Shown here piece by piece: positions 1-64,000 of a DNA stretch of 64,000 bases; the first letter of the stretch is position 1; each line of letters starts with the position of its first letter. Origin of the DNA: a virus. Below the pieces are notes generated by a model. That model was not told where the DNA came from. It saw only the letters and a program-made list of their open reading frames with translations, and ran no database searches. The stretch covers positions 1 through 64,000 of the IMG/VR virus record IMGVR_UViG_3300020165_000007; one strand, 5' to 3'. A program made the position numbers and the translations under genes.

Positions 1-347
1 CTGAACTACCTGACGTTCCACTACTTCCTGAAGAACCTGACGTTCCACTACTTCCTGAAGAACCTGATTCTCCACTTGAACCTGAAGAACCTGATGTTCC
101 ACTACTTCCTGAAGAACCTGATGTTCCACTACTTCCTGAAGAACCTGATTCTCCACTTGAACCTGAAGAACCTGATGTTCCACTACTTCCTGAAGAACCT
201 GATGTTCCTGACGAACCTGAACTACCTGATTCTCCACTTGAACCTGATGAACCTGATGTCCCACTACTTCCTGAAGAGCCTGACGTTCCTGAAGAACCGC
301 TACTTCCGCTAGTTCCTGATGAACCTGATGTTCCACTAGAACCTGAC
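1..347 (-). repeat. Gly-X-Y tandem repeat tract (fibre shaft, partial)
   Basis: Tandem repeats with a 9-bp Gly-X-Y step and a 27-bp higher unit, coding for GTSGSSGSS-type sequence with occasional GES. The tract runs off the left edge. Synonymous Ser and Gly codons vary from unit to unit. Confidence 0.85.
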
Positions 348-688
348 GTTCCTGATTGTCCCGTTCTTATCCATTGAGTACCATCGGTTTGAAGTTGGAT
401 GGATTGTAAAGGTGTTAGTACTATATCATCTTGTGATAAGTCAATTAGTGTATCATCATCTGTACCAATAATTAGATTACTAGTTTCTGATAAATTTTTA
501 AATATATATAACTTACCTGTTAAAGTAGTCGCAGATGCCGGAATAGTTACCACAATGTTGGTACTACCGCTCGCTACAATACTGTAATCATCATCTAAAA
601 GAATATAATCACCGTCCTCATTTCTAATAGGTAACGTTATATCACCTTTAGAAACTAAACCATTCCTTATTACAAGTTCATTTGCCAT
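1..688 (-). CDS. collagen-like tail fibre protein, 3' part missing
   Basis: The reading frame starts at the ATG at 688-686 (MANELVIRNGLVSKGD...) and stays open to the left edge, so only about 229 residues are visible. Residues 1-110 form a beta-rich head that resembles the N-terminus of the next gene upstream (755-4960), including MAN-x-x-x-x-R-x-GL-x-S-x-G, a middle threonine-rich stretch, and a shared Leu/Gln...T-D/N-GT-x-W ending. From about residue 111 it becomes Gly-X-Y repeats made of Ser and Thr with scattered Glu (GES). It is read here as a trimeric receptor-binding or side fibre: head that docks on the virion, then a collagen-like shaft; the tip would lie outside the window. It is preceded by a strong hairpin at 708-743. 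The fibre role is inferred from architecture and neighbours. Confidence 0.75.
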   Translation of the reverse strand, partial: MANELVIRNGLVSKGDITLPIRNEDGDYILLDDDYSIVASGSTNIVVTIPASATTLTGKLYIFKNLSETSNLIIGTDDDTLIDLSQDDIVLTPLQSIQLQTDGTQWIRTGQSGTSGSSGTSGSSGTSGSSGSSGTSGSSGSSGTSGSSGSSGESGSSGSSGTSGSSGSSGTSGSSGSSGESGSSGSSGTSGSSGSSGTSGSSGSSGESGSSGSSGTSGSSGSSGTSGSS

Positions 689-707
689 ATATAAATATTG
701 TTATATT

Positions 708-743
708 TTAAACTGAACCTGACGGTTGCCAGGTTCAGTTTAA
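708..743 (-). terminator. 14-bp hairpin between two fibre genes
   Basis: Perfect inverted repeat: TTAAACTGAACCTG at 708-721 and its complement at 730-743 around an 8-base loop. It sits between the stop of the 755-4960 gene and the start of the 688 gene. The U-tract after it on the minus strand is weak (AAUAUAACAAU), so partial termination or an RNA-processing/stability role is also possible. Confidence 0.6.
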
Positions 744-754
744 TAATTTTATTA

Positions 755-3700
755 TTACATATACTCACCTAAAGGGCGAACATTTATAGTAATAGTATAT
801 GTACCACTTGTTATTGTGAAGCCTAAACTAGCTACTCCGCCAGTGGAGGTTACCCTAAACGAAAGTCCTGCCGTGGAACCTCCAGCATCTCTAGTTGAGG
901 TGTCCGTAAATTGTACCGATGTACTTGTTCCGTCCCAAGCTGATAAGATTGTTCCTGTTCTTGCTCCTGTTGTAGCGTCTGTCTTTTTAACCACATAATC
1001 AATAACCATACCGTCATAATCTGACTGGTTTACAGAGTAGAATGTAGTGTTACTACTCACGACTCCCGCTTGACTAAAGGTTTTAACACCTCTAAACAAG
1101 TCAAATTGTATACAAACGTTATCTACAGGTGTATTTGAAGTGTCAACAAGTGGTGACGCGTATACTGCAGTTGGTGTTATAGTTAGTATGTTACTTGAGA
1201 ATGAAGTTCCTTCCGCATCGAATTCATAGATGATATAACTATCAGTATCATTAAGTTCTGTAATAGTTAACGTTCCACTTAACCGTCTGCCGTTAATCAT
1301 TGTGTAATACTGAGTCCAATCAACACCATCAAAGTTTGTATCAAATATTCTAATAGTACTTGCTGTTGTAATACCTCCAACAAATTGAATGTCACCGTTC
1401 GCATCGGGTACGTTAGAATCTACCTTATAAGTATTACATATTCCTTCACCTGATGTTCCTGAAGAACCACTACTTCCTGAAGTACCTGAAGAACCTGACG
1501 TTCCGCTACTTCCTGAAGAACCTGACGTTCCTGAAGAACCGCTACTACCACTAGTTCCGCTTGAACCTGAACTACCTGACGTTCCACTACTTCCTGAAGA
1601 ACCTGATGTTCCTGATGAACCGCTTGAACCTGAAGTTCCTGAAGAACCTGAACTACCTGATGTTCCGCTACTTCCTGAAGAACCTGATGTTCCTGAAGAA
1701 CCGCTACTTCCACTAGTTCCGCTTGAACCTGAACTACCTGACGTTCCACTACTTCCTGAAGAACCTGATGTTCCTGAAGAACCGCTACTTCCACTAGTTC
1801 CGCTTGAACCTGAACTACCTGACGTTCCACTACTTCCTGAAGAACCTGAAGTTCCTGAAGAACCTGAACTACCTGATGTTCCGCTACTTCCTGAAGAACC
1901 TGACGTTCCTGATGAACCGCTTGAACCTGAAGTTCCTGAAGAACCTGAACTACCTGATGTTCCACTACTTCCTGAAGAACCTGATGTTCCTGAAGAACCG
2001 CTACTTCCACTAGTTCCGCTTGAACCTGAACTACCTGACGTTCCACTACTTCCTGAAGAACCTGAACTACCTGATGTTCCGCTACTTCCTGAAGAACCTG
2101 ATGTTCCTGAAGAACCGCTACTTCCACTAGTTCCGCTTGAACCTGAACTACCTGACGTTCCACTACTTCCTGAAGAACCTGATGTTCCTGAAGAACCGCT
2201 ACTTCCACTAGTTCCGCTTGAACCTGAACTACCTGACGTTCCACTACTTCCTGAAGAACCTGAAGTTCCTGAAGAACCTGAACTACCTGATGTTCCGCTA
2301 CTTCCTGAAGAACCTGACGTTCCTGATGAACCTGAAGAACCTGATGTTCCTGAAGAACCGCTACTACCACTAGTTCCGCTTGAGCCTGAACTACCTGACG
2401 TTCCACTGCTTCCTGAAGAACCTGATGTTCCTGATGAACCGCTTGAACCTGAAGTTCCTGAAGAACCTGAACTACCTGATGTTCCGCTACTTCCTGAAGA
2501 ACCTGACGTTCCTGATGAACCTGAAGAACCTGATGTTCCTGATGAACCTGAACTACCTGACGTTCCACTACTTCCTGAAGAACCTGACGTTCCTGAAGAA
2601 CCAGATGAACCTGAAGTTCCGCTACTTCCTGATGAACCTGAAGAACCTGATGTTCCTGAAGAACCTGAACTACCTGAGGTTCCTGATGAACCACTACTTC
2701 CTGAAGAACCTGACGTTCCTGAAGAACCAGATGAACCTGAAGTTCCGCTACTTCCTGATGAACCTGATGTTCCTGAAGAACCTGAACTACCGGATGTTCC
2801 GCTACTTCCTGAAGAACCTGACGTTCCTGATGAACCACTACTTCCACTAGTTCCTGATGAACCTGAACTACCTGATGTTCCACTACTTCCTGATGAACCT
2901 GATGTCCCTGAAGAACCACTACTTCCGCTAGTTCCTGAAGAACCAGATGAACCTGATGTTCCTGAAGAACCACTACTTCCACTAGTTCCTGATGAACCTG
3001 AAGAACCTGATGTTCCTGAAGAACCACTACTTCCACTAGTTCCTGATGAACCTGAAGAACCTGATGTTCCTGATGAACCACTACTTCCACTAGTTCCTGA
3101 TGAACCTGAACTACCTGATGTTCCACTACTTCCTGATGAACCTGATGTTCCTGAAGAACCACTACTTCCACTAGTTCCTGATGAACCTGATGAACCTGAT
3201 GAACCTGATGAACCACTACTTCCACTAGTTCCTGATGAACCTGAAGAACCTGATGTTCCGCTACTTCCTGATGAACCTGATGTTCCGCTACTTCCTGATG
3301 AACCTGATGTTCCTGATGAACCTGAACTACCTGACGTTCCACTACTTCCTGAAGAACCTGACGTTCCACTACTTCCTGAAGAACCTGATGTTCCTGATGA
3401 ACCTGAAGAACCTGATGTTCCACTACTTCCTGAAGAACCTGATGTTCCACTACTTCCTGAAGAACCTGATGTTCCTGATGAACCTGAAGAACCTGATGTT
3501 CCTGATGAACCTGAACTACCTGATGTTCCACTACTTCCTGATGAACCTGAAGAACCTGACGTTCCGCTACTTCCTGATGAACCTGATGTTCCTGATGAAC
3601 CTGAACTACCTGATGTTCCACTACTTCCTGATGAACCTGATGTTCCTGATGAACCTGAACTGCCTGATGTTCCACTACTTCCTGATGAACCTGAAGTTCC

Positions 3701-4960
3701 GCTACTTCCTGAAGAACCTGATGTTCCTGATGAACCACTACTTCCGCTAGTTCCTGATGAACCTGAAGAACCTGATGTTCCTGATGAACCTGAAGAACCT
3801 GATGTTCCGCTACTTCCTGATGAACCTGATGTTCCTGATGAACCTGAAGAACCTGATGTTCCTGAAGAACCACTACTTCCACTAGTTCCTGATGAACCTG
3901 AACTACCTGATGTTCCACTACTTCCTGATGAACCTGATGTTCCTGATGAACCTGAACTACCTGATGTTCCACTACTTCCTGATGAACCTGAAGTTCCGCT
4001 ACTTCCTGAAGAACCTGATGTTCCTGATGAACCACTACTTCCGCTAGTTCCTGATGAACCTGAAGAACCTGATGTTCCTGATGAACCTGAAGAACCTGAT
4101 GTTCCTGAAGAACCACTACTTCCACTAGTTCCTGATGAACCTGAAGAACCTGATGTTCCGCTACTTCCTGATGAACCTGATGTTCCTGATGAACCTGAAG
4201 AACCTGATGTTCCTGATGAACCTGAAGAACCTGACGTTCCACTACTTCCTGAAGAACCTGATGTTCCATTGGTAAATGGTGTAAAGCAAATTACCGCTGA
4301 CCCTAAATCAAGCGACATAGGATTAGTACCTACAAAATTATTAGTTTGAATAGTAAATCTATAGTATGTTGTAGCTGACTGAACCGCCTGAGGTGTGATT
4401 GAAGTGAAATTATCACTACTATCAGTTATTGTTATTAAACCAGACTCATTTTCAAACTGAGATAATAGACTTGTAATATCAATTCCGTTTTGAGTCGTAT
4501 CAACAACGATAGCTGTGTTAGTAGGGATACTATTATCTATAGTAATATTGTTATCTGCAGGTGTGACTTGTGACCCACTAATATTGGAAATATTTGTGTC
4601 GTAACATCCAGCACCTAATGAACCTCCTGTTTCACTTATAGTTAACCAGTTAGTACCATTAGTAATGATTTGTAAACTTTCATTAACAGATAAAGTAATT
4701 GTACTTTCACCATCAATAGTATTACCATTACCATCTACAATGACTTTTTGGCTTGAATTAAAATTATTTTTTATGATTAGATTTAACCCCTCTACAGGTG
4801 TAGGTAGGGTCATCGTTCTATTCGACGAAGATGCTGTTACATCTATATAGTAATCTGTGTCCGCATCTATTGAGTAATTAGCGTCATTTATCTCAATCAA
4901 CGGTAGTCTAACACCCCCAAGGGATATTAGACCTTTTCTTAATACAAATCCATTTGCCAT
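755..4960 (-). CDS. giant collagen-like tail fibre protein (1401 aa)
   Basis: Three-part architecture. Residues 1-230 are a beta-rich head related to that of the neighbouring 688 gene. Residues about 231-1170 are some 313 consecutive Gly-X-Y triplets built almost only of Gly, Ser and Thr (GTSGSSGSS unit). Residues about 1171-1401 form a globular tip ending ...NVRPLGEYM. The tip shares a motif, TG-x-RTG-x-ILSA...FTD-x-ST-x-D, with the C-terminus of the 5043-6590 gene. Gly-X-Y phage proteins usually trimerise as fibre shafts, so a host-binding fibre is the best reading. Proline is absent from the shaft, which is odd for a collagen fold. The 14-bp motif TTTTTATATAAATA (plus strand) lies 28 bases upstream of the start. 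Long open frames in other phases here are by-products of the repeat. Confidence 0.8.
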   Translation of the reverse strand: MANGFVLRKGLISLGGVRLPLIEINDANYSIDADTDYYIDVTASSSNRTMTLPTPVEGLNLIIKNNFNSSQKVIVDGNGNTIDGESTITLSVNESLQIITNGTNWLTISETGGSLGAGCYDTNISNISGSQVTPADNNITIDNSIPTNTAIVVDTTQNGIDITSLLSQFENESGLITITDSSDNFTSITPQAVQSATTYYRFTIQTNNFVGTNPMSLDLGSAVICFTPFTNGTSGSSGSSGTSGSSGSSGTSGSSGSSGTSGSSGSSGTSGSSGSSGTSGSSGSSGTSGSSGSSGTSGSSGSSGTSGSSGSSGTSGSSGSSGTSGSSGSSGTSGSSGSSGTSGSSGSSGTSGSSGSSGTSGSSGSSGTSGSSGSSGTSGSSGSSGTSGSSGSSGTSGSSGSSGTSGSSGSSGTSGSSGSSGTSGSSGSSGTSGSSGSSGTSGSSGSSGTSGSSGSSGTSGSSGSSGTSGSSGSSGSSGTSGSSGSSGTSGSSGSSGTSGSSGSSGTSGSSGSSGTSGSSGSSGTSGSSGSSGTSGSSGSSGTSGSSGSSGTSGSSGSSGTSGSSGSSGTSGSSGSSGTSGSSGSSGSSGSSGSSGTSGSSGSSGTSGSSGSSGTSGSSGSSGTSGSSGSSGTSGSSGSSGTSGSSGSSGTSGSSGSSGTSGSSGSSGTSGSSGSSGTSGSSGSSGTSGSSGSSGTSGSSGSSGTSGSSGSSGTSGSSGSSGTSGSSGSSGTSGSSGSSGTSGSSGSSGTSGSSGSSGSSGTSGSSGSSGTSGSSGSSGSSGTSGSSGSSGTSGSSGSSGTSGSSGSSGTSGSSGSSGTSGSSGSSGTSGSSGSSGTSGSSGSSGTSGSSGSSGTSGSSGSSGTSGSSGSSGTSGSSGSSGTSGSSGSSGTSGSSGSSGTSGSSGSSGTSGSSGSSGTSGSSGSSGTSGSSGSSGTSGSSGSSGTSGSSGSSGTSGSSGSSGTSGSSGSSGSSGTSGSSGSSGTSGSSGSSGTSGSSGSSGTSGSSGSSGTSGSSGSSGTSGSSGSSGTSGSSGSSGTSGSSGSSGTSGSSGSSGTSGSSGSSGTSGSSGSSGTSGSSGSSGTSGSSGSSGTSGSSGSSGTSGSSGSSGTSGSSGSSGTSGSSGSSGTSGSSGSSGTSGSSGSSGTSGSSGSSGTSGSSGTSGSSGSSGTSGEGICNTYKVDSNVPDANGDIQFVGGITTASTIRIFDTNFDGVDWTQYYTMINGRRLSGTLTITELNDTDSYIIYEFDAEGTSFSSNILTITPTAVYASPLVDTSNTPVDNVCIQFDLFRGVKTFSQAGVVSSNTTFYSVNQSDYDGMVIDYVVKKTDATTGARTGTILSAWDGTSTSVQFTDTSTRDAGGSTAGLSFRVTSTGGVASLGFTITSGTYTITINVRPLGEYM
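1449..4268 (-). repeat. 2.8-kb Gly-Ser/Thr-Ser tandem repeat tract
   Basis: About 2,820 bp of near-continuous 27-bp units encode GTSGSSGSS. Interruptions are only changes of phase in the Ser/Thr pattern. Higher-order near-copies of roughly 100-150 bp are visible between about 1500 and 2400. Glu, present in the sister genes, does not occur in this tract. Confidence 0.9.
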
Positions 4961-4987
4961 ATTTTATTTTTTTTAGGTTCTTTTTAT

Positions 4988-5001
4988 TTTTTATATAAAT
5001 A
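4988..5001 (-). promoter_or_regulatory. 14-bp AT motif, copy 1 (candidate late signal)
   Basis: The plus strand reads TTTTTATATAAATA (minus: TATTTATATAAAAA), 27 bases before the ATG of the 1401-aa fibre gene. The identical 14-mer precedes the genes starting at 11711, 41734 and 53452. The flank shared with the 11711 copy extends the identity to 22 bp. Confidence 0.45.
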
Positions 5002-5042
5002 CTTTTATATTGTATATTGTTATCTATTTCTACCTTATATTA

Positions 5043-6590
5043 TTAGAATAATATTTCAGTTCTTATTTTAACGTCCCATATCGTACTATTGGTCGTTGTG
5101 GCCCTTAAAATTATATTACTACCACTAATTAAAGTACTAAATACTATATCATCAGTATTAAATGTACCGTCTAAAGTTGAGTAATCCGTAAATACGTTAC
5201 TACTTCCATTTTTACTTACCGCCGATAATATTTTTCCAGTTCTAAATCCGCTTGTTGATTGTTCATTTACATAATATGTGAATTCGTATGAACTTCCTCC
5301 TGTAGTTGGTAGTGAGACTAAATTATGATTACCATTTGTGGTGATAGTCGTATTAACTGATTGTTGATATGAACTACCATATTGTACACTGTTTCCAGAT
5401 ATTAATAGGTTATTAGTTATTCCGTCAAATGTTAAATTACTTTCTACACTTCCAGTACCATCACCATCATAAGTAATAACCCCATTTACTGTATCTCCAT
5501 CTAACTCTAAAAACCCTGATGTTCCACTACTTCCTGAGGAACCTGATGTTCCACTAGAACCTGAACTACCTGATTCTCCTGAAGAACCTGAAGAACCTGA
5601 CGTTCCACTACTTCCTGAGGAACCTGATGTTCCACTAGAACCTGAACTACCTGATTCTCCTGAAGAACCTGAAGAACCTGACGTTCCACTACTTCCTGAT
5701 GAACCTGATGTTCCACTACTACCTGAACTACCTGATTCTCCTGAAGAACCTGAAGAACCTGACGTTCCACTACTTCCTGAGGAACCTGATGTTCCACTAG
5801 AACCTGAACTACCTGATTCTCCTGAAGAACCTGAAGAACCTGACGTTCCACTACTTCCTGATGAACCTGATGTTCCACTACTACCTGAACTACCTGATTC
5901 TCCTGAAGAACCTGAAGAACCTGACGTTCCACTACTTCCTGAGGAACCTGATGTTCCACTAGAACCTGAACTACCTGATTCTCCTGAAGAACCTGAAGAA
6001 CCTGACGTTCCACTAGAACCTGAACTACCTGATTCTCCTGAAGAACCTGAAGAACCTGATGTTCCACTAGAACCTGAACTACCTGATGTTCCTGATGAAC
6101 CTGAAGAACCTGACGTTCCACTACTTCCTGAGGAACCTGATGTTCCACTAGAACCTGAACTACCTGATTCTCCTGAAGAACCTGAAGAACCTGATGTTCC
6201 ACTAGAACCTGAACTACCTGATGTTCCTGAGGAACCTGATGTTCCACTAGAACCTGAACTACCTGATTCTCCTGAAGAACCTGAACTTCCTGACGTTCCA
6301 CTAGAACCTGATGAACCTGATTCTCCACCCGCACCTCCTTCTTTTAATACTAAATCCGAATCTGTAATACCTGAAAAATACCAATAATTTTGTATTCCAT
6401 CTTCAGCCTCTGTTAATTGTAGTCCGTTATATGTTGTTGTACCAGTAACTATACCTACAGTTAACCCTACAAACCTATTCGCACTTACAATACTACTATT
6501 AGCGACTGTAGTGCTACTATACGGACCATATCTTGAATCGAGTGGTAAACCACCTTGTAAATCTATATTACTACTTAAAACTATTCCCAT
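5043..6590 (-). CDS. collagen-like tail fibre protein (515 aa)
   Basis: Residues 1-88 form a head with an LPLDSR motif (MGIVLSSNIDLQGGLPLDSR), different from the heads of the two genes downstream. About 90 Gly-X-Y triplets follow, with Glu at regular intervals (GESGSSGSS). The C-terminal part of about 150 residues begins FLELDGD. Its last 90 residues share the RTG-x-ILSA...FTD-x-ST-x-D pattern with the tip of the 1401-aa fibre, so the two probably carry related tip domains. The gene starts only 4 bases after the stop of the 6595-9516 gene, so it is translated from the same message. A fibre function is inferred. Confidence 0.75.
   Translation of the reverse strand: MGIVLSSNIDLQGGLPLDSRYGPYSSTTVANSSIVSANRFVGLTVGIVTGTTTYNGLQLTEAEDGIQNYWYFSGITDSDLVLKEGGAGGESGSSGSSGTSGSSGSSGESGSSGSSGTSGSSGTSGSSGSSGTSGSSGSSGESGSSGSSGTSGSSGSSGTSGSSGSSGTSGSSGSSGTSGSSGSSGESGSSGSSGTSGSSGSSGESGSSGSSGTSGSSGSSGTSGSSGSSGESGSSGSSGTSGSSGSSGTSGSSGSSGESGSSGSSGTSGSSGSSGTSGSSGSSGESGSSGSSGTSGSSGSSGTSGSSGSSGESGSSGSSGTSGSSGSSGTSGSSGSSGESGSSGSSGTSGSSGSSGTSGFLELDGDTVNGVITYDGDGTGSVESNLTFDGITNNLLISGNSVQYGSSYQQSVNTTITTNGNHNLVSLPTTGGSSYEFTYYVNEQSTSGFRTGKILSAVSKNGSSNVFTDYSTLDGTFNTDDIVFSTLISGSNIILRATTTNSTIWDVKIRTEILF
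5517..6327 (-). repeat. Gly-X-Y tract with periodic Glu
   Basis: About 810 bp. GES triplets alternate with GTS blocks on a basic 9-residue step, giving an acidic residue roughly every 18-27 residues. Confidence 0.85.
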
Positions 6591-6594
6591 GATA

Positions 6595-9516
6595 TTATAC
6601 TGTAGATGTTCTTAATTGCATCGACCCAAAACTTTGGGTTTCTGTTTGATAGTTACCTATGTAAATTTTATACCCTACTCCATTCCAATAACCGTCAGGA
6701 CTATCAATATTTGCAGTATCAAAGGTTTGGAATAATCCAGTTGAACCAAAGTTCCCTTTGTTTAAATCAGACACGAAATAACTCTGCTTTGTGTTATATT
6801 CTTCGAAATGTGCAAACCATAAGAACTCAGAAGAAGCATTAAATGTTATTGTTAATGTACTATCTTGGTTATTCGTAATTGATGACTTATTAGCCGTTCC
6901 TCCCGATATTGCGTCTTGAATAGAACTAATTGTTGGTTGGGTGGATGATGTACCATACCAATATGGATATACACCTGTAATCGTTCTGTTGGACGCATCT
7001 AAGTTTGTCCTGGCAGCCTGTGGGGTATTACTATTCGTTCCAAAACTTCTAGTATCGTCATTACCTTTATTGTCTTTTTTAACAACACCTGCGTCGCAAT
7101 CACCTTCCGCGTCATACGTAGTTGAACTACTTGTATTACTTCCTGTTGGTGTGGGTACTGTTAATGTTTCACTAAGTGCCGTACTAGTATATGTGTGGTT
7201 AGGGTTATTATTATTTGTAAATCCAAATTGGTCTGGTATATCAGTAGCGGACCCTTCTGTTGGTGAATTATCTGTTATAACATCGGATGAATTTTTTCTT
7301 AGTCTGATGGACGTGAACTCACCCGCATCATTCTTAGTAGCGACACCTGTAAAGTTTATACTTTCTGTAGTTCCTACCTCAAGAGTTTGACTATTTATAC
7401 CACTAGTAGTAATTGAAGGTGTTGTATATGTTGGTAATACAGTTGGGAATAGTAAGTCGTTAAATAAATCAACCATAGTTTTTCCTGTTAAATCGGCAAC
7501 TGTCGTTCCAGCCTCTATACCTCCTACATCTGCATCCATTTCTAAAGAACTCGTTAAATTAGTATTATATATTGTGTCCGCAGTATAAGGTGTTGATGTG
7601 GTTCCTGAACCTGTTATTCTCACTCCTTCACCACCTACAGTTTCACCACCTATACCTGATGTTCCTGATGAACCTGAACTACCTGATTCTCCTGAAGAAC
7701 CTGAACTTCCTGATGTTCCACTAGAACCTGAACTACCTGATTCTCCACTACTTCCTGATGAACCTGATGTTCCACTACTACCTGAACTACCTGATTCTCC
7801 ACTACTTCCTGATGAACCTGATGTTCCACTACTTCCTGATGAACCTGATTCTCCACTACTTCCTGATGAACCTGACGTTCCACTAGAACCTGAACTACCT
7901 GATTCTCCACTAGAACCTGATGAACCTGACGTTCCACTAGAACCTGAACTACCTGATTCTCCACTACTTCCTGATGAACCTGATGTTCCACTACTTCCTG
8001 ATGAACCTGATTCTCCTGAAGAACCTGAACTTCCTGATGTTCCACTACTACCTGAACTACCTGATTCTCCACTACTTCCTGATGAACCTGATGTTCCACT
8101 ACTACCTGAACTACCTGATTCTCCTGAAGAACCTGAACTTCCTGATGTTCCACTACTACCTGAACTACCTGATTCTCCACTACTTCCTGATGAACCTGAT
8201 GTTCCACTACTACCTGAACTACCTGATTCTCCACTACTTCCTGATGAACCTGATGTTCCACTAGAACCTGAACTACCTGATTCTCCACTAGAACCTGATG
8301 AACCTGACGTTCCACTACTTCCTGATGAACCTGATTCTCCTGAAGAACCTGAACTTCCTGATGTTCCACTAGAACCTGAACTACCTGATTCTCCACTACT
8401 TCCTGATGAACCTGATGTTCCACTACTTCCTGATGAACCTGATTCTCCTGAAGAACCTGAACTTCCTGATGTTCCACTACTTCCTGAACTACCTGATTCT
8501 CCACTACTTCCTGATGAACCTGACGTTCCACTACTTCCTGATGAACCTGATTCTCCTGAAGAACCTGAACTTCCTGATGTTCCACTAGAACCTGAACTAC
8601 CTGATTCTCCACTACTTCCTGATGAACCTGACGTTCCACTACTTCCTGATGAACCTGATTCTCCTGAAGAACCTGAACTTCCTGATGTTCCACTACTACC
8701 TGAACTACCTGATTCTCCACTACTTCCTGATGAACCTGATGTTCCACTACTTCCTGATGTTCCACTACTTCCTGATGAACCTGAACCTCCACCAGTAAAA
8801 CCCGTGACACTTACCGTATCACCTAAATTATTATAAAGTTCTAATGTTGAAGTTCCGCTTAAGTATGTTCCACCTGTTATTGTCGTTAATCCACTTATGG
8901 TAACCGTGTTACCACTATTTGAACTTAAGCTTAAATCTCCGGTACTATTATAATCTACAGTACCTCCCGTAACTTGCCAGTCAGTACCCCAAAATATCCT
9001 CCATCTTGCATTAGTGGCACTAACTCCATTATATCCTTCAACTGTTGAACCTGTCCAAGCGTTTAGTAAGTTTGTACCATCGGTTGTTGCGTTGGTGACA
9101 CTATATAGCCCATCTCCCGAATTATATGAAATCGACCCCGCACTGTCAGCAGCATTAAATAAACTTTCATAATTTGGTATGACATACTGATATGTTTTAT
9201 CAACTTCTCTGACGTAAACCAACATACCAATTTTTCTTCTTCCTGAAGATATCCCATCAGCCCAAAGTTTAACAGTGTCGGGTAAAAAAGATAATCCTCT
9301 TTCGACATACCTTATCGGTATGGTGTTAGCAGATAATTGTATATCTGAACCAGGACTACCGGTTAATATTAAATCTAAATCGCTTATAGTATTAACTTCC
9401 CTATAACCTCCAATATTATTAATACTAAAGTTACTACCTACATATGTTTCAGGTTGTAATGATATCGCGTCTGTATTAACTATTGACGATTTTGGAGTTC
9501 TATATTCGTATGCCAT
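6595..9516 (-). CDS. collagen-like tail fibre protein (973 aa)
   Basis: The N-terminal region of about 240 residues (MAYEYRTPKSSIVNTDAISL...) contains threonine/glycine-rich beta stretches. It is followed by about 126 Gly-X-Y triplets in an almost perfect 18-residue period (GTSGSSGSSGESGSSGSS). The C-terminal region of about 350 residues begins IGGETVGGEGV and contains aromatic-rich stretches such as YPYWYGTS, FLWFAHFEEY and DGYWNGVGYKIYIGNY, suited to a receptor-binding tip. This tip is unrelated to those of the two other complete fibres. The spacing to neighbours is 11 bases upstream and 4 downstream, so it belongs to a fibre operon. Its partner on the cell is unknown. Confidence 0.75.
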   Translation of the reverse strand: MAYEYRTPKSSIVNTDAISLQPETYVGSNFSINNIGGYREVNTISDLDLILTGSPGSDIQLSANTIPIRYVERGLSFLPDTVKLWADGISSGRRKIGMLVYVREVDKTYQYVIPNYESLFNAADSAGSISYNSGDGLYSVTNATTDGTNLLNAWTGSTVEGYNGVSATNARWRIFWGTDWQVTGGTVDYNSTGDLSLSSNSGNTVTISGLTTITGGTYLSGTSTLELYNNLGDTVSVTGFTGGGSGSSGSSGTSGSSGTSGSSGSSGESGSSGSSGTSGSSGSSGESGSSGSSGTSGSSGSSGESGSSGSSGTSGSSGSSGESGSSGSSGTSGSSGSSGESGSSGSSGTSGSSGSSGESGSSGSSGTSGSSGSSGESGSSGSSGTSGSSGSSGESGSSGSSGTSGSSGSSGESGSSGSSGTSGSSGSSGESGSSGSSGTSGSSGSSGESGSSGSSGTSGSSGSSGESGSSGSSGTSGSSGSSGESGSSGSSGTSGSSGSSGESGSSGSSGTSGSSGSSGESGSSGSSGTSGSSGSSGESGSSGSSGTSGSSGSSGESGSSGSSGTSGSSGSSGESGSSGSSGTSGSSGSSGESGSSGSSGTSGSSGSSGESGSSGSSGTSGIGGETVGGEGVRITGSGTTSTPYTADTIYNTNLTSSLEMDADVGGIEAGTTVADLTGKTMVDLFNDLLFPTVLPTYTTPSITTSGINSQTLEVGTTESINFTGVATKNDAGEFTSIRLRKNSSDVITDNSPTEGSATDIPDQFGFTNNNNPNHTYTSTALSETLTVPTPTGSNTSSSTTYDAEGDCDAGVVKKDNKGNDDTRSFGTNSNTPQAARTNLDASNRTITGVYPYWYGTSSTQPTISSIQDAISGGTANKSSITNNQDSTLTITFNASSEFLWFAHFEEYNTKQSYFVSDLNKGNFGSTGLFQTFDTANIDSPDGYWNGVGYKIYIGNYQTETQSFGSMQLRTSTV
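7656..8790 (-). repeat. regular 54-bp Gly-X-Y repeat tract
   Basis: About 1.1 kb in which 18-residue units alternate Thr and Glu (GTS...GES). It is the most regular of the four Gly-X-Y tracts in the window. Confidence 0.85.
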
Positions 9517-9527
9517 TTATTATATTT

Positions 9528-11711
9528 TTACGAGACGGTTCCACCTCTTAGGAATACATCATTTGAAGTGTTGTTTATCTGCATCCCAGAGGCCGCCCAT
9601 GTTGAATACAGTCTATACTCTGTGTTCGTATATACTGTACCTGTGTAGTCAAGTAATCTATCATATAAAGTATTACTAGTATTAAAAGTGGTTCCGTATG
9701 AACTAGAAGTGCCATACTCTATTTGTGTAACTCTATTACTTGAACCACCTAAGGTGTTCTGTGGTACCGCAACTATATACCATGCACTTTCACTTACAGT
9801 TCCATCAGGTACTTCAAATTCATCAAATAAGTTTTGTCTAGGTCCTGATTGAGGAACCGTTGATGTGTATACCTGTGGTAATCCGGTAACTCCCGAAGTA
9901 GCATACATTTCCATCCATGTGAGTAATGAATCGTTTGTTGTTGCTGCGAATCCAGCGTTAAATCCGAAGAAATCAGGGAAAGAAATTCCTTGACCATTTA
10001 AATAACCTGATATGTCGCTACTCTTGGATGCAGGCTCGATAAATAGAAGTGCGGGTCCTAAGGCAGCCGCACTAGGTGTTATACTTGGTGTCACTGTTGC
10101 TGATGGTGTTATAGTCGGCGTTGCCGTGATTGATGGCGTTGCCGTGATTGATGGCGTTGCCGTGATTGATGGCGTTGCCGTGATTGATGGCGTTGCCGTG
10201 ATTGATGGCGTTGCGGTAATTGATGGAGTTGCGGTAATTGATGGAGTTGCGGTGATTGATGGAGTTATCGATGGTGTTGCAGTTATCGATGGTGTGGCTG
10301 TTATTGACGGTGTAGCTGTTATTGACGGAGTTGCGGTGATTGATGGAGTTGCAGTTATTGATGGTGTTACTGAAGGAGTCGCGGTTATTGACGGAGTGGC
10401 TGTTATTGATGGTGTTGCGGTGACTGATGGTGTTGCAGTTATCGATGGTGTTGCAGTTATCGATGGAGTTACTGATGGTGTTGCAGTTATCGATGGTGTT
10501 GCAGTTATCGATGGTGTGGCTGTTATTGACGGTGTAGCTGTTATTGACGGAGTTGCGGTGATTGATGGAGTTGCAGTTATTGATGGAGTTGCGGTGATTG
10601 ATGGTGTTACTGAAGGAGTCGCGGTTATCGATGGTGTTGCAGTTATCGATGGTGTTGCAGTTATCGATGGTGTTGCAGTTATCGATGGAGTTACTGATGG
10701 TGTTGCAGTTATCGATGGTGTTGCAGTTATCGATGGTGTTGCAGTTATCGATGGTGTTGCAGTTATCGATGGTGTGGCTGTTATTGACGGTGTAGCAGTT
10801 ATTGACGGAGTTGCGGTGATTGATGGAGTTGCAGTTATTGACGGAGTTGCGGTGATTGATGGAGTTGCAGTTATTGATGGAGTTGCGGTGATTGATGGTG
10901 TTGCAGTTATCGATGGTGTTGCAGTTATCGATGGAGTGGCCGTTATCGATGGTGTTGCTGTTATCGATGGTGTTGCGGTTATCGATGGAGTTGCGGTGAT
11001 TGATGGAGTTGCAGTTATTGATGGTGTTGCGGTTATCGATGGCGTTGCAGTTATAGACGGTGTTGCCGTTATCGATGGTGTTGCGGTTATCGATGGAGTT
11101 ACCGATGAAGTAGGTGTAGGAGACTCTCCTGGTGTTACTGAAGGAGTCGCGGTTATCGATGGAGTTGCAGTTATCGATGGTGTTGCAGTTATCGATGGTG
11201 TTGCTGTTATCGATGGTGTTGCGGTTATCGATGGAGTTGCAGTTATCGATGGTGTGGCTGTTATTGACGGTGTAGCAGTTATTGACGGAGTTGCGGTGAT
11301 TGATGGAGTTGCCGTTATCGATGGTGTTGCAGTTATCGATGGTGTTGCGGTTATCGATGGAGTTACCGATGAAGTAGGTGTAGGAGACTCTCCTGGTGTT
11401 GCTGTTATCGATGGAGTGGCCGTTATCGATGGAGTGGCCGTTATCGATGGAGTTGCTGTTATTGATGGAGTTGGTGTTGGTGATACACCAATATTAACGG
11501 TAGTGGTAGTACCACTGCACGGTCCCGCATCACTAACAACTATATACACACTATTAGTGTCGTCATCTAAAAAAGTAATTCCGTTTACTAACTGGTTTCT
11601 AGTCACTCCAGTTATAAAGTTTGCGGGAATCTGTGAAGTGTGGTATATATCCAAGGTCGATATGTCCACACCCACACTTGTACCGCTTAATGTTACTTCT
11701 CTTTGCGCCAT
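9528..11711 (-). CDS. Pro/Ser/Thr-linker adhesin-like tail protein (727 aa)
   Basis: Residues 1-80 form a small beta domain (MAQREVTLSGTSVGVDIS...). Residues about 80-560 are tandem PSITAT hexapeptides, broken twice by PGESPTPTSSVT. The C-terminal ~165 residues (ALGPALLFIEPASKSSD...) form a globular domain rich in Tyr, Ser and Thr. Pro-Thr-Ser stretches of this kind are extended, often O-glycosylated stalks in surface proteins; here they probably hold a C-terminal binding domain away from the virion. A copy of the 14-bp AT motif lies 17 bases before the start. The long open frame on the opposite strand over the tract is a repeat artefact. Confidence 0.65.
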   Translation of the reverse strand: MAQREVTLSGTSVGVDISTLDIYHTSQIPANFITGVTRNQLVNGITFLDDDTNSVYIVVSDAGPCSGTTTTVNIGVSPTPTPSITATPSITATPSITATPSITATPGESPTPTSSVTPSITATPSITATPSITATPSITATPSITATPSITATPSITATPSITATPSITATPSITATPSITATPSITATPSVTPGESPTPTSSVTPSITATPSITATPSITATPSITATPSITATPSITATPSITATPSITATPSITATPSITATPSITATPSITATPSITATPSITATPSITATPSITATPSITATPSITATPSITATPSITATPSITATPSITATPSVTPSITATPSITATPSITATPSITATPSVTPSITATPSITATPSITATPSITATPSITATPSITATPSITATPSVTPSITATPSITATPSVTATPSITATPSITATPSVTPSITATPSITATPSITATPSITATPSITATPSITPSITATPSITATPSITATPSITATPSITATPSITATPSITATPSITATPTITPSATVTPSITPSAAALGPALLFIEPASKSSDISGYLNGQGISFPDFFGFNAGFAATTNDSLLTWMEMYATSGVTGLPQVYTSTVPQSGPRQNLFDEFEVPDGTVSESAWYIVAVPQNTLGGSSNRVTQIEYGTSSSYGTTFNTSNTLYDRLLDYTGTVYTNTEYRLYSTWAASGMQINNTSNDVFLRGGTVS
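10100..11495 (-). repeat. 18-bp tandem repeats (PSITAT)
   Basis: About 1.4 kb of 18-bp units with synonymous changes. Blocks of several units recur almost unchanged, for example the block ending in the GVGDSP-like antisense motif near 11105 and again near 11370. This suggests duplication by recombination. Confidence 0.9.
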
Positions 11712-11727
11712 CCTTAAACCTTTTTAT

Positions 11728-11741
11728 TTTTTATATAAATA
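11728..11741 (-). promoter_or_regulatory. 14-bp AT motif, copy 2
   Basis: Same 14-mer as at 4988, here 16 bases before the ATG at 11711. The 80-base gap around it contains only a weak 5-bp inverted repeat (GTGGT/ACCAC) and no convincing terminator. Confidence 0.45.
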
Positions 11742-11791
11742 GTGGTTAGTTTTAATTTGTACCACATTATTTTACCTATAAAAATATTTTT

Positions 11792-14692
11792 TTATTTAAT
11801 TTCACCTACAGATAATAAATCATAAGCCACAACATTTACCGAACCTTCGACATTTAATTCGCAACTTATTTGTCTAGAGGTACCAACGACCGTAAGAGTA
11901 CAACTATATACGGGTTGAGTACTCGATGGAGTCGGTGTTAAAGTAACTGTTGGGGTTGATGTTGGGGTCGCACCTGGAGTAGCGGTTAAACTAGGTGTAA
12001 CCGTTATAGTTGGAGTTACTGTAGGAGTTACTGTAGAGGTGGGTGTTGGTGACACGGGACCTATTCTTCCCGCACAATTAACATTTATTTCTATTTCAAC
12101 CTTTAGTTCAATAAATGCACCATTTAATGGGTCTATATCACCCTCACAATCACCTTTTACCGTAAATATATTATTTAGTAAATCCGTGGTATATGTAATT
12201 CCACTAAATTGTGATAACATTCCTTGAACTATAGTTTCCCATTCATTATCTGAAGGAACATCATTTAAGGTATATCCAGTATAAAATGCGTTTTCTATAG
12301 TTTGACCTACACCATAACTACCCCCTGATATCGTGAGAACTCCAGTAAACACCGCGCTTTCTAAGTAACATCCATTTCCTGGTTGATTTAAATCTAAGAA
12401 AGCCTCGTTTAACATTTCATAAAACCCTCTCTTACCTTCTGAACTGGTTACAAACTCTTGCTCACATAAAGTATTAATTACGTAGTCATCAACGTTTTCA
12501 TCATTACAGGTTATTGAAACACTCTTAATTATTGAACAACCTTCACTATCTACAATTGTTGCCGTATATGTACCTCCTGAAAGACCTGTTAAATATAAAC
12601 CTGTCTGCGAAGTAGGTACATTAGCTGACCACGTAATTGTGAATGGTGCGATACCATCTGTTATAGTTAAACTTGCAGTTCCATCATTACCTGAAACACA
12701 TGGTGTACTATATAGTACTGCCTGTACTCCTCCTGTCCCTTCTAATATAGTAAAGTACTGTGTTACTGCACATCCTTCATTATCCGTAACAACAACTTGA
12801 TACGAACCCTGAGGTAAGTTATTTACTAATTCAACATTACTTAAAGACCCAATATTGTTAGAAACTACAGTTCCATCACTAATTTGTGATACCACATAAC
12901 TAAGTGGATATTTAATCTCAGTAGTACCCGATGAAACCTCTATATTTACCTCTCCATTTGACTGTCCGCAAGTTGTTGCGGTTAATGATGTCGCAACAGT
13001 AAACTTATTCTCATTTAATATTGTGGCAGTGTCAGTATATTTACACCCATTAATTAATTCTATTCCGATTTGATATGTCCCAGAAGCAAGATTCTCAAAG
13101 GTATATGATTGATTTGTTGTTGTTACCGTTTGGATATTACCTCCACTACCCGTTAAAGTATACGTTAATGGACCTTGATTGGCATTTACATTTATTTGAA
13201 TTGACCCATCTTCACCACAATCAGAATTTTCAGTTATAATACTAACCAAACTAAATCCCGCGGTTGAGGTTAATTGAACGGGTTGGTTAATTGAACATTG
13301 TCCAGCATCTTCAATTAAGATATTATAAGCCCCTCCACATAAACTATTTAACGTAAATGTTGTTGAACCGTTCTGTATTTGTCCCGTACTACCTGAGAAA
13401 TAATAAGGTAAGGTACCTCCAGTAACTGTAACAGTGATTGTACCATCACAATCAAAACAAGTTGGTTGTGTTCCTACTATATTTGAAACCCCCAATAATG
13501 GTAACTGCGGTACTGTAAACCGTTTCGTTATTACACACCCATTCGCATCTGTCACAGTAACCGATGCATCCCCCGCGGGTAAATTAGATACAGATGGGGT
13601 AGTATCTAATGTTGACCAAAAATATGTAAAGGGAGGAGTACCACCTGTAAAGTTAGTAACCTCACCATACCCAGTATTTGCAACTAAACAAGGACTCGCA
13701 CCTGTTATTAAAACTTCATAATCAAAACTAGCAACTGAGTTAATTGTAACGGTATCCGTTTGTCCTGTTTGTCCGTTACCGTCTACTACAATTGCGTAGT
13801 ATTCACCAGGTAAAATATCACTATCTATAGTAATTATATTTTCATTATAGAATTCGTCACTAAACTCATTTCCATTATAATAAAGATATACATGATACGG
13901 ATACGACAATGAATTACCTGAAATATTAATAATACCTGTAGTTAAGTTACATGTGATATCAACACCAGATATATCAACCTCAAAACAAGGGTTAACTACC
14001 ACCTGTGTTGTTAATTCTCTAGCGGTAGGTAAAGTACTATCACTAATATTAAAAACGTAAGTAGTTGCAGATAAACCACTAAAATTAAATGGACCGTTAC
14101 CTTGCGTTGTAGGTATAGTCCCTGGTGAGGAGTTAACTATTAAGTAAGGGTTAGTTCCCCCCTCTACATCAAGATATATTGACCCGTCATCACCACAGTC
14201 AGGGGTTCCTGAAAAAGTCACACTTAACGGTCCTTCATCACAATTGGGTGTACATTCAAAACTTGTAACGTCAATACCTGAATAAGGTAATGTAGTGTTT
14301 ACGCAAAATACAACTCCTAAACTTGAACCTCTTTGTGTGACTCCACAACAATCCATAAATTCATAGTTACCATTTGTTGTACCTGAAACACAATCAGGAA
14401 CAACAGGTGGAGTCGGGGTAGGTGTCGGCGTTATAGTAGGTGTCGGTGTTGGGCTTGTGGGGATGTTAGCCGATGCATAACATATAGCACCTGAATCCAT
14501 ATCAATAACTTGATATTCAAAACAAGTCCCAGTAATAAACGACTCAACGTCAAATTGAAATGGGAAATCACTATATGTTAGTGAAGACGCAACGTCTGTA
14601 TATGTTGTTACATCACAATCTTTTACACTAACTGTATAATTACCCGGATTTGGGTCTGAAACTCCTAATGATATGTTTACTATTTGACTCAT
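11792..14692 (-). CDS. SprB-repeat adhesin-like tail protein (966 aa)
   Basis: I chose the ATG at 14692 (MSQIVNISLG), 4 bases after the upstream stop; an in-frame ATG at 14710 would overlap the upstream gene. After an N-terminal domain of about 90 residues and a PTPTITPTPTPTP linker come about seven beta-sandwich repeats (residues ~160-725). They follow the SprB pattern: ...C...DG-x-I...GG-x-x-P-(Y/F)-x-Y...L-x-x-G-x-Y-x-x-x-(V/I)-x-D-x-x-G-C. SprB repeats are typical of Bacteroidetes surface adhesins. A ~130-residue domain with FYTGY...DVPS-x-NEW follows and is shared with the end of the 17360-20311 gene. Then come a second PT-rich linker and a short C-terminal domain. Probable role: a host-recognition protein of the tail tip. 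Confidence 0.7.
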   Translation of the reverse strand: MSQIVNISLGVSDPNPGNYTVSVKDCDVTTYTDVASSLTYSDFPFQFDVESFITGTCFEYQVIDMDSGAICYASANIPTSPTPTPTITPTPTPTPPVVPDCVSGTTNGNYEFMDCCGVTQRGSSLGVVFCVNTTLPYSGIDVTSFECTPNCDEGPLSVTFSGTPDCGDDGSIYLDVEGGTNPYLIVNSSPGTIPTTQGNGPFNFSGLSATTYVFNISDSTLPTARELTTQVVVNPCFEVDISGVDITCNLTTGIINISGNSLSYPYHVYLYYNGNEFSDEFYNENIITIDSDILPGEYYAIVVDGNGQTGQTDTVTINSVASFDYEVLITGASPCLVANTGYGEVTNFTGGTPPFTYFWSTLDTTPSVSNLPAGDASVTVTDANGCVITKRFTVPQLPLLGVSNIVGTQPTCFDCDGTITVTVTGGTLPYYFSGSTGQIQNGSTTFTLNSLCGGAYNILIEDAGQCSINQPVQLTSTAGFSLVSIITENSDCGEDGSIQINVNANQGPLTYTLTGSGGNIQTVTTTNQSYTFENLASGTYQIGIELINGCKYTDTATILNENKFTVATSLTATTCGQSNGEVNIEVSSGTTEIKYPLSYVVSQISDGTVVSNNIGSLSNVELVNNLPQGSYQVVVTDNEGCAVTQYFTILEGTGGVQAVLYSTPCVSGNDGTASLTITDGIAPFTITWSANVPTSQTGLYLTGLSGGTYTATIVDSEGCSIIKSVSITCNDENVDDYVINTLCEQEFVTSSEGKRGFYEMLNEAFLDLNQPGNGCYLESAVFTGVLTISGGSYGVGQTIENAFYTGYTLNDVPSDNEWETIVQGMLSQFSGITYTTDLLNNIFTVKGDCEGDIDPLNGAFIELKVEIEINVNCAGRIGPVSPTPTSTVTPTVTPTITVTPSLTATPGATPTSTPTVTLTPTPSSTQPVYSCTLTVVGTSRQISCELNVEGSVNVVAYDLLSVGEIK

Positions 14693-14696
14693 GATA

Positions 14697-17363
14697 TTAT
14701 GAACAACCACTACTTGATGAGAAATCGAATGATATAGTTGTAAGAAGATTTTGGTTAGTTCTACTAAATACCATTGAGTTTATATTTGCACATCCATTTG
14801 TACCTGAAAGGAATGATGAGCCTCCAGCGGGTATATTTTCTGTTGTTAAGTTTCCACTACCTGATAAACCACACCTTAGGTATGTTATAGATTGTGCACT
14901 AAGAGATGTGTTAGTTATTGTAACATCATTTAAGCAGTTACAGTCCGTTCCACCACACGCAGTTGTCGAATCCGCACTTTCCAACCATGAAGTACCTACA
15001 GTCGTATTTTGATACGTCTTCATCGATGAAGTGTTACCAACTATAGTGAAACAAATTCCATCGAATCCATCAGTTACTATTATATTATTTTGTGCTCCAC
15101 CTAAGTAACCACCCGCACCTCCTAACAATTCAGGCGCCTGTATTATATCTGACAATTGTACAACTCCACCACCCAATGAACTACCCGATACGAAATCACA
15201 GGTCATGTAAACAAGTGCGTCTAATTTACTATTAGTAAGACCCCCTACCGTTGTCCCTGTATATGTATCACAACTTCTTAAGACAACATACGCTCCAGAA
15301 CATTTAGCACCAGGCGTGTCGGGCTGACAACAAGATGTTCCGTTTGAACTGTGGAATTTTAACAATGCGGTTTCGTCGTAAGTTGGGTCATATACGTAAC
15401 AGTCTTCAAAACTTACATTTTGACTTGCAGTGTTAGTTACGGTGTGTGTGAATTGTAGGTATTCATCACCCGTTCCTGTGGGGTCTACAAATGGTATAAG
15501 GTCATTATATTTTGTAGGCGCTGCCATGAGGTCGCCAGCACCATAATTTTCCTCAAAACATGCGACATATGTATGTACACACCAATATGTTTGACTTTGA
15601 GATGATAAGCAAGTATCACAGTCGAGATATGTATTTTGTGTCGATGGTGTATTGGATGATGTAAATGGTGCAACATTACCTAATGTGTAACATATACTAT
15701 CTAAGGATACTATATCTCCTGTTGTAACACTTAATGAGTCTAATACTTGTGCGTGGTTAAGGACTGTAAGACCTGAGAAGTTGTTTTCACAACAAGGCGT
15801 TAATAAGAAAGAGGTATACGAAGGTGGTGAACTTGTTGGTGTAATTGTTGGTGTAACTGTTGGTGTAATTGTTGGTGTAACTGATGGAGTATTACTAGGA
15901 GCAATACATTCATTCTCGACTATACAATCATCACAGTTATCATAATACTCTCCAGCGGTGAATACCGCATTGGTAGCTCCGGCTGGGTATGACTCGTCAT
16001 ATGTTACTCTCTTATAACAATTATTTATTATGAAATCCTGATTTCCTCCAAATTGGAAAGTTATTGCTCCTGTTTCTCCCAATGCTGGCCCATTACTCAT
16101 ATTGGTAACATTATAAACTAACCCATCACAACATCCGCTTAATGAAACGTTATTCTCCACACATGCGTTACTAACCTGACAAGTATTACAATCCGTGTAA
16201 GTATTATTGGTCCCAAAAAGATTTGGGTATCCCGCAGTTGTATTGTAATACTCGGTATAACTTGAGTTATATTCTATCCTCTCAAAACATTGGTTCGTTT
16301 CAAGCGGACTCTCTCCTGTGATTGGTGTGATTATATCTCCTATATCCGGTATTGGAAATGTCAGGTTAAATGTCGTGCTCGTTCCCGTGAATATTGTAAA
16401 CTCTCCCACTCCAGAACAACATCCACTAAACGAAAACGCATTTATAGGAGCCGCAGGTGGTGTTCCTGACGGCGTTACGGTTATAGATGGAGTTGCGGTT
16501 ATTGACGGAGTTGCTGTTATTGTTGGAGTTGCAGTTATCGATGGAGTGGATGTAATTGACGGAGTCACAGTTATTGACGGAGTTGCCGTTATTGTTGGAG
16601 TTGCGGTTATTGTTGGAGTTGCGGTTATTGTTGGAGTTTGAGTTAACGATGGAGTAACACTATTAGACGCACCAGGTGTTGCGGTTATTGATGGAGTTGC
16701 AGTAATTGATGGAGTTGCCGTAATTGATGGTGTAGTAGTTACTGATGGAGTTACGGTAATTGACGGAGTGGTAGTAATCGAAGGAGTCGCACTTATCGAA
16801 GCTCCTGGCGTCGCGGTTACTGATGGAGTTGCGGTAATTGACGGAGTGGTAGTAGGGGTAGGGGGTCCAAACTCTAAATCACAATCTAAAAAAGTAGGTA
16901 TACATGAAGAACACTTACCATAGTATAAGTTATTAGGTATTCCACTTAAGTCGGTAGGGTCAGTATTTACAACTAAAGAGGTTATTTCATAACATACTCC
17001 ATAATATAAAATACTATCGTCTATTGGTGTGTCGGTTATTAGTGTATATAAGTGTCCCGAACCTGCATCACATCTATCCCACCGATAACAACTTTGGGAT
17101 GGGTCCGACATTAACGATGAGATAAGTAAATTTGCCTCTTCACACGTTTCACAATCAACATACTCAATAAATGTACAATCGTCTCCATTTATTTCATCTA
17201 AAACTTTATTAGTATCTTCATTAATGTAATAACACCCATTATTTATATTATTACATTCAATATCCCAAATCTCACCTGAATTTAGGTGCGTAGTATTATT
17301 AAAAGTTAACCTATATTCGGATTGGTCGTTACAATTTTGTATGATATAATTTACTGATGTCAT
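14697..17363 (-). CDS. cysteine-rich repeat tail protein with PTS linker (888 aa)
   Basis: The start at 17363 (MTSVNYIIQ) is preferred because ATGA overlaps the stop of the upstream gene; an ATG nine bases earlier (17372) is possible. The protein carries about five copies of a 40-70 residue module that begins near (G/N)-x-CY-x-(I/R) and ends Y-x-DC-x-x-C (YVDCETC, YYGKCSSC, YTDCNTC, YDNCDDC, YLDCDTC). A PSITAT/PTITAT linker lies at about residues 170-300. The even pairing of Cys suggests disulphide- or metal-stabilised small domains. The C-terminus is a Gly/Ser-rich domain ending SSSGCS. I do not recognise a named family; its place among fibre genes suggests a virion surface protein. Confidence 0.6.
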   Translation of the reverse strand: MTSVNYIIQNCNDQSEYRLTFNNTTHLNSGEIWDIECNNINNGCYYINEDTNKVLDEINGDDCTFIEYVDCETCEEANLLISSLMSDPSQSCYRWDRCDAGSGHLYTLITDTPIDDSILYYGVCYEITSLVVNTDPTDLSGIPNNLYYGKCSSCIPTFLDCDLEFGPPTPTTTPSITATPSVTATPGASISATPSITTTPSITVTPSVTTTPSITATPSITATPSITATPGASNSVTPSLTQTPTITATPTITATPTITATPSITVTPSITSTPSITATPTITATPSITATPSITVTPSGTPPAAPINAFSFSGCCSGVGEFTIFTGTSTTFNLTFPIPDIGDIITPITGESPLETNQCFERIEYNSSYTEYYNTTAGYPNLFGTNNTYTDCNTCQVSNACVENNVSLSGCCDGLVYNVTNMSNGPALGETGAITFQFGGNQDFIINNCYKRVTYDESYPAGATNAVFTAGEYYDNCDDCIVENECIAPSNTPSVTPTITPTVTPTITPTSSPPSYTSFLLTPCCENNFSGLTVLNHAQVLDSLSVTTGDIVSLDSICYTLGNVAPFTSSNTPSTQNTYLDCDTCLSSQSQTYWCVHTYVACFEENYGAGDLMAAPTKYNDLIPFVDPTGTGDEYLQFTHTVTNTASQNVSFEDCYVYDPTYDETALLKFHSSNGTSCCQPDTPGAKCSGAYVVLRSCDTYTGTTVGGLTNSKLDALVYMTCDFVSGSSLGGGVVQLSDIIQAPELLGGAGGYLGGAQNNIIVTDGFDGICFTIVGNTSSMKTYQNTTVGTSWLESADSTTACGGTDCNCLNDVTITNTSLSAQSITYLRCGLSGSGNLTTENIPAGGSSFLSGTNGCANINSMVFSRTNQNLLTTISFDFSSSSGCS
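16461..16860 (-). repeat. 18-bp tandem repeats (PSITAT/PTITAT)
   Basis: About 400 bp of the same hexapeptide repeat as in the 9528-11711 gene, with GAS interruptions (ATPGAS) in place of GES. Confidence 0.8.
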
Positions 17364-20311
17364 GACGTACAATTAATATTTATGTTGACTCCAGCGTTTA
17401 TTTGCAAACTTTCATTAGTAAAATCATTATTACACCCTATATTAGTAACTGTTATGTTATTACCGTTGATACTATAGGATAATCCGTCCTGAGATAAATT
17501 AGAAAGAGACGTTTCTACCGCAGTCAACCACTCAGTACTAGATGGGTAATCACCACTTCCATATCCAGTGTAGAATAAATCTTTTCTAAGTAATGAACCA
17601 CTAAGTCTTATATCCACATACCACAAACTTGTCAAAGTGTTTAATTGACAGTCACTTACATTATACCCTTCATTACCAACCGCACTGTTAATACTATTTA
17701 TTAATGTAGTTTGTGGGTTTGTTAATCCAATATCACAACTTAAAGTTTGTGTAGTGCAATCATTACCAAGTAATTGACCTGTAAATGTACATGGAATACA
17801 TGGTATCGGTACTAACTCACATCCTCTTTGTCTTCTCCATACTACTTTTTGTCTCTGTAATACATTATTTTCCATTTTTTGACCCCCCATCCATATAGTA
17901 GATGCGGGAATCATTTGTTCAATTAACTTCATCCAATAATCACCTATACCATTAGTGAAATCAATCATTTTTTGATAGGTATATTTGTTGGATGGTATAC
18001 CTACGGACTCCTCTGAGTTTAAATATTTCCAATAAACTGATTGTAGTGTTGGATATCCACCTCCTTTACCGTCTGTTATTGTCTGTCTATTCCTAACATT
18101 AATCATGTTACGATAAAAGGTCTGAGCAAATTCAAAAAATGTCTTTTCTTTTGGTTTTGGGTTAATTACTGTCCAATCAATCCCTTCAGGATATGGATAA
18201 GGTGATGTTAAACCAGTTGAAGGGAACGGGTAATTATATTTTTTTGACATATCCCATATGTCGTATATAATCCCTTGTCCCATATTTAAACCTAAGTCAA
18301 CATTTTTAGCATTTAATACTAATTTTTCATTATTTACCACATAATAGGCATTATAACCAGCTTCGGTATTCCTCCTTAAACCTAATTCATTATCTGTCCA
18401 AGATTTATTATTATCGTAGGTTCTTGTTAAACCAAAACCCAAATCCATATATGGAAAATCTCTAAATCTATCAAAATATTTTTGACCATAAGTAAATGGT
18501 TCTAATGTTGTCTGTATGTCAGGGTTTTGTCCTGTGAATACCGAACCTGTAGTGTCTAATACTGTAGGTGCTCTATGTTCAGGAGTCTGCTCATACCATC
18601 CCGCACCTTTTTCAAAAAATATTTCTTCACTGGATACCGGAGATTGTGGATATCCAAAACTATCAATAGGATAATCATTTCTAACAGTGTCTACGTTACT
18701 TAATGTTAGTTGAGTTGTGAATCCGGTATATGTCACCCCTTCAAAACTGAATGTGATGTTTGGGTCCAAGACCGGCGTTTCTGTAGTTTTAGTACCTCCC
18801 GTTATAGTTGCGTATTCTTCATTAAATCTTTCCACATTTATCGGACCATCAGCCAAATAAATAATTTCATTAAAATCTATTAACGCGTCGGGAGCACCGA
18901 CTAATCTCATAAGTGCCTCTATTGAACGTCTTGTACCTTTAGATTTAAATAAGTAAGCAGAATTTAAAATTAAATTTCTATAATATTGATAACTAAGTTC
19001 GGTTGGTGTCTTATTTACTGTCTGTCCAGGAAATACATTAGAATCTTGGTTTCCAAATACACTACTTAAGAACTTATCATTAGTTATGGGTGAGATGTTA
19101 GTGTCCCAACCTATTGTCTGAGCCAAATTTGTTAGTAACTGAGAAGGTATATCGTTTTGTACAACATAATGAACTGAATTCATATATGATAACGCATCAA
19201 TAAACTTTTTTGTTTCGTCAAAACTTCTACCATATAGTTGTAAAACCTTTTCTACATTTTTATTAGGTGTATCAAAATCTTTAAAAGCCCCTGTAGTTAA
19301 AAATCTCGATATTAAATTACTTTTATATTCATCTATCTCATCAGATATACTATTTAATTGTGTTAAATAATTATCAAACCTATTTGTTCTTATATCTAAA
19401 TTCCATACCCCATCTAAACTCCATGTTATACTCTGATAAGCTTTATACACTTGTCCGTCTTGACCTTCCCTTAATATTTCAAATTTAGAAGTATAGGTTG
19501 GAACTACTAAACGATTTAATAAGAAGTCCTCAACTTCGTTAAAGTCGTCAATAAATACTTTATCAGTTTCTTGTTTATTTGGTTTTAATAAAATATTATC
19601 TACTGAAGTAGATTGACCACTGAAAGGATTTCCTTCTACTACAATTTGTACCGTCCCCGCCGATAGTTTTGGTGAGGGGTCGAAATCAACAAATTTATAC
19701 TCAGTCTCTAAATCTTCAAAAAATAAAGAATACTGTAAGAAACTTCTAGTAAGATTTCTTAATGGGCTTACCTCAAAAGGTCTAACAGAAATATTTCTAT
19801 CCGAATTTTCTGAGTAATCGATATCGAATGGATTTTTAAATCTGGTAACGTCAATATCAAAAGTCGTTAAACCTTCAACATCATCATAAGAAATGTTATA
19901 AGCGGTGTATCCAGTGTTAAAATCATAATAAATTTTATCTACAGATATTGCGGCCGGAAAAAAATTAACTATATTTGTTACTGAAGATGACATTCTTTTT
20001 CTTAAAGAACCATACATCGCAAAATTAGTAACCTGACTTATATCGTAATTAGGATAAACTTTAAAGTTTTTAGCTAAGACTATCTTAGACTCTTCAATAC
20101 TGTCAAAGTCTAAATCATTTAATGAAATAGGATTAGAAAAGACACCAGTATCAAAAGTTCTATTAACCTTTTCAACAACATTTGTTGTGAACTCAAAATT
20201 TGACTGCGTAAGACCTCCACCCTCAACAAGTTGTAAACCAACTAAGTTGTCAGAAAATGTTCCTCTAGCGTTAGGAGGAGCCGGTGGGTATCTAAACTTA
20301 TTATCGGCCAT
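17360..20311 (-). CDS. large baseplate/fibre-connector protein (983 aa)
   Basis: It begins MADNKFRYPPAPPNARG. A central region near residues 440-480 reads YLFKSKGTRRSIEALMRLVG. This helix-rich motif resembles the part of phage tail proteins of the P2 gpI type that sits between baseplate and fibre (K-G-T-x-x-x-I-x-x-L-x-x-x-x-G). Trp/Tyr-rich segments follow. A Cys cluster (CELVPIPCIPC) precedes a C-terminal ~130-residue domain with FYTGY...DYPS-x-x-EW, homologous to a domain in the SprB-repeat gene. The start overlaps the stop of the preceding gene by one base (TAATG) and its own stop overlaps the next start (ATGA), so it is translationally coupled on both sides. Baseplate-to-fibre connector is an inference. 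Confidence 0.55.
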   Translation of the reverse strand: MADNKFRYPPAPPNARGTFSDNLVGLQLVEGGGLTQSNFEFTTNVVEKVNRTFDTGVFSNPISLNDLDFDSIEESKIVLAKNFKVYPNYDISQVTNFAMYGSLRKRMSSSVTNIVNFFPAAISVDKIYYDFNTGYTAYNISYDDVEGLTTFDIDVTRFKNPFDIDYSENSDRNISVRPFEVSPLRNLTRSFLQYSLFFEDLETEYKFVDFDPSPKLSAGTVQIVVEGNPFSGQSTSVDNILLKPNKQETDKVFIDDFNEVEDFLLNRLVVPTYTSKFEILREGQDGQVYKAYQSITWSLDGVWNLDIRTNRFDNYLTQLNSISDEIDEYKSNLISRFLTTGAFKDFDTPNKNVEKVLQLYGRSFDETKKFIDALSYMNSVHYVVQNDIPSQLLTNLAQTIGWDTNISPITNDKFLSSVFGNQDSNVFPGQTVNKTPTELSYQYYRNLILNSAYLFKSKGTRRSIEALMRLVGAPDALIDFNEIIYLADGPINVERFNEEYATITGGTKTTETPVLDPNITFSFEGVTYTGFTTQLTLSNVDTVRNDYPIDSFGYPQSPVSSEEIFFEKGAGWYEQTPEHRAPTVLDTTGSVFTGQNPDIQTTLEPFTYGQKYFDRFRDFPYMDLGFGLTRTYDNNKSWTDNELGLRRNTEAGYNAYYVVNNEKLVLNAKNVDLGLNMGQGIIYDIWDMSKKYNYPFPSTGLTSPYPYPEGIDWTVINPKPKEKTFFEFAQTFYRNMINVRNRQTITDGKGGGYPTLQSVYWKYLNSEESVGIPSNKYTYQKMIDFTNGIGDYWMKLIEQMIPASTIWMGGQKMENNVLQRQKVVWRRQRGCELVPIPCIPCTFTGQLLGNDCTTQTLSCDIGLTNPQTTLINSINSAVGNEGYNVSDCQLNTLTSLWYVDIRLSGSLLRKDLFYTGYGSGDYPSSTEWLTAVETSLSNLSQDGLSYSINGNNITVTNIGCNNDFTNESLQINAGVNININCTS

Positions 20312-21219
20312 TACTGAGTGATATTAGTGAAGTTTTTACTGAAGTCTATATTGTCTCCTCTATTTTGTCTAACCTCGTATAATAAATTATTAAACTCATC
20401 TCTAATCTCATATAGGTTATATTGTTTGTAAATGTTAAGGTCGTTGTCATATAAGGTATAAACACCATCTTCAATAGATTTAGTCTGATTACCGTAAAGA
20501 GCAATCGCTAACGTATCTATATCATGCTCAGCTAATTCAATATCCAACGTTATCGGATTAAAAAATGTATTAGTGATTATTATATTTTGATTAGGTTGAC
20601 CTATAAATGGAGTCGCACTCGGTTTATTAGATGGTGCACTTGCCGGTGAAACTGTACAAAACAATAAATCACTACCACTATCCACATATCTGTATCTAAT
20701 AGACTTTTGTGATGAGTTAGTAAGATTAGTAACTACAGGTTCGCAATAAAATGATGATGTTATAATTCTATAAAAATTAGTAATTTTTGTACCGTCATTA
20801 TTTAAATACTCTACTCTATGACCAACTAATCCTTGATTAATAAATCTATTCCTGTATTGAGAGGGAACATTATTTAAATCTACGATTATTCCTTTTACGT
20901 TAGGTAATGACGATAATACTCCACAATCGGTAATTGTGGTTCGTATCTCCACAGGTCTGATATATAAAGTATATATACCTATTTGATTAAATTCATCCGC
21001 AGGTAATTTAAGGTTATATAACCCCCCTAATATCTCAAGGTCGGCATTTCCTCCTGTATCCGCGTTATGAAAATAAGGTGTTAATACTTCCGCAGCATTT
21101 AAAGTTTTTAACTCGAAGTTATTGGTCACATCCCTTGACGGGGTATAATTTAATATTATTTCCACGTCCTCAGGGGACATGTCTGCTGGTCTTGTTGTTC
21201 CGTATGTTCCTAAAGCCAT
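20311..21219 (-). CDS. structural tail/baseplate protein, unknown (302 aa)
   Basis: I do not recognise the family. Soluble, with no signal peptide or membrane segment. It starts MALGTYGTTRPADMSPEDVE and has a short Ser/Pro stretch (SPASAPSNKPSATP) near residue 195 that may be a flexible joint. It lies between a PKD-containing protein and the gpI-like connector in a tightly packed series (one base from the former's stop, overlapping the latter's start), which argues for a part of the baseplate periphery. Confidence 0.5.
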   Translation of the reverse strand: MALGTYGTTRPADMSPEDVEIILNYTPSRDVTNNFELKTLNAAEVLTPYFHNADTGGNADLEILGGLYNLKLPADEFNQIGIYTLYIRPVEIRTTITDCGVLSSLPNVKGIIVDLNNVPSQYRNRFINQGLVGHRVEYLNNDGTKITNFYRIITSSFYCEPVVTNLTNSSQKSIRYRYVDSGSDLLFCTVSPASAPSNKPSATPFIGQPNQNIIITNTFFNPITLDIELAEHDIDTLAIALYGNQTKSIEDGVYTLYDNDLNIYKQYNLYEIRDEFNNLLYEVRQNRGDNIDFSKNFTNITQ

Positions 21220-21220
21220 T

Positions 21221-22291
21221 TTACAATTGTTCTTTTATTTTAAAGAAACCGTACCCATAAGATACTAAGTCTCCGATGTTATCAACTTCTCCGAGTCTCT
21301 GTATTCCTTCGAACGCAGAATTTTTACCTCTATCAATAAATATTTGGGATTGTATTTCCGGTGAGGAAACTACACCAAATAATACTTCTTCTTTAGTAAT
21401 TGGGTCTGCAACAATCATGTTGTCGGTTATTCCACTAGATTCTATAAAAAATAAGGTCTTACCGTTAGGGTAATCGTAGTACACTACATCTTGTATTGTA
21501 TATGCAGTATACTCATCTGTTATCTCCGTAACTCTACCATAATCTTCATTATTCTTTTTTACGACAACCGAAGTATCATACTTTGTAGGTCCGTAAAGTT
21601 TTAAATTATTAAGTTGTGAAGAAGTAAATCCTGTTATAGTAAATGTCTCGTCACTTGTTTGAGCACTTACAGTATTTTCTGAGTCCCCCGTAAAAATAAA
21701 ATTATAATTAATCGGAATATTAGCCCAATTACCCCCTTGTTGAGTAAATGTTATAGTTTCTAAGGGATTTGTTATAGTGACTAATGTATTAGGTATCGAC
21801 ACTCCTTTAACTATATTTGTCACACCCCACGGATTATTTTGTGTTAACTTTATTTTATACGATAAAGTTAATGGCGGATACTCATGTTCCATATAATTTG
21901 GATAAATCGCAGTAAAAGGTTCCACAGTACCATCCCCCCAATCTATAGTGTATGTAGATAGTTTTAAAAACTTTTTTAATTGGTCTGATGTGTTATATAA
22001 TTTGATTTTAAAGTGGTTGGATGGGTCTCCACTAACTATAAAGTTAGATACCACATCTTTTTGTAAGACAAAACCATCAAATGCTGAGTAGAATCCCATA
22101 TCATCAAAAGTCTGATTAAAAACAATAGGTATTGTTAAATCTGTTAATAAACTGTCTCCGTTAGTCCCTCCACTTAATATTTGTGTCATAGCAGAATAAA
22201 CTCCAAACGTATTACCACTATACGTTTGCTGAACAACATCACTTTTAAGTGATTCTGGAGATATTTTTATGTAGTGTATATCTTCGTTCAT
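21221..22291 (-). CDS. structural protein with PKD-like domain (356 aa)
   Basis: Residues ~110-150 read TYTIDWGDGTVEPFT...HEY...LSYKIKLT, the WGDG-and-HxY layout of a PKD/Ig-like beta-sandwich, a fold common in surface and phage tail proteins. The rest is beta-rich and unrecognised. The gene overlaps the preceding one by 4 bases (ATGA). Probably a baseplate or fibre-attachment subunit; no enzyme motif is seen. Confidence 0.55.
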   Translation of the reverse strand: MNEDIHYIKISPESLKSDVVQQTYSGNTFGVYSAMTQILSGGTNGDSLLTDLTIPIVFNQTFDDMGFYSAFDGFVLQKDVVSNFIVSGDPSNHFKIKLYNTSDQLKKFLKLSTYTIDWGDGTVEPFTAIYPNYMEHEYPPLTLSYKIKLTQNNPWGVTNIVKGVSIPNTLVTITNPLETITFTQQGGNWANIPINYNFIFTGDSENTVSAQTSDETFTITGFTSSQLNNLKLYGPTKYDTSVVVKKNNEDYGRVTEITDEYTAYTIQDVVYYDYPNGKTLFFIESSGITDNMIVADPITKEEVLFGVVSSPEIQSQIFIDRGKNSAFEGIQRLGEVDNIGDLVSYGYGFFKIKEQL

Positions 22292-23679
22292 GACGGATTT
22301 ACATATTCATACCAGTTTATTGGTGTTACCGTACCGACCCTGTTTTGAGTGTTCATATTAATAACATCATATTCATAATTTTCGTAATCAATATTAACTT
22401 GGTAGTAAAAATACTTAGAACTTTCAAAATTAAACTTCTGAGATAATGCAGACTGTCGAGTATTCATCATCCTAACAAATTGTCCAGTTTTAGCGTTAAA
22501 AAACTTAGCACTCATATAAAACTTATCTATATCGATATAATTCGGATTTTTTAACCAATAAATAAAGTATCCTTCTTTATCACCAACATAATCCAATAAA
22601 AAATTAGGCATCTTTATCTGCGAATCAGAAGGTGCCACCGCAGTAGACGCAGTATTAGGAGGTAAATTTCCTGCATTATTGTTTATTTCCCCACCACTTC
22701 CAGGTGGTTGGAATGATGCTGATGGTGTTGGTGATGGGGGTGTTGGTGTAGGTGTAGGCGTTGAACTGATTGATGGTGTTGGAGTCATCGACGGGTTTAT
22801 ACAATCGCAATTTCCAAGCGTAAAATCACTAAAATCATCTATTATATCATTAGGGGGTGCGTCCGGTATAATATCATCACCTATACTAATTATTTCAAAA
22901 CATGTTCCCTGATAATCTATTGTATAATTATTTTGAGGCCATGATAAAAGTTCATTAACGATTTGAACATCAATATATTTAGTTAACGAAACGCTATTAC
23001 AGTTTAAAAATGTCGTCTCATAAGTATCGGGAAAAAACAATATTACATCATTAATTTTTGATGTAGATGGTGTAGGTGTAGGTGTGGGCACATAGTAAAG
23101 TGGGGCCGCAAGACCAAAATCTCCACCACCTGGTAATATGTCTGGAATTGTTGGTCCCGAAACATATGGGTTAGATATCGGAGGTTCCGTTCCGGATAAT
23201 CTAGTTAATCCTTGTTGTGTAGGTAATATAATGGTTAAATAAAGTTTTTGTGTCTCACTATTGTCAGTATCATATAAATCTAACTTAAAGAAACTATTTT
23301 TATATGAGTTAGCATTATAATATATCTCACCCTCAGTAAAGCAAGTTCCTGTGAAATTTGGGTTATCGGTAAACACATAGTCACTTGTCCATAAATTGAC
23401 GTTAGATGGATTAGTTGCTCCTACATCAATACTTCTATCGAAAAAACTAAATTTGTGGTTAATACTAGTCTGTAATATATTATCTTTGTACCAATCTTTG
23501 TGAGTAAATCTTGTTAACTCAAAGTCTTCAATAGGATTTATTACTTTTTCTAAAGTCTCTTCTTCAAACTTATCCACCAAATCATCTCTACCTAATAAAT
23601 CGGTATCAATTTGAATGGGTATGTTTATATACCTATCGTTAGGTGATATTTTAATTCTATATTTATTCACAGTAGTCAT
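22288..23679 (-). CDS. structural protein with Pro-Thr linkers and one Cys module (463 aa)
   Basis: Residues ~1-200 form a soluble domain (MTTVNKYRIKISPNDRYINI...). Two proline-threonine linkers (VPTPTPTPSTS and PTPSISSTPTPTPTPPSPTP) flank one module, FLNC...GTCFEI...LGNCDC, related to the Cys modules of the 14697-17363 gene. A C-terminal ~130-residue domain (LPNFLLDYVGDKEGY-like, with FYMSAKFFNAKTGQF) follows. It overlaps the preceding gene by 17 bases. It looks like a baseplate arm that uses the same linker and module kit as the fibre genes downstream. Confidence 0.55.
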   Translation of the reverse strand: MTTVNKYRIKISPNDRYINIPIQIDTDLLGRDDLVDKFEEETLEKVINPIEDFELTRFTHKDWYKDNILQTSINHKFSFFDRSIDVGATNPSNVNLWTSDYVFTDNPNFTGTCFTEGEIYYNANSYKNSFFKLDLYDTDNSETQKLYLTIILPTQQGLTRLSGTEPPISNPYVSGPTIPDILPGGGDFGLAAPLYYVPTPTPTPSTSKINDVILFFPDTYETTFLNCNSVSLTKYIDVQIVNELLSWPQNNYTIDYQGTCFEIISIGDDIIPDAPPNDIIDDFSDFTLGNCDCINPSMTPTPSISSTPTPTPTPPSPTPSASFQPPGSGGEINNNAGNLPPNTASTAVAPSDSQIKMPNFLLDYVGDKEGYFIYWLKNPNYIDIDKFYMSAKFFNAKTGQFVRMMNTRQSALSQKFNFESSKYFYYQVNIDYENYEYDVINMNTQNRVGTVTPINWYEYVNPS

Positions 23680-25375
23680 TTATTGGGGCGAATGAAATAT
23701 TACTATTGTTAATATTTCTCTTCATAGGAGTTAGTAAAAATAGTATCTCACTAAATGGGTAGTGACATCCATTTAAAAAAGGATTATCTAAACCATTACC
23801 GTCACTGTCTTTATATCCATATGGGTATAAATCTCTCCATCTCCATTGTTTTTCATATTTAGATAAAAAAGCGTAATCCGGAACTAAATCAACTGAATTT
23901 TCATCTCCAAGTTCAATATAGTCCGAATACACTCTTATGGGTACTGAATAATGTGGATTAAAAGCATATCCAGAAGGTAACGTATTAATACTGTTATTAT
24001 CAAATACTTGTGGGTTATACGATATCTTGTGACTTATGTTAGACAATACAACTTCTTTTTGATTATACTTATTAAACTCACATATACCACCCATTAATTT
24101 ATGACCAATTTCTAAATTTTCATTATAATGAAATGTATTTCCATTTTTAACGTAACTTCCGTTTGGTATGTCGTCTCTATTAGATGTGTTGTTTATATCC
24201 CACCACTCGTCTATTTCATCTTCTAAAAAGTTTAATTCCCATCCGACCTGCACTCCCGTATTATTATTACTTACGTAAGGGTTATTAAACCAACCCATAT
24301 AACCTTTATTTAGAATAGTTACAAACAATTCAGTTATAGGTCTATCTAAATTATCCCTAAGTGAAGATATATCTATATCTTTATCAAAAGAAAACCCTAC
24401 TGTAGTATTACCATCTTTAATTGAAACTCTCTGCACATTATTTGGTGTTAATGCCGAATACTCCAATTGTTTTTTAACGGGAAAAGGGTTAGTTTCATAT
24501 GCCAACTTAGTAATATCAGCATGAGTATTTTTAGTTAAAACTTTATGACACCTAACATAATATTCTGAGGTAGTCTCTTCTTTATTATTTATATCTGTAA
24601 CTTTTTTAAAATTACCTGTAGCGTAGTTACCAAAAAGTGGGTCAGTAAATCCATAATTAAATATAGAAAAAACTTTTTCCTGATTTCCGTAGTACAAATC
24701 ACCTATTTCATAAACTTCAAAATATCGTTTACCATTTATTTCGTCTTTAGTGTAAATCCAATCACCAAGAGATAAGTTATGTTTAAATCCACAATAAAAC
24801 GTAATAAGATTTTTCCCCCTGTCTTGTGTGTTAAGTATATAATACGGTACCCCTTCACTAACTACAAAATTATTTACCGAAGTTCCACTTTCAAAGTTTA
24901 CAGTCTGTCTTAAATTTTGGTCTGTTTTATTTTCAGATGCATATGTGACATACGAAACCCAATTATATGACGAAGCGCTTTTATTTATAAATGGTATGTG
25001 ACCTTCAATACCTCTAGTCCTAAAAAAAGTAAATTCGTCATATTGAGGATATCCTTTCCATTCACCTCCAAAAGTGAGAGTATTTAAAGTATCTGTATAG
25101 TATAGAGAGTTTCTAAATGGTTCGTAACTTGTTTGACCGCTAACAATATTATTAAATATATTAACTATCTTTCCAGCAATTCTAAATTTACTTGAATTTT
25201 GTCTTTCGTAGTTAAACCTTTCTTCTAAATTAAGTATTTTAGACCTTTCACCCTCTATAATATTTTTATTATTTCCTTGTAAATTTACATTTATTAATAA
25301 ATCAGTATTAGACGCACCGGCAAAACGGTCCTCTCCTCTAACAATTCTAATATCTGAATTTTTCTTATTACTCAT
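23663..25375 (-). CDS. baseplate protein, unknown (570 aa), gp8 position
   Basis: No named family is recognised. The sequence is soluble and Asn/Tyr/Phe-rich, with several Gly-Trp and Tyr-Tyr patches typical of baseplate subunits. It overlaps the end of the 1684-aa gene by 8 bases. In T4 the order is 6-7-8-9-10; here it is gp6-like, then a 1684-aa protein, then this one, so it occupies the place of wedge protein gp8. That is position only, not sequence similarity. Confidence 0.5.
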   Translation of the reverse strand: MSNKKNSDIRIVRGEDRFAGASNTDLLINVNLQGNNKNIIEGERSKILNLEERFNYERQNSSKFRIAGKIVNIFNNIVSGQTSYEPFRNSLYYTDTLNTLTFGGEWKGYPQYDEFTFFRTRGIEGHIPFINKSASSYNWVSYVTYASENKTDQNLRQTVNFESGTSVNNFVVSEGVPYYILNTQDRGKNLITFYCGFKHNLSLGDWIYTKDEINGKRYFEVYEIGDLYYGNQEKVFSIFNYGFTDPLFGNYATGNFKKVTDINNKEETTSEYYVRCHKVLTKNTHADITKLAYETNPFPVKKQLEYSALTPNNVQRVSIKDGNTTVGFSFDKDIDISSLRDNLDRPITELFVTILNKGYMGWFNNPYVSNNNTGVQVGWELNFLEDEIDEWWDINNTSNRDDIPNGSYVKNGNTFHYNENLEIGHKLMGGICEFNKYNQKEVVLSNISHKISYNPQVFDNNSINTLPSGYAFNPHYSVPIRVYSDYIELGDENSVDLVPDYAFLSKYEKQWRWRDLYPYGYKDSDGNGLDNPFLNGCHYPFSEILFLLTPMKRNINNSNISFAPINDYCE

Positions 25376-28300
25376 CTTGAGCGAAAATGTATTTTTTTAT
25401 GTATCTATTCATCGCACTTTTACCCCTTTTAAGACCAAAATAATAGTAAAAGGGTCCACCTACTTTAAAGTTACCACCATTCACATCATTCGTAGGGTAT
25501 GAGTCGTATTCAGGGTCTGTCGAGCTTCTGTTATAAATATAACCAAGACCATATCCTGAATTAGGTTTCATATATGTACTATTGTTATTATAAAAATCAT
25601 CTCCTTGGTATTTAGAGTTGAATATATATTCAGTATTCCATGAGTTATGTTGGGTCCCAAATAATCCATTGTCATTTACGTTCCACATATAATACGGAAC
25701 TACTTGGGTATTCGAATATCCAAATGTATTTGTCGGACCTGTCGGTTCGGTTCCAAATGTAGTCACTCCATTCGTAATAACTCTCCTATTAATTGTATTC
25801 GAACTAAACCAAATACCAAATCTATCATCTATTAAAGAAATACTATCTTCATAATTACCTTCTAAAAATGGTATAACACCATACTCAGAGTTAATACCTA
25901 CCATTTGAGCGTAGTCCCCATCAACCCGACTGTCAAGTGGATTTGAGAGCCCTAAAATCTGAGTCTCTCTTGAGAAAAGCATTCCCACAGAACCGTCTCC
26001 AGCACCTAACACTTGTTCCAAAAAGTTGGCGTTCGCCAAACGGGAGACTATAAATAAAATATCAATATTAGATGGGTCGTTATAACTTGTAGTTTCTATT
26101 GTATCAATTATATAACCTTCAAATTCAGGTGAAAACGCAATCTCTTTTGTGAACTCATCTCTTGGTCCTAACTCATTAATAGTTGTTGGGTACCAAATGT
26201 TTTTATCATTTTGACCGGAGTAATAATCCCTACCTGGCTCCTGACCTATAAATTGATTCGTATCATCATTAAAAGGTGTCGAACGATAAAAGAATGAGTT
26301 TGTTTCGGTATTAAAATATAATGGTCCTTGGTACCTTCTATTGACCCAAAATTGTTGGGGGTCACCACAGAAACGATACCGTTTAGGTTGATTATCTGAA
26401 TTATATATGGTTTGTTTTTGAAATGAGGGCATATATAGAGACCCATTTAACCAGTTATTTTGAAACATTTGCCCAATAACTCCCTGGCATAGTGCAAACA
26501 TAAATCTTATCCTTACTCTCCATTCAAAAAACATTTGTATGTCTCTAGGAATTGTAAGTATTAATCTTCTAATCACGAAACGGTAACATCCGTTAACAAC
26601 TCTTTCATCACTATCAATAGGTCCAGGTAGGTCACATGGGTTAACAACTTCAAATTCCTCACCCTGTCCTTGATAACAGTTTAAAGGTACCATACCTTGA
26701 CATCCGAAACTTTGTATTACTTCCGATGTTACTGAATTTGCGTCTTCTGAAGCGTCGGCAGCATTGCCAGTGTCGTCCGATGAAGTCACCACTTCTCCCT
26801 CTATATTTGTTACCGTACCCTCTTCATCTAAAAAGAATAACTGTTGTCTTAGATTTAAATGTAATCCATACCTTCTAAATTCAGGTTCGTTATTGTTATA
26901 TTCAAACCTATCAAATTGGTCTCCTGTTGGTATTCTATCCGACCTAAACACTAACCTGTTGACATTAGACATATTAGTAATTACCTGTTGGTCTGATAAA
27001 TTTCTAGAGAGGTATAGTGGAGATACCGTAATGATTTTCGTATCGTCAGTATTTTTTAAGTTCCTTTTATCATTATTTTTATCTGAGTATTGATACCCGC
27101 AACCTTCTATTCCTCTTTGAAACCATGGGTCCATACCTTTGTTGGGGTATCCACTACCTGGTCCGTCAGGACAATTTACCCCATTACCATCAACACCCAT
27201 ATAATTTTTGTAACGGTTATCATTAACTAATTGTTTATCTAAAGAAACGTATTTGTTAAAACATTCGGTAGAAAAGGATTGGTAATTTTCCCCGCTATTA
27301 CCAAAATTAGCAGTATAAGATGGGTGATATAACGCTTTGGCACTAAATCCGTCTCCACCATATCCATAGTTATTAGTGTCTTCGAACTTAAGGTCATCAC
27401 CCACCCACTTAAAGTGAGGTACTGGGGTTTTATTCGAATTTCTCCAAATACCGTCTTGGGTTGCGGTATTTTCACCTGTTAATACATTGGGTTGTATCGG
27501 TATATTTAAGTAGTATTCTCCTTCTACAGTTACTTCATTAGCCCAATCATCAAACTCACCCGAACTAGTCTCATATCCAAATAGTTTAGATAAATCATAT
27601 TTCATCTTTTGCTTTGGACTATATGGGTCAACTCCTCTTGTTGCAAATACAATAACTAAATCATTTTCGTTAGTATTACCCTGTTTATAGAAGTGACTTA
27701 CCGTCGCTAAGTTATGGGCATCTCCATCAGTTTGGTCATTTTCCTCACATTGGTAACCCACCTTATAATCTAAGAGATACCTCCTAAGTAATCCGTTAGT
27801 GGTTCCAGTAGTTATAGAGTTAACCTCAGACCTAGTCATACCTGTTATAACTTGGAAGTACTCTACTCCCGCCTTATATTTATAACTTGTAGTTGCACCA
27901 GTATTTACTATAGTGACTCCCTGTGCAGTACTTGCGACACCATTAGGTTTCAAATATTTTATATCTATAGTAGTGTAACCATTTTCATTATAATTTATGG
28001 AATTACCCGTAAGACCATTATTATTAAACTGATTACCGCTAGGGTAACGATTAACGTTAGGGTCTGAAATGGTAGACGGGTCATTAAAGGTAAATAACTG
28101 TCCTGGTATTACTACACTACCTGGGTCCAATACCATAATAAAACAACTGTCTGTCCATGGCGTAGATGCGTTATATCCAAAGTGGTCGTTTACTGTCCTA
28201 ACAAGCATTCTGTTAGTTGTTGATGGACCGAAGTTTTGGTTACCGTTATCTCCGAAGTACATATGTCTTCGGTTCATAAGATTTAAAGCTTGAGCCCATG

Positions 28301-30422
28301 TTGGGTTAGGTGAAAATCTCCATCTAGTTTTGCTCGGAGGTTCATTTGGCCCGTCTTTATATATGGGATATACAGGTGATTTATACCATTCGGGTTGGTC
28401 CCTTTCTCCATCTTTATCAGTTTCTAGTTTTATTTGGTTTTTATAAAATCCAGGACCACTGTTACTGTCATATCCACTACTTAAAAATCTACCAGTCCAT
28501 GGAGACATAATGGTTGGTGTAGATGTTCCGTCAACATTCGCATTACACGCGTTTACCTGATAAGACTCACTCCAAGTAATATCCGCAATTGGTCCAAATG
28601 TTAGCTCATCCGCTAAGTCATTTAACTCTTGACTATCTTCTTCTGAAACACTATCAGAACTACAATTACAAGTCTCACAATCAGGATAACTAATCATAGG
28701 TAGTGAAATGTTTTTAAATGGATTTTCTTTAGGTAGTGGTTCGATTAATGCACTTTTACAATCTTCCCTACTTAGTCTCCTTGAGAAAATGGATATGATA
28801 ACACACATCACATATATAATTCCATTTATAATTGCTATTATAATATTTAGTATGGCCCTTACTATCGGATATAAAACAGCCAAAACATGCATTAAAATTA
28901 TTAACGAAATAAATGAAGGAACTAAAATAGTGATAAGATAATTAAATAAAAGTATAAAAAAGTTACCGTTTCTTTGTGCGTCATTTATGGGTGGTTTATT
29001 AATTTCTGACTGACACGTTTTATCGTTAATCTCTTTTATCCCAAGATGTTTTATTCTATTAAACCCCCATTTAAATCTGTCAATATGAGACGCAACTGTA
29101 TAAACTTTATTAAAATTAAACTCATAAAAACTATCATCACAATTAATAGCCGCGTTCTTATCGTAGTAATCATCCCAATTCAAAGAAAATGAATACGATT
29201 TATTCCATGTCTCTTCATCAGGTCTATCGTTAACGGTCGTTCCTGTCCATCCATGTTCTTTTATGTTGGGAATTAAGTAGTTCGCTCTTATTATTTCCCC
29301 GTCTAATCCCGACTCATTTTGCCATTTTATTTTAAATCTACTTTTACTTTTAGTAGGGATTCCGATAGATGGGTCTATTGATATAATTTGTTCCCCGAAT
29401 TCATTAGTTATTACATAGTCTAAATTCATCGGAAGGTCAATTAACCACGTACCGTTATCGTCAATTATATTACCACCTTCTTCAAAAATAAATTGTTCTA
29501 AAATAGGATTACCTGAAAAATCGACATCCGTTGTTTGTCTTATACATAGTATTTGACCCGGACCTGTAGATAAATCACATAATTTACCTGTATCATTTTT
29601 AGGTTTACAATTCCCTTTTAAATAATCCTCATCAGTACTACTAAATATGGAGCCCATAAAAACTGCCTGTGGTTGTATTTCAATACCTAAATCTCTTAAA
29701 TCGAAATCACTTCTAGTAATCCCAACATCACATAAATCATTTTCACCCCAAAATGGTGTGACATCCACTTCTTGTACGCTATTGACTATTTGTGGTAAAC
29801 TTTTTAAATCTTGTGAAGCTTTAAATTGTTGTCCATTAAACTGTGTCGGAACTCCCATCCCCATCCTTATTAAGTCAGAGGGTCGTAATGAGAATTGACC
29901 TATATTAGATAGGTCTAAGTCCATAACTAACTTTTGTTGACCCAATGGTACCCCGACTATCATAAAGTCTCCTGAGTTGTTTGTTTTTACTGTGTACTTG
30001 TAATATTTCTCGTAAACGTGTAAAACTTCTTTTCGAGTTAAAACATCTTCTCGGTCAGGAAAAGTACCCGTAGGTGTATGACCTCCATACTCTTTTACGT
30101 ATGGTAAAAGATTATATCTATACCCATCTTCATTTTTTGTCTGTATATTTTTATAAGGGTAAAGAGTAGATATAATATTATCATTTTGGTCAATATCATC
30201 TAATGGTACAAATATAGAAATATTTACATTAGGTACTCCAAATCCACCATTAGCAATCACTCGTCCAGTTACAACTCCATAATCCGCACAAAATCTTTCA
30301 TATAAATCTTCTTGTCGTAATTTTAACGATAAGATTTCCAAAAAATCAAAATCTTGCTCTATATTAAGACGTACTTCCCTGTCGACCCCAACTTTTGTTC
30401 TAAACCTATATGACTTTGACAT
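25368..30422 (-). CDS. very large baseplate protein with internal membrane segments (1684 aa), gp7 position
   Basis: The N-terminal ~180 residues contain two carboxypeptidase-regulatory-like beta motifs (GVVTGRVIANGGFGVPNVNI; NSGDFMIVGVPLG). Around residues 485-545 there is a 60-residue run of almost only hydrophobic residues (FFILLFNYLITILVP... to ...VMCVIISIF), enough for two to three membrane helices. It is followed by SRRLSRED and a Cys cluster (CETCNC). The long C-terminal part is soluble and aromatic-rich. It follows gp6 where T4 has wedge protein gp7, but is far longer than T4 gp7 and I see no clear similarity. A membrane segment inside a baseplate protein suggests insertion into the host membrane at infection; this is inference. 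Upstream, the minus strand contains TATAAATA, the T4 late-promoter core, about 30 bases before the start. Confidence 0.6.
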   Translation of the reverse strand: MSKSYRFRTKVGVDREVRLNIEQDFDFLEILSLKLRQEDLYERFCADYGVVTGRVIANGGFGVPNVNISIFVPLDDIDQNDNIISTLYPYKNIQTKNEDGYRYNLLPYVKEYGGHTPTGTFPDREDVLTRKEVLHVYEKYYKYTVKTNNSGDFMIVGVPLGQQKLVMDLDLSNIGQFSLRPSDLIRMGMGVPTQFNGQQFKASQDLKSLPQIVNSVQEVDVTPFWGENDLCDVGITRSDFDLRDLGIEIQPQAVFMGSIFSSTDEDYLKGNCKPKNDTGKLCDLSTGPGQILCIRQTTDVDFSGNPILEQFIFEEGGNIIDDNGTWLIDLPMNLDYVITNEFGEQIISIDPSIGIPTKSKSRFKIKWQNESGLDGEIIRANYLIPNIKEHGWTGTTVNDRPDEETWNKSYSFSLNWDDYYDKNAAINCDDSFYEFNFNKVYTVASHIDRFKWGFNRIKHLGIKEINDKTCQSEINKPPINDAQRNGNFFILLFNYLITILVPSFISLIILMHVLAVLYPIVRAILNIIIAIINGIIYVMCVIISIFSRRLSREDCKSALIEPLPKENPFKNISLPMISYPDCETCNCSSDSVSEEDSQELNDLADELTFGPIADITWSESYQVNACNANVDGTSTPTIMSPWTGRFLSSGYDSNSGPGFYKNQIKLETDKDGERDQPEWYKSPVYPIYKDGPNEPPSKTRWRFSPNPTWAQALNLMNRRHMYFGDNGNQNFGPSTTNRMLVRTVNDHFGYNASTPWTDSCFIMVLDPGSVVIPGQLFTFNDPSTISDPNVNRYPSGNQFNNNGLTGNSINYNENGYTTIDIKYLKPNGVASTAQGVTIVNTGATTSYKYKAGVEYFQVITGMTRSEVNSITTGTTNGLLRRYLLDYKVGYQCEENDQTDGDAHNLATVSHFYKQGNTNENDLVIVFATRGVDPYSPKQKMKYDLSKLFGYETSSGEFDDWANEVTVEGEYYLNIPIQPNVLTGENTATQDGIWRNSNKTPVPHFKWVGDDLKFEDTNNYGYGGDGFSAKALYHPSYTANFGNSGENYQSFSTECFNKYVSLDKQLVNDNRYKNYMGVDGNGVNCPDGPGSGYPNKGMDPWFQRGIEGCGYQYSDKNNDKRNLKNTDDTKIITVSPLYLSRNLSDQQVITNMSNVNRLVFRSDRIPTGDQFDRFEYNNNEPEFRRYGLHLNLRQQLFFLDEEGTVTNIEGEVVTSSDDTGNAADASEDANSVTSEVIQSFGCQGMVPLNCYQGQGEEFEVVNPCDLPGPIDSDERVVNGCYRFVIRRLILTIPRDIQMFFEWRVRIRFMFALCQGVIGQMFQNNWLNGSLYMPSFQKQTIYNSDNQPKRYRFCGDPQQFWVNRRYQGPLYFNTETNSFFYRSTPFNDDTNQFIGQEPGRDYYSGQNDKNIWYPTTINELGPRDEFTKEIAFSPEFEGYIIDTIETTSYNDPSNIDILFIVSRLANANFLEQVLGAGDGSVGMLFSRETQILGLSNPLDSRVDGDYAQMVGINSEYGVIPFLEGNYEDSISLIDDRFGIWFSSNTINRRVITNGVTTFGTEPTGPTNTFGYSNTQVVPYYMWNVNDNGLFGTQHNSWNTEYIFNSKYQGDDFYNNNSTYMKPNSGYGLGYIYNRSSTDPEYDSYPTNDVNGGNFKVGGPFYYYFGLKRGKSAMNRYIKKYIFAQDE

Positions 30423-30495
30423 AAAATTACTTTTAAAATAAATAGTTATTTATACTAATTTTAAAACTATTTAAATAAAAGTATATGGAAGAAAA

Positions 30496-32334
30496 TTATG
30501 AGAAATCTACGTTCTTCAATTGTTTTATTCTAACTTTGATATCTTTTTCAGGAAACTTTACCTGATATATCTGATTTGGTTGTGCAAAAATAGTATCATC
30601 AATTAATTCAATTTGTTTAGTGTTTTTGTCCAAATATCTTTGTGAAGTTTCTGAAGACGAATATTGACCCCCAGTTTTATTAAAAACTTTTAAATCCGCC
30701 AATGTACTAACTCCAGGAATATCTTGTATTAATCTCCTTATGTCGGATATATTTATGTTCTTACCTAATAGATTAGTCGATGGTGACATATATGAATTAA
30801 CACTATCAACTATACTCGTTATTACTTGTCCTTGATTTTCACTAGATTCCATTGACACTGAAAATACAAATTCTAAATCAATTACTTGAGCACTTCTTAC
30901 TGAAATATAATCATTAATCATCCTGTAATTAGATAAATAATTTGCAATATTTTGTTTTAATGTATTTGATACGTTACTAGTTAACTTACCATTATCATCA
31001 AATGATAATATTTCTATTTTAATCTTATTATCCTCTTCCGTTATAGACGCCTTAGCCGGCGCTCCAAACCTACTCGGCATAGTTCTAATTAAAGAATTAT
31101 AATCATTTACCGTAACGGCCCTTTTTTGTGCCGCAAAATTATAGGTAACCATATTACGCACTTCCTCAGTAGTAGGTAAGTTACCCCCACCTATCGCTGC
31201 GGTTACATTATTAGACCTTAAACTTTGAATTACATTCTGATTAATGTTAGGTGATGGTCCGTTAACCGAAAAATTAATGGTTCCGATTTGGTTGATTGTG
31301 TTTACCCCGATGTTAGAACCTATCCCACCCCCTATTCTATATTTAACAAATAGTGTAGTATTAGCCTTAACAGTTCTACCTAACCCAATATTGTTTTGAT
31401 AATTTTCAAGCCTAAGCGGTATTCCTGTTTTTGCAAATTGAGCTAACTGGTCGTCAGCAGTAACTGTAGCGGAACCGAAAGTTAATTTACAATAACCCTC
31501 AGGTGTATATTCAGAAATAAATCTACTTTCAGTTTCAATATAACGACCCACTTTTATCCCTGGATTATCTGAAGCCTTTGTGGGGTCTTCAACAAATACT
31601 GTATTTTCTGCCAACGCATCTACCTCATACCATCTATCAGGTGCAGTTATAAATTCACCATAAGTAGGTGGGCTTGAGTAAGTAATACCATCTTTCTGAA
31701 TTAATGATGTTATACTTATAACGTTTTTTTCAGGTAAGAAGAACTCATAAAATGGTTTAACATCATTATTATTAATTACTTTTTTAAATATTTTAGTGGT
31801 ACCATTAACAACAACCTCTCGTTTAGTTATAGTATAATTAATAATTCGATTATTACTATCAAAATTCGGTATTTTAGTTCTGTTAGGGAATCCACTACTA
31901 TTATATTGAGTACTAAAGTCGATATCGTCTTGGTTTTCAAATATTTGACCCGCACCTATAAACTGAGAACCTGACCTTATAATACCTAAATACCTACTGT
32001 CTTCTTGGTCTCCAAAAGCTGGAACAGTAATAGACACATCTAATAACGCAATAGAAGGTCTATTACCAGGTATTTTTAATCCATATGTTCTAGCGATATT
32101 ATATATTGAAGATTTTTGTTGAGCGTATTGTAATACAGTTTCTTGTATACTTCTGTCTATATGATAATTTAAGTTGTCTCCAATAGCCGCGTTTAAATCT
32201 AAAAATACTGAGAATACGGAAGCGTCATTAAAATTATCAATGAGGTCCGGATAATACTGTCTTGTAAAGTTTATAAGGTCTTGTCTTAAACCTTCAAAAT
32301 CTCTTTCCGTATATGATATTTTACGATTAGCCAT
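30496..32334 (-). CDS. 6: baseplate wedge protein, T4 gp6-like (612 aa)
   Basis: It starts MANRKISYTERDFEGLRQDL and has the N-terminal helix typical of gp6/baseplate J proteins (FTRQYYPDLIDNFNDASVFSV...). The central part carries the AAQKRAVTVNDYNSLI motif, where the ring-forming domain begins, followed by the gp6 C-terminal region (IRRLIQDIPGV). Length is close to T4 gp6 (660 aa). The gene lies 5 bases after gp25, the T4-like wedge partner. It should form the inner ring of the baseplate that triggers sheath contraction. The family call is firm. Confidence 0.88.
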   Translation of the reverse strand: MANRKISYTERDFEGLRQDLINFTRQYYPDLIDNFNDASVFSVFLDLNAAIGDNLNYHIDRSIQETVLQYAQQKSSIYNIARTYGLKIPGNRPSIALLDVSITVPAFGDQEDSRYLGIIRSGSQFIGAGQIFENQDDIDFSTQYNSSGFPNRTKIPNFDSNNRIINYTITKREVVVNGTTKIFKKVINNNDVKPFYEFFLPEKNVISITSLIQKDGITYSSPPTYGEFITAPDRWYEVDALAENTVFVEDPTKASDNPGIKVGRYIETESRFISEYTPEGYCKLTFGSATVTADDQLAQFAKTGIPLRLENYQNNIGLGRTVKANTTLFVKYRIGGGIGSNIGVNTINQIGTINFSVNGPSPNINQNVIQSLRSNNVTAAIGGGNLPTTEEVRNMVTYNFAAQKRAVTVNDYNSLIRTMPSRFGAPAKASITEEDNKIKIEILSFDDNGKLTSNVSNTLKQNIANYLSNYRMINDYISVRSAQVIDLEFVFSVSMESSENQGQVITSIVDSVNSYMSPSTNLLGKNINISDIRRLIQDIPGVSTLADLKVFNKTGGQYSSSETSQRYLDKNTKQIELIDDTIFAQPNQIYQVKFPEKDIKVRIKQLKNVDFS

Positions 32335-32339
32335 ATAAT

Positions 32340-32819
32340 TTAAATATTAATTATTATAAAATCTCTACTTTCAAATGTAGTATCTTTAATAGAATAGTCT
32401 ATTTTTACTTTCGCAGTATATTCATCTACCCCTTCACCTGCAGTTCTAAAAATGTCAAACATTTCATATTCAGAATTTTCGTCTTCGGTATTTAGAGTAC
32501 CCGAAACATTCCTATCATCTTCACTATAAGGGGATATAGATATGTCATTAATCTGTAAATTAGGTATGTATTTATCAACTGATGTTTGTATATCTGATTT
32601 TATTGCATCAAATGTTGGTCCGTCCATTGGTTCAAAAATAAACTCATATATCCTAGTTCCAAAGTCAGGTAAGTAATATCTACTACCTTTCCTTGTTAAT
32701 ATTAAATGTAATAAATCCGTCCTTATCTCATCTTCGGCAGTTTTTGTCCGAGTGAGATAGTTACCATTAACACTTTCAGAAAATGGAAATTTTATACCAT
32801 ATGATTTATTTATTGCCAT
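32340..32819 (-). CDS. 25: baseplate wedge protein, gp25/GPW family (159 aa)
   Basis: The family signature is clear: a ...TRKGSRYYLPDFGTRIYEFIFEP segment (residues ~42-64) with the invariant R-x-G-x-R-x-x-x-P-x-FG. Length fits T4 gp25 (132 aa) with a small extension. gp25 joins sheath to wedge and nucleates the sheath. The gene starts just after a terminator hairpin that closes the ribonucleotide reductase unit, so it opens the late baseplate operon gp25-gp6-1684 aa and onwards. Confidence 0.88.
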   Translation of the reverse strand: MAINKSYGIKFPFSESVNGNYLTRTKTAEDEIRTDLLHLILTRKGSRYYLPDFGTRIYEFIFEPMDGPTFDAIKSDIQTSVDKYIPNLQINDISISPYSEDDRNVSGTLNTEDENSEYEMFDIFRTAGEGVDEYTAKVKIDYSIKDTTFESRDFIIINI

Positions 32820-32849
32820 AACAATAAATATTCGATATAATATTTTTAT

Positions 32850-32883
32850 AAATAAAACCCACCTTTTTAGATGGGTTTTATTT
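32850..32883 (-). terminator. terminator after nrdA
   Basis: 12-bp stem AAATAAAACCCA (32850-32861) paired with 32872-32883, followed on the minus strand by a U-rich stretch. It lies directly after the nrdA stop and before gp25, so it separates the nucleotide/replication unit from the late baseplate unit. Confidence 0.7.
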
Positions 32884-32885
32884 TA

Positions 32886-34592
32886 TTATCCTTCACAAGC
32901 AACACATTGTAAGTCGTTGAGGTTTAATTTCTTCCTTGAGAAAGCCTGAGCTGAGTTCATCGAATGTTGATAATATAGTGTTTTTACTCCTAGTTTCCAA
33001 GCGTCAATTAACAGTTTATTTATATCTTTTGTTGGCATATCAGGTGAAACCATTAAGTTTAATGACTGTGATTGGTCAATATAGTCTTGTCTGATAGCCG
33101 CTTGGTTGATTATGGACGCTTGATTTATTTCGGCAAATGTTCTAAATACATCTTTTTGCTCTTTAGTTAAAAAATCTAAGTGTTGAGCTGAACCATCTCT
33201 TTTCTTAATACTGTCCCACACTTGTTTGGTATCTTTACCTAACTCTTGTAATAGTTTTTTAAGTACCGGATTTTTAATAGTAACTTTTAATTTAGCAACG
33301 TCTTTAACATAACAATTAGACCATATAGGTTCTATTGATTGTGATACTTGTCCTAAAATAAACGCTGATGAGGTAGTAGGTGCAATTGCATTTAGAGTAA
33401 CATTTCTTCTACCATAACCTTCAAGATATTCAGGTTCTCCAAAAATTTTAGCCAAGTCTTCAGAAGCCTTATATGACTTTTCTTTTATCAATTTAAAAAC
33501 TTCTACATTAAGTTTAGCGCTTTCTTTAGTGTCAAAAGGTAAGTTTTTAGATTGTAATAGTGAGTGCCAACCTAAAACACCTAAACCTAACGCTCTTTGT
33601 CTTTTTGCGAAGTTATATGCCTTCTCCAAATAAAAGAATCCTCTTTTACCTTCTATAGTACCATCGTCTCTAATATTTTCAATTTTTGTTAAAAATTCAC
33701 TTACAACGGCATCTAAAAAGAAGGTCATTATCTCAACCGCATCTGTATTTTTCCACTCATCATAATGAAGTACATTCATGGATGAAAGAACACATACGAA
33801 TGACTCCTCATCTGAGTTATGTAAAGCTATTTCCGAACAAAGGTTAGAGTTATAAATTTTAGCACCTTTATCTCTATAAACATCGGGAGCTTTATTATTC
33901 ATAGTATCGTTAAACATAATATAAGGATATCCAATTTCCCCCCTTCTTTGTATTACTTTAGCCCAAATCGCTCTTTTTTCATTATCCCCACCTATCATAT
34001 CATTCATAAACTCATCAGTAACAGTTACCGCATGTGTTAAGTCCTGAATAGGAAAACCTTCGGTACCAATTTCTAAAAATTCCATAATATCAGGATGTTC
34101 TACAGGTAAATATGGAGAGAATCTACCTCTTCTAGTAGACCCCTGTGAAATATTATCGACAACACTTTCAAATAAGTTCATAAAATGAACTGAGCCTGGA
34201 GCATGTCCATTGTCTGTAATCTCAGCACCTCTTTCTCTAATATTACCAAAGTAACCTGAGGTACCTCCACCCATTTTACTCATTTCGCCCACTTCTGCTT
34301 GTGTATATAATATTGACTCTATGTTGTCACATATATTTGACCCAAAACAACTGACAGGTAGACCTCTTTTTTTACCAAAATTAGCCCAAACAGGTGAAGA
34401 TAGTGAATACCATCCTCGACCCATATATTCATAAAATTTATCCGCGAACCCTTCAATTCCTAGTATTTTTTCAGCGTGATTAGCTATAGTGCGAATTCTA
34501 TCTAACGCCTCTTCTCCGTCACTAAGATATCCTCTACGAAGAAAGGTAATGGACTCCTCATTTATCCATTCAAAATTTTCTCTATTTTCCAT
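32886..34592 (-). CDS. nrdA: ribonucleotide reductase large subunit, class I, no ATP-cone (568 aa)
   Basis: Reduces ribonucleoside diphosphates to deoxy forms for phage DNA synthesis. Catalytic features are all visible: Cys82 (PVSCFG), the N250-x-C252-x-E254 active-site triad (NSNLCSEI), Cys267 (FVCVLSS), the tandem Tyr540-Tyr541 of the radical path (TLYYQHS), and a C-terminal Cys pair (CVACEG) for re-reduction. The phosphate-binding loop PTTSSAFILGQ is present. The protein is about 190 residues shorter than E. coli NrdA, and the N-terminal ATP-cone is missing; that domain is on the small subunit instead. The start is 15 bases after nrdB. Confidence 0.93.
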   Translation of the reverse strand: MENRENFEWINEESITFLRRGYLSDGEEALDRIRTIANHAEKILGIEGFADKFYEYMGRGWYSLSSPVWANFGKKRGLPVSCFGSNICDNIESILYTQAEVGEMSKMGGGTSGYFGNIRERGAEITDNGHAPGSVHFMNLFESVVDNISQGSTRRGRFSPYLPVEHPDIMEFLEIGTEGFPIQDLTHAVTVTDEFMNDMIGGDNEKRAIWAKVIQRRGEIGYPYIMFNDTMNNKAPDVYRDKGAKIYNSNLCSEIALHNSDEESFVCVLSSMNVLHYDEWKNTDAVEIMTFFLDAVVSEFLTKIENIRDDGTIEGKRGFFYLEKAYNFAKRQRALGLGVLGWHSLLQSKNLPFDTKESAKLNVEVFKLIKEKSYKASEDLAKIFGEPEYLEGYGRRNVTLNAIAPTTSSAFILGQVSQSIEPIWSNCYVKDVAKLKVTIKNPVLKKLLQELGKDTKQVWDSIKKRDGSAQHLDFLTKEQKDVFRTFAEINQASIINQAAIRQDYIDQSQSLNLMVSPDMPTKDINKLLIDAWKLGVKTLYYQHSMNSAQAFSRKKLNLNDLQCVACEG

Positions 34593-34607
34593 TTTAGTTA
34601 TATCGTT

Positions 34608-35888
34608 TTAAAATAAATCGTTTGATGTGATTGATTTTGATTTTTTACTATAGTTAATACTTCTTTTATTAAAGAAGTCTGTGTGTTTTGTAGTTAAAAT
34701 CTCATCGTCAAACCATTCCGTGGTTTCTAATATTGTTTCATTAACTTCAAAAACACTATCAATACCAATTGAATTTAAAGATACATTAAATCTGTGTTTA
34801 ATAAACTCCAATGTTTGTTTTTTAGTGAGAAATTCTAAGTCTCCCTCTTCAAAAATCCAATTTACCACTTCTTGCTCAGCCTCATACGCTTCGTGAGTTG
34901 AGATTATTAAATCCTCCACTAGTTCTTGTGTCCACCAATCGGGGTTTTCTTGTTTGATTAAGTTAACCAACTCAAATCCAAATTCAGCGTGAATATTTTC
35001 TTCTTTCGATGTCGCTTCAACCGCATTACTAATCCCTTTCAATTTGTTTTTATGTTTATTAAATGACATAATAACTAAAAATTGTGAAAATAATGATACA
35101 TTTTCAATAAACATAGAGAACAATACAATCGATTCAAAGTATTCTTTGTTTTCTACCGCTTTTGAGTTAGTAATAGATTTTTCTAAGTATTTAATTCTTC
35201 TTCTAATTGCGGGTACTTCAAGTAAATTTTCAAATTTTTTATTTAAACCTAAAAGCTGTATTAGGTGTGAATAAGCATCCGCATGTCTAACCTCTGATTC
35301 CGCAAAAGTAGCCCCTACACTTCCAATCTCAGGTTTAGGCATTCTTTTGTATATGTCACCCCAAAATGTTTTAACTGCAATTTCTATTTGTGATATTGCT
35401 AACATAGCTCTTTCAACTGCAGATTTTTCTTTCTTATTTAAATGGACCTTATAGTCTTGTATGTCGGACGTAAAATTAAATTCTGTGTGAACCCAATATG
35501 AATGTCTTATAGCGTCTACATATTCATTAAGATTAGGGTAATCATATGGTTTTAGATTTGTTCTTTTAGAAAAAATATTGGGTCTACTTTTTGAACGGTA
35601 AATGATGTACTCTTTCGCAACGTCATTCAAACCATTATCCATTAATTTATTTTCCACCATGTCGTGTATTTCATCAACATGAGGAACGTGTTCTTTATTA
35701 TTCCTAAAAATCGCTTTAGTGGTTAGTCTAGCGATTTTTTCAGCCATTTCCTCATCTACCATTTCGATGCTTTTCATCGCCTTTATGACCGCCCTTTCAA
35801 TTTTTTCAGAATGAAATGGTACTTTATCTCCACTTCTTTTTACGACATAGCGTATATCTCTATCAATTTTATCTATTAATCTTTCCAT
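34608..35888 (-). CDS. nrdB: ribonucleotide reductase small subunit with N-terminal ATP-cone (426 aa)
   Basis: Residues ~13-100 are an ATP-cone (VVKRSGDKVPF...KIERAVIKAM...), the allosteric on/off domain normally found on the large subunit. The rest is a ferritin-like R2 protein with metal ligands in E199-x2-H202 (ESEVRH) and E297-x2-H300 (EENIH). Tyr206 lies four residues after H202, as does the radical Tyr122 in E. coli; E169 and E262 are likely further ligands. ATP-cones on R2 have been characterised in the flavobacterium Leeuwenhoekiella blandensis, where dATP drives R2 oligomerisation. The gene lies between helicase and nrdA in the replication operon. The metal type (Fe or Mn) cannot be told from sequence. 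Confidence 0.92.
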   Translation of the reverse strand: MERLIDKIDRDIRYVVKRSGDKVPFHSEKIERAVIKAMKSIEMVDEEMAEKIARLTTKAIFRNNKEHVPHVDEIHDMVENKLMDNGLNDVAKEYIIYRSKSRPNIFSKRTNLKPYDYPNLNEYVDAIRHSYWVHTEFNFTSDIQDYKVHLNKKEKSAVERAMLAISQIEIAVKTFWGDIYKRMPKPEIGSVGATFAESEVRHADAYSHLIQLLGLNKKFENLLEVPAIRRRIKYLEKSITNSKAVENKEYFESIVLFSMFIENVSLFSQFLVIMSFNKHKNKLKGISNAVEATSKEENIHAEFGFELVNLIKQENPDWWTQELVEDLIISTHEAYEAEQEVVNWIFEEGDLEFLTKKQTLEFIKHRFNVSLNSIGIDSVFEVNETILETTEWFDDEILTTKHTDFFNKRSINYSKKSKSITSNDLF

Positions 35889-35911
35889 TTTTATAATAAT
35901 TTTAGGGTTTA

Positions 35912-37288
35912 TTAATTACTCTCCTTTTGTTTTTTTCTATCAAGGAGTTCTTTAATTCGTTTCCTATTGTTTTCTTCTTTTTGTTCTTCCAAACCTAAGA
36001 AGGTTACACTTTGTTCAGTATCTATAACTAACATCTCGTTATCAAATTTACAATTTTCAAACACAACACCGTCTTTCCCAATTCTAGACTTAGTGATGGC
36101 GATTGTAGCTAAATTCATTTCTTTTTGCTGTAAGGATTTCGCGACAGAAATAATTACGTGCCCTACTTGAGCCTTTTTAATCGAGCCTCCCATTTGGTCA
36201 GTAGTAACCACATCAGAAGATATAGAACTTCTATTACCTTGGGTTGCTGTCCATCCTACCAAATCCAATTCGTGACACATCGATTCAAATCCTCTCATTA
36301 CTGAACCCTCACTTTTCCACTCATCACCTAAGTTTTTGTCAGGAACTACACAATCAATATAATCTAGTACTACCATGTCAACTTTATTACCTTCTGCAGT
36401 CATCTTACGAATTTGATTTTTAATCTGATTCATAGTAAGTGTATCTGACGGAAGTTTCTTTAAGATTAACTTATTTGGTGTATTTTCACGAATATCTTTA
36501 ATTTTGTCCATGACTTTGTCCTTATGTAAAGACAATAAATCAGGAGCTATTTCAGTCCATAACGTAAAATGTTTTCTTTGTATAATTTTAGGGTTATCCT
36601 CAAAGAATATCTGAAGTACGTTATAACCTAAATTAAATGCGTGGTTAGAGATTTTAGTTAGGAGGGTGGATTTTCCAACACCTGTAGGTGCTAATATAAC
36701 TCCCAATTCTCCTTTCGCCATACCTCCTTTCAAAAGGTTATCAATACCTGGTATACCCATAGGTATCGGATGTCTAAAATCTTCTTCTAAAACGTCATCT
36801 AAGTTAGCAAAAACATCTGCAGTTCCAGTGTCTACCTCACCAACTTGTAATGCTTCTCTAACCATTTCCTCCAAATGGTCATAACTCTCAAAATCACCTT
36901 TATCAATGATTTTCTGAGCCTTACCCATAACCTTTTGTAGTTCTTGTTGTTTACAGAATTTTAAAGCCTTTTCTTGTACAAAAATTTCACCTTCCGATGG
37001 GGCTTCCTTAATTTGTTCTACCATATCCAAAACCATTTTTTGAGCCATGGGTGAGGACACTTCAGACTTAATAAGTTGTTCTAAGGTGTTGTAAGAAGGA
37101 GTATGTTCATACTTTATATAATACTCCTTAATAATTTGCATAATCAGTTTAAAGTACTGATTGTCAAAGTATTTTGGTTCAATTACATCAACAATAGACG
37201 CCGCAAAGTCCTTGTAAAGAACGATGTTATTAAGTAGTTGATTTTGAAATGTGTTTCCGAGATAACCAAAATTTTTTTCCTTAGACAT
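35912..37288 (-). CDS. 41: replicative DNA helicase, DnaB/gp41 type (458 aa)
   Basis: Unwinds DNA at the replication fork as a hexamer. The RecA-type core has Walker A APTGVGKST (residues ~200-208), a glutamate-rich H1a region (QIFFED), Walker B MVVLDYID (D309) and the later TQGNR and KSRIGKDG motifs. The N-terminal ~150 residues are helical, as in DnaB-type helicases. Length equals T4 gp41 (475 aa). No primase domain is fused and no primase is seen in this window. The neighbours are an unknown 151-aa gene and nrdB. Confidence 0.9.
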   Translation of the reverse strand: MSKEKNFGYLGNTFQNQLLNNIVLYKDFAASIVDVIEPKYFDNQYFKLIMQIIKEYYIKYEHTPSYNTLEQLIKSEVSSPMAQKMVLDMVEQIKEAPSEGEIFVQEKALKFCKQQELQKVMGKAQKIIDKGDFESYDHLEEMVREALQVGEVDTGTADVFANLDDVLEEDFRHPIPMGIPGIDNLLKGGMAKGELGVILAPTGVGKSTLLTKISNHAFNLGYNVLQIFFEDNPKIIQRKHFTLWTEIAPDLLSLHKDKVMDKIKDIRENTPNKLILKKLPSDTLTMNQIKNQIRKMTAEGNKVDMVVLDYIDCVVPDKNLGDEWKSEGSVMRGFESMCHELDLVGWTATQGNRSSISSDVVTTDQMGGSIKKAQVGHVIISVAKSLQQKEMNLATIAITKSRIGKDGVVFENCKFDNEMLVIDTEQSVTFLGLEEQKEENNRKRIKELLDRKKQKESN

Positions 37289-37327
37289 GTTTATCAGTTT
37301 TTAAAATACGTGTCTTAATAAATATAA

Positions 37328-37783
37328 TCAAACTAGGTTATATCCCGCGATTTCATATGTCAATTTGTCAGTAGAAAAAACATTAGTTAATGCCTTTAAT
37401 ACAGACTTCAAATGAGGTCTTACGTCAACGGTATACCTTACTTTGGGTGGGTAAACTTTCCCATCCCATATACGATGGTATATAACATCATCATTCAATT
37501 TAATGTATACGTTAAAATCTTCTGCCTCGTCCGTCATAGACGTCTCCATAATCTTTGGGTCAGCAGCAATTTGATACTCGTTATCTAACATATAGGTTAT
37601 AGATTTCATTTTAAGGTCGTTATGAATCTCCTCTTGAATTCCCATAACTGTCTCGTACAACTCAAAACTATTTTTCGCGTTTTTGTTATAACTTTTAACA
37701 TTATAATATCTCTGAACAATGATATTATCATTAAGAGTTAGAAGAAACTCCATTTTAGTCATTTCACTTTTTTCCTTACTCAT
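37328..37783 (-). CDS. unknown small protein in the replication operon (151 aa)
   Basis: Not recognised. Soluble, mixed alpha/beta, beginning MSKEKSEMTKMEFLLTLND; it ends with a compact helix-strand region (VRPHLKSVLKALTNVF). It sits between RNase H and helicase, 18 bases after the former and 39 before the latter, in the same direction. A replication accessory role is suggested by position only. Confidence 0.55.
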   Translation of the reverse strand: MSKEKSEMTKMEFLLTLNDNIIVQRYYNVKSYNKNAKNSFELYETVMGIQEEIHNDLKMKSITYMLDNEYQIAADPKIMETSMTDEAEDFNVYIKLNDDVIYHRIWDGKVYPPKVRYTVDVRPHLKSVLKALTNVFSTDKLTYEIAGYNLV

Positions 37784-37801
37784 TTTTTAATTTTTTTTAA
37801 G

Positions 37802-38809
37802 TTAGTTTTTTTTAAATCTTCTTTTTTCTTTTCTTGTTAGTTTCATAAATGGGGTAAGAAAATAAACCCATGCGTTGTCAGTTTTAGGTAGGTATTTGAA
37901 TATTCCATCATCCATCATCATCCTCATCAAATTTTGATACCCCCTACCTTCAGGGTCAATATCTTCAGAGTAATAAAGTTCAACTAGTTCTTTCGCTTCT
38001 TCAGTTAACAAAGGTACTGATAAATCCACAAGTTTCCTATTAATAACATAAAATTCATCACCATATACCCCTCTCTTAGTTTTACCCGATAGTAGGTTTT
38101 GTAACGCTCTGTTATCCTTATCATTTTCGTGTAGTTTTTCACCTTTTTCTAAAATATCGTCAACAGAGACCACGGAATCAACTATCTCAGGGAAAAGTTT
38201 TACAAAAGTTTTTTCACCAAAATAGTAAATACCATCAATATTGTCGGACTTATCTCCTGATATAATTTTAAAAGTAGAAACATTTTGATGGGGTATTGAT
38301 ATATCTTTCAATTTAACTTTATCTCCGTACTTAATCATTTGTTTCTGTGTTGGAGAATATATTTGTACTTTTTCAGATATTAGTTGTGTTAGGTCTTTAT
38401 CCGCAGAAAATATAGTTTTGTTTTCATCCTCAGAGATATGACAATAATACGCTATCATATCATCTGACTCATTACCATCAACTATAATCTGACGTATAAA
38501 CATTTCCTCAAGATACTCTTTTACTCTTTTGAGTTGCCATTCAAATGATTGTTTTTGAATATCATTAAGTCTGTTATACCTTCTATTTTCTTTATATTCT
38601 GCGAAAATTTTCTTCCTCTGTATTGAGTTATCATTTCCGTCCCAAAAAACGATTACCTTATCATAGTTATACTCTGAAATAAATCTACGTAAAGTATTAA
38701 CAAAGTGATATATACCACCAATATGGTTACCTTTATGATAATACTCACGTACTCCATGATAACCTATCTTAAATAGGTTATTTCCATCCACTAATAAGGT
38801 CTTAGTCAC
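37802..38809 (-). CDS. rnh: 5'-3' exonuclease / RNase H, FEN-1 type (335 aa)
   Basis: T4 RNase H-like flap nuclease that removes RNA primers of Okazaki fragments. The acidic metal-binding motifs occur in order: LLVDGNN (D8), VFWDG, DGNESDDMIAYY, FSADKDL and SGDKSDNI, plus the YKENRR arch lysine/arginines. Length fits T4 Rnh (305 aa). The C-terminus is strongly basic (KLTRKEKRRFKKN), suitable for DNA binding. The gene lies 10 bases after uvsX. Confidence 0.88.
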   Translation of the reverse strand: MTKTLLVDGNNLFKIGYHGVREYYHKGNHIGGIYHFVNTLRRFISEYNYDKVIVFWDGNDNSIQRKKIFAEYKENRRYNRLNDIQKQSFEWQLKRVKEYLEEMFIRQIIVDGNESDDMIAYYCHISEDENKTIFSADKDLTQLISEKVQIYSPTQKQMIKYGDKVKLKDISIPHQNVSTFKIISGDKSDNIDGIYYFGEKTFVKLFPEIVDSVVSVDDILEKGEKLHENDKDNRALQNLLSGKTKRGVYGDEFYVINRKLVDLSVPLLTEEAKELVELYYSEDIDPEGRGYQNLMRMMMDDGIFKYLPKTDNAWVYFLTPFMKLTRKEKRRFKKN

Positions 38810-38819
38810 ATTAAAATAC

Positions 38820-39824
38820 TTAAAGAATTAAACTTTCTTCTTCCAACTTAAAGTCACTACCTGTACCAATAATATCTTTCCAATATTCAGAGTTTTCAGA
38901 TTTATACTTTTCGATAGATTTTTTTTCCTCAGAGGAATCCTTTCCGGGTAAAAACCCGTGAGCAGTAACTAATATTCTACCGTCTTCATAACCTAACCCA
39001 TTAATGTGGTTTTTCATAACTGAGACCTTAGTTCTAGTTGCAAATTTTACTTTTCTTTTATCTTTAACCGCAGTTATCTTTGTAGTACCCGCATTTTTTT
39101 GATTTCCAAAAAGAAAAACTAATGATGAGTTTAACCAAATAGCCTCTCCTCCTTTAGCTTTAATCTTAGGCTGACCAAAAGGATTATCTGGAAGTTCAAC
39201 CCATGGTTGGTTAACAATTACTAAAGTATTTTCGTGTTTTGAATCTGACCTACGAGAACCTGATATTCTTTGGTTTATTCCCATACCTATCTTATCTGCC
39301 AAAACTGCCGCATTATGTTGCTTACCACCTTTACCGTCATATGTCATCTTACATGGAACTGAACCAACTGAATCCCATAAAAATAGTAAGTCATAATCCA
39401 AATCTCCACTACTTTGAGCATCTAACAATTCATTAATAAAATTAGTAATTTGTTCAATATATTCAAAGTTATTATTAAAAAGGAAAAATCCATCCCAATC
39501 TAATTCTCCCGTTTCTTTATCAACAACTTCTTCACATTCAAAACCCATAAGTTTTGCATGCTCAAAAGACCATTTCTGCTCTGTTATTATAAAAACAGGG
39601 AGTATACCTTTTTTTTGTGCGTCAACAGCAGCTTTAACAAGTGCTGTAGTTTTTCCTGTATCCGAGTGACCTAAAAACATATTAAGGTGACCCATTGCCG
39701 GTCCAGGTACCCCTACTGCATCTAAGAAATCAGTACCTAAATCATAAAACCTTTGCGGTTTAAACTTAGCTGATGAAGAAAATTTCTTCTTAATATCTTT
39801 AAAGTCTTTCTTTTTAATTGCCAT
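38820..39824 (-). CDS. uvsX: UvsX/RecA-family recombinase (334 aa)
   Basis: Strand-exchange ATPase for recombination-dependent replication and repair. Walker A is GHSDTGKTT (residues 52-60) and Walker B is DLLFLWDSVG (D151). The VIVNQPW segment corresponds to the end of the core where RecA has its Gln sensor. An acidic C-terminal tail (FKLEEESLIL) is present. It is the first gene of the five-gene replication series and starts only 16 bases after a hairpin that closes the SSB unit. Confidence 0.87.
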   Translation of the reverse strand: MAIKKKDFKDIKKKFSSSAKFKPQRFYDLGTDFLDAVGVPGPAMGHLNMFLGHSDTGKTTALVKAAVDAQKKGILPVFIITEQKWSFEHAKLMGFECEEVVDKETGELDWDGFFLFNNNFEYIEQITNFINELLDAQSSGDLDYDLLFLWDSVGSVPCKMTYDGKGGKQHNAAVLADKIGMGINQRISGSRRSDSKHENTLVIVNQPWVELPDNPFGQPKIKAKGGEAIWLNSSLVFLFGNQKNAGTTKITAVKDKRKVKFATRTKVSVMKNHINGLGYEDGRILVTAHGFLPGKDSSEEKKSIEKYKSENSEYWKDIIGTGSDFKLEEESLIL

Positions 39825-39840
39825 TTTTTTTTAATTAAAA

Positions 39841-39874
39841 TAATGGTGAGGAGGATTATCCCTCCTCACCATTA
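39841..39874 (-). terminator. terminator between SSB and uvsX
   Basis: Perfect 14-bp stem TAATGGTGAGGAGG (39841-39854) with 39861-39874 and loop ATTATC, followed on the minus strand by TTTTAATT. It follows the SSB stop by 13 bases. Confidence 0.8.
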
Positions 39875-39887
39875 ACATTTGTAATCT

Positions 39888-40742
39888 TTAGAAAGGAAGA
39901 TTTTCATCGACTTTAGTAGTCGACTGTGGGTCCTTTTCTTCATTAATTTTTACTTTCTCATCACCACCACCAATCGTTTCAATAGTATTGTCTCCATAAA
40001 CAAACTTTTTAAGTTCTGAGTCCCATACAGGTGTCTCTCCCCTTGCGACCGCTTCAAGATACTCTACAGGTCTTTGTGCGTACACATCAGACCACGTCAT
40101 TTCATCCTCCATCCATTCTTTCATCGTATCACTATCATCACTTAGAGGTGTTGGGTCATCGTACATAATAGTTTGAACTACAGTGTACTCAATACCTGAG
40201 TTAGTTTTAGATTTAGAAAGTTCGACAATTAAGTCTCTGCCCTCTTGAGAGTCAGTAACGTCTCCCTTAGCTCTCCATATTGGGATAATCTTATCCAAGA
40301 TACCTTCTTGTTTATAGTTATCCTTAAATCTCCAAAATTTAACCCCGTCTGATTCATTATCACGGTCAACAACCTTTACTATATAAAACTTGCGTGGACG
40401 GTACTGCATAGCCAGTTTTTTATCTGACTCTTTTCCTGTTGACATAAGTTCTTCGTAGACTTCAGTCAATGGGGAGCGTTCACCATCATTTTTACCTGGG
40501 TCGTATAGTTTAACCCATCTACCGTCTACTTGAACCTCGTGAAACCAAACTTCCTTAAATGGTGATGAACCATCGGGTGTTGGTAGTATCCTTATCTTAG
40601 ACTGTCCGGATTTAGTACCTTTAGGTAGGTACGTAGTGAAGTACTTCTTCAACCTTTGCTCTTGAGTCATTCCATCCCCGTTACCGCGAGATGTGACATT
40701 TTTGTCGTACTGAGCTAGTACTGCGTCGAGTGCGTTTGCCAT
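39888..40742 (-). CDS. 32: single-stranded DNA-binding protein, gp32-like (284 aa)
   Basis: The start is set at the ATG at 40742 (MANALDAVLAQYD), preceded by an A-rich stretch; an in-frame ATG 42 bases upstream would add an unlikely basic extension. The N-terminal part is followed by an OB-like core (KIRILPTPDG...WFHEV...RKFYIVKVVDR...). A long acidic C-terminal tail ends KVDENLPF, like the protein-interaction tails of SSB and gp32. T4 gp32 has a zinc finger; no Cys/His cluster is seen here. It has its own promoter (40782-40812) and hairpins on both sides, as expected for an abundant single-gene message. Confidence 0.82.
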   Translation of the reverse strand: MANALDAVLAQYDKNVTSRGNGDGMTQEQRLKKYFTTYLPKGTKSGQSKIRILPTPDGSSPFKEVWFHEVQVDGRWVKLYDPGKNDGERSPLTEVYEELMSTGKESDKKLAMQYRPRKFYIVKVVDRDNESDGVKFWRFKDNYKQEGILDKIIPIWRAKGDVTDSQEGRDLIVELSKSKTNSGIEYTVVQTIMYDDPTPLSDDSDTMKEWMEDEMTWSDVYAQRPVEYLEAVARGETPVWDSELKKFVYGDNTIETIGGGDEKVKINEEKDPQSTTKVDENLPF

Positions 40743-40781
40743 TTTTCTTTTATTCTTTAAAAATTTATCTATTATTCTATA

Positions 40782-40812
40782 CAAATATAAATGATTTTTA
40801 ACTTAAGTCAAA
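40782..40812 (-). promoter_or_regulatory. Bacteroidetes-type promoter of the SSB gene
   Basis: The minus strand reads TTTG (40812-40809), 19 bases, then TATATTTG (40789-40782). This matches the Bacteroidetes primary sigma consensus TTTG / 19-21 bp / TAnnTTTG. The predicted start site near 40774 gives a leader of about 32 bases. Confidence 0.6.
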
Positions 40813-40825
40813 TTACTGAGAATAA

Positions 40826-40851
40826 AAAAAGAGACTCAATAGTCTCTTTTT
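40826..40851 (-). terminator. terminator upstream of the SSB unit
   Basis: 11-bp stem AAAAAGAGACT / AGTCTCTTTTT with loop CAAT, ending on the minus strand in a run of U. It closes the transcription unit of the 40876-41496 gene. Confidence 0.85.
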
Positions 40852-40875
40852 AATAAAAATATTTACACGGTTTAA

Positions 40876-41496
40876 TTACATGAGACCTTCATCTTCAAAT
40901 GGTTGGTCGAACGATTTTTTAATATTGCCGTCCGAATAACTTTCAATGTCATCACTTGTAAGTACGTATTCGTTTTTTCCTGTCTTTTCTAAATCTTCTT
41001 GCTTATCCATAAAGAAGTCAGTTAGTTTTTGATTATATGGATAACTATCTAAACTCCTTAACTGTAATTTTTCTTCAGGAGATTTTTGTCTATATTTTTC
41101 TATTTTAGTTTCCAACTGATTAATTCGGTCTAATATACTATCCATCTCTCCGAGTTTACTTGTTAAATCATCTAATTTACCAAACATAGTATCCATATAT
41201 TCATCCTGTTTATTAGACATATCTTTTTGTGTCGTCACTAAATCTGTAATGTCTAACTCTTCGGTACCGACTTCATCGGTAACATCAACTTCATCATCAC
41301 CACTAACAACTTCAACGTCTGGGTCATCACTTACATCCACAGGTTCAGGGACTTCGTCAACCTCTAAGTCATCTGTCTGAGCAATGTCTTCACCACCTTC
41401 ATCAGGTAAGTCCGTAACTTCCTCTTGCTCAAAAACATAATTATTTATGTTTTGATGTCTTTTTATTTCTTTTAATATTTTTTTATCTATTGACAT
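40876..41496 (-). CDS. acidic coiled-coil protein with capsid-targeting-like N-terminus (206 aa)
   Basis: The basic, helical N-terminus (MSIDKKILKEIKRHQ) contains LKE, which fits the T4 prohead protease rule (L/I)-x-E. It is followed by a very acidic stretch (residues 24-75), a coiled coil (~90-135, heptads such as MFGKLDDLTSKLGEMDSILD) and a conserved-looking C-terminal domain (QLRSLDSYPYNQKLTDFFM...). No enzyme motif. The acid/coiled-coil make-up resembles scaffold or internal head proteins. It lies between the tail hub and SSB and is closed by its own terminator. The virion role is inferred. Confidence 0.5.
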   Translation of the reverse strand: MSIDKKILKEIKRHQNINNYVFEQEEVTDLPDEGGEDIAQTDDLEVDEVPEPVDVSDDPDVEVVSGDDEVDVTDEVGTEELDITDLVTTQKDMSNKQDEYMDTMFGKLDDLTSKLGEMDSILDRINQLETKIEKYRQKSPEEKLQLRSLDSYPYNQKLTDFFMDKQEDLEKTGKNEYVLTSDDIESYSDGNIKKSFDQPFEDEGLM

Positions 41497-41509
41497 AATA
41501 TTTTTTATT

Positions 41510-41734
41510 TTATCCGTTTAATAGTGTCTTCATTCCCTGTGGGGTCTCAACTCTTAGAGTTTTATTAACTTTCATAGTATTATCTACTCTTTCGATTAAC
41601 CCGTCTCTCATTCTTACCGTATAACAGTCTCCGGTATCTAAATCACACACTTCTTTATATCCGTTTCCGTTATCACGCTCAGTTAATCGACTATCCTTTT
41701 GTAGATATGTGTCTAATAAATTTTTTATGTTCAT
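41510..41734 (-). CDS. small protein of unknown function (74 aa)
   Basis: The N-terminus is MNIKNLLDTYLQKDSRLTE, a short amphipathic helix ending in L-T-E, a fit to the T4 prohead cleavage rule. A small beta domain with two Cys follows (CDLDTGDCYTV). One of the four copies of the 14-bp AT motif lies just 6 bases before the ATG. Function unknown. Confidence 0.55.
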   Translation of the reverse strand: MNIKNLLDTYLQKDSRLTERDNGNGYKEVCDLDTGDCYTVRMRDGLIERVDNTMKVNKTLRVETPQGMKTLLNG

Positions 41735-41740
41735 TACTCT

Positions 41741-41754
41741 TTTTTATATAAATA
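41741..41754 (-). promoter_or_regulatory. 14-bp AT motif, copy 3
   Basis: Same 14-mer as at 4988, 11728 and 53462. Six bases separate it from the ATG at 41734, so a message starting here would be nearly leaderless. Confidence 0.4.
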
Positions 41755-41773
41755 TATTGATTATTTGGAATAT

Positions 41774-44700
41774 TCAAATATCCCCCCTAGAAACTACCGA
41801 TGTAAAAATATCAAGCCATTCTTGATACTCATCTTTGTATTGAGTATTACCATTTATTTTAGTTTTTATAATGGCAATAATCTGTTGTGGAGTCCCTTGT
41901 ATTGGCTCAATCTCATATATTTGAGCTAAATATAAATACGCTAAAGCCTTAGGTGTTGTATTAGTCGTTTGAGTTTGTTGAAGTTCATTATCCATCGCCT
42001 CAAGTATTGAACCCAGTGGGTTAAATGTAGCTCTCATAAAATCGAGCGAATCTTTAATACTTGAAAATGAAGCGATAGGAAATGTTTGTTCGTTAACAAT
42101 AATACAAGTTTGAGAGTTGAAATATTGCGTCCTTTGTGTTGGTTTTATTTCTCTACTTGTAACCAAATCCATTAAATTATTATTATACACATTTTGCCTA
42201 ACTGGTAGGTTATGAGTAGCAATTCCATATATGAAAAATTTTAATTTATTGTTTGTGAATTGGTTGTTATTTACGTATTCTTTTACTTCTTGTCCATTAA
42301 CAGTAGTTGGTGTCATATCAACAAATGTCTTATCACTATATTTAGTTAGTGATTTACATTTTTCTTCAGGGACTTGACTAACATTTTTGGATTCAGATAA
42401 TGCAATTGTATTATTTGTTTTTCCTGATGGGTTATTAACTTCAATAGACCTTAACTTCTTTTGATATAGGCCTAACAATTCTCTGTTTACACTGGCAACC
42501 AATTTATCTGGTTTTGGGAATGAGTATTTAGGCATTCTTACCCCTTCAAAATTAGTCGTGAATCCCCTCGTACTTATACTATGATTAACATTCATTATAT
42601 AATATGGACCGTAAAACATAGGTACATTTGTTAGGTTAAAGTACATAGTCGGTTGTATCATAACATTACCTAAAGACTGTACCTGACATGTATAACTTCT
42701 AGATTTATAAAAATTATAAAGTGATTGAGTTTGTTGTGCAACCTTTTGACCTGACGCCTGCGCACCTAATTGTTCTAAGACCCCAAATGTCGGTCCAATA
42801 TTTTTATGTTGATTCATGTCAATAGATACTGAGTTAAATACTCCTTGGTTTCTTTTACCAAAGTCTACTTGAAACCCAACACATCTATTACTATCCGAAT
42901 AATTATCTTTATTTTGTTGATTTTCTCTCAATGGACAGTCTGACGGGTTAGTAATATCAAATGAGTCATTACCTTTCCTAATATTTTTATTTTGTTCCAT
43001 ACCTAAATTTTCTGATGGAGGTCCCATCCATATCCCTAACATTTTTGGTCTACTGTTTCTCGCATCGACCTCCATGAATGTTCCAAACAAATCATTCGGT
43101 ATATCTTGTGGGAAAGGTTCCCCTTTTTTTACTCTATCATCTCTACCATAAAAGTTTGTATATGCCGGTGTTGGCATAAAAACAAAATTATTTTTTTCAT
43201 ATATTGTCCCAAGTAAAGAATATACGGTAGTTTTATCATTTCTACCTCTTAAATACCCCTCAAGTTCTTTAATATTTATCACAATTTTATCCCCTATAGG
43301 TCTGTTGGCCCGGTCTAAAAATAAAAAATCTTCAAATATAGTTCTAGTTTTAAAATCTTGTCCAGACACCCACTTATCATTTAGTAGTTGGAACGATTTC
43401 CATAACTCTAACTTAGGTACATTTCCATCAATTTTTGAAATTCTAAGCGCGTCATCCGTGACCGAAACAGAGGGTAATTGTCTGTTTAGTTTAATAAAAA
43501 TATTATTTAATATATTCTGTTGGAATTTTTCCTTACCTATAAGTGCGTCATTTAAATCTTTTATGAATTTACTCTTATTGTATGTGTTGTCTTGTGATTT
43601 TTTAGCTGCGTATATTTTTATTAGGGATGATAAGTTTACAACGTTACTTTCGTTGAATTCGTAATCCATGTCTACGAAAAAATCTGTTAAATACGAACCA
43701 TTATCAGAGTATTTAAATCCGACCTCACTAAACTCTCCCACATTTAGATACATAGAGTTCCATGCGTCTGTGTAATTTCCCCTACTTTCACCTAAAGTAG
43801 TACTTCCACTTTGTGTTGGTAAACTGTTAGGGATGTATGTTTTAAAGTCATAAGGGTCCTTAATCATTTGATTACTGACTGTGGTTATTGAGCCGTAAAC
43901 TTTATTGTCATATTTTCCCGGATTTCCTATTTTTAATACAACTTCACGATATAACGCCTTTTCAATATGATAATTTAAAAAAGTAGTTAATTGCCCGTCA
44001 CTTATATTCTTAAGGTCTTCATCTATGTTATTGGTTATTGTTGGCTTATCGATGATAAATAGTGACTTCATAACCGTAGATAAATTTATATTGTATCCGT
44101 TAACGTTTAATCCGTTAAATGTAGATGGTATGTTGTTATATATCCTTTCTAATTCTAGTATCCTTTCATTATCTATTTCGACAGGACCCATACTTAATTC
44201 TACAAACTTTTCAAATGTAGTTTCACCTCTATTTACCTTATTAATGTTATATTTAGTATCTACTTCACAAAAGTTTAAGAAGTAAGACTCAAAATTATCC
44301 AACATTTCTTTTGTGAATACTCCAAATATATCGTCTATAGATGAGTATTGTAAAGTATCTGAATTACTTATATTAAACGGTTGAGTGTTTTTATTTTCGG
44401 GGTCTATATTTTTAATGTACTGTAATGGTGTTGGTTTATTTACCATTTCATTAGAAAAATACCCGAAGTTAGATGACGCCCAAAAAGACCTGACACTTCC
44501 ATTATAAATAGAATTATTAGTTGTTAAATTCTGTTTATATTTACCCTGATTATTAAAACATTCAAACTCCGCTTGATTAAATTTAACATCACCAAAAGAC
44601 GGTATAATTAATATCTTATCTTCTTGGTTTTCTCTAAAATCATAATTTCCTTTTATGTTAAAGTACTGTGACCAACTGTTCATATTGTATTGACCCCTCG

Positions 44701-47700
44701 TATCTCCGCTAGATATTATTTTATCTATACTTCCATTATCTGAATTACCTATTTTTAAATTTTTCTCAGTTTGTGCGGTTTGTATTTCATCTGAAGTGTA
44801 AGACGTAAAAATATCTTTTTTAGTGAAGTAGTAATATAGTTCGTTTATTACCTTTGGATAAAATCCATTTTCTACTTTCTTAGTGACGTATGGGTATGTT
44901 ATATTTAACACCTCATTAGGTATAGGGGAAATATCTTCCACTATAGTTCCGCTCACCTCCTCTAATTGTTTTATTGTAACGTTATTCCCACCATAATCTT
45001 CAAAAGTGTATGACTTAGATGTATCTCCTCCAATAGGGTCATACGCAAATTTATAGTCAAAGTCTTTCCATACATCATCTAAAATGTCGACACCACTCTC
45101 TTTATATTCTTTATATCTATGCCATATGGAACCATATTTTAATATCCAATAATAAGGGACTTTATGTACTGAAGAAAATTTATTTAATGTTGCAAAAATA
45201 TAGTTTAAATCTGTAGTGACATTATTATTGTATGATTTAAATTTTTCTTTTAATGTTGTTAGAGGTAAGGAATTTAAATATAGATACCCTAAAGCCACGT
45301 ATGGATTTTCTATTTCATTTTTTTCATTTTCAACTCCTTTAAGAATTGCGTTAGTAAAATAAGGCGTATTTAATAATGACGTGGTTTGAGTTTTAGTTAT
45401 AAAGTTTTTGGTAGTATCGTAATTATTACCGTATTCTAAAGTAGATTCTGTAATTATAAATTTTTCTTTTGTTCTATTATTATAATAGTTAATTACTTGA
45501 TTATTAGTCTCAAATATATTTTCACTGTTACTGTTTGGATTTGGATTAATTTCCGAAACTTCTTGGTTAGGTGAGGTAGACGTGTTTGTTATCCATTCAA
45601 AATATGAAAACATTTTTTTATCATATGTTTCGTCCTCATTAGAAAACGAAGCTATTGTCTTTTGGTCCTCGTTAAATGAAAACATTTTAGAAGTGTCGTT
45701 ACTAATTCTTATAGAATTGACTTTACTCCCTTCCGATAGATTGTTTTGTAACCAAGTAAGGTTATTAAATGGATAACCATCCGTAAATGTTAACTCGTCT
45801 GATTGATTTGAGTTAAGATATTTTATCAGTTTATCACTACTCTCACTAGACGAGGATACCCTAATCGAATTACCCTCTAAATATGAAAGTTTATAAACCC
45901 CAAAATCTTGATTTATTAAAGACTTAATATATGGGGTAGTAAAATCACCCCTGTTAAATAAATTCCAACTCTGACCCTGTCCGTTATTAGAAATACTTCT
46001 CATGTATTTTAATAAGTTTTCGTAACTGAATGAAAAGTTTTTTAATAGTTCAATTAATTCAGGAGATTTTACTACCGATTCTTGTAAATTAATGTATTCA
46101 AAATCACTGAAAACACTATACAATTCATTATTATAACCACTTTCTCTATATAATTTAGTGTAGTTAGAATTTAAAAAAGTTCTTTCAAATAATTCGTAAA
46201 AAAATGAAACAATCCTTAAATCATTATATGGCTGTCCTTGAAATGGGAACTCAATGGCGTTACAACTAATAAATGGGTTTTCTTTAAGTTCGTTGGGATA
46301 GTTAAAACCTAATGTTTGATTTTCAATCTGTACCGACCCTTTAACAAACTCTTCAACAAACTGTATTTCAGGCCACACACTATATTTCCACCCTTGTACT
46401 TTATTAACTTCCGACGAGTCGCCAGGATATTTGTCTTCATATAGCTCGTTACCATCCTCATCTATAGAGGTTACAAAATATTGAGGCCACGGGTATATTG
46501 TTGGTGAATCTTCTTTTTCAGTTCCGTAAGCACTTAACCCATTTAATAAGGCGTTTACCATAGTTGTCTCTGTTCCTTCCGATTTTTCGGGTGACATAAT
46601 GGCACCAACTCTAATGGGGTCTTTTCTTTTATCCCAAGCATCATCGTGAACTTTATCCATTAACCTTAAAAATCCGTCTGCGGATGCACATATCACAGCC
46701 ATAACGTTATTTATTGTAGGGTTAAATCCTAAACCAACATCAGGAGACTTTATTTTTTCGGCTAAAGCATAAGAAATTGTTTCTTCAACTTGTTGTTTTT
46801 TAGTTTCAAAATTATCTTGTAATTCTTCTAATTTTCTTAAAAAACTATTTTTAGTTAAATTGTTAGAATTATTTTGGTCTCCAAATACAATATACTGATT
46901 TAATAAAGAATCTTCTTCGACTGTCAATGTTTCCGCGTTAACAACTGTAGGTGGCACCGCAAGTTCCTTTATAATCACATTATTTTTAAAGTCGGATAAC
47001 TCTAACTCAGTAGGCGTCCCTTTGTATCTTAACTCATATGTATTATTATAATCCACTTCCGATTCTGTCGGTTTTTGTTTCTTAAAGTCAGATATCTTAA
47101 TATCACAATTTAATGAAGTCTCTATTTTTTTTCCATTCACTTTCACACTCCCATTAGTACCAAAAACAGGATTTTCATTAAGTATGGTATTGTATTTTTT
47201 AATTATACTTTCTAAGTTTGAGATTGAGTCTTTTCTTTTTTGTAGTTTTTCGTTTTTTCCTCCGTTATTTTTTATGGGATATAATATAGGTGAGTTTGGT
47301 GTTCTGTCTATTAAACCTAACCTGTTACTAATGTTTTCACTAAACCAATTATCCGTAAATAACCCATATATTTGATTCCTATATTCTGTAATCGTGTTTG
47401 AGTATTTTTGAATTTCAGTTAGTGGAGACATATCTTCCTTACCATAGGCCTCCATAACATACCTTTCAAAATTTTGTAGTTTCATTAACATTTGATTAAT
47501 TGTTAACTCTGGAAAATTATCTTCTATGAGTCCTTTGGCTTTGTAAGCGGAGTAGACCTCTTTAATTGTGTCGTAACCTTTTGTGGATTTTATTTGACGT
47601 AATTCTTGTGTATCCAAACCTGGTTGACTACTAGTCTTATTAGTTCCTATTGTTGTAGTCCTACTGTACATATGTGGTAATGCAAATAACGCCTCTATTG

Positions 47701-48388
47701 GAATGTCCGATAACATTGCATATGTTCGACTTATAAAATTGGTACTGATTTTATAGTTACCTGAAGATGGTTCAAATCTAGCGTTAAAATCTTTTAACAT
47801 TAACTCATACCTAATAGCCTTACCATAGTATCCTTTAAGTGTTAATGTAAATAATGGATATGGGAACTGAAAGAATGCACTATACGGTGAGTTTTCTCCT
47901 TGTTCAAATAGAACTCTTCCTTGCACATCCTCCATTTCAATACTAACTATAGCAGCAAAAGACGCATTAACTTTAACTGAAATATTAGTAATTCCTAACA
48001 TTTGACTGTCAGCGTCCCCACCTCTATTTTGACCTAAAGTTAAATTATCAGTCCATGAGGTATCTAAGTAATCGTCTTGCGTTTGAGATTGACCATTATT
48101 AACGGTCTGAGGTTTCATAAAATTTATAACAGTAGACTTATCTTGGTCTAACGCCCCTATTCGTATATTTTCAATAGTATCCTGAAAATTACTACCCACA
48201 ACTAATTTACTTCTAGGTATAACTTTAGTCTCTAAATTAGCGTACATAACTAACTCTTCTTGGTTGATTAACCGTTCAGATACTGTACCATCACTATCAA
48301 CAACTTTATTTGGGTCTATAATTATTATGTTGTCATAGTCTGTTTCTACATATACGTCTTGATTGTTAAAAAATTTGTTACCTGCCAT
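41774..48388 (-). CDS. giant tail/baseplate hub candidate (2204 aa)
   Basis: The longest gene in the window. The N-terminal ~250 residues have a conserved-looking core (SVKVNASFAAIVSIEMEDVQ...GYYGKAIRYELMLKDFNARF). A long middle part rich in Asn, Tyr and Phe follows. Near the C-terminus there is GNVMIQPTMYFNLTNVPMFYG...YIMNVNHSI...GFTTNFEGVRMPKY, a layout that resembles the last beta-barrel of phage hub proteins (gp27/gpD type). It overlaps the gp53-like gene by 11 bases. Because the tape measure, OmpA-domain protein and gp53-like protein precede it, a hub or central-spike role is likely. No lysozyme motif was seen. Confidence 0.55.
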   Translation of the reverse strand: MAGNKFFNNQDVYVETDYDNIIIIDPNKVVDSDGTVSERLINQEELVMYANLETKVIPRSKLVVGSNFQDTIENIRIGALDQDKSTVINFMKPQTVNNGQSQTQDDYLDTSWTDNLTLGQNRGGDADSQMLGITNISVKVNASFAAIVSIEMEDVQGRVLFEQGENSPYSAFFQFPYPLFTLTLKGYYGKAIRYELMLKDFNARFEPSSGNYKISTNFISRTYAMLSDIPIEALFALPHMYSRTTTIGTNKTSSQPGLDTQELRQIKSTKGYDTIKEVYSAYKAKGLIEDNFPELTINQMLMKLQNFERYVMEAYGKEDMSPLTEIQKYSNTITEYRNQIYGLFTDNWFSENISNRLGLIDRTPNSPILYPIKNNGGKNEKLQKRKDSISNLESIIKKYNTILNENPVFGTNGSVKVNGKKIETSLNCDIKISDFKKQKPTESEVDYNNTYELRYKGTPTELELSDFKNNVIIKELAVPPTVVNAETLTVEEDSLLNQYIVFGDQNNSNNLTKNSFLRKLEELQDNFETKKQQVEETISYALAEKIKSPDVGLGFNPTINNVMAVICASADGFLRLMDKVHDDAWDKRKDPIRVGAIMSPEKSEGTETTMVNALLNGLSAYGTEKEDSPTIYPWPQYFVTSIDEDGNELYEDKYPGDSSEVNKVQGWKYSVWPEIQFVEEFVKGSVQIENQTLGFNYPNELKENPFISCNAIEFPFQGQPYNDLRIVSFFYELFERTFLNSNYTKLYRESGYNNELYSVFSDFEYINLQESVVKSPELIELLKNFSFSYENLLKYMRSISNNGQGQSWNLFNRGDFTTPYIKSLINQDFGVYKLSYLEGNSIRVSSSSESSDKLIKYLNSNQSDELTFTDGYPFNNLTWLQNNLSEGSKVNSIRISNDTSKMFSFNEDQKTIASFSNEDETYDKKMFSYFEWITNTSTSPNQEVSEINPNPNSNSENIFETNNQVINYYNNRTKEKFIITESTLEYGNNYDTTKNFITKTQTTSLLNTPYFTNAILKGVENEKNEIENPYVALGYLYLNSLPLTTLKEKFKSYNNNVTTDLNYIFATLNKFSSVHKVPYYWILKYGSIWHRYKEYKESGVDILDDVWKDFDYKFAYDPIGGDTSKSYTFEDYGGNNVTIKQLEEVSGTIVEDISPIPNEVLNITYPYVTKKVENGFYPKVINELYYYFTKKDIFTSYTSDEIQTAQTEKNLKIGNSDNGSIDKIISSGDTRGQYNMNSWSQYFNIKGNYDFRENQEDKILIIPSFGDVKFNQAEFECFNNQGKYKQNLTTNNSIYNGSVRSFWASSNFGYFSNEMVNKPTPLQYIKNIDPENKNTQPFNISNSDTLQYSSIDDIFGVFTKEMLDNFESYFLNFCEVDTKYNINKVNRGETTFEKFVELSMGPVEIDNERILELERIYNNIPSTFNGLNVNGYNINLSTVMKSLFIIDKPTITNNIDEDLKNISDGQLTTFLNYHIEKALYREVVLKIGNPGKYDNKVYGSITTVSNQMIKDPYDFKTYIPNSLPTQSGSTTLGESRGNYTDAWNSMYLNVGEFSEVGFKYSDNGSYLTDFFVDMDYEFNESNVVNLSSLIKIYAAKKSQDNTYNKSKFIKDLNDALIGKEKFQQNILNNIFIKLNRQLPSVSVTDDALRISKIDGNVPKLELWKSFQLLNDKWVSGQDFKTRTIFEDFLFLDRANRPIGDKIVINIKELEGYLRGRNDKTTVYSLLGTIYEKNNFVFMPTPAYTNFYGRDDRVKKGEPFPQDIPNDLFGTFMEVDARNSRPKMLGIWMGPPSENLGMEQNKNIRKGNDSFDITNPSDCPLRENQQNKDNYSDSNRCVGFQVDFGKRNQGVFNSVSIDMNQHKNIGPTFGVLEQLGAQASGQKVAQQTQSLYNFYKSRSYTCQVQSLGNVMIQPTMYFNLTNVPMFYGPYYIMNVNHSISTRGFTTNFEGVRMPKYSFPKPDKLVASVNRELLGLYQKKLRSIEVNNPSGKTNNTIALSESKNVSQVPEEKCKSLTKYSDKTFVDMTPTTVNGQEVKEYVNNNQFTNNKLKFFIYGIATHNLPVRQNVYNNNLMDLVTSREIKPTQRTQYFNSQTCIIVNEQTFPIASFSSIKDSLDFMRATFNPLGSILEAMDNELQQTQTTNTTPKALAYLYLAQIYEIEPIQGTPQQIIAIIKTKINGNTQYKDEYQEWLDIFTSVVSRGDI

Positions 48389-48695
48389 AATAGAAGAAGT
48401 GAGTGTCTAATGCCTTTTTATAATCTTGTAAAGAATTTACCAAAGGAAAGGGTATAATTAAAACTGACCCGTCACTAATGTTGTTTTCCAACCCACCATA
48501 TTTTGGGTTAGCCATTAATATTAACCAACCAAAATAAGGAGTACCATAAAATTCTTGGCTTAATTTATCTAACCTACTCTGTGTCACTTTATAAATAAAT
48601 TTTTTATCTGTGGGTTTTGCAGGTAATGACACAAACGGTACAACCGTTTGTTTTCCGTTGATTAAGAAGTCTTGATATCTGTCGTAGTATCTCAT
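48378..48695 (-). CDS. 53: baseplate wedge protein, gp53/LysM-like (105 aa)
   Basis: Contains Y-x-V-x-x-x-R-L-D-x-L-S-x-x-F-Y-G-x-P-x-x-x-W-L-I-L-x-A-N and later ISDGSVLIIPFPL. This is a LysM-like fold with the W-x-L-x-x-x-N feature typical of gp53-type baseplate proteins, which in T4 join neighbouring wedges. The start overlaps the upstream stop (TAATG). Shorter than T4 gp53 (196 aa). Confidence 0.7.
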   Translation of the reverse strand: MRYYDRYQDFLINGKQTVVPFVSLPAKPTDKKFIYKVTQSRLDKLSQEFYGTPYFGWLILMANPKYGGLENNISDGSVLIIPFPLVNSLQDYKKALDTHFFYYGR

Positions 48696-51600
48696 TAGTT
48701 AAATGTATATTTTCCGTTAAATTCTAAGTCTGTCCCTGAGTTTATACCATCAGTAAATATTGTATTAAAATAAAACACTTGATTGCTGTCAGCCTGCGAT
48801 TGTGGTTTTTGTATGTACGTAAAGTTTCTTTCTTTTTCTAAATTAAATGGATTATACAATGTAAATTTCTGAGAGAATCCAAACTTTAAAGAAGATATTT
48901 CTAGGTCGGACGAACGTTTTAATTCTTTATATACGTCAACCAATCCTGACTGTCCATCAATCGTTATCGGGTCTTGTCCGTCAAGTGATTCTGATGTGTT
49001 AGGGATTATTAACGTATCAAAACCGTATAGAATTTCATTTATATATTTTACCCAATCCTCTTTAAGTATAAGCTCTTCACCTAAAATTGTTTTTTTAACA
49101 GATTCAGGGTCATTTAATATGTTAAAATACGATGCAGTGCAAAATCTTGTTTGTGGTTCAGTATCATAGTCTTCAGATAAAAACCCTTGATAAAGGTTGT
49201 CTTTCCTTGGGTATTTTCCAAGTTCATCATCAAATAGAATATTATAGAACGCCTCTAAATCTCCCGCAACTGTTTGTATGTCCGCAATCATTTCTAAATT
49301 TGTATTTGCCTGTGATGATGATGGGTCAACAGTACTACTACCTGAGAGTTCAAAAATATCTATACTTCCTGTTTTATTTTTATACCCATCCGTATTTGCC
49401 GTAATTAAATTTGAAATATCGTTTTGTCTAACAAAATCGGTCTGAACATTTAATAAGTCCGTAATTTTACTGTTAAAAATACTTTGAAATACTCCCATCC
49501 TTAGATTAATAAAAGATTTTAGATTTTTTTTGAATTTTTTAACATCGCTGTTTTTGAAGTTTTGTTTGTCAATATTAGTAAATGGACTCTTTAAGAAAGG
49601 ATTTAAATTGTTATCAATATCTTCTATTAATTTAGTTTTAAGGTCGGATTCTTTATCTTGTAGTTTAATTGGTTTACCAAAAATTCTTGTAGTAAATCCA
49701 TCGGAACCGCTTAGGTATCCAGTTGAAGTTCCATTGGTATAGAGTCTATCTTGTGTGAAGTAACACACACCAATCTTAGATTGTAATCTGCTTATTGTTT
49801 CTAAAGAACTAATTACATTTTGTACATATGCCTGAGATTTTAAAACATAATCTTTCATAAATGATTTATAGTTAATATCACCCGTTAAAAAATCTTCAAC
49901 CTCTGTAGACGTTACCTGTCCTATAGTTTCGCCAGCCTCTTCGGTCCTTTCAACTTTCCCGTCTTTAACTGTAAAGTTACTATTCGCCTCTATTTTATCT
50001 AACTCGGACCTATCCAAATCTGTAGTATCTTCTGTAGGTACTGAACGTTCATCATATATTTCAGTATTACCAAAATAATTAAATGAAACCGCATTTTGTA
50101 ATCTACTAACAGGTTCTTTAAGACCTTGTCCCCCTATAAAATTAAATGACATATTTATATCGGCAATCATTGGTTGAACTCCTATACCTTCCGGATTTAA
50201 ATCAAACGTTAATGGTTCATAATTAATACTCATTTGTTGTATAACAATTTTAGTATGATAAAAATCACCTATTCTTAATATACAAATAGGTGGTGAACCA
50301 AACGCAGTATTTTTTATATCTCCCTGTCTAGGTTTACCGTCTTCACCTATTACCGGTATTGTGTCTCCGGGTCTTAAACATTGTTGTAAAAAAGTAAGAC
50401 GTGAGTTTAGTCCTTCAGGTGTTATTGAGTGAAATGTCGGATGAAAAAAACTAAGTTTATCTTTTATTCCTTGATATACTTGTGGTGAGTCCTCTTTCAT
50501 TTTGTTGAAGTAGTCGCACTCGGTTAGTAATTTTTTGACTATTATCTTAGCAACATTTCTTTTTTCTCTCACTTCTTTGGCTTCTATTTGTCTTTGAACT
50601 TCCGTCTTACCTGTAACGGTTTCAGTTATAATTGTTTCTTCAATAATAGGCTCTAAGTCTTGTGGATTGGGTTCTGGTGGAATTTCCTCAATTGTAGTAG
50701 CAAAGGAAACCGCTCTACACCCCATAGCTGCTGTGGAATATATTTTGTCAGCTCCTGTTAATTCTTCACTACACGAAACACCATTAATATTTGTGTTTTC
50801 ACCTACGGTCACTTCAATAATATTTAACTTATCTTGATGCTTGTCTAAATCTGAAAAACTTAAAATATATTTTTTTACTGAGTCTACCCTTCTTTTACTT
50901 AAGGATAAATTGTACGCATCACTATTAGGTGAAGAGGCGGAACCCTCTAATTTTATATTAACTATAGCTCCCTTATCAATCGCTTCTTTTATTTTAACAC
51001 ATAATTCTTTTGTTTTTTGTTCAATATTAAAAATATTTTCTTGGAAGAATACTCCAGTAGGTTCTTTTTGGTCCTCATCGGCGTATGTATAATAATTCGC
51101 TTGATTAAGAATATATGCGGATAAATTAGACGAGTAAGACTCTTCGGTGGTGGTTGAGTTTGCGTTTTGGGGGCCAGGAACATCATTGTCAAAGTAGAAC
51201 GAATAACTATAATCATTTGTAGTTATTATGGGTGTATATTCTTCAATGACGGGCTCTGTGGTTGTTATCTGAGTGCTTTGTATTTCATTTTGAAAATATT
51301 CATAGTCAGTGACATTTTGTGTTGTAGTCACAATATCATATATATCTTTAAGAGTAAACTGAGGAAACCTCTGAGCTAATTCGTAAATATCATATTTTCT
51401 ACATCCTGCAAAGAACGAATCAACAATATCATTTATCTTTTGGTTGTCTTTCCCGTCTAATTCTTTATCGACTATAGCGTTCAATATTGATGGGTGGTCA
51501 ACAACTATCTTCCAGTTTAAATTACCCTGTCTAGTCGTGTAATTATATGTGTAAATGGGTTCAGGTCTTCCTAAAAATTGATTTGTAGTCCAGTCAGCAC

Positions 51601-53452
51601 TATTTTGTTCACTTACTTTCATATCATATGGTGGGAACCACATAATTCTACCACCGTTCGGACCTCTTTCACATGAAGGTAAATCTTGTACTGTAAAACC
51701 AGGTTTAGAGGATGTTCTCCAAGCTAAATTTTCTATCGAAAACATGTACTTTTTTACCTTTCCGTCTTGAATATTAGTTGATTCATTACCTCTCCAAGGT
51801 GCGATATTTAAATTATAGGTATTATCCAGTACTGAATATGTGAATTTTCTATTTTTTGTTGTTATACCCTCACTTTTTTGTAATTCATCGTTACTAAAGT
51901 ACGGCATATCTTTAGTGAAAACTCTACAATACTCTATTCCTTTAATTTCACCAGTACTTAAGTCTTCGTATTTAAAAACTGTTGAGCCTTTTGTAATCTC
52001 GCGAGTACCGTCATTAAATACTTTTGATACTTGATTTATTGCAGTACCAACGTGTTGTAACCTTGCGTCTCCTTGTAACCCTTCTGCAGAGTTAATTAAC
52101 CTTTGTGTGTCGTCTAATATAGACCCTTGAGTAAAGGTGTATTGTGTTGATACACCCGCATCAAATGATGACCTAATACTCGATGGTGCTTTCTGCGTTT
52201 TCTTTTCAAACCTATCCGTTTCAAAATTACTGTCGAAATTGGTATTATCTATATTTCCCCCTATACCTACAAATTTTCCCGCAGATTTTACACCGTCTAA
52301 ACTAGTCCATGTAAATCCTCCTTGTAATCTAGGTGCGTCATAATTACTATTGGTTTTGGTGTTAGACCTTAAAAATTTACTTCCGTTTAATCCAAATTTA
52401 AAATCGTTTGGTCCGTCTTTGGTTTCATATAATTTGGCAATTTCACCATACCCCCTTACTGCGGTTCTTACCTTATTACCAAATTGGTCTGTGGGTAATT
52501 CACCTGCCGGAGCGACCATATCAGTTAATTCTTGTTCTTTACTCCCTACGTAGTAATTTCCGGCGGGAGCTCGTAACCCAAAACTTCTACTATTTTCGGT
52601 ATAGTCAGGCGCAAAAACATTTAATGATATACTCTTAAATAATCTTTTAGTTTGTCCCCTACCTGTATTTGATATGAATGTGTCAGACGACTTTTTATTG
52701 GCTTGTGGAAGTAATGTACCTCTACTACTGAATTCACCTTTATTACCTGAAGCCTGATTAATACTAGATTGTTGAGCCACTTCACCAAAATAACTTCCTG
52801 GTATCCATGAGTATGGTGAGTATATTCCAGAAATTCTACTTATAAAATCTAAACCTTTACCTACTATGTTATTTGGAACAGAAATTTTCCAGTCACTTTC
52901 AATTAATTGTTCATTTCCAGTCGCAATGGCTAACACATCAAAAGGGTCTCCTAACGCATCAAGTATATTTACCCTACCAAGTGTTTGTTGATAGGTTTCT
53001 TCCGCAACTCTAAATTGAAATTGTGTTTTTAGTTGGTTTCCTGCTATTTGAGCTAATGTAGAATCTTGTGCTAGTCTTCCGTTGGAACCCATAGGGTCTA
53101 AAGTTGTCAGTAGAGTAAGTGAGTTGTACGTTGAAGCAACAAACGTATAGTACGTCTCTCGTTGTTCTATTTTTCTTTCTATATCTCTAATGTTTATTAA
53201 ATCATTGAATCCACCTTCAGGTCCATATTGATTTTGTATAAACGCTCTTTTTTGTGCTTGGTCAGTTACTTGAGACTCTTCGATTCTAATGGCATCTAAA
53301 ACTGCGACATCGTTAATTGAGAACTCCGAATTACCCGGTGAATCATTACCTTTATAACCTTCAGCATATGGTTCTAAATTCCTTACTAAAAGTTTTTTTC
53401 TAAAACCTTCAGTAGCGCTAAACGTTAATTGACTATTTGATTGGTTCGCCAT
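48695..53452 (-). CDS. large tail protein with internal OmpA-like domain (1585 aa)
   Basis: It begins MANQSNSQLTFSATEGFRKK. A segment at residues ~790-920 is an OmpA-C-like domain: the pattern IKLEGSASSPNSDAYNLSLSKRRVDSVKKYIL matches the G-x-A...N-x-x-L-S-x-x-R-x-x-x-V-x-x-Y-L core that binds peptidoglycan. Downstream is a conserved tail motif around LRIGDFYHTKIVIQQMSI...NPEGIGVQPMIADI. Placed between tape measure and the gp53-like gene, it is likely a baseplate hub protein that touches the cell wall layer. Preceded by a copy of the 14-bp motif. Confidence 0.6.
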   Translation of the reverse strand: MANQSNSQLTFSATEGFRKKLLVRNLEPYAEGYKGNDSPGNSEFSINDVAVLDAIRIEESQVTDQAQKRAFIQNQYGPEGGFNDLINIRDIERKIEQRETYYTFVASTYNSLTLLTTLDPMGSNGRLAQDSTLAQIAGNQLKTQFQFRVAEETYQQTLGRVNILDALGDPFDVLAIATGNEQLIESDWKISVPNNIVGKGLDFISRISGIYSPYSWIPGSYFGEVAQQSSINQASGNKGEFSSRGTLLPQANKKSSDTFISNTGRGQTKRLFKSISLNVFAPDYTENSRSFGLRAPAGNYYVGSKEQELTDMVAPAGELPTDQFGNKVRTAVRGYGEIAKLYETKDGPNDFKFGLNGSKFLRSNTKTNSNYDAPRLQGGFTWTSLDGVKSAGKFVGIGGNIDNTNFDSNFETDRFEKKTQKAPSSIRSSFDAGVSTQYTFTQGSILDDTQRLINSAEGLQGDARLQHVGTAINQVSKVFNDGTREITKGSTVFKYEDLSTGEIKGIEYCRVFTKDMPYFSNDELQKSEGITTKNRKFTYSVLDNTYNLNIAPWRGNESTNIQDGKVKKYMFSIENLAWRTSSKPGFTVQDLPSCERGPNGGRIMWFPPYDMKVSEQNSADWTTNQFLGRPEPIYTYNYTTRQGNLNWKIVVDHPSILNAIVDKELDGKDNQKINDIVDSFFAGCRKYDIYELAQRFPQFTLKDIYDIVTTTQNVTDYEYFQNEIQSTQITTTEPVIEEYTPIITTNDYSYSFYFDNDVPGPQNANSTTTEESYSSNLSAYILNQANYYTYADEDQKEPTGVFFQENIFNIEQKTKELCVKIKEAIDKGAIVNIKLEGSASSPNSDAYNLSLSKRRVDSVKKYILSFSDLDKHQDKLNIIEVTVGENTNINGVSCSEELTGADKIYSTAAMGCRAVSFATTIEEIPPEPNPQDLEPIIEETIITETVTGKTEVQRQIEAKEVREKRNVAKIIVKKLLTECDYFNKMKEDSPQVYQGIKDKLSFFHPTFHSITPEGLNSRLTFLQQCLRPGDTIPVIGEDGKPRQGDIKNTAFGSPPICILRIGDFYHTKIVIQQMSINYEPLTFDLNPEGIGVQPMIADINMSFNFIGGQGLKEPVSRLQNAVSFNYFGNTEIYDERSVPTEDTTDLDRSELDKIEANSNFTVKDGKVERTEEAGETIGQVTSTEVEDFLTGDINYKSFMKDYVLKSQAYVQNVISSLETISRLQSKIGVCYFTQDRLYTNGTSTGYLSGSDGFTTRIFGKPIKLQDKESDLKTKLIEDIDNNLNPFLKSPFTNIDKQNFKNSDVKKFKKNLKSFINLRMGVFQSIFNSKITDLLNVQTDFVRQNDISNLITANTDGYKNKTGSIDIFELSGSSTVDPSSSQANTNLEMIADIQTVAGDLEAFYNILFDDELGKYPRKDNLYQGFLSEDYDTEPQTRFCTASYFNILNDPESVKKTILGEELILKEDWVKYINEILYGFDTLIIPNTSESLDGQDPITIDGQSGLVDVYKELKRSSDLEISSLKFGFSQKFTLYNPFNLEKERNFTYIQKPQSQADSNQVFYFNTIFTDGINSGTDLEFNGKYTFN

Positions 53453-53461
53453 ACGAATCTA

Positions 53462-53475
53462 TTTTTATATAAATA
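53462..53475 (-). promoter_or_regulatory. 14-bp AT motif, copy 4
   Basis: TTTTTATATAAATA on the plus strand, 9 bases before the ATG at 53452, within a 39-base gap between tape measure and the OmpA-domain gene. Confidence 0.4.
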
Positions 53476-53491
53476 GATTAGATATTCATTT

Positions 53492-55585
53492 TTAAGCGGA
53501 ATATGTATTATTAGAATCGGTAAGTATTGTCATTAGTTTACTTGTAAAAGTAGGGTTATTAACAATTTCATTTGCCAATTGTTCAGATGATATGTTTTGT
53601 GGGAGATTTCTTCCGTCAACCGATAAATCTATTTTACCACCCACATTTAGATTAATTTCACCATTAACATTATTGCCGGTGTCGTCCATATTTTCTAATA
53701 AACTAGTTCCACCAATTATTATATCATCTTTCAAGAATCTTTGAACGGGCATTCCAGGTCTAGAAATAAAATCCTGATTCACAGGTGAGGTTGTGTCTGC
53801 AGATGTGTCAGGTGTTCCGGCAGCCGCATCGTCTATATTTTCACCCAAAAACATAGCAGCATTTGTAGCTAAATCACCAACTATATCACTAAAATTACCA
53901 AATAGTGTTTTGGCTGTAGTAAGTTGAGATAAAACACTATCAGGTATTAAACCTTCCATTTTAGTTTTAAATTCTGTAAGTCCACTCTCAGTTGATTGAT
54001 ATGCTGCGGTTATAAAATTCTCAACACTAAGACCAGAATCTTTCATTAAGTTAGTTTCGGGTAACTTATCATTCATATCTATAAGTGACGTCTCAATCGC
54101 GGTTCCAAATGTAGATGAAATGTTAAATGCGGCATTTTTAAAATGTTTTCTTGCTTCTTCATCTTGAAATCCTTCAGCGATATTCTGAGTTAACGCGTTT
54201 CCATAAATTTTTAAATTTTCTTCATTAATAGAGGCGTCTAAACCTTCCCTAACAACTTCAGCGTAAGCATCTAAACCACCTAAAGCATCAATCACTCCAT
54301 CAGTTTTTACACCCACTAAAGTAGTTGCCGACTTAGCGCTTTGATTGGCCCCCGCAATTTCTTGAAGTGCTGTAAGTTGTTCCATAGCGATTTCTCTATC
54401 GCTCATTTCATTCTTACTTTGTTGCTCTTTTAACGCCTTAAAATCATCTTGATTTAAATCTGCTGCCGATTTAATTGCGGGAATCATCTTTTTAGTCGCC
54501 TCATCAAAAGTAGGTATGGACACTTTTAAGTCACCTCCCTCAATTGTACTCATATTTGCAACTAGTTCTTTAAACTCTTCAGGAACTGTGGCCGTTCCCA
54601 ACATATCTAATTTTTTTGTTCTTTCAGCGGCTTTAAATGCGGTTTGAGTCATATCTTGGTAGGACATTCCAGCTAAATTAGCCGCCTCTCTTAGTCGATA
54701 CATTTCCGTAACAGGTATATCAAACTCACCAGTTTCCTCATTAAATACTGCAGCACTTTCAGCCATACCAACAACCGCATCCATCAATCCTTCAGTGTCT
54801 GTCTGAGCTAAATGTAGTAATTTAAATGGGTCACCTAAATCTCCTACAGCACCTCCCAACATCTGAAATCCGGCTGCAGTTTCTATTGCCGTTTCAGGGT
54901 CAAGTAACTTTTCAGAAAGTGAAAACGTTTGGGATACGTCCATCCTTAACGCTTGTGCCTTCGCCACCATACGAGAAAATCCTTCTACACCATCTTTAAA
55001 ATTGTAACTAGATAACATTTTTATGTTACTACCTATATCTTTCATAAACTTACCAACATTAATACCATAATCCCTGGCTTGTTTTTGCATGTCACTAATT
55101 TTTGAGATTGCATCTGATGTACCTACACCAATATTTCTAAATCCTTCAACAATTGGGACTATCTCAGCAGATGTAAGTCCAGCGTTACGTGCTAAGAGTT
55201 GCATATTTTCAACTTGCTCAGAAGATAGTAAAGTATTAACCCCCATTACATCATTTATTTGTTGTATTAAAATTAAGTTCTCTTCTAATCCAACTCCAAA
55301 TTTAGTAGTTTCAAATGTGGCTTCAGCCATAGTGGTCATTAACGCATTACCAATCGCACTAGTTTGTCCCATGGACTTAGTAGTTAGATTAAATGTTAGT
55401 TCTTGTAATTTAGCAGTATCTTCTATTACTGATGTCGGCATAATCATCCTCGCTAAACTTGAGGTTATATTTAATACCGTTGTATCTAAAAGTCCGGCGG
55501 CTTTATTTAAGCCGTCCATACCTTTACTAATATCGTTTATCGCGTTTTTAGCGTTATCTGCCGCTTCTCCAATTTTGTTAGCCAT
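53492..55585 (-). CDS. tape-measure-like tail protein (697 aa)
   Basis: Helix-rich, with Ala/Met-rich amphipathic stretches and patterns typical of tape measures (MGQTSAIGNALMTTMAEATFETTKFG, AGLTSAEIVPIVEGFRNIGVG, AAGFQMLGGAVGDLGDPF). It follows the chaperone-like pair and precedes the hub genes, the usual place for a tape measure. At 697 residues and about 1.5 A per residue it would set a tail of roughly 100 nm, comparable with T4 (gp29, 590 aa). The near-C-terminal part, with Gly/Asn-rich NGEINLNVGGKIDLSVDGRN, may be a docking segment. Confidence 0.7.
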   Translation of the reverse strand: MANKIGEAADNAKNAINDISKGMDGLNKAAGLLDTTVLNITSSLARMIMPTSVIEDTAKLQELTFNLTTKSMGQTSAIGNALMTTMAEATFETTKFGVGLEENLILIQQINDVMGVNTLLSSEQVENMQLLARNAGLTSAEIVPIVEGFRNIGVGTSDAISKISDMQKQARDYGINVGKFMKDIGSNIKMLSSYNFKDGVEGFSRMVAKAQALRMDVSQTFSLSEKLLDPETAIETAAGFQMLGGAVGDLGDPFKLLHLAQTDTEGLMDAVVGMAESAAVFNEETGEFDIPVTEMYRLREAANLAGMSYQDMTQTAFKAAERTKKLDMLGTATVPEEFKELVANMSTIEGGDLKVSIPTFDEATKKMIPAIKSAADLNQDDFKALKEQQSKNEMSDREIAMEQLTALQEIAGANQSAKSATTLVGVKTDGVIDALGGLDAYAEVVREGLDASINEENLKIYGNALTQNIAEGFQDEEARKHFKNAAFNISSTFGTAIETSLIDMNDKLPETNLMKDSGLSVENFITAAYQSTESGLTEFKTKMEGLIPDSVLSQLTTAKTLFGNFSDIVGDLATNAAMFLGENIDDAAAGTPDTSADTTSPVNQDFISRPGMPVQRFLKDDIIIGGTSLLENMDDTGNNVNGEINLNVGGKIDLSVDGRNLPQNISSEQLANEIVNNPTFTSKLMTILTDSNNTYSA

Positions 55586-55609
55586 TATTAAGTATTATAT
55601 TATAAATAC

Positions 55610-55813
55610 TTATCTTTTAGATTTTACTTTTTCGGACTGTTGTTTTCGTTTATCAAATTCCTCAACTAACTTTCCTATAAAGTATTTTCTTTCGTATGTA
55701 GGCATATTAATTAAGTCGTTATAAGAAAAATTTGCATGACGAGTTAAGTAATATATTTCATCAAGCACAGATACCCTAGATTCAGAAGAAAGGCCGAAAA
55801 AACTCCACCCCAA
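55610..55813 (-). CDS. small chaperone-like ORF without AUG start (67 aa)
   Basis: The frame shows a compact conserved-looking sequence (VLDEIYYLTRHANFSYNDLINMPTYERKYFIGKLVEEFDKR) like small tail-assembly proteins that follow gp26 in T4-like phages. No ATG occurs before the 37th codon. It begins with TTG at 55813 inside the end of the gp26-like gene (32-base overlap, +1 frame), beside a run of six U (55797-55802). Either a TTG start or a programmed frameshift from the upstream gene would produce it. It sits directly before the tape measure, as tail chaperone pairs do. Confidence 0.6.
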   Translation of the reverse strand: MGWSFFGLSSESRVSVLDEIYYLTRHANFSYNDLINMPTYERKYFIGKLVEEFDKRKQQSEKVKSKR

Positions 55814-56537
55814 AGGTGACTCTAACTGTCAACTCTTCTCCTGACGGGGCGTTTAAACTCCTTTCTAAGTCTAATTTTGGTTCCGAATTAGAAAGGCTAT
55901 TTCTTATGAATTTAGAATCCATAATTGGTAATTTTATGACGAAGCTTGTTATAAACTCTCTATCGGTGTTGTTGTCTACACTTACTATTTGTTTTGATAA
56001 CCTATTGGTTACTATGGGGGCCGTAACATTGTTTGGGTACTTCTCTAACATATCGTTAAGTTCCTGTACTTCTCCTACCGTAAGTAGTTTACATTTTACC
56101 ATATTTCCTGACTTAGGTAGTTTAAATGTAAATGTCCCGTCTTCTTCGGGTTCTTTTTCAAGTTTTTTGAAATTTAGCTCATCGAGACGAACCGTATGTT
56201 CAAATGAATTATTAGTTTTAGGGTCTCTTAATGTAAAATTATAATCGGGACCAAACGCTGTGTTTCTCAAAAATATTAAAATAGCCTCTAAATCACCTTC
56301 TAATAAGTCATTAACCTTAACGTCTGGTTCATATATCTTATTTTTAACTAAATCATTTATAATGTTTGGATTTTTACCGTTTCCGGCAGATACCAAAATA
56401 TTTTCATCCTGAGCTGTCAGATATCCAATTTTAAGACTCTTTTTTTTGTTTTTATAAAACTTACCCTGCGAGGGAAGTGTTACCACGTCATGTGGTAAAT
56501 TAAAGTCTTGTTGTCCATATTGTTTCGCTTCGTCCAT
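55782..56537 (-). CDS. 26: gp26-like baseplate/tail chaperone protein (251 aa)
   Basis: The family pattern runs LPSQGKFY (residues 21-28), a GYLTAQDENILVS strand-helix region, then KIYEPDVKVNDLLEGDLEAILIFLR...FGPDY and a LPKSGN segment. This is the layout of the T4 gp26-type family of baseplate hub/assembly proteins. It lies between the tube gene and the tape measure, where many phages have tail assembly chaperones. A strong terminator precedes it, so it needs its own promoter or read-through. Confidence 0.7.
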   Translation of the reverse strand: MDEAKQYGQQDFNLPHDVVTLPSQGKFYKNKKKSLKIGYLTAQDENILVSAGNGKNPNIINDLVKNKIYEPDVKVNDLLEGDLEAILIFLRNTAFGPDYNFTLRDPKTNNSFEHTVRLDELNFKKLEKEPEEDGTFTFKLPKSGNMVKCKLLTVGEVQELNDMLEKYPNNVTAPIVTNRLSKQIVSVDNNTDREFITSFVIKLPIMDSKFIRNSLSNSEPKLDLERSLNAPSGEELTVRVTFGVEFFRPFF

Positions 56538-56547
56538 ATTTTTGTGT

Positions 56548-56580
56548 AAAAAAAAACCATAGGGAATAAACCCTATGGTT
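56548..56580 (-). terminator. strong terminator after tail tube gene
   Basis: 10-bp stem AACCATAGGG / CCCTATGGTT (56555-56564, 56571-56580) with loop AATAAA, followed on the minus strand by eight or more U residues. The clearest intrinsic terminator in the window. Confidence 0.92.
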
Positions 56581-56614
56581 AATTATATAAACTATTATTT
56601 TTTTTTCAATAGTA

Positions 56615-57103
56615 TTAGTAAACCAAAATACATCTATCAGGACGTAATGTCGCTGTAATTGTTGCCAATGCGTCATCACTATATCCCAAACTATCAAAAT
56701 TAACATCAGTTAAGAAAGTACCCTGTAGAATCCATTTTTCAACCGCAACTCCTGTAGGGTCTAACATTTCAAGGTCTAGGTCTTTCTTATAACCAGCTGC
56801 GTATCCCATACGACCTGTAACGGACTCTGAGGTTAATCTTACCCATTCCATTAAGGCTTGTGCTGCCGATGGTCCTATGGGGTCTCTAAACGTCACGTTT
56901 ATCGTATTCCAAGTAAATCTACCAGCAACATAAGTAGATGTGTTTAAGAAAGGAATCTCAGTTGCGTTAATTTGGACGTTAGGTCTAGATGTGGACTCAA
57001 CATACCAAGAGTTAATACCCAATGATGAAGGAAAACTTAGAACAAATCTATTTTTTCTTTTCGGTTCATACGGTACGGGCATTTTCATTAATAAATCAGC
57101 CAT
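56615..57103 (-). CDS. 19: tail tube protein, gp19-like (162 aa)
   Basis: The major tube subunit that stacks as hexameric rings inside the sheath. Family features: MADLLMKMPVPYEPKRKNRF start, a hydrophobic strand VLSFPSSLGI, an FRDPIGPSAAQALMEW helix and a YSDDALATITATLRPDRC C-terminal strand pair. Length equals T4 gp19 (163 aa). Followed by a strong terminator, consistent with very high expression. Confidence 0.92.
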   Translation of the reverse strand: MADLLMKMPVPYEPKRKNRFVLSFPSSLGINSWYVESTSRPNVQINATEIPFLNTSTYVAGRFTWNTINVTFRDPIGPSAAQALMEWVRLTSESVTGRMGYAAGYKKDLDLEMLDPTGVAVEKWILQGTFLTDVNFDSLGYSDDALATITATLRPDRCILVY

Positions 57104-57224
57104 TGTATTTTGGTTTTAAATTTCGTTGTTTATTTTATTATAAATATCAGTGTTAAACTTTTTTCTCTTTACTTTTACTTTTTTAATTGTAAAATCCTTA
57201 ACTAGAGATTAGAAACTAGAATTT

Positions 57225-58076
57225 TTAAACTTCTTTTTTTTCTCCTCCTTTAGTTAAATAAGTTTTTACTGGGCTTTCATCTTTATATTCTTTATCTAAA
57301 AATGTTTTTATAGATTCTATATTTCCTGGGTCGTCATCAGAAAATCCTATTTGAGGTACAAAGTTATTACTCACATCATTAGTAAATGATACTTTTTGAC
57401 CTAATTTTTTACTTTGGTATTTAACGTAATTAATAAACTCTCTTAACGCTTTTATCTTACCTTCCTCCGGATTAGAGGCCGACCCCTCACCATAAGTAAC
57501 AGGATAATATTTATTCATATCTAAATATTCTTTTATTAAAAGTTGGTCGTCTTTCATAAGTTCTCCTGATAAATCCCGATATTTTTTTAAGTTTTCTACT
57601 AACTTACTTGAGTCTATTCCATTGTGGTTTGTAACAATAAGGTTATAAATAGAGTCTCTTAACACTGACGGAGTGTGACCTCTAGCAGTAATAATTGCAA
57701 ATATAGAACCTCCGTTAATACATTCCACAAAATCATTCCATGAAGGACCTGGAGAAGCTAATAAAGAGTCCACTATAAATTTCTTATCACCATCTACTCC
57801 AAAATTACGATAGGGATTTTCGGAATAACCTACAACAGTCTCATTATTATATTCAAAAGGCTCCACACCAATCTTTTGTCGATATTCGGCAAAATCTTCA
57901 GTAGACATACCTATCTCATTACCTTCATCAGTTTTTAAAATTATTCGAGTCGGCATAACGACAATATTATCATCCCAGTCAAAAGCATAATACTTTAAGT
58001 CAGGTTGACCGTCTTCGATACCTTCACTTATAAATAATTTATTAAGACTTTGATGTATAATACTTCTTAGACTCAT
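57225..58076 (-). CDS. HAD-superfamily phosphatase-like protein (283 aa)
   Basis: All four HAD motifs are recognisable: I, FDWDD (D33, D35); II, AIITARGH (T130); III, EEGKIKAL (K207); IV, GFSDDDPGN (D247-D249). A hydrolase of a small phosphorylated compound or nucleic acid end is likely; the substrate is unknown. The first 18 residues (MSLRSIIHQSLNKLFISE) form an amphipathic helix ending in I-S-E, which fits the T4 capsid-targeting peptide rule. It lies between sheath and tube genes, an unusual place for an enzyme. Packaging into the virion is a hypothesis. Confidence 0.8.
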   Translation of the reverse strand: MSLRSIIHQSLNKLFISEGIEDGQPDLKYYAFDWDDNIVVMPTRIILKTDEGNEIGMSTEDFAEYRQKIGVEPFEYNNETVVGYSENPYRNFGVDGDKKFIVDSLLASPGPSWNDFVECINGGSIFAIITARGHTPSVLRDSIYNLIVTNHNGIDSSKLVENLKKYRDLSGELMKDDQLLIKEYLDMNKYYPVTYGEGSASNPEEGKIKALREFINYVKYQSKKLGQKVSFTNDVSNNFVPQIGFSDDDPGNIESIKTFLDKEYKDESPVKTYLTKGGEKKEV

Positions 58077-58081
58077 GTATT

Positions 58082-58219
58082 TTAATTATTTAGATTTTCA
58101 ATTAATCTCTCTAATTGTGATTCCGTCAAAACAATATTTTGAGGTTTTTCAGAATAGGTCTTAACTCCATTACCATTAATTTGTAATGACTCTCTTAGTA
58201 ATTTTTTTTTAAATTCCAT
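58082..58219 (-). CDS. small protein, 45 aa
   Basis: ATG at 58219-58217, stop TAA at 58084-58082, 5 bases before the HAD gene. The sequence MEFKKKLLRESLQ...IVLTESQLERLIENLNN is basic at the start and amphipathic at the end, with two L-x-E sites (LRE, LTE). The short gap to the next gene and sensible composition argue that it is real. Function unknown; it may be an internal head peptide. Confidence 0.55.
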   Translation of the reverse strand: MEFKKKLLRESLQINGNGVKTYSEKPQNIVLTESQLERLIENLNN

Positions 58220-58253
58220 TTTTTTATTTTATTAAACGTTTAATTATATGGCT

Positions 58254-58285
58254 AAAAATGGGGGATACTTTTGTACCCCCCATTT
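58254..58285 (-). terminator. terminator after tail sheath gene
   Basis: Stem AAATGGGGG (58256-58264) with 58277-58285, continuing inward with TAC/GTA; on the minus strand it is followed by UUUUU. It lies 9 bases after the sheath stop. Confidence 0.85.
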
Positions 58286-58293
58286 AATAAATA

Positions 58294-61200
58294 TCAGATA
58301 TCCTCAAATGATGCACCTGTCGGAGTAATTAAGAATTCTATATCGATGAATTCTAACGCTCTTGTTGGTTTTAGATATATTTTACCTACTAAGGTGTTAT
58401 TATCTAAATCTTCAGGAGTGTTCTGAACGACAACTCTAAAGTCAATCAAACCTCTATCTCTTCTGATAGAATCTAAGATTGGGTTTACTGAGTCCAAGAA
58501 TTCTTGTCTTACTTGGTCATCATTCTGTTCGAACAATAGTCTTACCGCTACTGCTGAAATCAACTTACGAGCTTGTAATAACAATCTTCTAACATTGATT
58601 CTGTCGAGTGCTGACTGTTTAACTTGAGTAGTTTTATTACCCCATATTACTGTACCAACATCTGAGAAAGTTGCGATTGGGTTGATTCTACCTTTATATA
58701 GAATGTCTCTATCATCTTGAGTTAACTTCTTACGAGCTTTAATACCATTTACTAAACCTCTTGTATAACCCGCGGATGCGAACCATGGGAATGATATATT
58801 ATCTGTTAACGCTAAGTTTCTAACAACTTCAGCGGTAGGTGGTAAGTAAATCTGTGTGTTATTAACAGTATCTCTTGTAAGAATCCATGGGTAATAAGTT
58901 GCAGTATAGTTAGAGTCAATTCCAGTATCTTCTAAGTTTTCGGTCGCTTCTTGTGGGTAAATAAAGTCAGTTGTAAAATTAGACGTAGTATTAACAAACA
59001 TGTTATAGTCAGGTGTGGTACAGATATAAATTGAGTCCGCTCTATCCGTTTCAATCATATCAATCGCCTCCTCTACTAAGTTTGAGTTATTAACATAATC
59101 TATACCTGAAGTAGTAAACACATTAATATTTACAGCTTCAGGGTTAACAAAAGTCCACTGACCCCATAAGTAAGCATAATAGTCAGTATTACCCCAATCT
59201 TGTTTATCTGGACCAACAATTGTTTTAAACGCCCCCCATCCTGTTGCACTTGGGAATCTAACTGATGGTGCCGCTCCACGTAGATATCCATTATTACCTA
59301 ATATAAATGTATCTCCATTAGTACGAGACTCTCGATAGATATCCCATCCATCAAATCCTCCAGTAGGAACTAATGTAAATTTACGAGAATTTAATCTGTA
59401 ATATGGACTATCTTCGTTAGGTTCACTATCGAATGATGCGTCACCAACCTCAAACGCAGTTTCACCCGAAGTTACATACTGAGATGGGATTAGAACTACA
59501 GTCGCTCCTGAGTCCATATGATATCCTTTTGTTAATTCCGCCCACGGAGATGACTCAGTAGCGGTAGATAAGTTAGTCGGATTTTGTTTACCCTTATAAG
59601 AGGTAAAGTCGACATCAATACCGACAGTATTCGATACACCTAAGAAAACTCTTCTTGGGTTATCGCCCGCACTTCTTGTTAAGTTATCTCCATTAGAAGA
59701 CCCAAAAGGAGGGTTAAATAACACCTCACCTGGAGTATCATACTTAGTCTTATAAAGTAGGTGTGGTGATTTATAACTACTGTACTGTCGAGTTTGGTAA
59801 CCTTTAAAACCACAAGGTAATGAATCGGACGGAGCCTCTTCATTTACTTCTAACATAATATATCTTGACTTTAACTCAAAATCTCCATTAGCTGTACCGA
59901 TTTTTTTAGCCACATAACTATTAAGATTTATATCCATGGTACAGTTTGTGAATTTTTCTAATACGATTGGGTTAGAATCGGTATCATAAAAACTTCTAAC
60001 AACAACGTCAAAGGTTAGGTTATTAAATGATATATTCATTATAGAGACTTTAATCTCTCTGTTCGCCGAGTTACCGTCTGAGATTGAAATAACTTTAAAT
60101 AAGTCGGAAACTTCATTACCTCTTAATTCTGAAACTAAATATGGTGTAGAGGGGGTTTGATACCTATCTAAGTACCATCCGATACCTGTATTATCAACAT
60201 CTTCTCTCGCACTTTGTAATCCTAATAAAGTAGTATTTAATCCTCTAATCTTACCTTCTTTGTATCCTGTATTTAATAAGTTATAATAAATTTCCTCGAC
60301 AAATAATGGAATTTCATTACTTGGTTTAGAAAAATTACTTTGACCTAACACTTTACTTATAAAGTTAGGGTCACTTAAAGAAAGTGATGTGTTGAACGTA
60401 AATATCTCTGAGTCGTTTGTTATACCTGAAATTTGGAAATTAGAGAATGGATTATTAGTTATTCCTGAATATACTCCTGTAGAGTTAATTGTTACATTGG
60501 TTAATCCTGAAACTTCGTAATCGGGATTATTAGAATTACTAGTTGTTGATATCCCTCTTGACCTTAGTGTACTAACAACCATATTATGGTAATCAGTGAT
60601 TGGTGTTCCTGTATATGTGGTAGTATATACAACACCCACACCTGTATAATTGTTACCTACAGTATTTGTTAATCCTGTGATAGACAATCCAAAACCGACA
60701 CCACTGTATTCACCTGTACCACTATTATATGGGAATAAAGCGTAATACCATGAATCATTTTCAGACGCTTCAAAATCTGCGGTATCAATGGTAAGACCAT
60801 CCACACCCAATACGTTAGTTGTACCTGTCCATGTTCCCGAAGCTCCAGTTATTGCGTCATAAGTTTCGCCACTAACAGTACCAAACATAAATGATGTGGC
60901 TCCTGAACTGACGGGGTTAACAATACTTTGATAAACCGCAGATTCAAAGTTGCCCTGTAATGTTGATATATTACCTGAAAATGTTGTATAAGGTAATCCG
61001 AACACACTTTCTATAGATGAAGGTAAGTTACTAAAATCAGTAATTTCAGTTGAACTACTATTACCTGATACACCACTAAAAGTTATTGTATAAGCAATTC
61101 CGTCAGAATCTTTAGGAGTAATTAATGATTTATTTACGTTACCCACCGTTGATATTGACCATGATGGTCCAGCATCGTATCCTGATAAACCTAAGACACG

Positions 61201-61479
61201 AGTCACAAAAAGTTGATTGGATTGTTGTAAGTAGGCTTTGGCAATATATGCCGCCTCATATTTTGGAATCTGTGTGTTTACAAATTTAGTTGGTTCTGTC
61301 CCCCCAAAAAATGAGGTAAACTCATCAAAGTTTGTAATGAAGATAGGTTCGAACGCCGGACCTGATAAGGTTTCACCGACGACACCTAAAGTCGTTACAC
61401 CGACACTTTGAGCCACAAAACTTAAATCTCTTTCTGATGTATATACACCTGGAGATACGAATACTTTTTCTGCTGCCAT
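58294..61479 (-). CDS. 18: tail sheath protein, gp18-like (1061 aa)
   Basis: Contractile sheath subunit. The N-terminus MAAEKVFVSPGVYTSERDLSF is the typical sheath start (SPGVY-x-x-E-x-D). The C-terminal domain is a clear sheath signature (NVRRLLLQARKLISAVAVRLLFEQNDDQVRQEFLDSVNPILDSIRRDRGLIDFRVV...). It is about 400 residues longer than T4 gp18 (659 aa); the extra mass is a beta-rich, Gly/Ser/Thr/Asn-rich insertion from about residue 120 to 400 and a further one in the middle. These insertions probably decorate the tail surface. Confidence 0.93.
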   Translation of the reverse strand: MAAEKVFVSPGVYTSERDLSFVAQSVGVTTLGVVGETLSGPAFEPIFITNFDEFTSFFGGTEPTKFVNTQIPKYEAAYIAKAYLQQSNQLFVTRVLGLSGYDAGPSWSISTVGNVNKSLITPKDSDGIAYTITFSGVSGNSSSTEITDFSNLPSSIESVFGLPYTTFSGNISTLQGNFESAVYQSIVNPVSSGATSFMFGTVSGETYDAITGASGTWTGTTNVLGVDGLTIDTADFEASENDSWYYALFPYNSGTGEYSGVGFGLSITGLTNTVGNNYTGVGVVYTTTYTGTPITDYHNMVVSTLRSRGISTTSNSNNPDYEVSGLTNVTINSTGVYSGITNNPFSNFQISGITNDSEIFTFNTSLSLSDPNFISKVLGQSNFSKPSNEIPLFVEEIYYNLLNTGYKEGKIRGLNTTLLGLQSAREDVDNTGIGWYLDRYQTPSTPYLVSELRGNEVSDLFKVISISDGNSANREIKVSIMNISFNNLTFDVVVRSFYDTDSNPIVLEKFTNCTMDINLNSYVAKKIGTANGDFELKSRYIMLEVNEEAPSDSLPCGFKGYQTRQYSSYKSPHLLYKTKYDTPGEVLFNPPFGSSNGDNLTRSAGDNPRRVFLGVSNTVGIDVDFTSYKGKQNPTNLSTATESSPWAELTKGYHMDSGATVVLIPSQYVTSGETAFEVGDASFDSEPNEDSPYYRLNSRKFTLVPTGGFDGWDIYRESRTNGDTFILGNNGYLRGAAPSVRFPSATGWGAFKTIVGPDKQDWGNTDYYAYLWGQWTFVNPEAVNINVFTTSGIDYVNNSNLVEEAIDMIETDRADSIYICTTPDYNMFVNTTSNFTTDFIYPQEATENLEDTGIDSNYTATYYPWILTRDTVNNTQIYLPPTAEVVRNLALTDNISFPWFASAGYTRGLVNGIKARKKLTQDDRDILYKGRINPIATFSDVGTVIWGNKTTQVKQSALDRINVRRLLLQARKLISAVAVRLLFEQNDDQVRQEFLDSVNPILDSIRRDRGLIDFRVVVQNTPEDLDNNTLVGKIYLKPTRALEFIDIEFLITPTGASFEDI

Positions 61480-61570
61480 ATTAATTATTTTTCTTTTTAT
61501 TTATTTTATTGATAAATATTATAGAAAAAACCAAACGACAAATGTTATGGCGTTATATTTATTTACAAGT

Positions 61571-61621
61571 ATGAAAAATTTCTTACTTTTTTCTACCTTT
61601 TTAAAAACCTTTCTTAAATGA
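61571..61621 (+). CDS. possible 16-residue upstream peptide
   Basis: ATG at 61571, hydrophobic peptide MKNFLLFSTFLKTFLK, TGA at 61619-61621 overlapping the ATG of the next ORF as ATGA. Such an overlap would couple translation, but a chance ORF of this size is not unlikely. Confidence 0.2.
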   Translation: MKNFLLFSTFLKTFLK

Positions 61622-61767
61622 TAAAAATAAAGAATTTAAAAATATCTGAAGAATCACATGATATGTTGAAAAAACACTGTCAAAAAAACGGATTAAAAAT
61701 GTTTAAGTTTATTGAAAAACTTATTGAAGAAAACTGTAAAGAAGAAATCGACATCTATGGTGAATAA
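61618..61767 (+). CDS. ribbon-helix-helix-like small protein (49 aa), plus strand
   Basis: The sequence begins MIKIKNLKISEESHDMLKKH and continues CQKNGLKMFKFIEKLIEENC. The layout is strand (KIKNLKIS), helix, turn (KNG), helix, as in Arc/MetJ-type ribbon-helix-helix DNA-binding proteins. It is the only complete plus-strand gene in the window. Its stop at 61765-61767 abuts exactly the stop of the convergent gene (61768). The family call rests on pattern only. A regulator that acts when late minus-strand transcription passes over it is possible. Confidence 0.55.
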   Translation: MIKIKNLKISEESHDMLKKHCQKNGLKMFKFIEKLIEENCKEEIDIYGE

Positions 61768-62817
61768 TTAATTACTATAGGGTATGTGTGCTTTTGTCTT
61801 AATAGTGGAATCCTTACTGTCATCTATTTTAACGACATCGAACTTAATGATGTCATTGGTGTTAACCTGTATATTACTTAAATCATCTCCCATATAATTG
61901 TCGTTAATATATACTGAAAACTCATCGACGTTATCTGTCGACAAAAAAGTTAGGTCTATGGTATATGGATATTTTTCAGATAAACTATTAATTCCCGACA
62001 TAAATAAAATATCTATGTCGAAGTTCTGAGGATTAGGTGGGTTTTTTCTAGCCCTTCTTGATTGTGTCCCCGTCTCCACTTCATATAATGTTAATGCCCT
62101 ACTAATTGCCGGAGAAACTTGGAACTCTTCCTCGTCAATTAAAAAACCCATCATTAAGAACTCATAGTTTTGAACGTAGTACTTCCTTTTTTCAATATCC
62201 AATACTGACTCATCAGATATACCATTTAAAATTATAGGAACGTAATGACCCTTAACAAATGTATAAGCTTGTCTTGAAGAAAATTTCTGTAAAACTAATT
62301 TGTTAAACTCATTCAAGTGTCGCATTTTAGTACAAAATATTTTTATATTATACGTAATATCTACAGGTACGGGTTGAGGGATTTTATAAATATCCATTCC
62401 TTTTCTTTGACCGTCCCACGTTGGAACCTTAGCGTAGTAAAATTGTTTTCTGTTTGGTATGGTGTACTGTAGTGAAGGGTTGGTACCGTACTTAACGTCT
62501 GGATTTCTTACAGTTGCAATAAATGGGGGTTTGATGTTTTTATCTAAGTTCTGAAAATCCCAAGTCTCAGCAAACTGAGACCAGTTTTGAGTTGTAATAA
62601 TAATATCAACAGGGTTAACTTTTTTACCCTCTGCAGTCATCTCTAAATCGTTCTTAACAAAATCTAACATACCCCTATCTAAGTCAGCATGTAAAACACT
62701 CTTAGGTAAATATGTACCATCTTTTTGAATATATTCCAGTAGTTGCTCCCTCCTCTCTAATAAAATTTTATCAGGAGTTAAAGGTAGATGTTTTTTTATT
62801 TTTTTAGGAAATGACAT
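61768..62817 (-). CDS. tail completion / sheath-terminator protein, gp15-like (349 aa)
   Basis: The middle part reads PVPVDITYNIKIFCTKMRHLNEFNKLVLQKFSSRQAYTF...VPIILNGISDES...YVQNYEFLMMGFLIDEEEF. This is the same order of motifs as T4 gp15: strand, helix, strand with an SDE-type acidic site, then a final strand pair. Longer than T4 gp15 (272 aa). It precedes the sheath gene in transcription order, as in T4. gp15 caps the tail and binds the neck. Homology is inferred from pattern and position. Confidence 0.5.
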   Translation of the reverse strand: MSFPKKIKKHLPLTPDKILLERREQLLEYIQKDGTYLPKSVLHADLDRGMLDFVKNDLEMTAEGKKVNPVDIIITTQNWSQFAETWDFQNLDKNIKPPFIATVRNPDVKYGTNPSLQYTIPNRKQFYYAKVPTWDGQRKGMDIYKIPQPVPVDITYNIKIFCTKMRHLNEFNKLVLQKFSSRQAYTFVKGHYVPIILNGISDESVLDIEKRKYYVQNYEFLMMGFLIDEEEFQVSPAISRALTLYEVETGTQSRRARKNPPNPQNFDIDILFMSGINSLSEKYPYTIDLTFLSTDNVDEFSVYINDNYMGDDLSNIQVNTNDIIKFDVVKIDDSKDSTIKTKAHIPYSN

Positions 62818-63290
62818 TAGATTACTATTTCATTTATATGGAAGATTTTATTTCGAGTATTAATCATATCAATCTCATTTGCGTTATAAATTGGTTCTTC
62901 GCTATCTTTTTTAACAAATGAATCGTATTTGTATGGGTTATATGTGATTACGTTATCATTAGTTTCTGCAGGCATTTCTTCACAAGGGAACTGACAATAG
63001 TCAACTAAATCACCAATAACAAATGCGTGTACGTTCTTTCTCATTTCTTGTCTTACTTTGTCTTTTCCCCCCTTTCTTACCCTAAACTCTACATTTCTTA
63101 ATTTAACGTAGTCGGCATACAAAATTACCCTACCCCCATAAGTCACTGAAAATGTATGTTTATGTAAGTTATAATATACCATAACCCTCAAACCAGTTAA
63201 ATCCTCAGGAGTTAATTCTTCCTCCTGTTCAATAATTAAACCCATATGAGTCTTCATTTTATTAATTTCTTTTAATAGATATCTATTCAT
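62817..63290 (-). CDS. conserved phage protein, unknown (157 aa)
   Basis: The N-terminus MNRYLLKEINKMKTHMGLIIE ends in I-I-E, a fit to the capsid-targeting/prohead cleavage rule. After that comes a domain with VYYNLHKHTFSVTYGGRVIL, RKNVHAFVIGDLVDY and VITYNPYKYDSFV, a pattern I believe occurs in many phage proteins of unknown function, but I cannot name it. It overlaps the neighbours by 4 bases (ATGA) and 1 base (TAATG). Confidence 0.6.
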   Translation of the reverse strand: MNRYLLKEINKMKTHMGLIIEQEEELTPEDLTGLRVMVYYNLHKHTFSVTYGGRVILYADYVKLRNVEFRVRKGGKDKVRQEMRKNVHAFVIGDLVDYCQFPCEEMPAETNDNVITYNPYKYDSFVKKDSEEPIYNANEIDMINTRNKIFHINEIVI

Positions 63291-63802
63291 AATCCTCTAA
63301 ATTCATTTTCACTAACAGGTGATGCAGTAATTGACCTATAATAAGGTTTGTAACCACCATAAGTATGTTTATTATCACTCGTGACTCTTCCGTCATTAGA
63401 TACCGAGTAGTATCTAACACGAGATTCAGTCTCATAGTAACCTATATAATCACCATAATTAATATCTATTTCTAACTCATCTAAAGTCGTTTGATATACG
63501 CCAACCTTTAAGTTACCCGGCTCCATTTGTGTCATGTTACTATTACCGTAATTTTGATTTTCAGGTTGTTCTATTTGGACGTACCCCCTAAATTCAACGG
63601 GAGGATGGAACTTTACTCCGTCTTCTACGGTTTCACCGTAAACATCATCAGTTACTGTTTTTTGTTGGTCGATTCTATATAAAACTAACCTAAAATTCAT
63701 ATCACCCTCAAGCCATTCTCGACCCATTGCGATATCTAACTCAAAGTCTTCCGACCCGAAAAACTTTTCTAATCTTGTAATTGGAACCTTTCTATTACTC
63801 AT
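63287..63802 (-). CDS. putative neck protein (171 aa)
   Basis: It starts MSNRKVPITRLEKFFGSEDF. The C-terminal half has the NYGDYIGYYETESRVRYYSV segment that resembles the GD-x-I-x-(Y/F)...Y-x-I layout of gp14-type neck proteins. It is the first gene of the right-hand late unit and is coupled to the next one. The gp14 reading rests on position (before the gp15-like and sheath genes) and a short pattern. Confidence 0.45.
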   Translation of the reverse strand: MSNRKVPITRLEKFFGSEDFELDIAMGREWLEGDMNFRLVLYRIDQQKTVTDDVYGETVEDGVKFHPPVEFRGYVQIEQPENQNYGNSNMTQMEPGNLKVGVYQTTLDELEIDINYGDYIGYYETESRVRYYSVSNDGRVTSDNKHTYGGYKPYYRSITASPVSENEFRGL

Positions 63803-63853
63803 TATTGATAAATATTAAGTTATTTGTTATATTTAAGTGTATTTAGTCGACTT

Positions 63854-64000
63854 TTGGAAAATAAAACATTAAATAGCTTGCCTGAAGTGAGGGCTCTTCG
63901 TATTTTAGAGAAATACGAGGGGTATAATAATTACATTATCCGGTTACAGGATAAGATGAAAAAATTTAATCATTTTAAACTTACTCGTGCCCAAGCGGAT
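63854..64000 (+). CDS. divergent plus-strand gene, 5' part only
   Basis: The plus frame is open from 63812 to the right edge. From a TTG at 63854 it reads LENKTLNSLPEVRALRILEK, then YEGYNNYIIRLQDKMKKFNH, FKLTRAQAD: charged, amphipathic and protein-like. No ATG precedes this stretch, so the start may be TTG, or the frame could begin at a TTG at 63824. It diverges from the neck gene, so the 63803-63853 gap must carry promoters for both directions. I cannot assign a function from 49 residues. Confidence 0.5.
   Translation, partial: MENKTLNSLPEVRALRILEKYEGYNNYIIRLQDKMKKFNHFKLTRAQAD

Follow-up and report, generated by a model that had tools for sequence, protein, structure and literature searches.

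A conserved hydrophobic run in a large protein of a phage baseplate gene cluster

The stretch of DNA analysed here, called the window, is the initial 64 kb of a virus record of 270 kb. It encodes a 1684-aa protein directly behind a gp6-like baseplate wedge gene, and in nearly all relatives of this protein a hydrophobic run is found at the same place. We tentatively read the protein as a wedge component in which the run forms a hairpin, hidden in the virion, that would enter or grip the outer membrane upon attachment; we regard this as plausible, albeit somewhat short of probable. The coordinates of the features discussed are listed in Table 1.

The hydrophobic run and its gene neighbourhood

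Hydrophobicity was unbroken across residues 486-550. Each 19-residue Kyte-Doolittle mean starting at residues 486 to 532 was at least 1.6, the best being 2.82, and the maximum in the rest of the protein was 1.42. On this scale the run was unique among the 33 large ORFs of the window, the nearest being an RNR-like gene with a weak 1.75, and no other tail protein of the window had such hydrophobic segments. The original prediction, which had placed a run of about 60 residues at 485-545 (28780-28970), was correct to within a few residues. It had also asked for a choice between two and three helices, and two are favoured for the 1684-aa member (496-517 and 527-546) when the run is segmented with a biological-scale insertion-energy score that is our own approximation and not a published predictor. 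Three helices were disfavoured for this member, and some relatives score as three. A 576-aa open frame of the window (10012-11742, +), antisense to a 727-aa gene at 9528-11711, is probably a composition effect.

Of 232 related loci, 230 had the gp6-like gene directly upstream, and the gene for the 570-aa protein was the next one downstream in 126 of 129; tube, sheath and gp53-like genes are also encoded in the window. It is by gene position, and by that alone, that the 1684-aa protein is supported as a baseplate protein. Of the earlier description as a large baseplate protein, the size and the location within a baseplate gene cluster therefore stand, and the baseplate identity carries this qualification. 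Tape measure proteins are long, mostly helical and encoded between the tube and hub genes, and the beta-rich N-terminal part and the position behind gp6 do not match this. Elsewhere in the window, only the C-terminal part of the 1061-aa tail sheath (58294-61479) matches sheath families well, so several hundred extra residues appear to decorate the sheath, and a 2204-aa protein of the baseplate region (41774-48388) is without family match.

Searches with the 1684-aa protein gave no Pfam or PHROGs family match (the best score, a non-significant 0.016, came from a "membrane protein" family aligned with the run), no tblastn match in 50,697 phage records, and nothing in a PDB sequence search. The genes behind gp6 in the two closest named phages, Flavobacterium phage immuto and Microcystis phage Mel-JY01, and in LR756508 contained neither a homolog nor a long run. 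One predicted homolog was present in BFVD (Myoviridae sp. ctPuP5, 37% identity). A distant homolog (L079:4404-8408) has C-terminal SprB adhesin repeats, the C-terminal part of the family varying by lineage, and when this relative was the tblastn query, the sole match, to adhesin repeats, was in an uncultured phage of 642 kb.

Table 1. Positions in the window of the 1684-aa protein, its parts and its neighbours
Feature	Position	Strand	Basis
1684-aa protein, gp7-position baseplate wedge candidate	25368..30422	-	ORF and gp6-like gene directly upstream
Highly conserved N-terminal part, aa 1-480, mostly beta by AlphaFold2	28983..30422	-	identity 0.56-0.85 per 40-aa block, 29 clusters
Invariant Cys470 before the run	29013..29015	-	33/33 sequences
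Hydrophobic run, aa 486-550, two predicted membrane-length helices	28773..28967	-	Kyte-Doolittle, relatives, AlphaFold2 helix
Helix 1, aa 487-518; His512 invariant, Asn494 nearly so	28869..28964	-	column counts
Helix 2, aa 521-548, with a family-wide amphipathic pattern	28779..28862	-	hydrophobicity period, permutation
Cys cluster YPDCETCNC, aa 579-587, behind the run	28662..28688	-	column counts
Conserved C-terminal part, aa 1240-1684 (NNWLNGSLY ... YYFGLKRGKSA)	25371..26705	-	conservation
gp6/Baseplate_J-like wedge subunit	30496..32334	-	phrog_219 3e-19, PF04865 8e-6
gp25-like wedge subunit	32340..32819	-	phrog_261 4e-18
570-aa protein, downstream in nearly all relatives	23663..25375	-	synteny

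Conservation of the run among relatives

At least 590 related stretches were found in IMG/VR, and 241 N-terminal homologs were read. Among the IMG/VR proteins of at least 720 aa, 203 of 205 relatives had a run at the corresponding place; since this set includes many near-copies, overlapping contigs and some contigs that were fetched twice, a count by clusters at 78% identity is fairer and gives 45 of 47. Judged by such recurrence at one place, the run is not a matter of chance. Its length ranged from 29 to about 100 aa (three larger spans consist of two separate runs each), and its identity was 0.3-0.4 over 29 clusters, versus the much higher values of the N-terminal part. A place that is kept while the sequence drifts and the length varies is as expected for lipid-facing segments.

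The run was missing only from L161 and from L157, the latter being a contig of a Candidatus Wolfebacteria MAG. In both, the N-terminal part is fused to a short C-terminal part, and short pieces matching aa 1240-1684 are present in L157 too. Three further members that had appeared run-less (L168, L235 and L022) do contain it, the apparent absence being a domain-end artefact. L157 and L161 form long deep branches between run-bearing clades, with an unresolved root that makes loss and gain indistinguishable, and they are the only two loci without a gp6-like gene directly upstream. The hydrophobic module is therefore separable from the protein fold, which does not strictly depend on it, and accompanies the gp25-gp6 gene arrangement. 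Relatives lacking the run had been named beforehand as one observation that would speak against a membrane role; two such relatives exist, and all others in the set keep it. The Wolfebacteria MAG contig was the single relative among the genome contigs scanned and is probably a phage contig, which argues that the family is not cellular.

Within the run, column counts over 33 sequences showed that His512 is invariant and that Asn494 is present in 30. Of the cysteines behind the run, C582 and C587 were found in 33/33 sequences and C585 in 32/33, and 179 of 203 relatives had, behind the run, a stretch of 12 aa with at least three Cys. The hydrophobicity of helix 2 had a period of 100 degrees over the family (p <=5e-5, permutation), and that of helix 1 was weaker (p = 0.002). 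The polar face of helix 2 consists of R522, N526, A530, N533, Y537, V541, S544 and R548, and in some relatives it has four or five Lys/Arg. A conserved face of this kind would be expected of a pore-lining or interface helix. Together, His512, Asn494, the amphipathic helix 2 and the Cys cluster point to selection.

The net charge behind the run was +1.3 on average, with no positive bias in front of it. Strongly hydrophobic segments that become exposed during translation are typical substrates for membrane insertion. The run resembles these, and, with the positive charge behind it, this would suit an assembly anchor: the hairpin would enter the host inner membrane during synthesis, baseplates would be built there, and the virion would be freed at lysis. 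However, a positive bias in front of the run is absent, a free virion would have to extract many helices from the membrane, and in T4 the wedge intermediates and free subunits remain soluble when a step is blocked (PMC3004832). We consider such anchoring improbable.

Predicted structure and comparison with T4 gp7

AlphaFold2 (33 aligned sequences; mean pLDDT 68) modeled residues 487-546 as a helix with a pLDDT of about 70-78, flanked by low-confidence linkers at 448-486 and 576-600. According to DSSP this is a single continuous helix across the run with no clear hairpin, so the hairpin itself is deduced from the length of the run. Co-variation gave no antiparallel hairpin signal among 52 effective sequences, which are too few, and both results count against a hairpin. 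The N-terminal part was beta-rich and gave only generic Ig/CnaB-like matches among PDB structures; gp7 was absent from the 50 best structure matches listed, with models of moderate and low confidence. The model of aa 585-1684 (pLDDT 51) was too poor for use.

In T4, the gene behind gp6 encodes gp7, the baseplate wedge initiator. Like the 1684-aa protein, T4 gp7 is very large, is encoded directly behind the gp6 wedge gene and has a conserved hydrophobic segment. An hhalign comparison of the family with gp7, taken alone or as a five-member profile, gave a probability of about 0.1%; without detectable homology, the protein is on sequence grounds best called a gp7-position protein and not a gp7. 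Public notes for gp7 of T4 (RefSeq) and of phage 44RR mention a C-terminal predicted integral membrane domain. The Kyte-Doolittle value of T4 gp7 is 2.07 at 886-904, and its stretch DVIRFVHPVGFGF..ITLLT...N.G is conserved as far as Vibrio phage V09 (33% identity). The single segment of T4 gp7 is ~30 aa long and lies towards the C-terminal end (residues 878-908 of 1032), whereas the run of the 1684-aa protein comprises ~65 aa at 486-550 of 1684 and is followed by the Cys cluster.

The premise of the original prediction, that baseplate proteins are soluble, was too strong in light of this T4 segment, which also makes a buried role a serious rival. T4 gp7 belongs to solved baseplates, and these contain no membrane, which counts against a membrane-entering hairpin. 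The helices of the run could likewise be a permanently buried core, packed together or against gp6- or gp8-like partners in the baseplate and never touching lipid, as may be true of the T4 segment in the same gene slot; such a packed interface would be in keeping with the amphipathic helix 2 and with the conserved residues His512 and Asn494. On the other hand, the run is twice as long as the T4 segment and nearly charge-free in many members, its length varies, and its identity is low for a packed core. We consider permanent burial possible but doubtful.

Proposed action at the outer membrane and related systems

A bS21 gene at record positions 117239-117394(+) runs in the opposite direction to the portal gene and the structural genes next to it, the arrangement seen in bS21-encoding Bacteroidetes myophages (PMC9723584). 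Together with PorP/SprF and TonB-dependent receptor genes, it makes a Bacteroidota host, with an outer membrane, very likely. The PorP/SprF gene (147458-148432, -) encodes a type IX secretion outer-membrane protein (Pfam 4e-45) with an apparent signal peptide, an unusual cargo for a phage, with possible effects on gliding or on the surface of the host. The TonB-dependent receptor (228082-230835, -) and an M43-type metalloprotease (168219-170234, -) have signal-peptide-like N-termini; all three genes are outside the window, at the record positions given.

For the outer-membrane hairpin, which among the readings considered is the most economical, we infer the following course. The 1684-aa protein would be a baseplate wedge component in the T4 gp7 gene slot, fixed into the baseplate of the virion by its conserved beta-rich N-terminal part and its conserved C-terminal part. 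Between both parts, flexible linkers would carry a hairpin of two helices, the first strongly hydrophobic and the second amphipathic. Invariant Cys are found on either side of this hairpin, which would be kept hidden in the resting virion. Rearrangement of the baseplate at the cell surface would expose the hairpins (six if there is one per wedge), which would then insert into the outer membrane of the Bacteroidota host and anchor the contracting tail and/or open the membrane for the tube. This course is favoured by the uniqueness of the run, His512 and Asn494, the amphipathic helix 2, the flanking linkers, the gp25-gp6-X-570aa synteny and precedents from other tail tips. The two run-less relatives and the lack of detectable homology to a known baseplate protein count against it, as does the fact that alpha-helical insertion into the outer membrane is unusual. 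As to the membrane hairpin predicted originally, a conserved two-helix module encoded in the baseplate gene cluster is thus present in nearly all relatives, albeit with those exceptions.

Guidance of DNA through the host inner membrane, as had been proposed originally, would have the hairpin move with the tube tip. The amphipathic helix 2 could line a channel, and such segments are absent from the other tail proteins of the window, but the gene position indicates a wedge protein, and a channel would better fit a hub or tape-measure protein. The T4 wedge remains at the cell surface. Moreover, a 651-aa protein encoded elsewhere in the genome is a better candidate for this role. We therefore consider an inner-membrane channel very unlikely for this protein, contact with the outer membrane being more plausible. 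The 651-aa protein (record 104754-106709, +) has three hydrophobic segments (421-534) and is another candidate for acting on a membrane at the tail tip; an adjoining 526-aa protein is gp5/OB-fold-like by eye.

Contractile phages are commonly said to pass the outer membrane by mechanical drilling at the baseplate. That the jumbo myophages of Bacteroidota in this widespread and uncultured family have a ring of deployable wedge hairpins gripping or perforating the outer membrane is rather unlikely in our estimate. If true, the baseplate itself would act on the outer membrane, something that has not been described for the wedges of contractile phages, and T4 gp7 may hold a smaller, overlooked counterpart.

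Membrane-active segments in phage tail tips are already known. In the phi29 tail knob, a hydrophobic loop of the soluble protein gp9 (the L-loop) exits, forms a helix barrel and penetrates the membrane (PMC6542822). A long hydrophobic run is present in the 1684-aa protein, whose place in the tail is suggested by gene position only; gp9 is a podophage knob protein that closes the tube end. The megatrons of RcGTA and roseophage R4C are baseplate proteins whose hydrophobic helices have been proposed to insert into the outer membrane (PMC7296036, PMC10276861); these helices are N-terminal and belong to a central hub trimer of siphophage-type tails, whereas the tail considered here is contractile and the gene is in the wedge slot. 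In Anabaena, a contractile injection system is anchored to thylakoids via transmembrane or amphipathic segments of the fibre-like Cis13 (PMC8894136), but this anchoring is on the producer side, and no transmembrane helix is predicted for the baseplate protein Cis12. The tape measure proteins of R4C and diffocin have membrane helices that are thought to be pore-forming (PMC10276861, PMC10996793); unlike the 1684-aa protein, they lie inside the tube and are not encoded behind gp6. What is new here is that so large a segment occupies the wedge slot of a contractile tail and that its family is unmatched in the 50,697 phage records, Pfam and PHROGs. Taken with the rarely discussed segment of T4 gp7, this wedge-slot module provides a testable case for wedges acting on a membrane.
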